Source: Ascochyta rabiei (taxonomy: Eukaryota; Ascomycota; Dothideomycetes; Pleosporales; Didymellaceae). Taken from it: DNA of 64,000 nt. The notes under the pieces are model-generated. The model was not told the origin of the DNA and did not search any database. It saw only the letters and a program-made list of their open reading frames with translations. The DNA is taken from positions 1 through 64,000 of the forward strand of contig NC_082406.1 of assembly GCF_004011695.2 (NCBI RefSeq), in the 5' to 3' direction. A program made the translations under genes and the position numbers. Numbering within the stretch: position 1 is the first letter of the stretch; each line of letters starts with the position of its first letter. Shown here in pieces: positions 1 through 64,000 of this stretch.

Positions 1-107
1 CCTAACCCTAACCCTAACCCTAACCCTAACCCTAACCCTAACCCTAACCCTAACCCTAACCCTAACCCTAACCCTAACCCTAACCCTAACCCTAACCCCT
101 AACCCTC
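1..107 (+). repeat. Telomere, (CCCTAA)n C-strand
   Basis: A tandem array of CCCTAA is uninterrupted for about 97 bases. One extra C (CCCCTAA) follows, then a last repeat before the sequence degenerates. This is the C-rich strand reading inward from a chromosome end, so base 1 is at or very near the physical terminus. About 17 units are visible. TTAGGG-type telomeres are shared by most filamentous fungi and many other eukaryotes. Confidence 0.98.
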
Positions 108-3100
108 TTCCTACACTAAAACCCTAACACTTACTCTTACACTTTCTCTTCTTTACTCCTACTTTCTTTCTTCCTTCTTCTAACCCTTACTCTTACACCC
201 TCTCCTACTTCTAAACCCTCCCTCTTCCTTACCTTTACTTACACTTACTACTCCTTTTACACTCATCTCTACTCTTTCTCTTTTACCTCTACTCTTCTCT
301 TCTTTCTCTTCTTTTCTCTTACCCTACCCTCTTTCCATACACTAAAACCCTAAACCTTACTCTTACTTACACTCTCTTCTACTTTCACCTTAACCTCTTT
401 TTTCTTACTCTTTCTTAACTCCTTCTTCTTAACTCTTTTTCTCTATCTTTTTCTTATCTCTTTTCTTTTTTACTCTTAACACTTACCTTCTCCTACCTAC
501 CTCTTTTTAACTCCTTACTCTCTTCTTCACCTTACACTTACCTTCTTTTTCCTTCTTTACAACTCTAAAACCTCCTTCCTTCTTTTTTTCTTTTCCTACT
601 CTTTCCACTTACTTCTCTCTACTAACCTCTTTTCTAACACTAAAACCCTAACACTCTTCTTACTCTAAAACCCTAACCCTTTTCTCTACTACTACTACTT
701 CTACCTCTACTCCCTTTTTCCCTTTTCTTTTCTTTTCCTCTACTCTTTTCTATTCTTTCTTCTACTTTTCCTTCTATCCTTACTTCTCTTTCTACTACTA
801 CTTTTACTCTTACTTTCTTTTTCTTACTTTCTTCACACTCTACTTTACTTTTCTTCCCTCTCTTCTATTTTCACCTCCTTCTCTTCTACCCTTTTTTTCC
901 CCAACCCTTAAACTCCTCTAACTCTTCTTTCTAACTTAACCCTACCCCTTACCCTTACACTCTTCTTCTTTAACTCTCTTACTCTCTTTCTCCCTCACCC
1001 CTACATTTTCTCCCTCTTTTTCACCTTCACTTCTACTCTCTTCTTCTTAATTCTTCTTCTTAACTCTCCTTCTCTTTCTACTTTTTTACTCCTAACACTT
1101 ACTTCCTTCTACTTACTTTTTTTTCACCTCTTACTTTCTTCTTTAACCTACACTCACCTTCTCCTTCTTTTTCTAAAACTTTACTACAAAACTCTCTTTC
1201 TTCTTTTTTCCTTTTCTCACCTTTCTTTTCCTCAACCTTTACCTACTCTTCCTACACCAAAACCCTAACACTTTTCCTACACTAAAACCCTAACCCTTTT
1301 ACAATCTAAACTCCTTCTCTACTACTACCTCTTCTACTACTTCTACTACTTCTTTTCTCTTTTTACTTATTACCTCTACTTTCTTCTCCTTTTTCCTACT
1401 TTCTTAACTCTTAAACACTACTTTTTCTTTAACTTATTCTACTTCTTCCTTCTCTTTCTTCTACTCTTTTCTACCACTTACTACATCTTTCTCTTTTCTT
1501 CTACTTTTACTTAAAACCCCAACCCTCTTCCTACACTAAAACCCTTATACTTACTCTTACACTCTTCTTTATTCTTACATTAAAACCTTTACACTTTCTC
1601 TTCCTTATCCCTACTTTCTTCCTTCTTCTAATCTTTACTCTCTACTTCTCTCCTTAACTCTTCCTCTTACACTCTACCCTCTCTTACTCTTAAATTCTTC
1701 TTTCCTCCTACTTTCTCTCCCTCACCCTTACCTTTACTTCTACTTATTTCTACTTTCACCCTCTTCTCTACTCTCTCTTTCCTACCTCTACTCTTCTCTT
1801 ACACTTAAACCTTACTCCTTACTTTTACTTACACTCTTACCTCTACCTCTTCTCTTTCCACACTCTCTCCTACTTTAACCCTAACCTCTCTTCTTACACT
1901 AAAACCCTAACCCTCTTTTTACTCTAAAACCCTAACCCTTACACTTATTCTCTCCTTCTTCCTTACTCTACTCTCTTCCTTACTTTACTCTTCTCTTTAT
2001 TCTACTCTCTCCTACTTCTTCTTCTCTTATCTTTTTCTTCCCTCTACTCTTCTACTCACAATACCTATTCTCTAATCCTTACTACTTTTCTCTATCCTTT
2101 CTACTTTTCTTATCCTTTCTACTTCCCTTATCCTTTCCTTTCCTTACTCTACTACTCCTAATCTTCTCTACTTTTTAATAATCTTTCTTTAAACTACTAC
2201 TCTTTCTTTTCCTATTCTCCTTCTTCTCTCTTTTTTAAAACTTTAAATTTTACTCTTCTAACTTTTCTCCAAACCCTATCTCTCTTCTCACACTAAAACC
2301 TAACTATTACTATTACTTTCTTCTCTACTTTCTCTCACTCTATTCCTTACCTTCTTCCTAACACATACACTTACTTTCTCACTTACCCTCTCTCTATCTT
2401 ACTTATTCTCTTTCTACCTTTCTCTTCTCTCTCTAATTTTTTACTCCTAATACTTACTCTCTTCTTCTTATCTTTTCTACTCATCTTTTCCACTTACTTT
2501 TCTCTACTACTCTCTTTTCTAACACCTTAACTTTCTTCCTTCTCTCTTTACACCTATATTTACTCTTTACTCTATCTTTTACTCTACTAACTTAATTTTT
2601 TTTACTTTTCTCTCTAAAATTACACTTTCTTCCTATACTAATATTCCCACCTTTATCCTTACACCTTCTTTCTCTTACTCTTACTTCTTCTCCTACACTT
2701 AACCCCTACTCTTCTCTTTTATTCTTACTCTCTTTCTTACAACTTACTTTCTTTATTTTTTAAAACCTTCTACTTTTATCTCTCTTTTTAACCTTCTTCT
2801 CTCTTCTTTTCTTTTATTTACACTACTTTTACTTCTTACCCTACTAACTTTTCTTTTCTAAACTTATACTCTCTTTCTATACTAACACCTACCTATTATT
2901 CTTACTCTCTTCTTAACCTACTTTACTCTCTTATCTTTCTTTCTTAAACATTATTTTCTTCTTAACTAACCTCTTTTAACTTCTTTTCCTTTTCTTCTAC
3001 TTCTTTCTTCTATCCTTACCTCTTACTTTCTTTACTCTATTCTTATTCTTTCTACTTTTCTAAATTTTCTTCTCAATCTCTCTCTTCTTTCTATCTCTTA

Positions 3101-3703
3101 TCTCTTTCCCTAAACTCTTTATAAACTCTTTAAACATATACTCTCTACTTTTTACTTCTTTTTATACCTTTTCTCTTCTTTTCTCCTTATTTACTTCTTC
3201 CTCAACCTTTTTAAATTTCTAACAAACTACAACTTTCCTTTTTACTTTACTTTTTCCTTTCCTTCCTCTTTCTACACTTTTTCTCTTCAACCTTCTTTCT
3301 TTTCTCAACTTTTACTCTTTCTAATCTTTCTTTTCTTTTCACCTTCTATTTAACTACTCTTTTATTTCATACATCTTTTAATAAACTAACTTCTTCTTCT
3401 ACTTTCTTCTCTTCTTTTTAATTCTTTCTTTTCATCTTTCTCTATTTTCTACTCTTTTTTCTTCATTTACTATCTTTACATCTTAATCACTTTAAATATC
3501 TTTTCTAATACTTTTACACTCTCTCTTTATTAAATACTACATTTAACTATCTTTTCTATCCTACTAACACTCTTTTAACAATTTTTTACCTTTTTCTACT
3601 TCTCTTCTTACTTTATCCTCTCTACTATTCTCTTCTCTTAACAATTCTTTCATTTCTCTTTTCTTTCCTTTTCTTCTTTTATACATCTCTTAACCCTATC
3701 TCT
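108..3703 (+). repeat. Telomere-adjacent tract with no G on the + strand
   Basis: I find no G from base 1 to base 3,703; the first is at 3,704. The tract consists of C, T and A only, mostly CTT, TAC and CTC runs. Scattered telomere-like words (ACTAAAACCCTAACCCT) recur near 110, 350, 640, 1,260, 1,520, 1,890 and 2,290. No ORF of note lies inside. A second, slightly eroded copy starts at 12,444. It looks like degenerate telomere-derived sequence kept C-free on the G-strand. No gene is seen. Confidence 0.9.
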
Positions 3704-4690
3704 GCTACTTGCGCGCTGTTATACTGCTGCATGAACAACGCTACTCTAATTGCTACTACCATTGCGTTGCTGAAAAAAATTCGCCTTAAAACCGCTCTCT
3801 GTACCGCTTATCTATCTCTACAACTGCCTCTTCACTCTTGTGTAACACTTGACGGGCCTACCGCCCACCCACTTTCTCTTCTTCACCCTGCTTACCTGCT
3901 ACTCTTCTCTATCCCGCTTCACGGTCTTAAACACCTCCCCTCCTTCACTCTTAACCGCATCGCTCCGGGGGCACATCCACGGCCCCCCCGCCCAACCCTC
4001 TACCCCCCTCTCCCGTGATACCTTATCACGGGCCCACCGCCCACCCTTATTCTACTCTCTTCTCTCCTTCATCCTTTGCTCGTGATGCCTTATCACGGCC
4101 CACCCACCTCCCCTCTTTCTCCTTTACCCTCTACCGCCCTGCCCAACTGCTTTGTGACACCTGACAGGCCCTCCGCCCGCCCCTCTCTCACGCACTACGG
4201 CATCTACGGGTTCAGGAATGCCTTTCTGGGCTGCGGCACCACAATCGGATTTGCCAAACTTCCCCTAACTACTGTTCTATCTTGTGACAATACTATGTAA
4301 ACGCCCAAAACACCTTGCTCTACGTCATTTTCATCCCGTTCCATCTTTCTAATCCACCTGATACCCTGTTCAAATGCCCTTTCCTCTACCATTCATTCTT
4401 ATACCCGATTTACAAAGCAACTAACCCCGCCCAATCCAAATTCGCGCGATCAACGCGATTGACGCCCTCTTGCACGAACAACTTCTTGTACCTCTCCCAT
4501 CCACCATCCTGCTGGCTCTTCTACCTATTGCGCATGTCTTTCTTAACTACTCTACTATCTATCCAAATTTACTTTGTCCTGACTCTCACTTTCTTCAATA
4601 CGCACGGCTGCTTTCGGATGGGGACTCACTTGGTTTGGTCTGCTCTCTCCGGATTGTGGGCTCTTCCTGGATCGGGGGCTCTTCTTAAAT
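3704..4690. repeat. GC-richer transition zone with degenerate hairpin-bearing repeats
   Basis: The composition changes abruptly here, with CpG and GC rising. Several copies of a degenerate block occur near 3,840, 4,014, 4,081 and 4,152. Each joins a GTGA-CC-TTATCAC or GTGACACCTGAC core to GGGCCCACCGCCCACCC-like sequence. Some copies form short inverted repeats (GTGATA...TATCAC). The zone 3,690-4,300 is closely repeated at 17,600-18,110. The open frames here translate to low-complexity Pro/Ser/Leu peptides and are not convincing genes. Confidence 0.75.
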
Positions 4691-5290
4691 GATCGGCTCT
4701 TACTACTTAGGGGCACTGATGTGGACTCCCTTGGCTTGCGGGGACCACTTTCGGGCCACTTTGGGGGACTACTTTCGGACCACTTGGGGTGGCGCACTAC
4801 TTGGCGCGCTACTTGGGAACCACGTGGGGAACTACTTGGGAACCACTTGGATTGGGGGACCCACTCGGGTTGGACGTGCCACTCGGGTGGGGCAACCACT
4901 TGGGTTGACGCACTACTTGTGGAACTACTCAGGGAACCACGCGGGTTTGTGCTGACTACGCGGCTTGATGCTGACCATGTGACTATGTGGATTATGCTTA
5001 CTGCGCGGGTTATGCTTACTACGCGGTTAATGCTGACTATGCGGGTTGGTGCTGACTACGTGGATTGGGGGATCCGCATGGGTTGGGGGCTCTACTTGGG
5101 TCGGGGGCTCTACTTGGGTTGGGGGCTCTACTTGGGTCGGGGGCTCTACTTGGGTTGGGGGATCCGCATGGGTTGGGGGCTCTACTTGGTTGGGGGTTCT
5201 ACTTGAGTTGGGGGATCCGCATGGGTTGGGGGCTCTACTTGGGTTGGGGGCTCTACTTGGGTTGGCGGGTATCACTCGGGTTGGCGGGTA
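4690..5290 (+). repeat. G-rich minisatellite, 18-bp units
   Basis: From about 5,060 to 5,285 an 18-bp unit (TTGGGGGCTCTACTTGGG, with a GGATCCGCATGGG variant) is repeated about a dozen times. Degenerate relatives (CCACTTGGGG words) start near 4,690. Because 18 is a multiple of three, the frames read as regular six-residue peptide repeats, which are not evidence of coding. The + strand is G-rich here, the reverse of the skew at 1-3,703. A shorter relative lies at 18,370-18,620. Confidence 0.88.
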
Positions 5291-5496
5291 TCACTCGGGT
5301 TGTGGGGACTACTTTGGTCGGTGGCCCTTCTCTGGGCGTTTCTTTCTACGTCTCTGAAGTGTCTGTGTTGCTATTTGGCTGTTTTGCACTTTCTGACTTG
5401 TGATCACCGTGCAGTCGCAAGTCAGCCTACAGCACGTTTCTCCTGACTTCTCCTGACCTAAGGTTTCGGGTTACGGTTATATCAAACACATTCTTT

Positions 5497-8400
5497 CTAG
5501 TCTGCTAAATACGACTGCACATGCCCCTCCTCCCAAGCATATAGGAAACGACACATCTGGCTCGCGTCTCTCTGGCCCATCTTGATCTTTAATCCGAGCC
5601 ACTTGTAAAGCCGGAGCTCATCGCTACCGTGCACAATCGCGGCGTCTTACATCTGCTGCTCCAGCCATGGCGTGCACATCAGTGGCTGGCAGGCAAGCAG
5701 CGCAGCTACTGCTCTCTGGAGCACTCCATCGTACTGGCAAGGCACATGCATCCCTTGTGTCTTAAACGCACCCTGTATGCTTGTTTCCTCCCACTTGTTG
5801 CAGATGGCTTGGGGCGCCCAGCAGTAAAAACACCGCGCATACTTCTCCCACTTCACTTAGTGCATAGATTTCACCTTAGACTCCATTAATGTCATCTGCG
5901 CTCCGCTGGCCTTTGAACAGTCCTTCCAGTCGTGGCGCGCCGGGTCAGCCTGAGTGGCCATGCAGATGGCGCACGCATTGCTCCAGCGCTGGAAGTGCTG
6001 CTCTAGCCGCTCCAGGTCATATACTTTTTGTTCCGTCCTTCGCCGTTGCCGGATCTTAACCCTCCGCTCTTTAACGACCATAGCTCGCTCTATACATCTG
6101 CGCTGCTCCTCTGCTGCCACCGCTGCGGTGTCGGCCTGCGTCTCCTCTGGCTCTTCCTGCTCTTCTTCGACGGCTTGTCGCTTGGTACCACCGGGGTGTC
6201 GCTCGCATAGATCACACTTCGACTCTCCCATCTCGCATTGCTGCCTGTTCTGTCTGCCGTCCATGTGCTTGTCTATCGCGATTCGCCGACAGGATTCGAC
6301 TGTCATGAACTCCTTTGCAGGTCGCTCCAGCTTGTAGCCGAGCGCCTTCTCTACCCTCCCCTCTTTCGTTACATAGCACGCTCTCATAACAATAGACTCG
6401 CTGTCGAGCCCCGTTCGTCCCGCCCGGCCGCTCTCTTGCACATATTGGAGCAGCAGGGGACACATGGCAACGTGGATCACCACCCAGACGCCTGCAGCGT
6501 CGAGCCCAAGACCCAGCATGTTCGTGGCTGTACAAAGCTTCTCTATGCTAGGGTGAAGCTTCGCACCATGCGTGCCTTTTCCTCGTCTGAGCCCATCTGA
6601 CGGTAGTATGCAGAGCACTGCAGAAGCTTCGCAAGCCGTTTCGTCTCGTCCACAGTTGGACAATAGACGATGATCTGCGCCTTGGGTCCGTACCTACTCC
6701 TCTTCGCAGCCACGAGCTTAATAAGTACTTTTCTAGCGTGCCACGTGTGTACTCTAGCACCTGGTACGCAATGTTCGTTCGCGTGGTGCGTTCATCGCGG
6801 CATATGGTTACGGTCTGGGCATCGAGCCCTGCGGTGTGCAAGAAGGCGGGCTGCAGCGTGGGCGGCAAGGTTGCAGTCAGGTAGACAACCTGTGTGCCCT
6901 TCTCCGTCATCTCCACCATCTTGAGGAGGTCTGGCCGCCAGTCCTGTGTCGACTCCAGCAGCACGTGGCACTCGTCTATCACGATACGATCTAGCTGATG
7001 GAGCATGCGCTTTTCGTTAATGAACCTGCCGAACGCCTTCGTGACTGCGCTCTTAGGCGTCACCAGCACAATACGAGCCCAGTACGGCGGTCTTCTTCCA
7101 TCCCACTTCGCGCAGGGGATGCCGAGCTGGTCGCAGCGATCTTGCAGATCGTCTCGCAAGGCATTCAACGGAGCCACGACCACGGAGACGCCGCCTGGCG
7201 AGACGGACGCGGGCAGCATGAACAGCATACTCTTGCCGGTGCCGGTAGCCATAACAACTAGCACGCGCAGCCGTCGCTGCATCACAGCCTTGAGGCTTTC
7301 TTCTTGCTTGCCACGATACTCGGCGTCCGGCCGTCCAGCGAGTCGCCTGAACTCTGCCTTGAGGTCCACCATCGCGAGCGACGACCAGCGCTGGAGCGCC
7401 TGCTTCTCTTGCTGCGCTACCATCTCCGCGCGAACACCGGGGTGCATGCGGCCGTCCTCCCAGGCAGATGCAAACTCCAGCACGCGATGCCAGTCCATGC
7501 TCACCCGCCGGAACTCCTCCCGCTCGGCCATGGTCTGAAAGGGAGACTCCATCATGGAGCGGCCGTAGTTGCCCTCCTCTGTTTCAAGGCTGTGGCCGGA
7601 CTGCAACGCTTGCGCGTTGCTCTTCGCCGGCGCTTTGTTCCAGTAGAGCACTTCCAACCAGTCGCGTGCTTGTCCATCTCTTGCCAGCTCTCGGTGGATG
7701 GCTGGGTAGGCATGCCGCCAGGCGCGGGTGCCGAGAGCGGTGTTCATGTACTGAAAGGTCTGCTTGCGCAGGACACGGCGTATGCGATCGGTGCCCTAGT
7801 ACCCGTCTGGGTTAGCGGATCGTGCCTTCTTACGGTCGGCTTCGCCGTACTCGTCTCCGTCGTCGCTCTCTTCGCTATCGCTCTCGTCGCCCCACTGCTC
7901 CTCCGGCTCTGGCTCCCAGATGAAAGCGGTAGGGCGGGCAACGCCATTGTGCAGCATCTGGAGATCATCTATGAACGGTCGACCGAGCCCGAGGAAGTAC
8001 ACCACCAGCTCACCCACCTCCCGGGGAACATAGCGGTGGATCGTCTTGACACGCTTGCTGAAGCTATACCCCTTGTGGTACGTAGTGGTGAAGGATACCA
8101 GGCCACCCTCTACAAACACCCCCCGATACCCTACCCCGTCTGCACTGTTCTCGCACTGTATCGAGGTAATCTCTGTCCCGCGACCAGGCCCGCCGCCAGA
8201 CATGTGAACAAGCGTGAAGAGGCCTTCTTTAAACCGACGCACTCCTTTCATGTACCTAGCTACAGCGTCATCGCGCCATAGCGTCCGTTCCGGCCGTTGT
8301 GTGCTATCTATCCCACGAATGAATCTCTCCCTTAGCGGAGCCTCGTCCAACACCCGGTCTAGAAGCCAGTCTTGCCATCTATCTAGCTGGTTGTCAGGGT

Positions 8401-10104
8401 GCTTCAGAAAGCTCCAGCCCGTAGCCAGCTCGGCTGGCTGATCGACGAGTTTGTCCACGGACACCTCTGGAAGCGGGGTGGTCCCGGGTCGCACGCAACC
8501 CCTTTCGTCTAGATCCAAGAGTAGGACGTCCTTGAATAGCTGCAACCGCACCGTCTCGCAGAGTCCCTTCACCATCGACCGGAGATCGGCTAGCGAAAAG
8601 CTCTGCTTGTCAATGAGAAGCCGATCTCCATCCCACAACACGATACGGGAGTATTACGTCGCTTTGCCTGTGTTCTAGCTAGCGTACGCAAGCGGAGCAT
8701 TCGATTCATAGGACTGGGTGTGCCTTTAAAGTCGGACAGCGTCATAAACCGTTCAGACATGTCTTTAACTAGCTCATACGCAGTAGGTGCTGTACAAGGG
8801 TCTTTCTGAAGCGCTTTATCTCGCTGGCAGCGGGCATGATGCACTACGAGCGCTTTCGAGGTAGTGATCAAAGCAGACAGCGTTGGCGAGAACTCGTGCG
8901 CCGGAACCTACCCACCGCCATGGTGATCAGGCTTGAGGCCGAGGACAGCCACTCCGCTCAGCAGTGCGCTCTCGTGCTCGTCGCCAGTCAGGCTGTGGTT
9001 GAGCAAGGCGATCCAAAAGCGCAGGCATTGCTCTTCCAGTTTCTCTTTCTTCGCAGCGTCGTCTGAGCGGGCTATTTGCTGGAGTGACACCAAGAGGGCG
9101 TCTTGCGTGCTGGTAAGTTTGTATGGCGGCCGCTCGACCTGGTCATATGTGCGCCACAGGTAGCAGAGGATGCTCACCAGCTTCTGGCTGTACTTCTTGA
9201 TTGTACCGACTCGATGCCTAGCGTAGAAGGGCCGCTCGTTCGATTCTGCGCCCGCCTCACGTCGCTCGATAATCTCCAGTGCGAGTCTGCCGACAACCTC
9301 AGCTCGGCTGCTATCGAACGCTTTTTGTATCAGCCGCTCTATAGCTTTGCAAACATCGCGTAAGCCCGTGTCGTCAAACGCCACTTCTTCCTTCCCACGC
9401 GCGTCTACCTCCCCACCAGCTAGCTGTTTAGCGCGCAGAAGTGCCGCCCTTGGGATACCTTGTAGGTGCGGGACCCATTCTGTGAGCTCTAGCCACGGAT
9501 CAGCCTGCGAACGGATGCCCTCTTTAATCTTATCCTGCGCTGCTGCTGCCTCACGCTCTTCTCGCTGATGCTGGCGATCTGCCTTCACTCTCTGGGAGAT
9601 GTCTGCTAGAGTCGCAGCTCCAACGCTCGTCTCGACTGCAACATACGCCGGCCAGCCAACAGCTCTGAACAAGCGCTGGCAGGATTGGCTGTCTCGCCAT
9701 ACTCGGTTGCGCGAGTGCTTGCTCTTTTGCCTTATATCTCCCCCTCGCTTTTGTTCGTTCACCCAGCCATGCTCATCCTTGCAATGTTTCTGCATGCCCT
9801 GCAGCGAGATGCAGGTATACCAACAACGCTCCGACAAGCATACCAGCCCGTCTTCTCAGCTTTTCAGACCAAAGACGGGCTCCTTAGCCGGCCTTGGTAC
9901 ACGCACGTCTCCTGGACTCCACGCAAGGTTTGGTAGCGCGCGTACAGCTGCCGCCAGGCTCTTGCGCGTAGCGACTGTGACCTTGGGATGGCGCTCTTTG
10001 AGGTGCGTAACGATCTGCGCTGGTGGAATAGCGGTGGCACATGGTTTACAAACTACGACTCGAAGTTCAGGCCGGTGTTCAAACAGCTGCGCAAATAGTT
10101 CCAT
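5497..10104 (-). pseudogene. Broken telomere-linked OrsD/RecQ-type helicase, copy 1
   Basis: Read from the ATG at 10,104, the N-terminus has a C..C...H....H finger (VCKPCATAI...THLKERH), typical of the fungal OrsD (DUF3505) domain. A second C/H motif and a recombinase-like core with GRGTEI (about 8,170-8,186) and a WRH motif follow. Next is a RecQ-like helicase: Walker A ATGTGKS (about 7,235), DECH (about 6,970), TAT and SGRAGR (about 6,430), then the RecQ-type CRR...C...CxxC zinc cluster. Stops interrupt the frame at 9,856, 8,908, 7,796, 5,857 and about 5,644. Frameshifts lie near 8,650, 6,730 and 6,555. The stop at 8,908 replaces a Trp seen in copy 2. The terminal TAG is at 5,497-5,499. The helicase motifs are well preserved, so inactivation is fairly recent. 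An unannotated intron could explain a shift but not the stops. Confidence 0.88.
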
Positions 10105-10401
10105 GGTGTAAGGAGCAGAAGGGACACAAGTGGGCGCTATGCAACACGTCCGTTGGCCTAGTGTTTGCTATCCCCTGGCATATTGATCGACAGACTGTGT
10201 ATCGATCTTGCTTTTGGTTTGATTGCGCTCCCAGCTCCGCTAACGCTGGTTGGTGAGGGCGTCGTGGTACATCCGTGCGCGGCCTGACTTTCGGTGCCGC
10301 GGTGTGACCGCGTCAGAACCTCAACAACACCCAACCCCCTTTCCGCACAACCTTTGTCCGAACTTCCGCTCGCAACCTCATTCGCAGTACACAAGTCGAT
10401 A
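10105..10401. promoter_or_regulatory. Divergent intergenic region of pair 1
   Basis: About 300 bp separate the helicase ATG (minus) from the partner ATG (plus), so the two should share a bidirectional promoter. A short block near 10,285 (GCGCGGCCTGACTTTCGG) resembles GCGCGGACCGACTTTCGG near 23,923, in the equivalent region of pair 2. No TATA box is obvious. The promoter role is inferred from geometry. Confidence 0.5.
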
Positions 10402-12126
10402 ATGCACTGGTTGGCAGCATTAGACAGCGCCGCAGAGCGGTTTGATGGCGGTCGTCGGAGCTTTCCTCTGGCCAGCGAAGCTGACTTCGTTCGCAACTAC
10501 GCGTACGAGCCGCCGAATGAGGACTACGAGAAGCTCTTCTTCTGCCAAGCGACCATCTCACGCTCGCAGCGTGATCCAGGTGCTCGTCCGCACAGCGCAG
10601 GATGGCTGATCCCCACCCGTGACGATGCCAGCGTCTGCAAGCCCGTCTTCATTGCCCACTCCGTCTTGTCAGCGATCTGGCTTCTGCGCGAGACGCTCGC
10701 CGACGACGTCCTGCCTGACAATATCTGGGATCGTCTGGTCTGCGCGGCCGAGTCGCTTGCGGAGGACGGGATGGAAGAGCCGCCGTCTGCGCAGAAGCCC
10801 TTTGCTTCCCCTTCACAACAGGCCTCCGCTCCACCCCCGCAACAAAAGAAGCGGCCACACCTATCTGCGCCGGCCCCTACACTAAAGCGCGCTCGAACAA
10901 CCACCAATAAGACACATCCAGCCAGCCCTTAGCTGTCACAGCCTAGCGAACCGGATGAGCAGCTGAAAGACTCCCCTCTGCACATCACTACCATCTCTAA
11001 CAACAACCGCCGTGCGGAGCAAAAACGCAGCAGGACACTCGCCACTTCGCGTGCGAAGAAGCGGCTTGCCCTTGGTCTGGTAGCACCTGGCAACAAGGCT
11101 CCTCTTCCAGAGCAGGCTGCCTACACCTCTATTGTGCAAAAGGACGAGTCCGTCGTTGCCTAGATCATCAAGCAGCCGGTCTCTGATGACACGGACTTCT
11201 ACAGCTCCACCCAAACTCCCTACCTCACGGCCTGCACCCTTCTAGAGAAAGCGCGCGTGCTTGGAAACCAGTCCTCTCGGTACCACGCTGCCCAGTTCCT
11301 GCAGGCTTGGCGAGAACGTGGCTCACCCTTCAGAGGTGGCAGCGAGCTCGCTGGCAGCCAGAGCAGGACCGGTGCGGGAGCTAAGCGCTTGCAGCTGCTG
11401 AGTGTGCGCAACAATGCTGACAGGGATTTCTGCTTTGCCTGGAACATGTGCACACGTTACGAAGCAGAGCTAGCAGCTGTCCATATCGAGTCTTGATGGG
11501 CGTCAGCTCTCCTAGGTCAAGCATACTCTAACAAGATAGCGCAGATCTGGCATAACGACTTTGTATCTAGCAACGACAGGACGCGAAATCGATACGGAAA
11601 GGGACAGATCCGCACAGAGGCAGTTGCAGCGCTAGTAGAGTTAGTTAGTCCCAACGCCACTGAGAAGGACAAGCAGGTGTTTAGACGACGGTTAGGCCAA
11701 GCCATGCGCTGGTACTCCATTAGTCAGGAGCTAGGCTGGGGCATTCTGACCCTGATACCACACGACGAGATTGCGAATCGCTGGATAGAACGCACCCTCC
11801 GTGTAGGCCAGCTGCATGTCTGGATTGAGCTACTTAAGAAGGAGTGTCCAGACATTTGTGCAGCTAGCAAGGCACTTGAGAACTGGTTAGGGCCAGAGGG
11901 AATTGCTGGCGGGCCCATCAACGAGAAGAAAACGCTGAGCATTGAGGCGGAGGCGCCAGCAACCATCTACGAGGTGGAAGAGATTCAAGACAGCGAAGAC
12001 GACGAAACTGACAACAGCGTTGACGACAGCACCAGAGAGCAAAGTCATGCTTCGCCGAAGAGTCCTACGCCAGCTCCGCGGTTGCGTCAGCTAACTTTGC
12101 TTGAATTGTTCCATCCTGTAGAGTAG
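10402..12126 (+). pseudogene. Partner protein copy 1, broken by in-frame stops
   Basis: It is homologous along its whole length to the intact gene at 24,109-25,794, starting MHWLAALDSAAERFDGG and ending LRQLTLLELFHPVE. I see three in-frame stops and no frameshift. TAG near 10,930 stands where copy 2 has Gln. TAG near 11,161 replaces a Trp (VVA*IIKQP against LVAWIIKQP). TGA near 11,494 replaces an Arg (ES*WA against EYRWA). All fit C-to-T changes on one strand or the other. An upstream in-frame ATG at 10,294 exists, but homology favours 10,402. The protein has a basic NLS-like stretch, a C-terminal acidic EIQDSEDDE motif and a PIP-like tail. I know no family for it. Confidence 0.87.
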
Positions 12127-12443
12127 ATGTTACCTGCGCTCAACTCTGAACATTGTGCTACATACCTTATCGATACTGCCCTACAACATCGCGAACATTA
12201 ATATTGAAACATCTACTATATTCCACTCACGTACCGTATGCTCGATTCTTCTAGAAATTCAACATACAATTGGGACGCACTTTATACACGTTCCGCAATC
12301 GTTGCAGCAATATTTGACTTCAGGAACAGCGAACAAATTCACGCTGAAAAAGCGAACAAATACAGTCGAGTGTCTGTGCTCACGCTAAAATTTACATAGG
12401 CAAAGCGAACAAATACACTGTCTTTGTTCGTATAATCACTGGG
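12127..12443. repeat. Unit-end segment joined to telomere-like sequence
   Basis: No gene is seen. The block AAAGCGAACAAATACACTGT (about 12,401) recurs at about 29,592, with a shorter AAAGCGAACAAATACA just upstream. It continues into TTTGTTCGTATAATCACTGGGA. This is followed directly by ACCCTAACCCTCTTCCTACAC, the sequence found next to the terminal telomere at about 100. The junction looks like a former chromosome end or a telomere-mediated join. Confidence 0.75.
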
Positions 12444-15400
12444 AACCCTAACCCTCTTCCTACACTAAAACCCTAACACTTACTCTTACACTTTCTCTTA
12501 CACTTTCTCTTCTTTACCCCTACTTTCTTTCTTCCTTCTTCTAACCCCTACTCTTACACCCTCTCCTACTTCTAAACCCTCCCTCTTCCTTACCTTTACT
12601 TACACTTACTACTCCTTTCACCCTCATCTCTACTCTTTCTCTTTACCTCTACTCTTCTCTTCTTTCTCTTCTTTTCTCTTACCCTACTCTCTTTCCATAC
12701 ACTAAAACCCTAAACCTTACTCTTACTTACACTCTCTTCTACTTTCACTTTAACCTCTTTTTTCTTACTCTTTCTCAACTCCTTCTTCTTAACTCTTTTT
12801 CTCTATCTTTTTCTTATCTCTTTTCTTTTTTACTCTTAACACTTACCTTCTTCTACCTACCTCTTTTTAACTCCTTACTCTCTTCTTCATCTTACACTTA
12901 CCTTCTTTTTCCTTCTTTATAACTCTAAAACCTCCTTTCTTCTTTTTTTCTTTTCCTACTCTTTCCACTTACTTCTCTCTACTAATCTCTTTTCTAACAC
13001 TAAAACCCTAACCCTTTTCTCTACTACTACTACTTCTACCTCTACTCCCTTTTCCCTTTTCTTTTCTTTTCCTCTACTCTTTTCTATTCTTTCTTCTACT
13101 TTTCCTTTTATCCTTACTTCTCTTTCTACTACTACTTTTACTCTTACTTTCTTTTCTTACTTTCTTCACACTTTACTTTACTTTTCTTCCCTCTCTTCTA
13201 TTTTCACCTCCTTCTCTTCTACCCTTTTTTTCCCAACCCTTAAACTCCTCTAACTCTTCTTTCTAACTTAACCCTACCCCTTACCCTTACACTCTTCTTC
13301 TTTAACTCTCTTACTCTCTTTCTCCCTCACCCCTACATTTTCTCCCTCTTTTTCACCTTCACTTCTACTCTCTTCTTCTTAATTCTTCTTCTTAACTCTC
13401 CTTATCTTTCTACTTTTTTACTCCTAACACTTACTTCCTTCTACTTACTTTTTTTTCACCTCTTACTTTCTTCTTTAACCTACACTCACCTTCTCCTTCT
13501 TTTTCTAAAACTTTACTACAAAACTCTCTTTCTTCTTTTTTCCTTTTCTCACCTTTCTTTTCCTCAACCTTTACCTACTCTTCCTACACTAAAACCCTAA
13601 CACTTTTCCTACACTAAAACCCTAACCCTTTTACAATCTAAACTCCTTCTCTACTACTACCTCTTCTACTACTTCTACTACTTCTTTTCTCTTTTTACTT
13701 ATTACCTCTACTTTCTTCTCCTTTTTCCTACTTTCTTAACTCTTAAACACTACTTTTTCTTTAACTTATTCTACTTCTTCCTTCTCTTTCTTCTACTCTT
13801 TTCTACCACTTACTACATCTTTCTCTTTTCTTCTACTTTTACTTAAAACCCCAACCCTCTTCCTACACTAAAACCCTCATACTTACTCTTACACTCTTCT
13901 TTATTCTTACATTAAAACCCTTACACTTTCTCTTCCTTATCCCTACTTTCTTCCTTCTTCTAATCTTTACTCTCTACTTCTCTCCTTAACTCTTCCTCTT
14001 ACACTCTACCCTCTCTTACTCTTACCTTTACTTACACTTACTTCTACTTTCACTCTCTTCTCTACTCTCTCTCTTCTACCTCTACTCTTCTCTTACTCTA
14101 AAACTCTACCCCTTACTTTTACTTATACTCTTACCTTTACCTCTTCTCTTCCTTTATACTCTTCTACTTTCACCCTAACCTCTCTTCTTACATTCTTCTA
14201 TACCCTTTCTCTTACTTTTACCTTCTTCCTTTTTTACTTACATTCTTATCCCTTTACAACCTTTAAAACTTTCCTTCTACTACTTCTTCCTTTTTTCTAC
14301 TTTTTCTCTCTTCTTACCTTCTTTCTCATCTCTACCCTCCTTCTCTTCTTCTTCTAAACTCTTCTCTTTTTCTTTCTTCTTTTTACTACTTTCCAATTCT
14401 TACCTCTTTTCTAATCTTTCTTAAAACCCTAACACTTTCTTTCTTCTAAAACCTTACCTTAACCTTTTACTCTACACTTCTTTCTTAACTTTTACTTCTC
14501 TTAACTTTTCTTACTCCTCTACCTTCCTCTACGCTTTCTTCTCTACCTTCTATACTTTCTTCTCGTAACATATCTCTTCTTCTTTTCTACTTTCTACTTT
14601 TCGTACTTTTCTTTCTTTCTTTTTATCCTACTTTTTTTATCCTACTTTTTTTATTCTACCTTTTCTTTACCCCTTAACTTTTCTTTACTACTTTCCTTTC
14701 TATACACCTTAACTTCCTCCTACACAACTATTTCTTTCTAACTTTACTCCTTCTTCTTCTTCTTCTTCTTTCTTTATCCTAAAATCTTCACTTACTTTAC
14801 ACTTTACTTCTTTCTTTTTTCTCTTTTAAACTCTACATCTTTCCCTACACTAAAACCTTAACTATTACTTTTACTTTCTTATCTACCTTTTCTCTTACCT
14901 TTATTTTTTACCCTCTTATCTTTTCTTTTTTCTTTTTACTCTTTCCTCTCTCATCTTCTTCCTCTTCTCTTTTCCTTCTTTCCTTCTTACTCTCTTCTAC
15001 CTTTTTTCTTTTTTTCCTTGAATCCTTTCTCAACACTTTAAACACTTATTTCCTATCTCTTACCTCTTTTAACACCTCTTACTACTTTCTACCCCTCTAT
15101 TATTGCTCTAATCTTCTTTAAAACTCTTACTTCCTCTTTTTTCCTCTTTAAATTTTTCTTTCTCTTACTACTTCTATTTTTACTCTTCTCTCTTCTAAAC
15201 TCTAACCTCTTTTCTCTTATTCTTTTTCTATTTCCCCTTCTCCTTTACTTTTCTTAACTTTCTTACTTTTCTACCTTTATTTTAACCTAACTACTTTACT
15301 ACCTTCTCTACTTCTCTTTTCTCCAACATTTTAACTCTCTCTCTTCTCCTTTAACTTCTTCTACCTACTAAACTATTTCTATATTTCACTTTCTTCTTCC

Positions 15401-15990
15401 TTCTTTTTATCTCTCTTCTTACACTACCTACTTCTTTTCTCTTAAACCCCTTCTATTCTTTCTATATTAACACCCTAACTCTCTTCTAACTCTAAAACCC
15501 TAACCCTCTTCTTACTCTAAAACCCTAACCCTTACACTTATCCTCTTCTTCTCCCTCACCCTACTCTTTTCCATACTCTACTTTTTTCTTCACCTTACTC
15601 TTCTCTTTATCCTACTCTCTCCTACTTCTTCTTCTCTTACCTTTTTCTTCTCTTACCTTTTTCTTCCCTTACCTTTTTCTTCCCTTACCTTTTTCTTCCC
15701 TCTACTCTTCTACTCTTAACACCTATTCTCTAATCCTTACTACTTTCCTCTATCCTTTCTACTTACCTTATCCTTTTCTTTCTCTATTCTACTACTCTTA
15801 ACCCTTCTCTATTCTTTAACAATTTTTCTATAAACTATTACTCTTTCTTTTACTATTTACCTTCGTCTCTCTTTTCTAATACTTTAAATTTTACTCTTCT
15901 ACTTTTTTTTCAAACTCTTACTCTCTTCTCACATTAAAACCCTAACTAATACCATTACTTTCTTATCTCTTAATTTTCTTTTATACTATT
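12444..15990 (+). repeat. Internal copy of the G-free subtelomeric tract
   Basis: Bases 12,444 to about 14,030 are nearly identical to about 100-1,730, allowing small indels. I see no G from 12,444 to 14,532. A few scattered Gs appear after that (about 14,533, 14,573, 15,020, 15,105). The later part (14,200-15,990) is of the same style but only partly alignable to 1,800-3,700. There is no coding potential. It marks the start of the second subtelomeric unit. Confidence 0.88.
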
Positions 15991-17600
15991 TTTTTATTAT
16001 TTCTATCTTCTCCTACTTATAAACAACTTTTAACTCTATTCCTTTGTACTTAACTACTACTATGCTTTTTTTCTTCTTTGTTTTCTTTTTCCTTACTACT
16101 ATTACTACGCCACTGTCTTTTTCTCTCTCTTCTGTTCCGCTCCGCGGTCTCAACCACCTCCCTCCCTCACTCTCAACCGCTCCGCTCTGGGGGCATATCC
16201 ACGGGCCCCCCGCCCACCCCTCTTTCTCCCTCACCCTCTTTCTCCCTCACCCTCTTTCTCCCTCACCCTCTTTCTCCCTCAATCTCCTCGACCACCCTCT
16301 TCTCCTCAACCACCCTCTTCTCCTCAACTCCTATCTCCTTTCTCCTTCTTTTACTTTCAACTCGACACTTACTTTTTCCTATCATCAACTTTCCCTTCCC
16401 TCCTCACTGCTCTCTTGTAACACCTGACGGGCCCACCACCTACCCCTCTCTTGCGCGTCACGGCCTTTTTGGTTTGCAGGCGCGTCTCTCTAACGCTCAA
16501 TATGCCCTGTGCACTCTCGGACAGGTTTCCGTCATACCCTCTACCGGTTGCCAGCCTGCAAATGCGGGTAACTCTAACCCTAACCTCAACCTGTGTCTGG
16601 TCCCAAACCTAACTTTACTTATCCGACGTCTTTGTTACGCTTACTCTCTTGTGACGCCTTACGGGCCCCCCATTGGTTCTTCTCCCCTAAACGCTGTCTC
16701 AATCATTCCCACAGTTTGATGCTGTGCTCTTCTGCTTTTGACAACTGATCTGCTTGCTCTGTTAACCTTCTCGCGGGTTACGGGGCCTTTTACGGGCTGT
16801 TTGCTGTCGTCTCTTACTGGTCACAGGTCCTGCTCCTTAACTGCCCGCTTTCCCTCCCTCTCCACCCTTTCGCCTTTCTCCAACGGTCTTCACCACGCTT
16901 CCGTTGACGCTTGCTGCACTCTCGGACGGGTATCTGCTACACCCCTCTTACGCGTCACTAACGCACCGGTTACGGGGGCTGCTTCACGGGTTGCGGACCT
17001 CTCTATAGGCTCGGGGGCACCTCTACGGGTGGTACGCCTTACTATCGGCCTCTTCTTCTTCTGTGCTATTGCCGACCACTGCGCTCGGCGTCCTTGTAAC
17101 ACATTATCACGGCTTACCTCTCTACCGCTTTGCTATGTTAACCTCTTGATGATACCTCATCACGGCTGTGTCGCCTACCTCTTCTCCTTTCTCAACCGCT
17201 GCGCTTATTGTGCATTCCCACGGACCCTCTACCTACCCCTCTTCTCTCTCTTACGCTTATATTACGGGTCTCTTTACGGGTTGCAGCTGTTCTCTACCTG
17301 TTGCGTGTCTTTCTACGGGCCTCTGTTCCTTTGTCTGCTTGCCCCAAATACCGGTAACCCTAACCATACTCTGACTTGCGTACCAGCCCGAACCCAACTC
17401 TAATATTTTATTTTATTTCTGCCTCAACGTTAACCTGCTTACTGCTATCTTACAGCTAAATGTCTGTTCTGTCTTCCCCTCCGCACGTTTGCACTGTTTG
17501 TGTTACTGTTTATTGATTTTGACTTCCTCGATTTTTGCGTGATGCTCTTGCATGCGAGTCAGCCGAGCATCTCCGAAAATGCGCAACCTTAATTCAGCCT
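15991..17600. repeat. Transition zone of unit 2, non-coding
   Basis: This is C/T-rich sequence with more CpG, absent from unit 1 at this position. It contains four copies of a 15-bp CCTCTTTCTCCCTCA repeat (about 16,222-16,280) and two of a 19-bp ACCACCCTCTTCTCCTCAA repeat (about 16,300). Degenerate GTAACACCTGACGGGCCCACC-like blocks lie near 16,415, 16,655, 17,095 and 17,150. Long open frames up to 221 codons are low-complexity Ser/Pro/Leu translations without domains, so I do not call genes. Confidence 0.65.
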
Positions 17601-18660
17601 CAACGCTAACCCGATTCTATCTCTGCTACCTGCGCGCTGTTATACTGCTGCATAAACAACACTTCTCTAATTGCTACTACTATTACGTTGCTGAAAAAAA
17701 ATCCGCTATTAACCCGCTCTCTGTACCGCTTATCTATCTTTATAACTGCCCCTTCACTCTTGTGTGACACTCGACGAGCCTACCGCCCACTCACTTTCTC
17801 TTCTTCACCCTGCTCCTCCTTCACTCTCAATCGCTCCGCTCCGGGGGCACATCCACGGGCCCCACGCCCACCCCTCTACTCCCCCTCTCCCGTGATATCT
17901 TATCACGGCCCCACCCACCTCCCCTCTTTCTCCTTCACCCTCTACCGCCCCGCTCGACTGCTTTGTGACACCTGACAGGCCCACCGCCCACCCTTCTCTC
18001 ACGCACTACAACATCTACAGGTTCAGGAATGCCTTTCTGGCTGCGGCACCACAATCGGTTTTGCCAAACTTCCCCTAACTACTGCTCTATCTTGTGACAA
18101 CACTCTCTAAACCCCCAAAACACCTTTTTACATGTTGTCCCCATCCCAATTAATCTGCCTGAACCCCCTGATGACCTTTTTAAATGCCTCCTCTTCTCTG
18201 TATCTTTCTTTTCCCAAATTCTTGTTGTCTTGATCCTGCGCTTTCTTTTTAATACAAACGGGTGCTTTAGGTCAGGGACTCACTTAGTTTCGGGTGCTCT
18301 GCCTAGATCATGGGCTCTTCTTGGATTGCGTGCTCTTTCTGGGCTGTTGGCTTTTCTTAAATAATCGGCTCTTACTAATTTGGGGGTCACTAATGTGGAC
18401 TTCCTTGATTGGGCGGGGGGACCACTTTTGGACCACTTGGGTTGGTGGTCTACTTTCGGACCACCTAGGGTGGATACCACTTTTGGACCACTTAGGGTGG
18501 CGCACTACTTCGCGCACTACTTGGGGAACCACTTAGGGTGGCGTATTGCTTAGCGCACTAATTGTGGCCTACTTGGGGAACCACTTGGGGAACCACTTGG
18601 GATACCGCTTGGGCTTAGGGGGGCCACCACAATTGGATGATATGATTGGATTCCCTAAAC
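17600..18660. repeat. Second copy of the 3,690-4,900 transition zone
   Basis: Starting at TATCTCTGCTACCTGCGCGC (17,617; TATCTCTGCTACTTGCGCGC at 3,697) the sequence follows unit 1 closely through the hairpin repeats. It then continues into the CCACTTGGGGAACC-type G-rich repeats at 18,370-18,620. The 18-bp minisatellite expansion of unit 1 is absent. The copy supports a large segmental duplication of the subtelomeric unit. Confidence 0.85.
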
Positions 18661-18744
18661 TCTCCTACACTACTCTTCTATCTCGCAACAATATGCTGCA
18701 AACGCCCAAAATACCCAACACATCTTGTTGCTTTCAATTCCGCC

Positions 18745-21700
18745 CTACCGCTTCTTCTTCCCAAACCACTTAACAATCCGCTTAAATGCCTCCCCCTGCT
18801 CTTCCTGCTCCTGCCATCGTACTCCCTCCTCTACCATCCGCTCTTGCGCCTATTCCGTGAAACTATCTGACCACCTGGCCCAAATCGACGCAATCGACGC
18901 GATTAACACGCCACAGTACTAACAACTTCCGCCGACTTTCCTTATCCATCCGCCATCCGCTCAGCTCTCATACCTTTCGCATATCGCCTGCAGGATACTA
19001 CACTTAAAACAACACAAAAACCTCTCCTACTGAATGGAACTCGTAATAATTGTTACTCCTTTGCGAATCTCCTCTGCGTCTGTTGCTGTGTAATCCGCCA
19101 TCCTATAACCTTCACACCCTTCTCCCCACACCCTGCATCGCTGGCATCCCTCCTTCCACTCGTCCAACACCTCTTCTAATCCTTAGATCTCTGCCAAACC
19201 CTTGGTCTGTAACTCCATCTCTCTTTGCGCCGCCAACCTTCGTGCTCTTCCCTCCTGATCAAACGCTAGCCTTTCTTCCTCACCCCCAATCCCTCCTGCC
19301 TCTTGCCCGTCGTCTTCGTCTTCTCTCCTGTTTTCGTCTTCTCTTGCACGCTCTGCCTCTCTCCCGGTCTCACACCCAACACACCCGCTACATTTCTCTT
19401 CGTCGACTTCGCAACCTACTCTGTCTATTCTCCCATCTATCTCCCTATCCAACACAACTCTTATACATCTGTTAGTTGTGATAAACTCCCACATCTCTTT
19501 ATCTACCCTACCCCAACTTCCTTCTTGCATGCTGCCATCTCAACGGTACCTCTCCCCTCTTACAATAATCGCTTCACTCTTCTGCCCATCTCGTCCTGCT
19601 CGCCCGCTTTCTTGCGCATAATCCCGCAACTTTCTGACAATCCTAATGTGGATCACTACTTAGATAGTGGGCGCATCTACCCCTAAACCCAACGCATTGG
19701 TTGCTGTGAAAACTTGCTGTCGTCCCTCTGTCAACTGGCGCACCAACTCTGCCTTCTCGCCTCTGCTCCCTACCTGCCGGTGGTAACAAACACAACCCAG
19801 CAACCTAGCCAATCGAACCGTCTTAGCCACCGTGTCGCAGTACACAATGATCTGGCCGGGCATCAGGTACTGCCGCTTCTTCTCCTCCACCAACTGTACC
19901 AACACCTTGTCTTTGTCTTCCTCCTTCTGATCGTACCGCTGTATCTGGTACTTAACGTTCTTCCGGGTCGTCGGACCCCGGAACCACTGGCATTGCTCCT
20001 TGGCTGGCAACCCTATTAATGCAATAAACTCGCCCTTGTCTCTCGGCCGCATGGTTGCTGTTAAGTACACCAGCTGTGTCTCTGCCTTTACTAAGTCCTG
20101 CAACGCCAACATCTGCGTCCTCTATCTGCTTGTCAAATCCAACACAACGTGACATTCATTAACAACGATTCGGTCCAACCGCCCTATGGCTCGTTGCCGG
20201 TTAATGAAACCCCCAAAACTCTCGCTGACCGCCGATTCGGGCGTGACCAACACTACTGACGCCTATTCCTGCGGTTTCTAACTGTCCCACTCTACACACT
20301 CGATTCCGGCTTAAACGCACCTGTCTTTCAAGTTGCCGCGCAACAAAACCAGTGGCACAACAACGACCGTAACGCTGGTGGAACACGACGCCAGCAACAT
20401 AAACGCCATGCTCTTGCCTGCTCCTGTGCCTATAACTACAACGATCAGACTCTTCTGGTGCATAATGGCTTCGATGGCCGGCCGTTGCACGCTCCTGAAC
20501 CTGGCCCCCTTCCGCACCAAATCTTCCAACTGACACTGGATGTCTACCGTACGCATCTTCCTCTAACGCCAAAATTCTTCCTTAATTGCCTCTTTCCTGA
20601 CCTCCGCTGCTCGCGTTCCTTTCTTAGGCTGCTTCTCCAACGCCGACTTAAATAACAAAAACCAATGCCATTCTATGCTCACTCGCCGCAATGCCACTCG
20701 CTAGGCCTCGGTACTGAACGGCGACTTGGTGATGGGTCTCCCGTAAACTGTGCCGCCAATCTTGGAGCTGTGCCCTGTCTGTATGTCGAACGCCTCGTCC
20801 TCTTCGTCCTCATCTTTATCACCCTCCACGACCGCCTTAATTACCACTTTGTTGTTAATGTATCTTTAATATATTGCCTTAGTGCTATGTCTCTACAACA
20901 TAATGTTTAATTTTACGCCTAACCACCGTATCAATACGCGCTAGATCGCCTGCCGAACCCGGTTGGTATCCCATTGCTCGGGTCCACGCAACGACGGTCC
21001 CTCCTCTTCTTCGTCGTCTTCGTCCGCGCCCTGTCGCCAACCATCCCTCCTACCCTCACCCTCGTCGCTCTCCCGTGCTCTTTTTCCACGTTGCGGCCGT
21101 GCCTACGGCTCCTCCTTCCTTGGCTCCCATATGAATGGGCTGGCTTCCTTAGCTGCCCCTCTCCCAACAGCACCCTCTAGCTTCCTCCAAAACAGCATAA
21201 CCATCCACAAATAATAAAACAACAATTTGCCTACCTTACGCGGTAAATAACAGTAGATGATCTTGGCCTTTGTGCTAGCCCTGATGCCTTTGTGGTACAT
21301 GGTCACATACACCATCAACCCGTCCTTAATAAACACACCACAGCTCTCGCCATTCGGACTGTTCATGTGCTGGACCGTTACCACTTCCGTTCCGCGTGCT
21401 GGCTGCCCCCCGGTCATGTGCACTAAGACTAACAAATGCTCTTAGAACGCTTGTATGGCCTTCTTGTATTTTCTTACTGCCTGCGCTCTCTACACTACCC
21501 TGCGTCCTTCGGGTACGGATGGATTGGTGGCTTAAACGTCTACAAATGCCTCTTGTAACCTCTTCTTGTGGATCACGCGATGAGCCAACTAATTCTTCCT
21601 GTCAACGCCTCTGAACGTGTTGCGCTTGTCCTGGAAAAAATTCCACCCAACCTTCATCTCGGCTGGGTTGTCGACGATGCTGTCCCAATCAATGGCTGGC

Positions 21701-23568
21701 AACGGCGTGGCCCCTTCCGCTAACCGACCATCCTTGTTAATGTCTAGCAACATCAACTGCTTTTGCAATTCGAACCGTGTCGTCTCTACCAACCTGTAGA
21801 TTATTAACTGCAAACTGGGCATTGTAAACCAAATGTGGCCGTACAACAATGTGTCCCTAACCTACTTAATTACGCCGTCCACGTTGGTGTTGAACCGAAT
21901 CTTCATGCCATACGTCCTCAATCGCAACAGCCAATCCATCAGGCTGGGTGTGCCGCTGTAGCTAGTCAGCGTCATGAAACGATTGGCGCTCTCCTGAACC
22001 AAATCAAAATGGCTTACAGCCAACTCTTCGGCGTCCTGCTGGGCGAATCCCTCCTTCTCCATCAGCTCGGCCACGCAGTCTTGACGCGTCTTCACCGCCA
22101 TGTACAACACCAACATCCTTACAACAGTAACAACGGCGGAAATTATGGGCGTGTATGCCAACGCGTCCTTCCACCCACAATCGCTGTCTATCCCCATGAC
22201 TGCTGTAGCGCTGACGAACGCACTCTTGTACTCGTTGTCCTTTAAATGATAGTCTAACAACAACAGCAAAAGCCCCAACACATGACCCTCCAACAATGCC
22301 TCCTCCTCTTCGTCCATTTCCTCTTCACTCTCCGAGTTGTTGTCTCCGCCTTTGATCGGTTGGCGCTCGCTTTCGGCTTCAGCTTCCGCTTCTTCCTCGT
22401 CCTCACCTACGACTTGCTTGATCTTCCACAGCCACAAGATCTGGCTCGCTGTCAATCGATACGGCGGCCTCTGTCCCTAAACTCCCTTTAATTTACCCTC
22501 CCTGTTCTCTCCCTCACCCCTATCCTCTCCCTCACCCCTATCCTCTTCCTTATTCGCCTCTGTTTCCTGTGCTTCAACAGTCTCTAACTCATGGGTCCGC
22601 CAAATGTAACAGATGAAGGACAACCACTAACTGGCATACTTGGTCATTGTTTTGCCTGTCTGGCGTGCATTGAACGGCTTCTTGTTGGTCTCGCTTCCTA
22701 TCTCGCGGCGGTTGACATAGTTCATTGCTGGGAAACCAACAATGCTCGGACGTGACGCCTGCTGGGCCTTCCAAATCACCATCTTTACTGCCTAACAAAC
22801 TTTGCTTAACGCCTTCTTATTCCTCTTGGGTTTTTAGGTTAACTCTAGCAACCATTCGCAGTCTAAGCTGCCCAAATAACGGGCCTAACTAGTCCAGTTC
22901 AGCCATGCGTGTGTGACATGCCGGTTGTGGTCTGGGTCGATCCGGGCGTTGGCGTTCTTGTCGACCTCGTCTAGCACGGCGGTGGTCTCTTGGAACACTG
23001 CCTCTAACTGCCGCTGGATGATCACGCTTTCCCCTCCTGTGTCCTCTCTGTCCTGGCGTCTGACTTTAAACAAACGCCCTAACTGTCCTGCGTGCGTAAA
23101 CTTTTGGCAATATACGCCCTCTACCCACATACAGTTAGTCTCTCTGCGCGACCCTTTAGACGTCCGCCCTCTCTTCTGTAGGTTTGTCTAGCTGTGTTTG
23201 TTACGGCAATATAGCTGCATGTCTTGCACAGTCCAGCAGATGTAGCCGCATACTGTTGTATCGTTCTCCTTTGCTTCGCACTTGAAACCGTCTTGCCATA
23301 TCCTTAAATGGGGAATGGGATCGGATCCTGGCTCTGGATACACGACTTCGTCCTCGTTTTCTGCCAAGTCGTTCATTGCCCACACAGCCTGGGCAATGTC
23401 TGTTCGTGTGCTTACGGTTACATACGCATGCTTGCTGTTCAAGTGGGTAGCTACATAGGCCTTAACAACGCCTATGCCGCATTCTTTGCAAACAACAATG
23501 CGGCAGCTAGGGATATGCACGAATATGGTGTTGAATTGATCCATTGTGCTTTGCGGTTGCAAGTGCAT
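18745..23568 (-). pseudogene. Helicase copy 2: one reading frame, nonsense codons only
   Basis: From the ATG at 23,568 to the terminal TAG at 18,745 a single frame of 1,608 codons can be followed without a shift. I count roughly two dozen in-frame stops. An internal ATG near 23,541 aligns better with copy 1. Domains in order: OrsD finger VVCKECGIGVV...THLNSKH; a second finger with its first Cys region intact; a recombinase-like GGQPARGTEV...YHKG (about 21,390-21,290); Walker A GTGAGKS (about 20,435); Walker B as NECH (about 20,165) in place of DECH; SGRAGRDG (about 19,575); and C-terminal Cys pairs. Stops often stand for Trp or Gln. The absence of frameshifts across 4.8 kb points to point mutation of the RIP kind rather than general decay. 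The gene forms a divergent pair with the partner at 24,109. Confidence 0.9.
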
Positions 23569-24108
23569 CTTCTGATTTCCAGTTGGGCTCTATTTACTAT
23601 CTAAACTTGTGTCTTCCCCTCTCCTTACCAACCTCTTTAATTTCATATCCCTCTGTTGTATCACCATTCTATATTTGGCCGATATCCCTATGTTCTTTGA
23701 TTGGATGGGTGGATGCTATGTAGTCTGCGCAATGACGATCAAACCTCTGCACGGTTCTGCCTCACCAAAACTACGCGGACAACGTTGCACAGTGTTTCTG
23801 TGCAAGTGCAACTTAAAACACTATATCTGAATTTCTAAAATCTTACCTAAAAAAGATTATTACTGTTCACCCTCTTGAAGTTAGGTGGCTGGTTGGTGTG
23901 GTGTGGTGTGGTGATGCGCTGGGCGCGGACCGACTTTCGGCGGCATTTTGTACGAAAGTTCAGCGGCCACCACCCTTGACCGTTCCACCACTACACCGGC
24001 TACTACCCTATACATTGATCAATTACCTCTTACATTAGTTATCTACCTTCTTAGTTAGTTACCTACCTTCTAAATTAGTTACCTGCCTTCTAAATTATTA
24101 CCTACCTT
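23569..24108. promoter_or_regulatory. Divergent intergenic region of pair 2
   Basis: This 540-bp gap separates the two start codons. It includes a segment (about 23,724-23,884, with CCTCACCAAAACTACGC and ACAACGTTGCACAGTGTTTC) repeated downstream of the partner gene at about 25,932-26,205. It also has the GCGCGGACCGACTTTCGG block shared with pair 1. Near the partner start, short TTAGTTACCTACCTTCTAAA-like repeats occur (24,000-24,108). The promoter function is inferred. Confidence 0.5.
23724..23884. repeat. Direct repeat, left copy (flanks the intact partner gene)
   Basis: Matching words in order are TCAAACCTCTGC, CCTCACCAAAACTACGC, ACAACGTTGCACAGTGTTTC and ATTACTGTTCACC. The right copy is at about 25,932-26,205, where the last word lies farther away because of extra sequence. 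Confidence 0.75.
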
Positions 24109-25794
24109 ATGGGTTGGTCAACTACGTTATGCAAGGCTGCTGAGCAGTTTGACAGGGGCGCGCGCAGCTTTCCTTTCGCGAGCGAGCTTAGCATTGTAGA
24201 CAAATATGGGTACAATCTGCCAAATAAAGACTACGCGAAGCTCTTCTCCTGCCAGGCAACGGTTCCAAGCTCGAAGCGCCGCAGCAGCCACCACAGACCT
24301 CACAGCGCAGGCTGGCTGGTCCCAACCAAGGACACCGACAGCGTGTGCAAGCCGGTCTTCGTTGCCTACTCTCTCCTTTCCGCTATCTGGTTGCTGCACG
24401 AATCGCTGCCAGAGGGGGCTCTGTCTGACGAGGCCTGGAATCGCCTCGTCTGCGCAGCCCAGTCGCTTGCAGAAGGCACAGGGGAAGCACCGCCATCCGC
24501 GCAAAAGCCGTCTGCCTCTTCTGCTGATCGCAGAAAGCGGCCAACCCCTTCTTTGTGCGTGTTGTCGCCAAAGCGCGCACGCACGGAACCCGCAGAGACG
24601 CCTCTAAGCAGCCCTCAGCGGTCAGAGCACGGTGAACAATTTGCACAGCGCACTACCAGCATCACTAACAACAACCGCCGCGCTGAGCAAGCACGCACAA
24701 GGAAACTAGACAATGCACGCCGCAAGAACCGGCTCAGTCTTGGCTTAAGAGAGCCGGGCAGCAAGGCGTCCTCTGCAGAGCGCGCGGCGTATGCTTCCAT
24801 CTCGCGACAAGACAAGGCTCTTGTTGCGTGGATCATCAAACAGCCCGTCGCAGAGCACGCCGACTTCTACAGCACTGCCCAGGCGCCCTATGCCAAGGCT
24901 TGCGAGCTTCTGGAGAAGGCGCGCGTGCTGGGCAACCCATCTTCTCGCCACCACGCTGCCCAGTTCCTGCAGACCTGGCGGGAGCGCGGTTCGCCCTTTG
25001 GTGGTGGAGTCGCTGTGCGGCACGACGTGCTTCGCTACTTGCAGCGAGGGCGCGATGTGCCCCCAGTGCAGTCTGCCTACCCCAGGACCACAGACGGAGA
25101 GTTCTGCCTGGCTTGGGACAGGTGCAGGCGCTACGCGGGCGTGCTGGCTGCTGTGAACATTGAGTACAGGTGGGCTGAGGCGCTGCTAGGCAAGGCGTAC
25201 GCCGACAAGATCCTTCAGATCCAGGAGGGCGACCAAGCCAGCAGCAGCAGCAGATCGCGCAGCCGCAACGGCAAGGGGCAGGTCCGCACTGAGGCCATCG
25301 CAGCCCTGCTGGCGCTCGTCAACCTACACCCTACCCCCAAGGATAGGGAGGCCTTCCGCAAACGCCTGACAGTAGCCACGCGCTGGTACAGGGTCGCTGA
25401 GGGATTAGGCTGGGGCACGCTCATGCTCATGCCGTACGACAAGATTGCAAGCTCCTGGATCGAGTCCACAGTCCGCGCCTGGGGCCTAGATGCCTGGATT
25501 GAGCTGGTGAAGAAGATTCGCCCAGACGTCTGCGCTGCGAGCAAGGCGCTTAAGAACTGGCTAGGGCCAGAAGGCATTGCTGGGTGTCCTATCGGCAAAA
25601 AAGAGATGCTGGGCATTAAGGCAGACGCGCCAACAGCGAGCTGTGCAATTAAGGAGATTCTTGACAGCGAAGATGACGACAACAGCGTTGTTGAGCTGTT
25701 ACAGGCACACGTAAGCCCAGTAAGCTCTATCGCAGATGCGCCGCTGCGCCAGATAATGCTGCTAGAGTTGTTCCACCCTGTAGACGAAGTATGA
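24109..25794 (+). CDS. Intact partner protein of the subtelomeric helicase, 561 aa
   Basis: This is an uninterrupted ATG-to-stop frame, and the only unbroken copy of three in the window. I do not recognise the family. Visible parts: a conserved N-terminal domain (residues about 1-125: AAEQFDRGARSFPFAS, PHSAGWLVP, VCKPVF); a Ser/Pro linker with basic NLS-like runs (RRKRP near 153, PKRARTE near 166); and a helical domain (about 240-525: VAWIIKQP, HHAAQFLQTWRERGSPF, GLGWGTLMLMPYD, NWLGPEGIAG). Then come an acidic EILDSEDDD motif and a C-terminal RQIMLLELFHP. The last two resemble a SUMO-interaction motif and a degenerate PIP box (Q-x-x-hydrophobic-x-x-L-F), suggesting PCNA contact; this is inference. 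It has no signal peptide or membrane segment. It is GC-rich and divergent from helicase copy 2. Homology to copies 1 and 3 supports the start. Confidence 0.88.
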   Translation: MGWSTTLCKAAEQFDRGARSFPFASELSIVDKYGYNLPNKDYAKLFSCQATVPSSKRRSSHHRPHSAGWLVPTKDTDSVCKPVFVAYSLLSAIWLLHESLPEGALSDEAWNRLVCAAQSLAEGTGEAPPSAQKPSASSADRRKRPTPSLCVLSPKRARTEPAETPLSSPQRSEHGEQFAQRTTSITNNNRRAEQARTRKLDNARRKNRLSLGLREPGSKASSAERAAYASISRQDKALVAWIIKQPVAEHADFYSTAQAPYAKACELLEKARVLGNPSSRHHAAQFLQTWRERGSPFGGGVAVRHDVLRYLQRGRDVPPVQSAYPRTTDGEFCLAWDRCRRYAGVLAAVNIEYRWAEALLGKAYADKILQIQEGDQASSSSRSRSRNGKGQVRTEAIAALLALVNLHPTPKDREAFRKRLTVATRWYRVAEGLGWGTLMLMPYDKIASSWIESTVRAWGLDAWIELVKKIRPDVCAASKALKNWLGPEGIAGCPIGKKEMLGIKADAPTASCAIKEILDSEDDDNSVVELLQAHVSPVSSIADAPLRQIMLLELFHPVDEV

Positions 25795-25931
25795 TGTTCC
25801 TCCAGCGTGGGGTACCTACCGTGCAGACATGTAGTGTTAGTAGGCTTCTTGTAATTAAAAATTGTTGCTGCAGGTATTACATTTTTATAGTAGTGTTGCG
25901 TGTTGCAGGTATTCTGGTTTCACGTTAGTTC

Positions 25932-26205
25932 GGTGCAATAACGGTCAAACCTCTGCCTCACCAAAACTACGCAAACAACGTTGCACAGTGTTTCTACGTA
26001 AACGCAACATAGCACCCTAAATCTGAGTATGTTAATTAAATCCGCAGGCACAGTTTAGGCTCTGGCAGCTTTGTGCGTTAAGTTGCCGCTCACTGTAACC
26101 TTAACTGATTTCTTTAAGGTTTTGAAATCAGTAATGCCCCTGTTGTTCAGAACGCTTGGACCTCTAGGAAATCCGCAAGACCATTACTGTTCACCTTCTT
26201 GTAGT
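25932..26205. repeat. Direct repeat, right copy (flanks the intact partner gene)
   Basis: It repeats the left copy at 23,724-23,884 in the same orientation. The block abuts the 3' truncation point of helicase copy 3 at about 26,210. This suggests recombination between divergent promoter regions created the present order. Confidence 0.7.
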
Positions 26206-26209
26206 TAGA

Positions 26210-29200
26210 ATGTTACCAGCGTTGTCTGCGCTGACCACGACGACAGATGCCAGGTTGTTCTTGCCGTGCTTCCACTCTATGCACTCCACGCCGCTGCTCT
26301 AAATGCGTTCTACTAGATTGTTGATTAGCGCCTGGTACGGCACAACAACAACTGTAACCCCTGTCTGCTCTACAACTGCCGGCACCGTGAACAGCAGACT
26401 CTTGCCGCCTCCTGTTGGGAGCACGACAACCAGCAGATTCTGTCCGTTAAGAACGGCATGCATCGCCTGCTCCTGCTCCACTAAGCGGAACCCTACCTCC
26501 TGCGTGCCTAGCACCTGCTGTAGCGCTGTACGGATCTTGTCTTTGCGCAGGTCTTCTACCCTCACCTCCTTGTCCTGCGGCAGCAGCGCCAGCCCAGACA
26601 TGCTTGCCCGCATTGGCCTTTTCCTCTGCGTGCTGCTTGCAACAGCTGTTCGACGTACCTCGCCCGTGCCATTAACACCTAAAAACTTGTGCCACGCTGC
26701 GCTGAGCGGCCGGAATGCGTCGATCGAGCGCATGCTGAGATGCTTAATAATATTAATTGGCACGCTGTAGTTGCCTACGCCCATTGCAGTTGTGCGTGAG
26801 TTCTGCAGCTTAATGATATCCTCGCTGTTGTCTTCCACTTCTGCCTTGTCTACTTCGCCAATGTCGTCCTGGTAGCCCTTGCTGAACGACTCTCCGACGT
26901 AGACTTGGCCAAGTCCTACGGCAGTATGCCGGTAGTCAAGCGTGTGCAGCGTAACACCCAGTCTCTTCTGTGTTTCTTGCTTAAGAACTCTCGTTAGTTG
27001 ATTAGTGTTCCACGCGCCCTGTGCATTGTGCCAGACGTAGTCGCTGTAGCCACCGCCAAGCACCTGCAGTGTTAGATACTTGCGGAACGGCTGTATATAC
27101 GCCAAGTAGAGCACTATAATCTGCCTAAGCTGCAGCAGCAAGAAGCGCGGCACGATCTTTGGCTTGTCCCACTGCGACTGCGACTTGTGATAGCGGACCA
27201 CCGTTATGATCTGCCCGTTAGCAACAAAGATATTACGATCCTGCAGCATGCTGTTGCGGTGTTGAATCGTTGTGATCTCTGACCCTCTTCCTGGCTGCCC
27301 TGACGTGACGTGCACGCTGCACAGCAGCAGCTCTAAGAAGCGGTCCATCTGCCTTATGTACCGCCGCACCGCCTTAACGCTCTACTGTCTGTTGGCGCGC
27401 TTCAGTCGCAGACCGCTGTTTGTAGTCCTTGCCCTCGTCAGCATCTAAGCAAGCCTGTTCTCTAGCTTGTTGCTCGGTACGTCGACGAAAGACGTGCCCT
27501 GCTTCGTGAACGTAACGTCGTTAACAACCTGCTTAAGATTAATCGCAAAGCGCTCTTCTTCGTCGTCCACCTAGCACAGCTCCTACAGCATCTCAGACGT
27601 CTCTGTTGCCAAGTCCTGCGCCATCTTGCAGAAGCGGCTGACCTTGATCTGCTGACTAGTCAGATAGAATATCTGCTTGTCTGCTGACCAGTATGCGTTG
27701 CCTAAATTGCTGGCTATTAACGCAACGTGCTTCCTGTACGCAAGCATGCTGATTATTGCGCTTATTAGAGTAAACGTGCCGTCTGCCAGATACTTGTGCC
27801 GCATCTTAATAAAGCAATTGCGGTCCTGCTCTGTCTGTGTGTTGCGCTGCCCGCCTGGAAGCAGCTTTTTAGCTCTAATTACTTGCACGCAGTACACCAT
27901 GCCTGCTAGCATGTACGAATAGTGCTTTGCGGTCCGTAAGCGGCCTGTGTCTGGGTTAATGCCAAGCACGGCAAGAAACTGCATTAAGCCGGTAGACAGC
28001 GCCTTAGGGTGATACTTTGTAAAGATGAACGAGCTAATAGACTTCAGAAGTGCGTCCATCTGCGTCGCTCGCTCGCTGCCGTTGAGCGCATCCCACAGCC
28101 TGATTGCATACGCCTTCTGTTCAACTGTCCACGTAAACAACTTGCGAGCGTCCTTTATTTTGTCTTGCGATACCTTTGCGCGTGTTAGCGTCGGTCTGCG
28201 TGACCTGCGGGGGGGCCGCGGGGCGTCGCTCTCGTCTTCGCTTTCTTCGCCATCTTCGCCATCTTCGCTGTCCTCCTCGCTGTCCTCCTTGCTGCTTGCC
28301 GTCTCTTCACTGTTACAGTCGAATCGTCCCTCTCTTACGCGGATGATCCGCTGCTCTTTGTTGGCCAGCACCCGCAGATAGAAGCAGACAAACTTCACTA
28401 TGTAGCTTGCGTACCAAGCCTAACTCTCCAGGTTCTGCAGTTGCGCCAGCGGCCAGGTGTTAGCCTTGCTCAGTTTTGCACTGCGTAACTAGCGCCTTAG
28501 CTTATGCAGAAGCGTAGCTAGTCCCCTAACGCTTCTCTCAACCAGTTGCTCTGTCAGCTCGGCGGCAAGCTTTATCTTGTCTTCACCGCGATCAGGCGCG
28601 CGGGCTTGGTGGATGAGATGCTTGAGATTCCGGCCCTTAAAGAACTCCAACCATCCTGTGCGCTTGAACCAGCCTGTCTTATTAGTCTTTGCTGCTGCTT
28701 CTAGTATCTGCAGCTCTTCTTAAATTTGTTGTTGTGTCAAGCTGTACGCGGCCAGCTCTTCCTGCACAGCAACTTCAACGTTAGTGTTTTTAGGATTGCC
28801 AGCATCGTCTATTTTAACAACAAAATACTTCTGCATCCCTGCTGTGCGGAAAAAACTCTAAACTTTAACAGTCTTGTACAGCGAGCTTTTCTCTCTTATC
28901 TAAGCTTGCTAGTGATCTTTTTTGTAGTGCTGGCGGAATGTATCCTTGTTGGTGCTAATATAGTTACATGTCCTGCACTGCAGCACGTCTACCAGCGCCC
29001 TAAGCTCTTTAATCAGCATCGCTGGCTCGTCTAGAAGTTTAACATTGTTAGGTTCAGTTAACGTGTAGTGACTAAAGCGCCTAACAATCTCTCTCTGAGT
29101 TGCAGCAGGCACGTTGTGGTGCTGCAAGAGATGCCTATTGAGATTGACAACGCCTGTTCGGTAATCCTTGCATACTAGCACGCCGTATTCCTCTAAGAAA

Positions 29201-29232
29201 CAGAGAATGGCATCGCAATTTTTAAGCAACAC
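26210..29232 (-). pseudogene. Helicase copy 3, 3'-truncated after helicase motif Ia
   Basis: A single frame runs from about 29,232 down to about 26,210 with several in-frame stops. No ATG starts it; the frame after the last upstream stop begins with GTG, so the start may be lost. The OrsD finger reads VCKDY...HLLQHH, so the second zinc Cys of the CxxC pair is now Tyr. A second finger (CRTCNYI...HYKKDH) is intact. The recombinase-like core is the best preserved in the window: QPGRGSEI (about 27,280-27,300), RYHKS, and HTLDYRHTAVGLG (about 26,920-26,950). Walker A is GGGKS (about 26,400). Homology ends soon after NLVERI..GVECIEW. Motifs II-VI and the zinc cluster are missing, so this copy cannot be an active helicase. 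Confidence 0.87.
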
Positions 29233-29685
29233 CTAAGCACCGTTTTTGCGACTGTGTTAGCTGCGTTGTTTGTTATTGTTGTTGTTACTGCGCTGTTGCA
29301 GAGCTGTTGTGTGGTTTTGCTGGGCCTGATCTATAGCGAACCCTAACCTGGTACCCTAACCCTAACACTACCACAATAATGGTCTGTAGCCTACAGAAGC
29401 TGTGCGGAGAGATGTGCAAGTCCGTGCAATAGTTGTGCTGCGGTCTTAATGTTTGTTGTGTTGTTGTTCTACGCGATTCAGGCCTAACAATTTGGGCCGC
29501 GAACCCTAACCCTAAACCCTAACGCTAAGCGAGTTTGGGTTAGCATTGACGCGATTCACACTCCGAATCGCTGTGTCATATTGGTGAGGCAAAGCGAACA
29601 AATACACTGTCTTTGTTTGTATAATTACTGGGAGGCAGTGTACACGCTTGCAACTATCTCCTAGCTGCGTCTGCATCGCCTTTTC
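29233..29685. repeat. Interstitial telomeric repeats and unit-end motif
   Basis: No gene is seen. Short telomere-like runs occur near 29,339-29,368 (CCCTAACCTGGTACCCTAACC) and 29,502-29,522 (CCCTAACCCTAAACCCTAAC). The AAAGCGAACAAATACACTGT block lies at about 29,592, as at 12,401. This looks like a relic of an internalised chromosome end between units. Confidence 0.75.
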
Positions 29686-30081
29686 TCAAGTCCCGCTGGG
29701 GCGCCCCCGCTTCTTCCCTACCGACCACCTGTCGTGACATTGACGCCAGTGTACCTTGATCAAATCTACGGTCCTTGCGATGTGCTGACACTGCTCTGCT
29801 TCTAGCAAACACAGCAGTCCGTTGTCGTAAACCGGCAGCTGCAGAATAGGGTTAACGCTATTGCTTGGTATCTCTAACTTAATGGGGTACTGTAGCAAGT
29901 CTGCCCATCCGCGTACAGCATCTCTAATAGCTTTAGCTTTCTTCTGCGGCTGCTTGTGTAGCTTCTGCAAATGGCCCTTGATCTAATCTGGCCATACGGC
30001 GTACCGGCACTCTCTGCACACCGCAACCTGGTACTCAGCCAAGTGCTCAAAGTATTGATTCTTGACGCCTTCTGCTGACAT
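29686..30081 (-). pseudogene. N-terminal fragment of a fourth helicase (OrsD domain only)
   Basis: The ATG at 30,081 begins MSAEGVKNQYFEHLAEY. A C..C...H....H finger (VCRECRYAV...GHLQKLH) follows, with one in-frame TAG between the Cys and His pairs, probably replacing a Gln. A second C..H...H motif (EAEQCQHI...HWRQCH) and a basic KKRGRPSGT tail precede the stop at 29,686. Recombinase and helicase parts are absent. Its position opposite the partner at 30,282 shows it was the helicase of pair 3. The basic RGRP is AT-hook-like but may be chance. Confidence 0.8.
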
Positions 30082-30281
30082 GTTGGCGACGTACTGTTCT
30101 TTCTGTTCTACGCTGCAAACCTGCTTCTTATTGTTAGGTTATGTTAAGTCTCGCACCCCAGCTTGTGCGCCCGCCCATGTTGTACAGGCCAATCTCCGTC
30201 TGGGCTGTTACCCTGGTCCAGGGTCTCAACACAACACAACTGCTTCTTCTTTCCCCTTATCTTCTACGTTAACAAACAAAC
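30082..30281. promoter_or_regulatory. Divergent intergenic region of pair 3
   Basis: Exactly 200 bp lie between the two ATGs, the same head-to-head arrangement as pairs 1 and 2. A CAAACAAACATG context immediately precedes the partner start. The promoter role is inferred. Confidence 0.45.
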
Positions 30282-32048
30282 ATGTCGCCATCTAATCTGC
30301 CGTGGATCTCCGCGCTGGAAGATGCCGCCGAGCAATTCGATGGCGGGCCTTGGAGCTTCCCCTTGGCCAGCAAGTCTAGCTTTGCCCACAGGCTCGCATA
30401 CGACCTGCCGAACAAGAACTACTAAAAGCTGTTTTAGAACAAGGCTACTGTCTTAAACTCGCAGCGCGATGCTCTATTCCGCCCACACAGCGCAGGCTGG
30501 CTGGTTCCGGACAAGACGAGTGTCTGTAAGCCTGTGTTTGTCGCCCACTCTGTGCTGTCGGCGATATAGCTGTTAAGGGAGACGCTCGCCAAAAGCGCGT
30601 TGCCTGCTAATACATGGGCGCGGCTGGTCTCTGCAGCGCAGGGCCTTGCTGACAGCGCAAGCGACAGCTTTTAAAAGGAACCCCCTTTAGCGCAGCGGCC
30701 CCGCAACTCCCTACCGCGGTCAACAAAGCGCGCTGCTGCGTCGAGTTCAGCGCTGCTGTCGAAGCGTCTCCGGCTAGCCACCAAGCCTCCCAGCCCAACG
30801 ACGCCGCAGCTGTCGGAACTAAACAAGTCTAACGGGTTGGAAGAGCCTGAGCTCGAGGAGCCCGTCCGTGGACAGGTTGGACAGGAGGAACCCGCCCAGA
30901 TCACGAGCGTCTCTAACAAAAACTGCCGTGCTAAGCGAGAGCGCGCCAAGAAGCTAGAGCTTATGCGAGCGCAGAAGAAGCAGGACCTTAGGTTGGTACC
31001 GCCGCCCAAGTTGGCATCCTGCAAGGAACACAGTGCCTATGCCTCCATCTTGCGCCCGGACGAGCCGTTCATTTCATGGATCCTTAAGCAGCTGGTAGGC
31101 GACAACAACAACCTGTACAGCAGCGCTACAGCGCCTTACCTAACGGCCTCTAGTATACTTAACAAGGCCTGTTACATTAGCAATGCTGCTTCCTAGGTCT
31201 TAGCTGCTGCCTTTCTGCGAAGTTGGCGTACACAAGGATCGCCTTTTGCGCAGGAGCCTAAGGAAACCCGCCCGCCCGCTTCCTCCCGCAGCCGCTGGCA
31301 GCTGTCGCAGAAGAGCAGCTCCTCGACTGTGCCTCAAAGCGCGCTTGCCTCTGCCTGGAGCTTGTGCGACCGCTATGAGCAGGAGCTGGACATTATCCAT
31401 ATTAAGTACCGCTAGGCTATAGCTTTCCTCAGCAAGGCCTACACTAAGAAGATTGACCAGATCCAGACGCAGGACGCCGCAAGGCTGAACAACAAGGGCA
31501 ACAACCAATACGGCAAGGGCAAGGTCAGCTCTAAGGCCATAGACGCCCTGCTGCTGTCTGTTACCGCCGCTTTAGGGCCTTAGCAGCAACAGCGGTTTAA
31601 GAGGCAGCTGCACCAGGCGCTCCGCTGGTACGAAGCAGCCAAGCGGCTGGGCTGGGGCATGCTCTGCCTAATGCTGTACGACATTATCTCTAACTTGTAG
31701 GTAGAGAACAATCTCTGCGTCCCCTTCTGGTATATCTGGCTTGAGTTAGTTATAAAGGTAAATCTAATAGCCTATAAAGCAAGCATGGCCTTAGACGCCT
31801 GGCTAGGCTTAGAGGGCATCTCTGGCGGATCTATCAGCAAGAAGGCAACGCTGTTAATTAAGGCGAACATGCCTATGTCGGCGACGCAGGTGGAGGAGAT
31901 TAAAGACAGCGAGATGGAGGACTGCGAACACGGCAGTAATAAGGAGTGCGTTGAGCCTGCGCCTGCCTAAAAGACAGCGAAAAGCCCTGCACCTGTCCGT
32001 CTGATGCGCCAACTTACTTTGCTCAAGCTTTGCAAACCCCAGGCGTAG
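30282..32048 (+). pseudogene. Partner protein copy 3, multiple in-frame stops
   Basis: One frame of 589 codons runs from the ATG at 30,282 to TAG at 32,046-32,048, ending RQLTLLKLCKPQA. I see about nine internal stops and no frameshift. Several replace residues known from copy 2: SAI*LL for SAIWLL, YR*A for YRWA, NL*VE for SSWIE. These are Trp TGG to TAG changes. The conserved N-terminal EQFDGG...SFPLAS, PHSAGWLVP, the central Lys-rich stretch, LGLEGISGG and an acidic EIKDSEMED motif are all recognisable. The C-terminal PIP-like tail has lost its Phe (LELF became LKLC). The gene pairs with the truncated helicase at 29,686-30,081. Confidence 0.85.
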
Positions 32049-32753
32049 ATTGCATGCTGTAACTAATGTAGTTGTGCTGTGTAGTTTATGTGTTACATTT
32101 TTGTGCTATTGTTTATATGTAGTAAACATTATTGTCCTCTATGCGCTAGCGTAATAGCAACCACAAATACTAAACCCTAATGCTATTAACTACACAGACT
32201 GTTGCGCTAAAAGTCACATAGATTATACCTTCTAGTAGCTTAAGAAACATATTTTGCTTTTAAAGGAATTGAATTGTTGTGCGTTAAACAAACGTAGTTA
32301 GAAATTACTGTAAAGTAAGCAAACAATAGGGTAGTCTGAGATGTACCATAGGTTCGTGTACATCTCGTCCCTAACAAACTTACGTCTTAAAATCGAACAA
32401 TATATTGTTTGGTCTACCCATTTAGGATAGGCATAAGAAAGTCTATTATTAAGTAAGTAAAAATAAATATAAAAAGTAAAAATAGAATAAAAAAAATAAA
32501 TATATATATATATATACATGTATAAATGTATAGAAAAAAGCTTCTACTTACCCCCCTCTAGAAAGGTAGGGAAAGAGGAAGTAACTAGTAGAAGGTTAGT
32601 ATAAGCTAGTAGAATAGTAAAATAGTAAGATAGCACTAGGTAGAGCCTAGAAAAGATAATATTCTTAAAAAAATATATATATATAAAAAATACACACATA
32701 TATAAAAAGACAGAGTAGAAAAGAAATAGAATAGAAAAGAAAAGAAAACTAAA
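32049..32753. other. AT-rich spacer, no gene seen
   Basis: It contains a (TA)n run at about 32,497-32,516, a second TA-rich run near 32,673, and CTAG-rich words. The composition shifts here from the GC-rich subtelomeric genes to the CA/TG-poor island that continues to about 45,700. Confidence 0.6.
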
Positions 32754-33388
32754 TTAAAATAAAAATAAAATAGAATAAGAGAGAAAAAAAGAGAAGAAAA
32801 AAAAGAAAAGAGAAGAAAAGAGAAGAAAAGATGTAGAATATAAAGAAAAAAGAGATAGGCAAAGATTTAGAATAAGAGAGAGAAAAAGAGATAAGTAAGA
32901 ATATAGAATAAAAGAGAGAAAAAGAGATAAGCAAGAATATAGAATAAGAGAGAGAAAGAGAGATAAGAAAAGATAGAGAATAAGAAAGAAAAAGAGATAA
33001 AGAAAGATATAAAATAAGAGAGAAAAAAGAGATAAGAAAAGATATAGAGTAAGAGAGAAAAAAGAGATAAGAAAAGATAATGAATAAAAGAGACAAAGAG
33101 ACAAAAAGACAAGAAAAGATAGAGAATAAAAGAGACAAAAAGACAAGAAAAGATAGAGAATAAAAGAGAGAAAAAAATAAGAAAAGATATAGAATAAGAT
33201 AGAAAAAAGAGATAAGAAAAGATAAAGAATAAGATAGAAAAAAGAGATAAGAAAAGATAGAGAATAAAAGAAAGAAAAAGACAGAAAAAGATAGAGAATA
33301 GAAAAGAAAAAGAGATAAGAATAAAAGAGAGAAAAAGAGAAGAAAAGACAGAGAATAAGAGAGAGAAGAAAAAAGAATAGGTACTTAC
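32754..33388 (-). repeat. GA/CT-rich imperfect tandem repeat
   Basis: A roughly 30-35-bp purine-rich unit (AGAGAGAAAAAGAGATAAG-like, + strand) is repeated for about 600 bp. On the minus strand the frame is open and reads as Leu/Ser/Phe/Tyr repeats continuing the ORF at 33,641. A good splice donor (GTAAGT at 33,388-33,383) and the monotony suggest intron or simple repeat rather than protein. Confidence 0.65.
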
Positions 33389-33641
33389 TTTCTTCTTTGT
33401 TGCTTTCTTCCTTCTTAGAAGAAGTAGAGGAGGTAGAGAGAAGATCTACTAGCTTCTTTAGAAGAGAAATCTCTAGCTCTAAAGCTTTAGTCTTCTTTTC
33501 TAACCTAGCTAGCTTAGTACTAAAGCTAGGTCTTCCTCTCTTAGCTGTAGACTTAGCAATAGAAGAAGAAGAGGTAGAAGAAGAAGTAGAAGAAGAAGTA
33601 GAAGAAGTAGAAGCAAAAGAGTTACTTCTAGTAGTAGGCAT
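33389..33641 (-). CDS. Probable first exon of a small Ser-rich coiled-coil protein
   Basis: The ATG at 33,641 opens a frame with a Ser/Thr-rich head, an AT-hook-like AKRGRPSF stretch (about residues 33-40) and a heptad-like helix (KLARLEKKTKALELEISLL, about 43-61). The overall pattern is basic region plus zipper, reminiscent of small bZIP proteins but not assignable to a family. The exon probably ends at 33,389 before GTAAGT. I could not place the next exon. Alternatively the frame runs unspliced to 32,754, giving 295 aa with a low-complexity hydrophobic tail. The codons avoid CA and TG, like the large helicase of the same island. Confidence 0.45.
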
Positions 33642-33777
33642 AGTAAAAGAGTAGAAAAGTAGCTATCTTACTAGTAGACAAGTAAAGCGTAGAGTAGAGG
33701 AAGAGAAAAAAGAGAAATTTGCCCCTACTTATAGAAAACAGTGGCTATCTACGTTCTGTAAAGAGAAAGCAGGATAA

Positions 33778-34150
33778 GTTCTTAGTTTCCTGCTAATCTC
33801 TCTTGCTCCCACGCATACCCTGCATTAGCAGTTAGAAAAATCGCGCAATAAAGACATCTTTACAAGATAGCAAACAAAGTTCTTAATTTTTAGTCTATCT
33901 CCCTTGCTTCTACGCATACCCTGTATTAGCAGTTAGAAAAATCGCGCAACAAAGACATCTTTACGAGATAGCAAACAAAGTTCTTGATTTTTGGTCTATC
34001 TCCCTTGCTTCCACGCATACCCTGCATCGGCAGTTAGAAAAATCGCGCAACAAAGACATCTTCACGAGATAGCAAACAAAGTTCTTGATTTTTGGTCCAT
34101 CTCTCTTGCTCCCATGCATACCCCGCATCGGTAGTTATATTAGGCCCAAA
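33778..34150 (+). repeat. Tandem repeat, 101-bp period, about 3.7 copies
   Basis: GTTCTT marks the unit starts at 33,778, 33,879, 33,980 and 34,081, exactly 101 bp apart. Each unit contains CTTGCT(C/T)C(C/T)ACGCATACC, GCAGTTAGAAAAATCGCGCA and AAAGACATCTT(T/C)AC. The fourth unit diverges after about 34,140. Unlike the surrounding island, these units keep CA, TG and CG dinucleotides, so they are probably younger. The small frame on the minus strand at 34,034-34,285 is not a credible gene. Confidence 0.9.
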
Positions 34151-36503
34151 TTCACAATCTGTCAAGGAGAACGAAGAAATGTTCTTGATTTTGCAAAGAG
34201 ATACCTTGGTAGATGCAATATAGAGAAAAGAGATTACTTTTACTAGAAAAAAGCTATCTATACTAGATAGATAGCTAGCTAGCAATATCTTTTCTTAGTT
34301 TCTATAGTAATAGTATAGAGCTCTTTCTAGTAAAAGTAGTAGAAATAGCTATAGCTAGTAGTATAAATAGAGAGTAGCTTAAGAAAAGTACTTTTACTTT
34401 TTCTATACTTAATAAAAAGAGGAATACTACTTTTATAGAATAAAAATAAAGAAAATAAATATAGATAAGTTTAGTATTCTTTACTTTATACTAAGAAAAT
34501 CTATAACTAGTAAAAGTAGTTGTACTAAAAGTAGAAGTTACTATAAGTATAAATAGAAAAAGCTAGTTCTAGTGCTATACTTTACTATTTTCTCTACTAC
34601 TATAGTAGTACTACTACTAAGCTAAGTAAAGCTAGTAGTTCTTTTCTATTTATAGTAAAGATAAGTTAACTATAGAGTAAGTAGTACTAGTAAACTAGCT
34701 TATAACTATGCTACGTTAACCTTATAGAAAATAACCTAGATAGAAAGAAGATAGAAGCTAGGTAAAGTAACTATCTACTAAATTACTTATTTCTACTATA
34801 GCTATAGAAACCTACTTAGTAGAAGTAGATAGAGTTTATCTACTAGCTTATAGTATCTCTCTTTTTTCTTTAGTTCTAACTTTTCTTCTATTCTACTACT
34901 TTAAACTTCTACTTACTTTAAGTACGTAGTATTTACTTCTCTCTAAGCTACTAGTGCTTAGTAAAGCTTATAGCTAGCTAGAATAAAGTATATAGCTAGC
35001 TAGTATAAAGTACTAGTACATAGAAAAAGCTACTTTATAGAATGATACTACTAAAGAGTAGCTTTTAAATTCTTCTTTTATCTTCTCTCTGCCTCTTCTC
35101 TAGGCTTAGACAGAAGGAATATAGGATATGTTAGTTAGGCTTCCTAAATAGGAAAGTTTGCTTCTAGCTATAGATTACTTCTATAATAGTAGAAACTATA
35201 CTAAAGGGCTTTTATTTCTCTAAATGCTAAAGTTTTATATGCTTTCTAGGCCTAATTTTTGCGTAGAGTCTAAAAAAAAGAAGGGTTTTAGGTATAAAGA
35301 AGAGTAAGAATTATTTTCTAGTATAGTTACTATAAGAAGCTAGCTATACTTCTATAGAGTCTACTTTCTTATAGCTATATAAAGAATAAAACCAGTATTT
35401 TTACTTAGTATACTTTTATAAAGAAGTAAAAGCTACTTTATCTTTCCTTACTACTAGATAGAGATAGATAGGAACTACTTTACTTTTTACTTATAAATAA
35501 ATAAAAGTAAAGACTTTACTTAAGCTTAAAAGTAGTAAGCTAACTACTATTCTTACTAGTAGAATACTAGAAGTACTACTACTAGTAGCATAGTATAAAA
35601 GATAGAGGGAAGCTTACTTATAGTAATAGATTTTATAAGAAAAAAAAAAAAAAAAAAAAAAAAAACTTCTAGCTTTACTAAAAAGAAAGGAGAAGTAGGT
35701 TCTTAGTTAGCTTAAGAATAGAGTAACTAGTATAAAGAATAAGTAAAAGAGCTAGCTAAAAGAAAGAACTAGCTAGAAAGTAGTAAAGTAAGCTTTAAAA
35801 AGAAAATACTATATAGTAAGATTAGCTACGCTAGTTTGTTACTAGATAGATAAGAAAAGAAAAGACTATAGAGATAAAGAGATAAAGCTTCTTACTATAC
35901 TAAGTATAGAAAGTCTATATAGATAAGTAGTAGAAGAAAAGCGTTTTATAGTTTATTTACTAGTTAAGTTAGCTTTTACTTACTTTCTATTCTTTATTTA
36001 CTATACTTAGTTTATACTTACTTTCTATTCTTTATTTACTATACTTAGCTTATACTTACTAGTTTTATCTCTAAAGTAAAGAGACATCTCTTATTATAAG
36101 TAGAATAGAAAGCTTTTACTCTTACTTTTCTAGTACTATATAAGTAACTTCTTTTTTTACTATATAGAAAGAATTATAAGATAGTACTATAAAGTAAGAA
36201 AAGAAAGTAGTATTAACTAGTAGAAAAATACTAAGATAAAGAGAGTAGAGATCTAGTAGTAGTAAGGTAGATATGCTATAGAGTAGCTTTTCTACCTACT
36301 TTACTAAAGTTAATAGCTAGTAGCTACTCTTCTTCTGCTTAAAAAGAAGTAGAGAGTATAGATTATAGAGTAGAGTATAGAGTATATATTAATAAAGCTA
36401 ACTACTAGAATAGCATTCCCTTCTAAAGAGAATAGAGAAGATAAAATACATATATATATTTTACTATTTAGAAGCTACTATAGTAGAGGGAAAAGTAGAG
36501 CTT
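34151..36503. other. CA/TG-poor intergenic DNA, no gene recognised
   Basis: The sequence is almost entirely TAG, CTA, AAG and TAT words with very few CA, TG or CG dinucleotides. A 26-base A run occurs at 35,640-35,665. No reading frame or family similarity is apparent. Confidence 0.6.
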
Positions 36504-39500
36504 TTAAGTATAGAAGATAGATTTTAAGCTTTCTAAAGTGGTTTCTTCTATACTAGTAGCTAGATTGCTAGATACTACGCTAGTAGAACTAGTAGTAGAT
36601 TTACTCTCTACTTCTTTTATATCTTTTTCTAGGTCTAGTAGTGTAACTTCTAGTAGAATCTTATAAAGGAAAAGAACCTTCTTAGTATCTACTTCTACTA
36701 CCTTACTTAGTAGCTCTACTATTATAAAGTCTTCTTTAGTAGTATAGCTAGTATCTTTTAAATAGTCTTCTTTAAGCTTAGATAGTGTTTCTAAGCTAGA
36801 AATAGGGATATCTCTCTTAATTAGTTCTTGTAGAAATACTATATAGTTAACTATTATATCTCTATATAAGCAAGTAGCTTTACTCTTAGAGTAGCAGATA
36901 AACTTAGGTAAATAGCAATAGTAGCATACTAAGTTAGGTGGTATAATACCTCTATTATTAATAGGTGTTTTTATAACTTTAAAGATAGATCTTACTCTAT
37001 TCTCTAAGCTACTTTTATAGTTAGAGCAATCCTCTAAAGAGTGTGTGCTATAGCTAGTATACTTATATCTAAAGAAGCAGTTAATACAAAATTTAGTAGT
37101 AAAATCTTCTATTTTTTCTATTATTTTAACTTTTAAGGTCTCTACTAGAATAGAGTTGCTAGTTAGGCTTTCTTTAGCTTTTTCTAGACTTTTACTTCTT
37201 TTTAAACAACTAATACACTTAGCTACTTCTAGAGAGCAAGTTAGCTCTTGCTTATCTTCTAGATATTCTTCTAGTATTCTTCTATTACAAGCTCTATCTA
37301 GTAGAAACTCTATTAACTTGTTATTATCTATTACTTTAAACTCTTCTAACGTAGTTATACTACTAGCGTTAATAGAAATCTCTACTAATCTATCTTTTAT
37401 AGTACTAGGATAAATAAGAAAAGCTTTGCCTTCTTTTAACAATCTAGCTACTCTACCTATACCTTGTATAGTATTAATAAAGCTATTATAGATATAGATA
37501 AAGAGAATACTCTTAATAAAAGGATAATCTATCCCTACTATTAAAGCGCTAGTAGCTACTATGCTAGTATAAGTACTATTATTACTATCTAGAAATAAGC
37601 TTAGATTTTTCTCTAGTAGCACTTTTTCTTCTAGATCTATAGTGCTATAGTAGTAAGGTATAGCAAACGCCTTAGCTACCCTTCTAGCTTCTTCTTTAGT
37701 TCTAGTATAGAGAATTATCTTCTCTTTACTTTTTAAAGACTTTACTTCTTCTATTAGAATACTTCTAGCTATCTCTATAGGCTTATTACTTTCTATAGGT
37801 ATGTAGCTTATATTATCTCTAGTAGTAGACTCTTTTATAGCATAGGGCTTATAGATACTAAACTTTAACTCTAATAGATTAAGTAAGCTACTAGGTAGCG
37901 TAGCGCTTATAAATACTAGATTAAACTCTAGATTAAGAATCTTATTAATACTTTCTAGCCTAGGCCTAAAGCTTTCTTCTAGTAGCAGTAAGTGTGCTTC
38001 TTCTAAGAAGATAGTAGTAGATACTCTATCTATCTTAAGACTATACAAGTAGCTTAAAAAGCTAACCTCTAGTAATAAATCTATAGATATAAACAGTAGA
38101 TTTGCTTTTATCTCTTTAGTAACTAGCGTATCTAGATTACTAGCATCTATTAGCATACTATTAAGCTTTAAGCTTCTAGATCTATTATAAAGGTCTTTTA
38201 GTAAGCTTATTCTAGGTACTACTACTATATACTTTCTATTAGAATATAAGTAGCTAGGTAGAAAGAAGAGATTGGATTTTCCTCCTCCTGTTTTAGATAT
38301 ATAGGTTAAGAAAGGAGTAGAATCTATTATCTCTTTAATAGCTTCTTCTTGCCTAGGGCTTTTAAAGTCTTCTATTTCTATATTTATACTTTTATATAGC
38401 TCTTTTAAGCTCTCTAGTAAAGTCTTTCTTCTACTACTTATAGCTAAGTTAGTTAAGCTTCTAAGTTTAATATTCTCTCTAATAATCTTTTCTCTCTCTT
38501 CTAGACTTATACTATTACTACTACTAGTTTTAGTAATAATACCTTCTAAATAGTTTAGCTTTTTAAGCTTAGCGCTTATAGGGCTAGTTAAGTCTATACT
38601 AGACTTTCTTTTACTAGGACTACTAGGTAGAATAGGTAAAGTGCTAGTTAGACTAGTCTTTTCCTTTTCTATATCTCTATTTATAATAGCTTCTATTTTC
38701 TTACTATAGCTACTAGAAGGTATTTCTCTAGCAGAAGAGCTTTTAAAAAAGATATCTTCTTCTTCTTCTTCTTCTTCTTCTTCTTCTTCTTCTTCTTCTT
38801 TATTAAAGTCTAAGCTAGGTAGAATACTACTACTAAGACTTATAGTAGTGTTTCTATTTAATAGCGCTTCTCTTTCTCTATTAGTAGTAAGATCTTTTAT
38901 ATAGTTAATATTACTACTAAGAATACTAGAGCTAGTTCTAAAAGAAGGCCTAGCTAGATCTAGTTTATCTTCTAGTAGTACCTCTTTACTTTTACTAGAG
39001 TTAGCATCTTCTTTTTCTTTACTAGTGCTACTGCTACTATTCTCTTCTATAGTAGAGGTAACTAGATTCTCTTTATCTCTATTAAGTTCTTCTAGAAGAA
39101 GACTATCTTCTATATCTAGACTATAGTTACTACTAGAGTCTTCTTCTAGAATAGCATCTTCTTCTATAGCTAAGTTACTATTACTACTAAGATTATCTTC
39201 TATAGATCTATTCTCTTTAGTAGTAGAAGCACTAGCGCTAGAGCTACTACTACTTCTAAAAGTACTAGTAGGTATTCTTTCACTTATTCTATTATCCTTA
39301 CTACTTTTACTAGTGCTAGTAGTATAGACTAGAGGCTTTTTTACTTCTTTACTTCTACTAGAAGCTAGGCTTTTACTCTTATAGTTTTCTACTAGGTTTA
39401 GAATAGTACTATACTTATTCTCTTCTTCTACACTCTTTTTCTTACAAGCACTAGTAGTAGCTATAGAAGTACTAGGTATATAATTAGCACTAGTAAAGCT

Positions 39501-42500
39501 ATTACTAGAGTCTAAGCTATTGCTTCTACTATTCCTTCTACTATTATTCTTACTAGTAGAAGTAGCCTCTAGTCTAGTAGTAAAGATAGGATATAGACTA
39601 GAAGTACCTTCTTTAGTGCTTTTATTAATCTTATATAGACTTCTTCTATTTCTTATCCTATAAACTCTAGTACTATTATCTTCTTCTAAGCTAGCGTTAT
39701 CTGCTAAGCTACTAGTAGTACTATTACTAGAGATATCTATTATATCTTCTTCTTTACTAGGTAGCGTATCTACTCTAGTATAATGCTTCTTATTAATAGG
39801 CTTTTTTAGTATAACTACTTTAGGGCTACTAGTAGTAAGAGCCTCTTCTTTTCTAGAACTAGAGCTAGAGCTAGAGCTAGAACTAGAGCTATTAATTATA
39901 AACTTCTTTCTCTTACTTATAGTAGTAGGAGGTCTGCTCTTCTCTCTACTAGAGCTACTACTAGAGCTACTACTACTACTTTCTCTTCTTATAGTATCTT
40001 TACTAGAAGTATTATTATATACTTTATCTAATATATCCTGTGTACTAGTACTATAGTTAAAGTTATCTTTTAAAGTAGTATGGTTATTAAAGTCTATACT
40101 ACTATAGCTTACCTCCTCTTCTCTATTACTACTAGAAGAAGGTGCTTTACTAGAGCTTATAATGTTTATATCTTCTATTAACTCTTCTATACTCTTAGCT
40201 TCTTCTCTTCTAATAGGCTTTACGCTAGGTAGAATAGAGTCTTCCAGCCTAGTAGCTATAGCGTTAAAGACTACTAGCTTCTTATCTATAGTTCTACTAC
40301 TAAGCTCTAGAAAGTTAAAGATTCTAGTAGTAAAATCTATAGACTTTTGCTCTAGGCTACTAGTTTTACTAGCTAGGATATTACTATCTCTAGCATAGTT
40401 ACCTAGTGCTACTTTAGTAGAGTGATTAAACAGTATATCTTCTATATTATTCTCTTCCTCCTCTTCTTCTAGTATACCTTCTAGATCTATATTTAATCTA
40501 TTAATAATAATATACTTTATAGCTTGTCTATAAGTAGAGATAGAGAGCTTTATACCTAGAAACTCTAGGGTTTTAATACTAAGTAGATTAGAGATATCTT
40601 TACTAGTAATAAGCTTATTATTAACTTCTAGTAAATAAGGACTAGCTTTCTTTATATTAAACACCTTAAAGTTTAGGTAGTTATAGAAAGGTATGCCTAA
40701 AGTTATATATACTTTTAGTAGGTAGCTAAACTTAGGGCTAAAGAACCTAACTATGTTATTATCTCTATTAGTAATACTATTAGACTTGCTATAGCTAGTC
40801 TCTACTTTTATTAGCTTAGTAATGCTATCTATATATAGGTTTCTAGAGCCTAGCTCTAGGCTATTAGTATACTTTAGTAACTCTACCTCTGTGCCTCTAA
40901 TAGGGCAAGCTGCTAGTAGATAGAAAGCTAGACCTAGTAGCTTAATAAACTCTTGCCTATCTTTTAGATATTTTCTTATATTATAGATATTAAAATCTAT
41001 ACTAGTGCTAGTAATGCTATTAATAAAGAACTTAGAGAAGATAGAGCTAGTATCTTCTAGTCTTTTAATTAGGTAGAAGCTATAGTCTTTTAGGTTATAG
41101 TCTCTATTGTTAGTACTATCTTCTAGAAAGCTATAGGTAGGACTAGTATCTACTACACTATCTTCTAGCTTGTTAAAGTCTAGATCTAGATTACTAGGAT
41201 TAAGATAAAGAATTCTAGAGAATAGAAACTCTTCTAAGGTATCTTCTATATAGACAAAGAACTTCTTAAGCTTCTTAATATCTACTTCTAGACTATTATC
41301 TACTATAAAGAGATTGCTACTAATATCTCTTATTCTAGGCTTAGTTAGCGTGTTAGTAGCTATAGCTCTAGTATAAGCTCTTAAAGAGGTTAATTCTTCA
41401 AAGCTATTACTAGAGTTAAATGTTAGATTTCTACTATAGTAGTCTAGAAAGACCTCTTCTAAGCTAGTAGAATTACTACTAGTAGTTAACTTATTATATC
41501 TACTATTAACTATAGCTATAGAGAATAGCCTAAGAGAATAGATTAGATAAGAGCAATCTTGCTCTATGCTAATAGCTGCCTTAGTAACTCTTGTATTTAG
41601 ATCTATACTTTTAATAGCTAGAAAAGTAATAATAGCACTATTAAAGCTAGGGTATTCTTCTAGGTTATCTTGTGCTAGAGGCTGCTCTAGCAGCGTATCT
41701 ACTATAGCTATTAAATACTCTTTACTTCTAGCAACTAGCGTAGTAAATAGAGTATCTAGTATACTATCTTCTAGGTTTTCTTTACTAGCTTCTAGAAAGT
41801 CTTTTATATTCTCTACTATAGTAGCTACTAGCTCTTCTACTAGAGAGGGTACAATAGGTTGCTTACTAGTAGTAGACTTATCTCTAGCTCTTTCTCTAAT
41901 AACTCTATATAGATAGACTATAAATAGACTAAAATACTTATAGTACTTTCTTTTCACATCCTTACTAGAGAGTAGGCTAAAGTCTTTTAGATTCTTCTCT
42001 TTATTAGTAGCTAGTACCTCTGTTTGTAGCTGCTGCCTAAGCCTTCTATTTAGCTTCTCTACTAGAGGTTCTATAGAGTATAGAGTCTCTTCTACTAGCT
42101 TAAGTAGATTGTATTCTACTCTCTCTTCTGTAGTAGTGCTCTTCTTTATAGGAATAGTAACTAGCTTAAGTAAGCTATTAAGATTCTTATTATTAAGAAA
42201 GAGATAGAACTTAGTTTTACGTATAGTAGAAGGTATCTCTTTATTCTCTAATAAAGTAAAGCTTAGATTAGTAGCATTAGTAAACGCTTCTAGCTCTTCT
42301 CTATAGCTATTAATAAGGCTGTTAGAAGTACTAAGAGTAGTAGTAGTAATAGTAGGCTCTATAGCGCTAGTAGTACTACTATTATCTTTTATAATAAAGT
42401 AGTTTAATAAATCTTTCTTCTTAAATAGACTTTGTATCTTAATATTACGTTTATAGAAGGTCTTTTTACTACTAGTAAAAGGTATTTCTTTCTCTTTTCT

Positions 42501-42881
42501 ATGCTTTTCTAAGTGTAGGTATAAACTTTTAGTAGTACTAAAGAGACTATTACACTCTTTAACTAGGTATAGATAACCTTCTTCTATAAGCTTTAGTTCT
42601 TTAAAGAAATACTTATAGTTCTCTATAGAGTGTAGACTATTAATATTAGCTATAGAATAGTCTTTAATATCTTCTAAAAACCTTTTTACTTCTCTATCTT
42701 TAAAAGAAATTCTATGCTGCTTTATAAGATGCTGCTTAGTTATTTCTACTATATTAGTACTTTTATTACTATTAATACCATTTAGGCAGCTACTATTAGA
42801 GCAGAATAGAAGCCCTAGATCTTTAAAGTAAGATAAGTTATAGCCTAGCTCTATAGTAGGAGTATAGTTAGAGGTAGACAT
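36504..42881 (-). CDS. Intact giant OrsD / recombinase-like / RecQ-like helicase, 2,125 aa
   Basis: A single uninterrupted exon from ATG to stop. Domains: zinc finger C27, C32, H51, H56; a second C/H motif (C110, H123, H127), with the OrsD-like QSLF...YF at 150-162; a recombinase-like core with PIRGTEVELL (R662, E665), K699 in a basic loop and STYRQA (R785); a Ser/Glu-rich disordered linker (about 900-1450); and a helicase with Q1511, Walker A SKTGGGKS (1529-1536), EEAH (1627-1630, Glu where RecQ has Asp), SAT (1659-1661) and QGIGRVAR (1806-1813). C-terminal zinc cysteines (C1865, C1882, C1889, C1892) match the RecQ CRR...C...CxxC pattern, with more Cys pairs at 1932/1935 and 1986/1989. It likely unwinds DNA in the nucleus; its exact role is unknown. 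I see no Trp and only two Met, matching TG/CA depletion. A recombinase active-site Tyr was not identified. Confidence 0.92.
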   Translation of the reverse strand: MSTSNYTPTIELGYNLSYFKDLGLLFCSNSSCLNGINSNKSTNIVEITKQHLIKQHRISFKDREVKRFLEDIKDYSIANINSLHSIENYKYFFKELKLIEEGYLYLVKECNSLFSTTKSLYLHLEKHRKEKEIPFTSSKKTFYKRNIKIQSLFKKKDLLNYFIIKDNSSTTSAIEPTITTTTLSTSNSLINSYREELEAFTNATNLSFTLLENKEIPSTIRKTKFYLFLNNKNLNSLLKLVTIPIKKSTTTEERVEYNLLKLVEETLYSIEPLVEKLNRRLRQQLQTEVLATNKEKNLKDFSLLSSKDVKRKYYKYFSLFIVYLYRVIRERARDKSTTSKQPIVPSLVEELVATIVENIKDFLEASKENLEDSILDTLFTTLVARSKEYLIAIVDTLLEQPLAQDNLEEYPSFNSAIITFLAIKSIDLNTRVTKAAISIEQDCSYLIYSLRLFSIAIVNSRYNKLTTSSNSTSLEEVFLDYYSRNLTFNSSNSFEELTSLRAYTRAIATNTLTKPRIRDISSNLFIVDNSLEVDIKKLKKFFVYIEDTLEEFLFSRILYLNPSNLDLDFNKLEDSVVDTSPTYSFLEDSTNNRDYNLKDYSFYLIKRLEDTSSIFSKFFINSITSTSIDFNIYNIRKYLKDRQEFIKLLGLAFYLLAACPIRGTEVELLKYTNSLELGSRNLYIDSITKLIKVETSYSKSNSITNRDNNIVRFFSPKFSYLLKVYITLGIPFYNYLNFKVFNIKKASPYLLEVNNKLITSKDISNLLSIKTLEFLGIKLSISTYRQAIKYIIINRLNIDLEGILEEEEEENNIEDILFNHSTKVALGNYARDSNILASKTSSLEQKSIDFTTRIFNFLELSSRTIDKKLVVFNAIATRLEDSILPSVKPIRREEAKSIEELIEDINIISSSKAPSSSSNREEEVSYSSIDFNNHTTLKDNFNYSTSTQDILDKVYNNTSSKDTIRRESSSSSSSSSSSREKSRPPTTISKRKKFIINSSSSSSSSSSSSRKEEALTTSSPKVVILKKPINKKHYTRVDTLPSKEEDIIDISSNSTTSSLADNASLEEDNSTRVYRIRNRRSLYKINKSTKEGTSSLYPIFTTRLEATSTSKNNSRRNSRSNSLDSSNSFTSANYIPSTSIATTSACKKKSVEEENKYSTILNLVENYKSKSLASSRSKEVKKPLVYTTSTSKSSKDNRISERIPTSTFRSSSSSSASASTTKENRSIEDNLSSNSNLAIEEDAILEEDSSSNYSLDIEDSLLLEELNRDKENLVTSTIEENSSSSTSKEKEDANSSKSKEVLLEDKLDLARPSFRTSSSILSSNINYIKDLTTNREREALLNRNTTISLSSSILPSLDFNKEEEEEEEEEEEEEEDIFFKSSSAREIPSSSYSKKIEAIINRDIEKEKTSLTSTLPILPSSPSKRKSSIDLTSPISAKLKKLNYLEGIITKTSSSNSISLEEREKIIRENIKLRSLTNLAISSRRKTLLESLKELYKSINIEIEDFKSPRQEEAIKEIIDSTPFLTYISKTGGGKSNLFFLPSYLYSNRKYIVVVPRISLLKDLYNRSRSLKLNSMLIDASNLDTLVTKEIKANLLFISIDLLLEVSFLSYLYSLKIDRVSTTIFLEEAHLLLLEESFRPRLESINKILNLEFNLVFISATLPSSLLNLLELKFSIYKPYAIKESTTRDNISYIPIESNKPIEIARSILIEEVKSLKSKEKIILYTRTKEEARRVAKAFAIPYYYSTIDLEEKVLLEKNLSLFLDSNNSTYTSIVATSALIVGIDYPFIKSILFIYIYNSFINTIQGIGRVARLLKEGKAFLIYPSTIKDRLVEISINASSITTLEEFKVIDNNKLIEFLLDRACNRRILEEYLEDKQELTCSLEVAKCISCLKRSKSLEKAKESLTSNSILVETLKVKIIEKIEDFTTKFCINCFFRYKYTSYSTHSLEDCSNYKSSLENRVRSIFKVIKTPINNRGIIPPNLVCYYCYLPKFICYSKSKATCLYRDIIVNYIVFLQELIKRDIPISSLETLSKLKEDYLKDTSYTTKEDFIIVELLSKVVEVDTKKVLFLYKILLEVTLLDLEKDIKEVESKSTTSSTSVVSSNLATSIEETTLESLKSIFYT

Positions 42882-43651
42882 AGTAGTATACTTAGCTAGT
42901 TAAATAGAGTTCTTTTATAGTATTTCTATAGGTATATTAGTAGGCTTCTAGTAGAAGATGTAGCTAAGGGTAAAATAGAGAATACTTACTTTTATAGTAT
43001 TTAGTAATAGATATAGAAGGTAGAGGTCTGTAGATAGAATAGTATAGTAAAGAGTAAAGTAGAGAGTAGAGTAGAGAAGGATAGTAAAGAGAAGAAAGAA
43101 GTGTTTATATAGATAGCTAGCTCTAGCTATTAGTAAGTCTAATTAGCGTTTAGTTAAAAGAGAATTACCTTTATTCTTAATTCTACTACTAGTAATTAAG
43201 AATTAAACAAAGAGGAATTAGTTAATTCTTCATTATTCTACTAGTAAGTAGAAATAAATAAAAGAAGAATTAGTTAATTCTTAATTACTGCTAGAATAAT
43301 TAGGAATTAATTAAAGAAGAATTAGTTGATTCTTAATTATTCTACTAGTAATTAGGATTTAATAAATAAAGAATTAGTTAATTCTTAATTACTGCTAGAA
43401 CAATTAAGAATTGAGTAAAGAAGAATTAGTTAATTCTTAATTATTCTACTACTAATTAAGGATTAAGTAAAGAAGAATTTATTAATTGTTAATTTTAGTA
43501 TAGTAAATAGAAGACTACTAGTTAAGACGTAATAGAAAAGAAGATAATATAAAAGTAGAGAAACTCTCTTTCTATTTTATACTACTACACTACTATCTAC
43601 TCTTCTATAACCCTAACTACTTATACTAAGGTACTAAGCAAAATACTAAAG
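42882..43651. promoter_or_regulatory. Divergent intergenic region with tandem repeats (43,190-43,490)
   Basis: The head-to-head genes start at 42,881 (minus) and 43,705 (plus). From about 43,190 to 43,490 an AT-rich unit of roughly 50-58 bp is repeated about five times, each with GAATTAGTTAATTCTTAATT, an imperfect palindrome. This may be a control or origin-like element. The flanking TAAACACTTC-type AT-rich DNA shows no other gene. Confidence 0.55.
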
Positions 43652-43704
43652 GTAAGAATTCTATATACTACTATCTTCTAGAAGCTAACTTCTATCTTTT
43701 CTAG
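43652..43704 (+). other. Putative 5' UTR intron (53 bp)
   Basis: Donor GGTAAGAAT at 43,652, branch-like GAAGCTAAC at about 43,681 and acceptor TTTTCTAG ending at 43,704. It lies immediately before the ATG at 43,705. No ATG lies in the presumed leader exon. Confidence 0.55.
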
Positions 43705-44368
43705 ATGTCTAGCATTAAGACGAGCTATAAGAATCTTAACTATAGTACTACTATAGCTAGAAGATTTCTTAAAGAAAATCTTAGCTCTTTAGCTTTAACT
43801 TCTACCTATCTACTAGGAAAGAATGTTTATAATATAAGAGACAAAGCTAGTAATAAGGTAGTAGGCTTTCTAGGCTACCTAGTTAGCTATAGCAAGCTAC
43901 CTAGCTTAGTAAACTATATTTATAAGAAAGGTATAGTAGTATAATCTTATAGTAGAAGTATCTATGCTAATAGCAGACGCTAGGCTTAGAACTAGGCTAT
44001 AATAGGTTCTTTATTATTATAGTAAACTCTTTTAAGAAAGAAGAATACTATATTACCTACTATAATACTAGAGTAGAAGATAAAGTTACTCTAGTTACTA
44101 GTAAAGAGTTCTTAGAAGAGTACGTTAGTAATAGACTCTATACTATTCTAGAGCTAGATAATAGGTATGTCTCTATGCTAGTATAGTAACTATAGTAGCT
44201 AATAAGTCTAGCCCTTCCTTCTTTAGTAGAGAAACACTAGAGTACCTAGAGAATTTAAAAGAGAAAGAAGAAGAAGAAGAAGAGAAAGAAGAAAGTACTA
44301 CTAGTGTTACTAGTTCTACTAGCTCTACTAGTATAGAAGAAGAAGAAGATCTTTTTATAGACTATTAA
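43705..44368 (+). CDS. Three-exon gene, 182 aa, unknown family, divergent from the giant helicase
   Basis: Exons 43,705-43,930, 43,984-44,164 and 44,227-44,368 join to 549 nt, exactly 183 codons including TAA. Intron 1 (53 bp) has GTATAG, a TGCTAAT branch site and a CTAG acceptor. Intron 2 (62 bp) has GTATGT, AGCTAATAA and CTTTAG. Phases are consistent across both joins. The protein has a basic, Tyr/Lys/Leu-rich N-terminal half (residues 1-75) and a middle with Ile/Phe-rich strands and LVTSKEFLEEY. Its tail is acidic and low-complexity, with Glu runs around a Ser/Thr stretch, ending EDLFIDY. I do not recognise it. It shares the CA/TG-poor composition of the neighbouring helicase and occupies the place held by the partner gene in the other pairs, so a functional pairing is plausible. 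The splicing is inferred from sequence only. Confidence 0.7.
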
Positions 44369-45260
44369 ATGCTATAGCTCTATGTTAAGTAGAAGTCCTT
44401 TAAGGTTAAAATTAGTTCTAGAATCTTATCTACTTTTAAAAAGAATAAACTAAGAAAAAAGAAATGTCTCTAGCTATAGTATAGGTATATAAATAGAAAT
44501 AAGATAGAATAAAGATTGGTTAATGCTATTACCTTTATAAAAGGATTGTTAGTTCTTCTCTTTAGTTACTGTATAAATAGAAAGTTACTAGCTATTGCTA
44601 GTAAAGAATAGTCTTAGAAGAATGCTTTTCTCTATATTATACTTTGTCTTTATCTATTAAAAGAGCCTCTACCTATATACTAGATAGAAAAGATAGAGAA
44701 TTCTCTTTTCCTATTTCTATATCTTAAGGGTACTTATTACTATTAGCTATATAGAGAAATAGAAAGAATTAACGCTAGTTATTCTTATAGATACTAAGTA
44801 TAAGAAGTAAGAGTTATTCTCTCTAGATATTCTCCCTAGGTATTCTCTCTAGTTATTCTATCTACTTATTATCTATAAGGGATAGAAAGCTAGTTCTTCT
44901 CTCTAATAATCTCTACTAGATATTACTTTCTAGAACTACTATCTCTACTACCCTAGGATAGGCTATAACAGCTAGAAAAGAAGAAAGAAAAGAAGAAGAA
45001 AAAGAAGAAAAGAATAAAAAACTAACTACTTATTCTAAAGCGCTAGTTGTTCTTTTAGATAGGTTAGTAGAGTATAATACCTAGTAAATAGCTAGTAGAT
45101 AGCTATTAGCTATAGTGTTTATAGCTATAGAGATAGTAGAATAACTAAAAGATAGTTATAGATACTAATAAAATGTTATTAACTATTTTATTATCTTCTA
45201 AATAAGCTACTAGAAGAGACTAGATCTAGTAGAGATATAGTAAAAGAAGCTAAAGCTTAA
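44369..45260. other. CA/TG-poor spacer, no gene recognised
   Basis: CTAG-rich AT sequence continues the island. There are short A/G-rich runs near 44,970-45,020 and no supported reading frame. Confidence 0.55.
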
Positions 45261-45264
45261 GAAA

Positions 45265-45670
45265 TTTCTAGATATCCTAAAAAAGTAGACATCTAGAAAT
45301 TTCTAGACAACCTAAAGAAGTATATATCTAGAAATTTCTAGATAACCTAAAAAAGCAGACATCTAGAAGTTCCCAGATAACCTAAAGGAAAAGATATCTA
45401 GAAATTTCTAGATATCCTAAAAAAAAAAGATATCTAGAAGTTTCTAGATAACCTAAAGAAGAAGATATCTAGAAATTTCTAGATATTCTAAAAAAGTAGA
45501 TATCTAGAAATTTCTAGATAACCTAAAGGAGAAGATATCTAGAAATTTCTAGATATCCTAAAAAAGAAAAAAGACATCTAGAAATTTTCTAGATACGTTA
45601 CAATAGGCTAGAAATAGCAAGAAGAAAAGAAAAAACAAAAAAGTTTCTAGATATCCTAAATTTCTAGATA
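45265..45670 (+). repeat. Tandem repeat carrying the palindrome CTAGAAATTTCTAG
   Basis: About ten units of roughly 36-40 bp. Most contain the perfect palindrome TATCTAGAAATTTCTAGATA, or one-base variants of it, separated by (A/T)CCTAAAAAAG-like spacers. It marks the right edge of the CA/TG-poor island. Confidence 0.88.
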
Positions 45671-45689
45671 TCCTGCTGGATAAGCTGTT

Positions 45690-48600
45690 AGGTTTAATCC
45701 TACTAGCCTTAACTTAGTTTAATTTCATCCTTACATATTAACTGGGGACTACTAATTTTACAGATAGACCCTTAAGGCGACCAGACTATAGAGCAGAGAT
45801 AGAGAAACCTTTGTTAAAGTACAACAAAGCCTTTGTTCAGCCTCTTTAAGACTTACTTGCCTCTTAAGGAAAGAACAATTTCCTAGTGTTAGCTATTACA
45901 ATACAGGCATCCTAAAGGTCTAAAGAATAATTAGAAGTTGTTAAAGCCCTCTAGAATTTCTAAGTAAAGGAAAGTATTATAACTAGGGACCTATATAACT
46001 ATAAGGAAGAGTCTATAATTAAGCTAGACTTAGAGGCAACCTCTAATAGATACAATAGCAAAACAGACCAGAATAGGCTAGAACAGCCTATTGCAGGCAA
46101 CAAGAGGTTAAAGCACTTAACTACTCCTAAGGAAAAGTCTAAGGCTCTCTAAGAATGCTATAACAATCTACTTAGAGGTTATTTTAGAGGTAAGAAGAAA
46201 ATAGAAAAGCTACAACGCCACTATAAGTAGAAAGGAATAAGAAAAGATGTAAGAGACTACTATAAGGACTGCCTAGTGTGTAAGAAGTTAATACTAGCGC
46301 GTTATAAGCTATATAGTCTCCTAGCACCCTTATCTCCTCTAAACACAGCCTAGGAAGAGGTTACTATACATTTTATTATCGAATTCCCTCTAAGTTGCTT
46401 AAGCTACTAGGTATACAACACTATTTTAGTTATAGTCTATAGACTTACTAAAATAGCTTACTACATCCTAGCTAGAGCTGAATAGGACGGCACGGACCTA
46501 GCTTAATCCTAGATAAGAGAAGTGATACGCCTACATAGTGTCCTAAAGAGGATAATCTTAGATAGGGGCCTACTTATAGCAGCTAAATACTAGGATACTT
46601 TCTAACACTACTTAAACGCGAGGAGGGTATTAACTTCTGCTTATTATCTACAGACAGATAGGTAGACTAAAAGACAGAATTAGACACTTAAACAGTACCT
46701 ATAGTGCTATTATTGCCTAGAATAAGACAATTAGAGCCTATAGATATTAGTTGCAGAGTTTGTATACAATAATAGTATATATATAACTATAGGCACTACG
46801 CTGTTTAGAGTATACCACAGCATAGATCCTATTAGTCCTAACTAGCCTAGTATGCCTTATGGCGTTAGGAAGTCACCTCTAGAGGCACAAGTAGCCAGCA
46901 AGGTCATTACTTTGCAACAAAAATGTAAGAAGAAAATTATTACTGTAAATAAATACTAGAAATTATATACAGATAAGAAACGCTTAGCACATATGTTTAA
47001 AATAGGTAATTAAGTAATAGTGTTAAGTTAGCAAATTAGGTTAACAAGGCCTAAGAAAAAGCTTAACTAGAAATACCTAGGTCTAGGTTGCAAAGTAGAC
47101 TAGTATAGTCTAACAGCATTTAAAGTTAACCTTCTAGGCTTATAGAGCGTATATCTAGTCTTCTATACGTTATTACTAGAGCCTTATAATCTATAGGGCC
47201 TTATTCTACACCTAGAGGTCCTAATTGTGGATACACTGCGCGAACACAGTAATAATGTCTACAAAGTAGACACTATACTAGATAGGCGCAAAGGAGAACA
47301 CAATTAGTAGGAATATCTAGTTAGATAGACCAGCTATGGAGAAGAAGAGAACTCCTAGGAGCCTAGTTAAAATATTTCTAGTAACGTCCTCTAATAATTT
47401 TGGAAATCTAAGGGTATTATGCTAAAAGGGAATCTAAAAGAAAAGACCTATAGGGGTTAAGTTTAACCCCTAAAGAAGAAGGGGAAGGAGCAAAGGTAAT
47501 AAGAGTATCCTAAGAAGACAACGTACCTTTACTAGTTTTCCTATAGGGTTTTTAGGGTGTTTAACAGCGTTATACTCTAGGATTAACTTAGCTAAGCTTA
47601 TAAGCATCTCTTAGGATCTATTATTGCCTATTATAGACTATTAGAGCCTATTACAAATTATAAACAGCTTAACCTAAGGGCATGAAACTTATTATATTAC
47701 AGGAAGGAAACACAGGACATAAAAGCAAGTACTCTATTAAATTAAGCCTAAGGCTTAGGTATATCTAGGATTTCTAAGAGAAATCTAACTATAGAATTGT
47801 TTAGGGTTATGTTATTGTATAAGCTATAATAGCCTATTAGGGCCTATTATAACGTGTTCTTACTACCTTTAAGTGCTGTTATAGCAGTCTAGATTCTTCT
47901 AGAGCGCCTTTATCTTCTTGGTCACAGCACCCTTCTTTAAGCTAGTGGCAGAATCCTTCTCTACCTCTAGAATAGCTATCTCCGTAACTATAGCCTCCCC
48001 CTTTTTCTTGTAATTAGAAACAGGGTTAGTAATATAATTATAAACCTTAACTTATAATAAGTTAGTATAGCCTATTTAGGAATAGAATTAGTATACATAC
48101 CTACTTATAAGGGGAATTAGTCTCCTTAGTAACCCTGTCAGCTACAGCAACCTTAAGACTGCGCTTGCTGGCCTTAGTATAGGCTAAGACTAACTTCTTA
48201 GTGCGCTGGCGCTAGTTAGGGCAGAAATTAGAGCAAGGGTCCTTATCCTCTGCAATAGCACTACTATGTAGGTAGAGGTAAGAAGCGTAAGGAATGTACG
48301 TGCTACTAAACGTGTTAGAATAACTTATAATAGACTAAAACTACTTAAAAAGACAACTTACTAGCTGTAATCCTTAGAAATAGGCTAACAGAGCTCTATA
48401 AGCTTAAATTTAGCTAACGTCTTCTCTAACACAGTTAGCAGGCGCCACTAGTGCTTACTATTAACTATGTCCTAGTCTAAATCCTAGATGCTAAACTCTA
48501 ACTCCTAGAGAATTTTTTAAATCTTAGGCAGCTCTATATTATTCTTAGGGTAGAGCTGCTAAGAGTTGGTATAACCTATAATAGGTAATAATTACATAGA

Positions 48601-49561
48601 AGGGGGATATATACTGTAATACACTCCTAGTTAGCAGAGAAGTACTAGAAACAGCGCATAACCTAGTTAGACTTGCCTAATTCTATCTCTATAACCTAGG
48701 CAGAGTATATAGCAGTATTAGTAGGCGTAACCTAGACATAAACGTAACTAACCTAGCTGTAATGCTTATGCTAGCCTACAGTAAAGCTACAGACGCACTA
48801 AACGCACACCTAGAACAACTACACGCTATTATAGGCGAAATTGTTGCTAACTACGTTTAGATCTATAGTGTGGAGGCAAGGTAGTAGGCTTAGTGTTAAA
48901 GATTGTGCTTATAAAGTTGTTAGAGCCTAGAGGATCTAGTTAGCTGCCTGTAGAGTTATAACGACCTATAATAACCTATAAGAGGTTATCCTAGTTTAGC
49001 AAAGGAAATTCTGCCCTTACTAAAGAAGAGCACTAACTTACTAAAAAGTAGAGTAGAGTGTAGATGTAATAGTCTAAAATAGGTAGTAACGTTAAGTATA
49101 CCTAGGCAGGAAGCTAGCAGCATATAGACCTACTTATTTTCTAAGTACCTGTAAAAATTTAAGGTAAAGGTAGAGGTAAGAGTAAAGGTAAAGATAGGGG
49201 TAAACGCAACCACTAGCAGGTTTAAGAAAATCCCCTCTGTTACTAGATAACCCCTCCCTAGTGCTTAGGGCGCCTTGTAGCCCACAGTGGCCTATTATTA
49301 CTAGCCTAGGTTTAGGTAACTACAATACTAATTGCTTAGGACAAACAATCCTAGAAGGGGGATATTGTTAGGTCCCTAGTCCCTAAGTGCTCCGCACTAA
49401 GACTAAAGGCCTAGTAAATAGAGCAGGGGTGGCGTATCTATATAACCTGGCCAGATCGCTCTAATTACTTAGGAGCAATTCGTCTATCTATAACCTGCAA
49501 TTACACTCTCTACCTTCAAGTGCTTAATAACGTGCCACCCCTCCCGAAAGGGATCCTAACA
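45690..49561 (+). mobile_element. Decayed Ty3/gypsy chromovirus relic, + strand
   Basis: Between about 46,130 and 47,390 a plus-strand frame with many stops reads as a Ty3/gypsy integrase. It has the CLVCKK zinc pair (about 46,270), an SAYYLQTDR*TKRQN segment (canonical SAYHPQTDGQTE; about 46,640) and a C-terminal chromodomain (EYLVR*TSYGEEENS*EP, about 47,310-47,365). The stops stand where Gln or Trp is expected. A purine tract (CTAGAAGGGGGATAT) ends at 49,365 just before a probable 3' LTR. No gag or reverse transcriptase, and no matching 5' LTR, could be recognised. The left limit is approximate. Confidence 0.75.
49366..49561 (+). repeat. Probable 3' LTR (196 bp, TGTTAG...CTAACA)
   Basis: It begins TGTTAGGTCCC directly after a polypurine tract and ends GGATCCTAACA, giving 6-bp terminal inverted repeats typical of LTRs. 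No second copy was found in the window, so the assignment rests on the ends and the upstream tract. Confidence 0.6.
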
Positions 49562-49689
49562 ACAACCACAACCACGTTGTTACTAGAACCCCTAGCTGGG
49601 GCTTTAGTAGCTCCTTTTACTACTGCTTCTGCTACTACTATAGCTACTGCTGTTGCTACCACCTATACTACGAGTCCTACGGTGGCAAA

Positions 49690-50455
49690 AGGGTAGAGGT
49701 TAGGTAGGGGTAGGGTACATCACGTGATGTACCCCTACCCTACCCTACCCCTACCCACGCTAATTCTACGCCAAGAGGGTAGGGGTAGGGTAGGGTCCAC
49801 ATGGGGTACGGGTAGGGGTAGGGTAGGGTCCACATGGGGTATGGGTAGGGGTTGGGTAGGGGTTGGGTAGGGTAGGTGTCAGCGTCCAACTCTTCTACCA
49901 AAGCAGTTATTGCAAAACCTTGTACTACAAAAATGTAGAGCAATGCAAGCGCTTTCAAACGGTCCATATACTGTGAGATTCCAATAAAACCCGGTAGAGT
50001 TACAGCAGTTATTAGGTAAATCCTAGGTTGTTACAACATAGGCCTACGTAACAACTGCTCTAGCTCTACCAGTTTTGATTGGACTCTCACGGTATATAGA
50101 CTGTCTGAAAGCGCTTGTTTTGCTCTACATTCCTGTAGTACAAAGTTTTGCAATAACTGCTTTGGTTAAAGAGTTACACGCCGACACCTACGGGCCCTAC
50201 TTAGGCCTACCTCTTCCCTACAGACCCTACCCCAAACCCTACCCTACCCTACCCCTACCCCTGGTCCGTGCAGACCGTACCCTACCCGTACCCCACGCTA
50301 GAGGTACACCTACCCTACCTCTACCTAACGTCTATGCAGACCCTACCCTACCCCTACCCTATGTGGACCCTACCCCTACCCTACCCCTACCCAACGTCCG
50401 TGCAGACCGTACCTAACCCCTACCCAACCCCAGGGTACCCCCTACCCTTTTGCCA
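49690..50455. repeat. Long palindrome with telomere-like arms, centre about 50,032
   Basis: Sequence to the left and right of 50,032 is an imperfect inverted repeat with essentially no spacer (CCTAGGTTGT, T, ACAACATAGG at the centre). The arms extend about 300-420 bp. The inner arm encodes related frames on opposite strands (KALALLYIFVVQGFAITALV and KALVLLYIPVVQSFAITALV). The outer parts are GGTAGGGGTAGGG / CCCTACCCCTACC minisatellites with TCCACATGGGGTA interruptions. The small frames of 75, 113 and 91 codons are consequences of the repeat, not convincing genes. Confidence 0.85.
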
Positions 50456-51664
50456 GCGTAACTACGACGCTACTGCCACTACCTATTACACTACTACTGC
50501 CTACTTCTACGCTGCCTATTTTTATACTAGGCTCTCTAACTAAAGGCCTACATAAGACAATTCCCTACGTATACTGTGTTAACGCGCTGCTAGTAAGCAG
50601 CTTAGTTACTCTATGCTGTGACAACGCTACTACTAGGCACTTATGCTGGGCCCTATAAGCAGACTTAATTAGAGCTTAAAAGTACTGTGCTAACAGCTCT
50701 TTTTAAGCCCTAACGTCCTTAAGCCACAAGGCCTAGAGCTAGTAGAAAAGCTTTTTTGCCTTAGGTAGAGCAACAACTTTATTAAGTATCCCTAGTTTGT
50801 TAGTGGTAAGTAACTTACAAGCGTCTAGTAGGGTAGCAATCTGTATACCTTTATCTAGGTGTTAAAGAAGTAACTTACTAATAGGTTAGCTTTTAGTATA
50901 AATAGTAGTAGGTCTCTTTAATCCTACAGGAGAGTGTTATTCTCTATATCTATTGCAAATCCCAATTTTTTTAAAGCCCTTAAACGTTAGGCGTACGCTT
51001 AAAGGACCTGCTACTTTTAGTATTTACTACTCGCCTGTTTAGAGAAGGGGTTGTCCACGCTAGGCTTTATGTTTAAGAGCGTATCTTTCCTTTCTAACGT
51101 ACTCTTTTCTTTAACTAACCTACCTCTCTTTAAATCAATATTATATAGGTTTAATTAAAAAAATTAGGCTTATAAGTCTGCCTAGGAAGCTCTTCTACAA
51201 GCTCGTTAGCTAGTATCTTACTTGCTTTAAGGTAGGTTATCTAGAGATTTCCCTTAGCGTACTTTTGTTCTAACTATATATTTTATATATCTATAGGGCG
51301 CAGTAAGCTACTTACTCTCTTAAACTACTAAGCAGTTATTTTGTTTGTTATTGCAGAAAATCTCTTATAGCAGCCCTAAGTCCAGCTAAAATTCACCTAA
51401 GACTTGATTTAGATTAACGCATTATTAGAATACATGCTCTAAAGCTAGTATTTTAACTTTAGTGGTAGAAGTAGCTATATTGAACAACTGTGTAGCTTTC
51501 TATATAAGTAGACTTTTAAAGACATTTTTAAAATATCCCTTAGAAGACTAACAAGCTTCTTTATAATTAGTAAATATTGCGTTACTATATATAAGCAGAT
51601 CGCAACCTTTATTAGCTCTGTATTATATATCTTAATGATAAGTTTAGTATAGGTATACTAGAAC
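50456..51664. other. Decayed sequence, no gene recognised
   Basis: It is AT-rich with many TAG/TAA words. A minus-strand reading near 50,700-51,060 keeps partial open stretches (ATLLDACKLLTTNKLGILN), possibly a transposase relic, but I cannot assign it. Confidence 0.4.
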
Positions 51665-51669
51665 CTAAG

Positions 51670-51965
51670 TGTAACAACGCAGGATAATAGAAGTCTCCGA
51701 AAGGGGTGGGTATCCGCTACGAGGTGTATGGAAGCACTAGGATAGTTTACACAGAGAATTGTTCTATTCCTATAGGTCTTGTACGAAAGAATACTCAAAA
51801 ACTAGCTCTCTATGCCTGTTAGCCTTGTGCCTTTTATACCTCATAAGAGTTAGGAAGAATTGGAGTGCTGGCCTAGGGTGTGGGGTGGACACGGATGTAA
51901 CGGCACTAAGTTAGTAATAAGTTAGAGAGGAATTAGATAAGGCTTTAGGTGACTAGTGCGTTACA
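51670..51965 (-). repeat. LTR (3' LTR of the minus-strand element), 296 bp
   Basis: It begins TGTAACAACG and ends GTGCGTTACA, giving terminal inverted repeats TGTAAC/GTTACA. It aligns throughout with 58,526-58,820. Most differences are CG to TA or TG to TA. Confidence 0.93.
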
Positions 51966-52599
51966 CTACCCCCCCTCTTATATAGGCAGATTGTCCTAAT
52001 ACGCGTAAAAAATCCATATTATTGTCCTCTAGCAGAATTGTACCTATTTAGTGTTGTTTCAGGGTGTTATTAGCTTGCTGTTGTGTTGTTTTAATTTTGT
52101 GTTGTTATGTTTATCTAAGGTGAAGACAACTCTTTCTTGCCTGCGATATTGTTACCTAATTTTAAGGTAAAAACAAGCTAATTCCTTTGTTATTTAGTAT
52201 GCTATCTGTTTGTTGTTGTTGTTATAGTCTGGGCGCGTTGCGTGTGTATATAAACAGTTAATTCCTATACCTTTCCTTACTTTAATAGACACTATTTCTT
52301 ACTATAAGCATACCTGCTACGCTGCCTTACATTCTTGCTAACAATTATAGGTTTGTTATTTAGTTACTATGCTAATACTAGTCCTGCCTAGAGCTCTTAA
52401 AAAGAGGCCTACAGGGTTATCTGTATTTGTTTAGTTCGCGCCTTTGCAAGGGGGAGGGAGGTTAATCACAGCTTGCTTAAGGCGTTGTTATCTAAGTATG
52501 CTTATGGCACACTTAAAAATAAGAAGTGTTGCCTAGTAAGTATAATCTTTTCCTGTTCCTACCTGATACTAACAGTTTCTAGGTTCTAGTTTACGCTGG

Positions 52600-53070
52600 T
52601 CTAGGGTACGCGACTTTTTTAGGCAACCTTGCCGCATAGAGGCGTAAGGTAAGGGAGGAAGGGGAGGATACAGAGTTAGTAGAGAAGGTAGCAGAGTTAA
52701 GGCGGGATGCCTAGTGTGTTATTACAGAGTTAGCAAAGGATCTAGCAAGTGTAGTGTAGGTAGCGACTACCTAGCTTAAAGGAGTCTCTGCTGCTAATGT
52801 AATGCTACACTAGTACAGTAGTACTATGTTAGCCTAACTAAGGGAGGGGTGTTAGAGAGGAGGAGGATGGCGGAGTTGGTGGAGAATGTGGAGGTGTTAA
52901 CTAGGGAGGTGGTTAAGGTGCAACAAGAGATTGTCTGTTAAGGCACTAGAGTTAGAAAGGTGTCAGCAACACCAGCAACTGCTCTACCTCCTAAAAAGAA
53001 GGGTAGTGCTAATAAGCTAGATATACTAGCTAACAGTAACTTTGTTATAAGTAATATTAAGGGACTGTAA
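52600..53070 (+). pseudogene. Antisense coiled-coil-like frame remnant inside the chromovirus
   Basis: On the + strand, opposite to pol, a broken frame reads as Glu/Val/Leu-rich coiled-coil-like sequence (LVEKVAELRRDA; LAELVENVEVLTREVVKVQQ). It ends in a basic PPKKKGSANKLDILANS tail near 53,030. It sits between the end of pol and the 3' LTR. It could be an accessory or captured gene, or chance. Several stops interrupt it. Confidence 0.35.
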
Positions 53071-56000
53071 GAGGGTTTCCTTATTTGTATAGTAAGGAGG
53101 GTTCTTTCTTTTATTTTCTTGTCTTTCTAATGTACAACGCGGTTAGAGGCGTTTCAGCTTTAATAGATTTTCTTTGTCCTTTTCTAAAACAAGATGTTTT
53201 AATGCTCCTAAATCTCCTAGCTTTCTTCCCACGCTTTAATCTACTTAGTTAGTGCCTTTAGAGGCCTAGGTTAATTAGGGTACTTGTTGTGGTACGACCT
53301 TAGCTTATGTAGAGCTCCTGTAAAGTTCTCTGCGGGATACCAGGTTAGGTCTGGGTTGTAGCTAACCTAGCTTACGCGGTACTTGAGCTTTCAGCAGATA
53401 ATCTTACTAGCTAAAATTTCTTAAACTTCCTATTCTTCTACGCCTAGGATAGGGATACCTGCTAGTTTTAGGGCTTCTTATCTAGGTAAGGTGTTATTAG
53501 GATCCTTACATAAGACGTTTAGTGCAAACACATTATATATTTTTAAGCCTAGTAGAAGTTTTAAGCAATATAAGTAACCTACCTGCTCTAGGACTTTAAA
53601 GGGACCCTCCTACTTGTCAGATAGCTTCTGGCTTAGTTACTCTATTTTTAAGTTCTAGGTAGAGAGATACACCTTGTTACTAACAGTCTAGTTTATAGGG
53701 TAATAGTGGCTATTAACTACAGAGCGCATACAGTCTTAAGCGTTCTCTATGTTTTCTTTAGCTATCTTCTAGGCGTTATGCATGCAGGTAGCTAATACTA
53801 AGGCATTCTTGTAATTAAGTTTCTTAACTACGTTTGTACCTAAATTAGCCCTGTTCTAATCCTAACTCTGTTTAGGCTTACTACCATAGATAGCTTAGTA
53901 AGGTGATATTCTAATTAAGGAATATAGCAGAGTAAAATGGGCACAATTAATAATTAGGATGAGTTTAGACTAGTTATCTTAGTAGTGTAAGATATACAGG
54001 CAAAGTTGCTAGTCTATATACTTATTTATAATTTCTGTTTAGCTGTTAGTTTCCTTATAATAGGCTGTAGATAGTTTAACCTTTACGCCTATAATCTAGC
54101 AGAATTCTAACTAGAAGGTTAACACAAATTGTGGTCCTTAGTTGCTTATAATAGTTTTAGGGGTGTGTCTAAATTAATATACCTATTATATAAACAAGTT
54201 TACTATCCTATGTGCTGTAATTGTTTTATAGCACAGGATTGTTATAGCTTAGTTAGTTAAGTAATTAATAATAACTATAATCTGGTTATAGCCTAATTTG
54301 TCCTTAAGGAAGTCTTTAAAGTTAATACACAGATGTTGCATTAGTTTGTTAGGTATTAGTAAGGGGTGTAAGTATCTGTGGAGTTAGGTCTGTTTTAGGT
54401 AACCTTAACGACAAGGGATACAATTCCGGACATATTGTTCACAAGTAGAACTTATGCCCTTCTAGTAGTACTGTTGTAACAGTAGCTGATAAGTCTTCTT
54501 AGCACTAGGATAAGCTGTTAATGGCTAGTTATAGGCCTTGGTAATTAGGTAGCTACATAAGGTAGAGTTGGCTGGTACATATAATTAATCCTAATAGAGT
54601 AGGAGTCTGTTATAGATCTAATATAGCGATGCTAGAGACAAGCGTTCTTACTTAAAGGACTTCCGATTTTCTTTAATAAGGGCTTAGATTAATTTAAGCG
54701 AATCTAGGTCTATAACAGGTTATATTGATTAGATAGTAGATACAGCTAGGTTAGTTTTAGCTAGGTATTTCTAAGCTAAATTAGAATTAATCTGTTGGTG
54801 TAACTGCTGTGGACCTAACAGTACTTAGGATTAGTTATCTTTCTAGGCAGATTTAAGGTTTACTAGATCTTGTTCTTGTTGACTAAGGATATCAGCATGC
54901 TTGTTGTTCTTTTCTAGGGTATATTTAATACGGAAGTTAAACAGAGTAAGAGCTTCTGCCTATTGTGCTTGTTAAGCGTTTAGAACTTTAGTGGTTATGA
55001 AATATTCTAAGGACTGATGGTTAGAGTAGACACAGATCTGTTTTGTAGCAGAGGTAGGTTTAGATCTCTACTTATAGAATGCTTATAAAATAGCAAATAG
55101 TTCCTTATTATGTATCTCCTAGTTAAGCTTAGCACTAGAGAGTACTTAGCTATAGAAAGCAACTAGGTAAAATTTATTATTTAGGTGTTTTTAGGATATA
55201 ACTCCCGCAATAACTCTATTAGATGTATTAGTTTTAATCTTTGTATTATACTTAGGGTTAAAGTAGCAGAGAGTAGGTATAGATAATAGTGCCTCTTTTA
55301 AGCTTTTAAAACTAGATTGGCATTAAGCAGTCTATTTAAACAGGTTTACTGGGCTTTGTAAGGCTATAAGGGGCTTAGCTACACGTAAGAATTTGGGTAC
55401 AAATTGTCAATAGAACCTAGTAAAGCCTAAGAACAACTTTACACCAGTAACAGTAGTAGGAGGGGTCTAATTCCTTAGGGCTTGCACTTTCTCAGAGTCT
55501 GCTTTAATTCCCTTGTTAGTTAGGATATATCCTAGGTATTTAGTACAAGTAATGTAGAACTTGCTTTTCTTAATGTCTACTTATAGTCTAGCCGATTAGA
55601 GACGTTCTAATACTAGTTTAACGTGGCGCTTATGTGCGGCTAGGTCTTTAGAGTAGATAAGGATGTTATCTAGGTATGTAATATAGAAGTTGTTAAGGTA
55701 TTTAATAAGAACGTTATTTATGTATTGTTGGTATGTAGCTAGTCTATTATATAATCTGAATAGTAGAACCTTACACTTGTAACTGCTGTAATAGGTATAA
55801 AACGTGGTATACTTCTCTAACGCGGGGTCTATACAGATTCTGTTAAAGGCGTTCTAGATATTAAACTTAGTAAAGATCTTAGCTTTTAAGGGTTAGGTAA
55901 GTAGCTTATCTATGCGTGGTATTAGATAGAAGTCTTTCCTAGTAAGAGCGTTAAGTTTGCGATAGTTAACGTAAATGCGCAGGCTCCTATTTAGTTTGCA

Positions 56001-58525
56001 AACACAAAGTATTAGCAACACAAAAGGGTTCTAACTGTGTTTAATCTAACTGTGTTTAAGTTAATCTTGTATAAACTTCTTAGTAGCCTTAAGTTCTTTA
56101 AGATTCTGCTTATACAGGGGCAAGTAAGAATTTAGTAATTGTTCTTCTAAGATAATTTTATAGTCGTAAGGGCAGTGTTCTAGAAGGGTTTTAGACTCTG
56201 TTTTGCTGAACACATTAGCATATTAGGCATATTTCTCTAGTAATTGCTCTCTTAGGAGGTAGGCGTTTTCCAGATCGTCTAGGTTAAGATAATTATTAAT
56301 AAGGTAGTTAATCTTATATAGACTAGTAGTAAAGAATTTATTTTGTAGTTTTTTTATAGAAAAGTAAAAGGTGTTTGTAGAAATTATAAAAATATATGCA
56401 GCTTAGGTTAGAAGCAAGTTAGCAGCCTTTTAGGTCTGGGCTAATGCTAAGGTTTAAGATTTTAGTAATTGTAAATTTCCTCTAATCTAATAGATGGAAT
56501 GGTTTAGGCTTTAGCTCTAAGAATATTCCTCTGTATTCTATAAGTAATCCCTACGTTGTATGTCCTGTAAGACGTAGGCTTAAGGTGCAGGGTAGTTAAG
56601 GGTTATTAATAATAGGGGGGCAGGGTTATATAACTAAGGAGACTTTACTGGCTATATAAGCTAAGTCTGTTCTGTATTAAGCTAGAGCTTAAAACGTTTT
56701 AACTATTTAATACCAATAATATAATCCTAAGATCTTAGGTTAATAATTATATAGGGGCAGTTACGTATCTTACGACTATTAATTATTAGGTGCAACTATA
56801 TGTACTAGTTCACTAGGGTTGTAATTTAGTCTTAGAATCCTTTAACAGTAATCTTAAAGGGTAGCTTTTAGATAGGAGTTCTAAGCGCTAAAGAGACTAA
56901 AGAAGCATTTTTAGAGTCTAGGAATAAAAATCCTTAGGCACTAGTGTTAACTAAGGAGTTAAGTTGTACGCCTAGCCCTTAGTTTAATAGAATAGAAGGA
57001 ACAAGAAAATAGGGTCTACTAAACAAATAAGCTAAAGAGAGGTTAGATAGGTTATATCGATTTAGGCCTAGGTAAGGTGTTCCTTCTAGGCAGAACTGTT
57101 TCCCTTAGGTATTAGGTCCTCTTTAAAGTCTTCTTTAGTATTAACGTAATCTTCAGTATCTACTTAGATTTCTTAAATTTAAGGACTAGTGCAATCTTTT
57201 GCAAAATAACCTGCCTTGCCACAGTTGTAACAGTTACCTAGAGTTAGCTCTCTTACGGGTGTGGCTTAGGGGGTAGTCCTAGGTAGGGGTGGAGTGGATG
57301 TTAAAGGCTTCTACACGCCAGGGGTAGGTTAGGTTAGAAGTAGGTTATTAGAATAAGGCTGAACATTAACTGTTTAGGGTTAGGTCTAAGTTAGGATAGT
57401 ATTAGGTGGGGCATAGACAGGGTTCTGTTTTCTTTCTATATTATACGCTGTTAAGTGCTCTACTATAAGTTTAAAAAGTTATTCTAGTATCTCTTAAATC
57501 CTAGATTTAGACTTTAGAGGGCTGGAGTAATCTTTGTCTACATGTAGTGAAACTATTCCAACTTAGGTACTTGTCTCTAGATAGCAGAATTTAGGAATTG
57601 TGCTTTGAAAGTTGGAAATGTATTATCCTTTCCTATTTGTAGGCAGTTAAATACAGCCTAACTCGTAGCTTTCTTATTTCTAGTAATAAAATAAGAGTAG
57701 AGAAGCGTAATTATTTCCTTAGCGTTCTAAAAACAATCTAAGTTATAAGACAAGTATTAGGGATTAAGGTATTCCTTAGCGAGCCTAGAATTGTATCCCT
57801 ATACTAGAGCTATGCAGGCTCTCTCTATAGGATAGTAATCTAAATTAATATTAAGTTAGTTACGAATTAAGGCTTGCCACTGTTTAAAGGTAGGTTCTTT
57901 ACTATTACTTAATTTGTTAATAGTTAGAGTTTGTTTACTAAGCCTAGGGGTATAAACAGGGCTTAGAGAACTAAATCTCTAAGTTAGTATGGGAGACTTA
58001 GTGGTAGGCACAGGATCATCTTTGTGTAGAGAGGTTTGTGCTTAAAGCCTAGCTATTTTAGACTGTAGTTAGTCTATCTCCGTACGCAGATTGTCCTAAT
58101 CTAAGTCCTTATCTGATTTGCTTTTAGTAAGTGGTTTATTAGCTAATCCTTTAGAAGGCACAGTTGCCTAAATCCTAGTAGATCTTCTAATAGGTTCCTT
58201 TAAACTAGGGTTAGTGGTGCCTAACATTAGTTGTGATCCAATTTAGGTAGGTTCTTAATAATTTCTGAGTGTTTATCTTGGTGCAATCTAACGCAGCTTT
58301 TTTAAAGGTAATCCTAGATTAGTAAGTTGTAGGAAATTCCAAACCTAAAGGCTTTAGTTGCTAGGAGGTCTCTAGAATCCTAACTGTTGTATTAAATAAT
58401 AATTAGGACCTAGTCTTAGTTTATAACTGTGAGGGATCTAAATCTAGGGGTACTTAAAATAATTAAACAAATTTTGTAATATTATTTAGAGGCTATTACT
58501 GGCTAGGACGAGTTTTTAAGTATAA

Positions 58526-58820
58526 TGTAACAACACAGGATAATAGAAGTCTCTAAAAGGGGTAGGTATCTGCTACGAGGTGTATAGGAGCACAAGGATA
58601 GTTTACACAGAGAATTGTTCTATTTCTATAGGTCTTATATAAAAGAATACTTAAAACTAGCTCTCTAAACCTGTTAGCTTTGTGCCTTTTATACCTTATA
58701 AGAGTTAGGAAGAATTAGAGTGCTGGCCTAGGGTGTGGGGTGGACACGGGTGTAACGGCACCGAGTCGGTGATGAGTCGGAGAGGAATCGGATAAGGCTT
58801 TAGGTGACTGGTGCGTTACA
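58526..58820 (-). repeat. LTR (5' LTR of the minus-strand element), 295 bp
   Basis: Near-identical partner of 51,670-51,965. It keeps a CpG-rich stretch (CACCGAGTCGGTGATGAGTC, about 58,759) where the other LTR has CACTAAGTTAGTAATAAGTT. Elsewhere it is the more mutated copy. The flanking CTAAG duplication is intact. Confidence 0.93.
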
Positions 58821-58825
58821 CTAAG

Positions 58826-59980
58826 CATCTACACTAAATTAAGCTATTTCTAGATTTGTAAAATAATAGAATAGCTAAGATGTAGTAAATGCTATATTAA
58901 GGTAGTAGTAGAAATACTTCTTTAGTTTTTTGAAATCTGTATAGTAGATTATATAGCACCTTAGGTGCATACCCAGCAAATTACATTAAGAAACACGCTA
59001 TCTAGGTTATACCAACAGAGTTCTAGGTTAAATTCGGTAGTAATAGCAACTATAGTTTTAAATAACTATACAGCAAGGACTATAGTAGATTTCAAGAAAG
59101 TTAAATTCTTTACGTATTAATCTCCAAGTATATAGATCCTTGCTTTATATTTAACAAAGTAAATTTCCTTAGTTTAATTTGTAATCAAGACCTATTCAAG
59201 CAGCAGAGAGTCTATTCAGGTGTTTTATTACTTTGCTTGCTTCTAGATGTTCTTTTTAATAAGTGTATTTATCTCTTTTTTACACGACTACTATAATAGA
59301 GCGCTCAATAGGTAATAGGGAAGATCCTTCTACTTTCTTAGAAGCAGATGGAATCTAGTTGTGGTGTACCTAGGGCTTAGCTTAGATAATTAGTTCTTCT
59401 GTTCTTAGGATTAAGGCAGTATTAACAATATAAACAGTAAGCAACTCTTTTCCCTAGCTCTTATATTTACTTAAATGTTGAAATAATAGGTAGGGTATTT
59501 AGATAAACCTTTTTCTATTAAGAGCTAATTTTAGTGTACCGTCCTACACCTTTATTGCAGTAAGTCAGCTTAATACGCTCTTAGTTCCTAAGCTAGTAGC
59601 TCTGTCTTAGATATAGACCCTAGATTCAACAATTAAACGCACGTCTCCTACTTACCTTATCTACTGAAAATTGTTTTCAATAAGAAGGTATTAGTAAGAC
59701 AGGTTTTTATAGATAAAAATTCTTAGTTTCTTATAGCTTACTCCCTTCTTAAATAGTTAAGTAAACATACTGTAAAACGCTAGCTAGATTAATCTTCTCT
59801 TAAATAGGAGCTCTACTGGCTATGTATAGCTTGCCTAGTTTAGGTATTTAGTTTAGGAAAAGTAGGCCTGTTTCTTAGCGTTGGTCCACACAGACCTCTA
59901 GTAGCTTACTAGCTAAGCTAGTCGCGTATAATGCCTCTTTCTTAGAGGCTTCCTTACTATTACTAGATTAGCAATCTAGT
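58826..59980. other. Decayed sequence, possibly LINE 5' part
   Basis: No intact frame is seen. A plus-strand reading near 59,360-59,400 (YLGLSLDN) and the join to the RNase H relic downstream suggest degraded non-LTR reverse transcriptase, but I cannot support boundaries. Confidence 0.35.
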
Positions 59981-61170
59981 AATTAAGGTTCTTCCTAAGT
60001 GTTACCCCCAAGCTGTACTAAAGGACTAGTACTTCTACCTCTAGAACAAGGCTATATTATACCAGGCAGAAATCTCAAGGCTACTAAAAGAAGAAGAGGC
60101 AAAAATACACAAAACGCAGATGCTATAAAAAGTAGGAAACAACGTACTTGCTATCTACACAGACGCTTCTTCTATAAAGAAAGGCACAAGCATGGTGTGG
60201 GGGAGAAAAATGGTGTTAAAAGCCGAATAGTAGTCGGAGGCAGGTTATGTAGTAAGCCAGTACTCTGTTAGGGGTTGGCGATAACCCATCGGAGCACAAT
60301 CATCTAACAACAACAGAACAATAACAGAATAACAACACGTAATAGATAGTTACATCTAGTTCTATTCTTTATCCGACCTGGTATAGAACTACCCGTACCT
60401 AAAATGTATCTACCTAATACTCTTCTACAATGGGAGTAGGGGTTACAATCCTAGACTATAAGCAACAGGCTCTAGAAATCTACTTTATAAGCTATAAAAT
60501 TAGCAAAGGCTAAATTGTATACAACAAAGAACTAGAAGGTATAATAAAAGGCTTTAAAATTGCAGCTACTATAGGTACAGAAACACAGAACATATAAGTC
60601 TTTTTAGATAACTAAGCAGTAATCCTAAGACTAAAAGCTCCCTTAAACAAACCTGGAGAGGCTTAGCAAATACGCTGTAAAGAAGCAACTAAAACTAATA
60701 AAGACAAAGGCGCTAAGATTAGCCTTAAATAGGCCCTAGGACACTAAAACATTGCAGGAAACAAGAAAGCAGACTGTTTAGAAAGAGAAGCAACTAAAAA
60801 GAGGCCTACCTTTAATACAATAAGCACTGCTGTAACTAGCCCTTAAATTAAAGCTATTACAATAAAAGAGCGGCAACACAAACTAGACACCTACACAGCT
60901 AAAGTTATTCTAAGAAAAACAAGCACCTATGCAGTAAAATACTGGCTAGAATTAACAAACAGCATAAAACTACTAAAAAGCACTAACAGAGAGGTAGCTA
61001 GCGCCTTTACTAACTGAAACTAGGACATAGCTACAATAAGGCACACCTACACGATATATAGAAGGTAGATAACAATAGAAATATCTACAGCCACATATAA
61101 GCATTACAGCGCCTTCTACTTAGCTGTAAAGAATACAGCTAAGTAAGAATAATAATGCAAGACAGCTTAT
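59980..61170 (+). mobile_element. LINE (non-LTR retrotransposon) relic with RNase H domain
   Basis: An IYTDAS segment (about 60,155) followed by gapped similarity to an I/Tad-type RNase H is visible: NKELEGI, VFLDN*AVILRL (about 60,600-60,640) and ALGH*NIAGNKKADCL (canonical PGHxxIxGNExAD; about 60,730-60,780). Frames are broken by TAG/TAA and by an unrelated-looking 44-bp TGTTAG...CTAACA segment at 60,266-60,309. The 90-codon frame at 59,999-60,271 is in the wrong frame and is not a gene. Confidence 0.65.
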
Positions 61171-64000
61171 AAGGACAAATGATAACAATAGCCCTACTGC
61201 TACACACAAACTAAGGAATTATAGCTACTCTAGCTTTTATTTTAGAGAGTAAAGTAGGTACACGCAAGTGGTACCTATAGCAAGCAACACACACCTAAAC
61301 TCCTTTGTTTAATACTAAGAGCATAGGCTCTTAATATAGGACTGCGAACGCAAGTCTACTATACCTCTTTATAAACACACTCCTTAAATTATTAGAGTAG
61401 CTTAATTGCTCTGATCTTATATAGTGTAACAAGCTCGTAGAGCTAGGCTTAGTTAATTAATCGTATTTAATTAGTGTCTCTATACAGGCTGATGTCCTGC
61501 GTTGTATATACACAAAGGAGATTTACACGTTACACAATCTTACTAAACAAGCAGTAAAGGTACTTGGGAGGAGCTTAGTTTATAAGGAGTGGCTTACTAT
61601 AGATGACTAGCTCTGCACAGTTCTAAGCGGCTTACAGCGGATAATCAGCTCTGACCACATACGAGCCTTAGTGTGTAGGTCCACACGCTCGCTTGCGCGA
61701 CATATAATCCTAGACTTATACAGGACTTTAAACTCATCAATTAATTAAATAACCCCCTAAACTGTTACTTAGCACTTAAACTAATTAACAGGTCTACTTT
61801 AAGAGGGAGCTTAATTACTTCTCTTACATCTAATATCTTACCAGGTTTGTAAATTATATTCACTACTATTTTTACATCTTTAATTAGTAGAGTAGTAAAC
61901 TTCTCTAATTTGTTTTCAACAAGCTTATTCTTAAACATTACGCTACTCGTTATAAATACCTAGTTGTGTTTAGGGATCTATATTAAGTATATGTTAGAAG
62001 CTTAATACCAAACAAAGTAAATACTTTGTCTTGTTAAATTTACTTCAAGTCTTCTTCTATATCGCTTTACTTTATTCCTATTTAGAGGGTATACTTGTTA
62101 GCGATAGGCGTATATCCTGCTCTAATTATATTCTAGGTTAGCAGTTAGTTCTCTTGTTCGATCTAGTTAAAACCAGTAGAGATTTAAGTAAAGTAGCATT
62201 TAAGCTCTTTATTAGGGCTTTATATAATGTTTTAGTAAGTTAGACTTAAATAATAGAGCTATGTTACTGCATCTATAACCTTAGCCTAGAGCTTCTTAGG
62301 TAGATTTTTACTGCCCCTTATTGTTTTAAATATAGTAATTATCTTTTAACCTAAGTTTTCTAACTGCCTGTTTAGCTTATGTGAGGATATTTGCCCAGAC
62401 TCTATATCTATCTTATTATTAATTACCCATCGCTTCTATAAGCAGCTTCCTTACCAAAAGAGAATAGTAGAGATATTATCCTAGCTAGGATTGCGGATTT
62501 AGAGCCTGTACTAGGTAAGTGCCAACCTTAAAAAAGTGGTTAGAGCCTGTAGGATCTAAATTTAAATCATTCGTTATAGTATGTAAGAACGGAGCTTCCC
62601 ACTAAAGTAGTCCCTAATTAACAGTTTCTTTGATTTTCTACCCCTACCTATAGGCATATTAAACAAATCGCAGTTAATCCGCTCAGATAGCTAAGGAGGC
62701 TTTTCTTACTTCTGTCTAGATAATTTTTGCTTAGCATAGGTCGTAGCGCAGACTTTGTAGTGTTTTTCAAGTGTTCTAGTAATACGCACGCTGCGCGCTT
62801 ATTGTACTAGTTTTTAGAGAGCTTTATGGCCTTAAATACCTTCTTAGGCGTGCTATAGTTGCTTATAGAAGTTGCGTAGGTATAAGTGGGATAGTTATTA
62901 AATTGTTACTGTGTTAAGAAGTACATTAAAGGTAAGTGGTTTGAAATTAAAGAAAATAAGGTTGTAAGCGCACTTTAGGGTAGTACACGCTACGCTCCTA
63001 TTTAGAATGATTTATGTGCTCTACCCTAAGTAATTTGTTCAACTCTAGATACTAAAATCCTTTTTTTTATAGATGTGCCTTGAAAATGATATTAGCGTTT
63101 TAACCTTCTTTTACTTGTACACACCTATAGAGTAGATTTTCTAAATGTAGGCTATGCTTTCTATACAAAGCATTTTTAATTAAAGCAGCTCCTTCTCTTA
63201 ATATAGAAAACACCTACATACCTGCCTCTACTATTTTAGATATATTAGTTAGGCAGAAGGATCTAAGTACTAGCAGATCCGCGCTGTTAAGTAGGTAGGC
63301 AGCAGCTCTAATGTCTAAAATTGTACTGTTTTAAAGTATATAAGCGTCAAAATCCAGAAGGTAGTAGATCTCTAGTTTCTTAGGAGATTTGCTTATTATT
63401 TTTAAAATATTAGAGCTGCCTTTATAATGCCTAGAAACTTAGCTTTAGATGAGATATTAGTTGATGTAGCTGTCAATGCTAGTAGAGGTCTTAATCCCAG
63501 TTTAGCTGCTTGATTACTTGTCTAAACTTAGTAGATTGCTTATTTTTAAGTCTAGGAAGTATTTTACTAGAATGGTATTTGCTTATCAAAAAGGGTAGAA
63601 ATGAGTTTTCTTTAGCTGCTAATTCTCGGCTCTAATATTTAGTTGATTTAAGCTATAATCCTCTTCTTTCTTCTTTTAAGGGTAGGCGAAGTGATTTAAT
63701 CTTCTAGGGTTGCTTATAGGAGATCCTTTAGAAGTACTGTTCCAGTATAGGTATTAAAGCATCTCGTTTCGCAGGCACATTAGGAGAGAGAGAGAGAGAG
63801 AAGGAGGATAGATGTAGATAGATTGATTAATAGATAGGCTAATAGTAAGGTGTCTATCGATTAGATAGATGGATGCCCCTCTTATACCTAGCATCTAAAA
63901 AATTATTAAGGGAATCTCTCTATGTACTAGTATTACCGGGGTAGTCACTCTGTGCACTAGCACAGTACCTAAAGAGCTACTAAAGGTGGTAAATACTACT
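61171..64000. other. Decayed repetitive sequence, no gene recognised
   Basis: AT-rich and stop-laden on both strands. Minus-strand readings near 61,750-61,900 and 63,380-63,480 keep short open stretches (LPLKVDLLISLSAK; ISKSPKKLEIYYLLDFDAYI), suggesting a dead minus-strand transposon gene of unknown type. A (GA)n microsatellite lies at 63,784-63,801 and a GATAGATTGATTAATAGATA-like cluster at about 63,820-63,880. Confidence 0.4.

Follow-up and report, generated by a model that had tools for sequence, protein, structure and literature searches.

A helicase-bearing unit at the chromosome ends of Ascochyta rabiei with a fixed inner end before G and a G-free outer arm that may be nearly devoid of its own landing sites

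Subtelomeres with telomere-linked helicases (TLH) have been described in M. oryzae, U. maydis, Metarhizium, F. oxysporum and Z. tritici (PMC12857005; PMC4522978; PMC11893274). The function of TLH was, in the accessible part of one of these reports, still called unclear in 2024 (PMC11893274). The chromosome ends of Ascochyta rabiei analysed here are like those subtelomeres in that, as the accessible parts of the reports describe it, a RecQ-type helicase gene adjoins the telomeres and is duplicated between ends (PMC12857005; PMC4522978; PMC11893274). In the window, the whole stretch of 64,000 nucleotides at the tip of contig C2, the helicase, telomere-linked and of RecQ type, belongs to a unit of 12.4 kb in which it is preceded by the telomere and a G-free tract and followed by a precise inner end. 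The tract without G forms the outer arm of this chromosome-capping unit, which is found with a length of about 10 to 12 kb at 32 ends.

The complete absence of G from the forward strand between positions 1 and 3703, and its restriction to one strand, both pointed out in an earlier note on this DNA, are borne out by base counts: the stretch holds 0 G, 690 A, 1219 C and 1794 T and coincides exactly with the longest G-free run of the window. With 48% T and 18% A, the rarest of the three bases, the tract is far from the composition of CCCTAA. The first 106 positions are the terminal CCCTAA telomere array (Tandem Repeats Finder, 17.5 copies, 98%), followed by the tract proper, the outer arm of unit 1, at 107-3703 with 0 G and 100 CA sites and without CG or TG. 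Within 113-1936 the sequence ACACTAAAACCCTAAC occurs on the + strand in eight copies with at most one mismatch (starts 113, 339, 637, 662, 1254, 1279, 1896 and 1921), compared with an expected mean of 0.00 in 30 order-2 Markov sequences, and no copies were found beyond 1936, farther inside the tract. The remaining G-free runs of at least 120 nt in the window (2089, 759, 416 and 180 nt) are all located within an older tract at 12444-16045. Folding of the G-strand was considered as an explanation and rejected, the minimum free energy of -1 kcal/mol for 901 nt being no better than that of shuffles and the strand being essentially unstructured like any C-free strand.

Between the tract and the helicase gene, a C-rich transition with an 18-bp array (5056-5318) occupies 3704-5318. 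The telomere-linked helicase region of unit 1 is located on the - strand at 5857-9837 (ORFs 8908-9837, 7796-8641, 6548-7747 and 5857-6663) and encodes, read toward the telomere, a recombinase-like domain and then DEAD/Helicase_C. An ORF without assigned family on the + strand (10294-10932) is a relative of the ORF 24109-25794 of unit 2; the DNA of 10429-12022 and 24136-25690 is 65% identical and no Pfam family was found for the two ORFs below E 0.1. In both window units this second ORF (+) lies on the strand opposite to the helicase. The inner terminus of unit 1 (12328-12444, + strand) has TATAATCACTGGGA as its last bases; 14 nt before these end lies a 12-nt inverted repeat (12406-12417/12419-12430), and the half-site AGCGAACAAAT is present three times in direct orientation. 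It is followed by the outer arm of the older unit 2 (12445-16045), which contains six Gs (14533, 14565, 14603, 15020, 15105 and 15865), while the rest of unit 2 (16046-29633) carries the + strand ORF 24109-25794 and, on the - strand, the helicase ORFs 27583-28398 and 26299-27369; its inner terminus TGTATAATTACTGGGA ends at 29633 and the next base is G. The outer tracts of the two units (97-1898 and 12446-14192) are 93% identical compared with 65-85% for the other aligned pieces, a difference which, as far as the alignments go, suggests that arms have been exchanged between unit families. Farther inward, a 101-bp tandem repeat at 33796-34128 shows ordinary CpR content inside RIP-depleted AT-rich DNA.

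In the genome surveyed (one strain, 23 contigs, 40.9 Mb), the comparison of all chromosome ends which the earlier note had called for shows the tract or a diverged relative at 40 of 43 readable ends (C4 left not included), and the tract is thus not a local feature. Thirty-two ends were read directly and 29 of them carry the tract; at 28 at least 1000 nt from the tip are G-free, and C18 left has a few Gs. The other 11 ends, all right ends, were judged solely by their match to a 1.2-kb tract query, and all 11 carry the tract; at most contig ends the match lies no more than about 210 bases from the tip, and at C13 right about 850 bases. Diverged tracts are about 65-98% identical and all G-poor. 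The three tract-less ends, C8 right, C17 right and C19 left, keep their Gs and look as if healed after breakage. Their telomeres sit directly on non-tract DNA, which at C19 left is, judged by eye, the unit's 18-bp array, and these ends do without the tract. The tract of C11 left holds an element with terminal inverted repeats (L018 2048-3890) and, by eye, a TA target duplication, so that other elements can enter the tract.

With the 144 bases that immediately precede the second tract as a query, the inner end was found at 37 places of the genome, at one of them as a partial match; 32 are located 10.4-12.5 kb from an end, the presence at many ends that is expected of a TLH unit, and five lie deeper. 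At eight tract-bearing ends (C4 right, C6 left, C7 right, C11 left, C12 left, C13 right, C16 right and C18 left) no inner end was found at the expected distance. All 37 junctions, including 12444 and 29633 of the window, C15 left and C10 right, were read. They end in TATAATCACTGGGA or a one-base variant, while the DNA beyond differs, and 32 distinct junctions are left upon merging of near-identical flanks. With respect to place, 13 of 36 junctions fall into tracts poor in G, 10 into other parts of older units and 13 into DNA unmatched to the references given.

The common denominator of these junctions is the first base past the inner end, which is G in 36 of 37 cases, the sole exception being the window's own junction at 12444/12445, onto the telomere repeat ACCCTAACCC. 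The target base was assessed in uninterrupted homologues of at least 80% identity for 21 junctions representing 17 distinct sites, with C19 right, C9 right and C9 left omitted for homologues below 80% identity. The homologue has G at 17 of the 21 junctions and 13 of the 17 distinct sites, that is at 8/8 distinct sites outside tracts and 5/9 in tracts. Among the 26,697 bases of the 11 older tracts counted, 23 are G, and the chance of five of nine tract targets falling on G is P 6e-14, or 1e-10 assuming 0.4% G. Insertions in old G-poor tracts have often occurred exactly on the rare Gs. The three Gs of the C12-left tract, for example, correspond to the insertion sites of C13 left (1014), of C22 left and C5 right (1155) and of C20 left (1234), and in unit 2 G 14603 corresponds to the insertion site of C10 left and 15865, by a shared 13-mer, to that of C20 left. 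At four distinct sites of 17 the homologue lacks G: it has A at C1 right and at C10 right and T at C15 left, and the fourth site is 12444/12445 in the window; at the first three the target copy could have gained a G or the end of the unit could bring one. Non-tract targets in addition favour T at +5 (14/22, P 5e-4).

Within about 10 kb of the telomere, the ORFs 6548-7747 and 5857-6663 match the DEAD and Helicase_C families PF00270 and PF00271; from their TLH context, we take the window helicases to be RecQ rather than other DEAD helicases. Ahead of the helicase a tyrosine-recombinase domain is predicted at 7796-8641, 26299-27369 and 36504-42881, that of unit 1 being homologous to the ORF 36504-42881 (E 8e-14). 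The predicted domain would have the fold of a tyrosine-recombinase catalytic domain. Its R...K...R...H/W...Y pattern consists of R163, K200, R286 and Y330 in 9/9 sequences and of His 321 in six of nine, with Y or R in the other three, and these five residues presumably have a catalytic role. The structural model of the recombinase (mean pLDDT 69.5) found nothing below E 0.29 with Foldseek, and in the stretch with the proposed His and Tyr the pLDDT is below 50. The recombinase-like domain is a candidate for the joining enzyme. The ORF 36504-42881 (- strand, 2125 aa, AT-rich with 30% GC) is an open helicase ORF of the same recombinase-helicase architecture. It has 176 RIP target sites versus 352 (sd 8.3) in synonymous shuffles, no Trp, few Gln/His codons and no stop, and the gene looks adapted to RIP and still open. 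A low-GC open subtelomeric RecQ gene is mentioned for M. graminicola in the accessible part of one report (PMC4522978).

We lean neither for nor against, and give about even weight to, the reading that a unit with a precise inner end joins before G and that its G-free arm, as the inner end is joined before G at nearly all junctions, is likely to be near-free of the unit's own landing sites. Somewhat more tentatively, with doubt slightly outweighing confidence, the unit can be regarded as a telomere-terminated transposon which keeps fungal ends by means of a recombinase-helicase fusion; it would land exclusively before G, and its G-free arm would be an evolved shield without targets, 3.6 kb adjoining the tip that the transposon has emptied of G. 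Joining would be carried out by the recombinase-like domain of the RecQ-type helicase that the unit itself encodes, and with each joining the new unit would replace all DNA between the target base and the tip. If an arm acquired a G, it would become a landing site, would be cut back to this G and replaced by a fresh G-free arm; because joining would discard everything outward, a G in the arm would be a place for cut-back, while G-less arms would remain. The supply of G would be low, the tract having presumably been seeded by G-free telomere-like DNA and changing mainly by slippage of 1-2 nt, and scarcity of RIP target sites would allow many near-identical copies to persist.

This re-capping filter reads equally well as self-immunity of the unit, and a slippage-dominated mutation supply might by itself keep G out. 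The remainder of the unit is full of G and is struck as well (nine distinct sites in older units outside tracts, plus C7 left), so that the shield would cover no more than about 30% of the unit's length. Unhit Gs are present in several terminal tracts (two in C4 right, three in C6 left, three in C12 left, one in C14 left and more in C18 left), so that the filter would be leaky. These few unhit Gs and the four G-less homologue sites speak against a strict before-G rule.

The strongest alternative, although we consider it unlikely on balance, is that the tract descends passively from a G-free, telomere-like and pyrimidine-rich ancestor in which slippage, duplication and end exchange create no G, in the absence of any target avoidance. 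Recent changes, compared among 14 near-identical left ends with 3704-8000 as the flank, are in line with such descent. The tract has 20 variable columns, four with clean neighbours, versus 326 in the flank, mostly C-to-T and G-to-A, and its changes comprise 44 indel events (41 in or adjoining same-base runs), three RIP-type changes and one other substitution (A-to-G). The 93% identity between the outer tract of unit 1 and that of unit 2 beside less similar aligned pieces likewise accords with end exchange. A telomere-like ancestor is indicated by CCCTAA words several-fold above expectation in most bins of tract copies; in copy W1, telomere hexamers per 500 bp from the tip number 12, 17, 13, 20, 4, 3 and 1, with 1 to 2 expected. 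The innermost bin has at most three telomere hexamers in 9/14 copies, and in several copies the fading is not even. The description of the tract as aperiodic in the earlier note needs some qualification: lag-6 self-identity above an order-3 Markov expectation has z 0.2 in the inner half, but the outer half reaches z 5.5, and 4.3 with telomere hexamers masked. As to controls, the flank itself gives a signal at lags 12 and 18 (z 3 to 4), and masking removes the lag-6 signal of two internal copies. A six-base ancestor was sought by cyclic HMM and rejected, periods 5, 6 and 7 fitting about equally and 5 best. A weak test of template copying found rarer-allele 9-mers seen at least three times somewhat over-represented (0.73 vs 0.58, P 0.016, 230 events).

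Cumulatively, telomere-like words and the lag-6 echo of the outer half suggest, with mixed controls, that the tract is partly of telomeric origin. Degenerate telomere additions, as invoked earlier, are in part supported by the excess of CCCTAA words, but read-through of the telomerase template is an unlikely source. An ascomycete telomerase RNA match is located at C2:1445287-1445366 on the - strand (L075 1501-1580) with 38.8 bits at a cut-off of 30, and its template, judging from position, would be TTAACCCTAATC about 970 nt upstream of the match; read-through is unlikely since the flanks of this template contain G and the recurring 16-mer of the tract is absent from the telomerase RNA stretch. 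Going by the helicase ORFs, which point toward the telomere, a C-free telomeric RNA is possible.

Passive descent is, on the other hand, difficult to reconcile with the substitutions among diverged tracts, which are of the C/T, A/C and A/T types and almost never involve G. Compared with W1, clean substitutions amount to CT 133, AC 22, AT 31 and with G 7, whereas a simple strand-symmetric model, for which these sites also served as calibration, predicts about 60 with G. Compared with the C15 internal copy, six G substitutions are found versus about 60 expected, and under six stricter settings they are still below expectation (P 0.0024 to about 1e-13). As a yardstick, 29 of 46 clean substitutions involve G in the longest unit 1/unit 2 comparison outside the tracts. 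Among diverged tracts, G thus takes part in substitutions roughly ten times less often than it should. Passive descent furthermore leaves the insertions on the rare Gs of old tracts unexplained, and the base composition far from CCCTAA, the uneven fading of telomere words and the HMM without preference for period 6 argue against it.

Less probable again is a protection against RIP, whereby only sequence that has CpA/CpG on neither strand persists at the 40 ends, a G-free strand being one such sequence. The flank is indeed dominated by RIP-type changes (243 sites versus 9 other and 31 ambiguous). With clean neighbours, CpR is changed at 130/568 sites on the + strand and 128/612 on the - strand, in total 258/1180 versus 6/1265 for CpY, while CpA of the tract is changed at 3/98 sites, all in C16 left and within about 630 bases of the inner boundary (Fisher P 4e-7 against same-strand flank CpR). 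The density of RIP-type CpR on both strands is 28 per kb in the tract versus 280 per kb in the rest of unit 1. RIP scars the flank and hardly the tract, and the missing G is not explained by RIP. Protection would need only C before Y and G after R, but the RIP-safe AG and GG are absent too, and of the 24 residual Gs listed outside C18 left, 21 are distinct; 18 of the 21 follow C or T and three follow A, a near random placement unlike that of RIP survivors. RIP as a purge of G was likewise rejected, the residual Gs not being in RIP-safe contexts.

Strand-specific deamination, offered in the earlier note as one hypothesis for the loss of C from a G-strand exposed by end resection or in an R-loop, is very improbable: although the loss is limited to one strand, C-to-T changes in the flank affect both strands alike, non-RIP C-to-T on the G-strand is found at 0 of 466 sites, A as the expected product is the rarest base, and C19 left, C17 right and C8 right keep Gs beside the telomere. 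An assembly or base-calling artefact can practically be dismissed. There is no direct sign of it, though some of the indels in or near same-base runs may be read errors; the many diverged tracts are all G-poor, and the DNA flanking them has a normal G content and RIP scars that differ from end to end.

The unit can be compared with several known systems. The telomeric retrotransposons HeT-A/TART, MoTeR and FoTeR are oriented elements added at chromosome ends, and the unit resembles them in orientation and location; however, its helicase points outward and its outer end is tract plus telomere, and no match to a reverse-transcriptase family was found in the nine ORFs scanned, of the window's 13 ORFs of at least 200 aa. 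The Y' elements of yeast spread by homologous recombination, whereas the one constant inner end of the unit abuts 32 different sequences. What is common to both, in the accessible text on Y', are terminal helicase-bearing units shared by many ends (PMC4522978). With Crypton and Starship, the fungal tyrosine-recombinase DNA transposons, the unit shares the predicted tyrosine-recombinase fold and a short target preference, but its recombinase is fused to a RecQ-type helicase and one fixed end is seen. Those transposons have two defined ends, each bordered by host DNA; in the unit the inner end alone is fixed, and in the left ends for which 10 kb were read, tract and telomere lie outward. DUF3435 gave no match in Pfam scans of nine window ORFs.

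The constant inner end on 32 sequences, the one-base target rule and the predicted recombinase make TLH testable as a chromosome-capping mobile element. The G-free arm is a possible case of target-site avoidance emptying kilobases of one base, and the tract provides a natural example of repeated DNA almost unharmed beside DNA under RIP destruction. A literature search, with most subscription journals outside its coverage, found no title or opening of an abstract that mentions an arm lacking G, a constant inner end joined to a G target or a TLH recombinase domain, and the accessible parts of PMC7341154, PMC8022934, PMC11893274, PMC12857005, PMC8216456, PMC4522978 and PMC8381367 do not describe these features. 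The unit differs from the TLH subtelomeres in the accessible descriptions (PMC12857005; PMC4522978; PMC11893274) by its G-free arm, the precision of its inner end, the G target and the predicted recombinase domain. While TLH subtelomeres as such are already known, the G-free arm, the fixed inner end with its G target and the predicted recombinase domain are, within the literature searched and as far as its accessible text extends, new.
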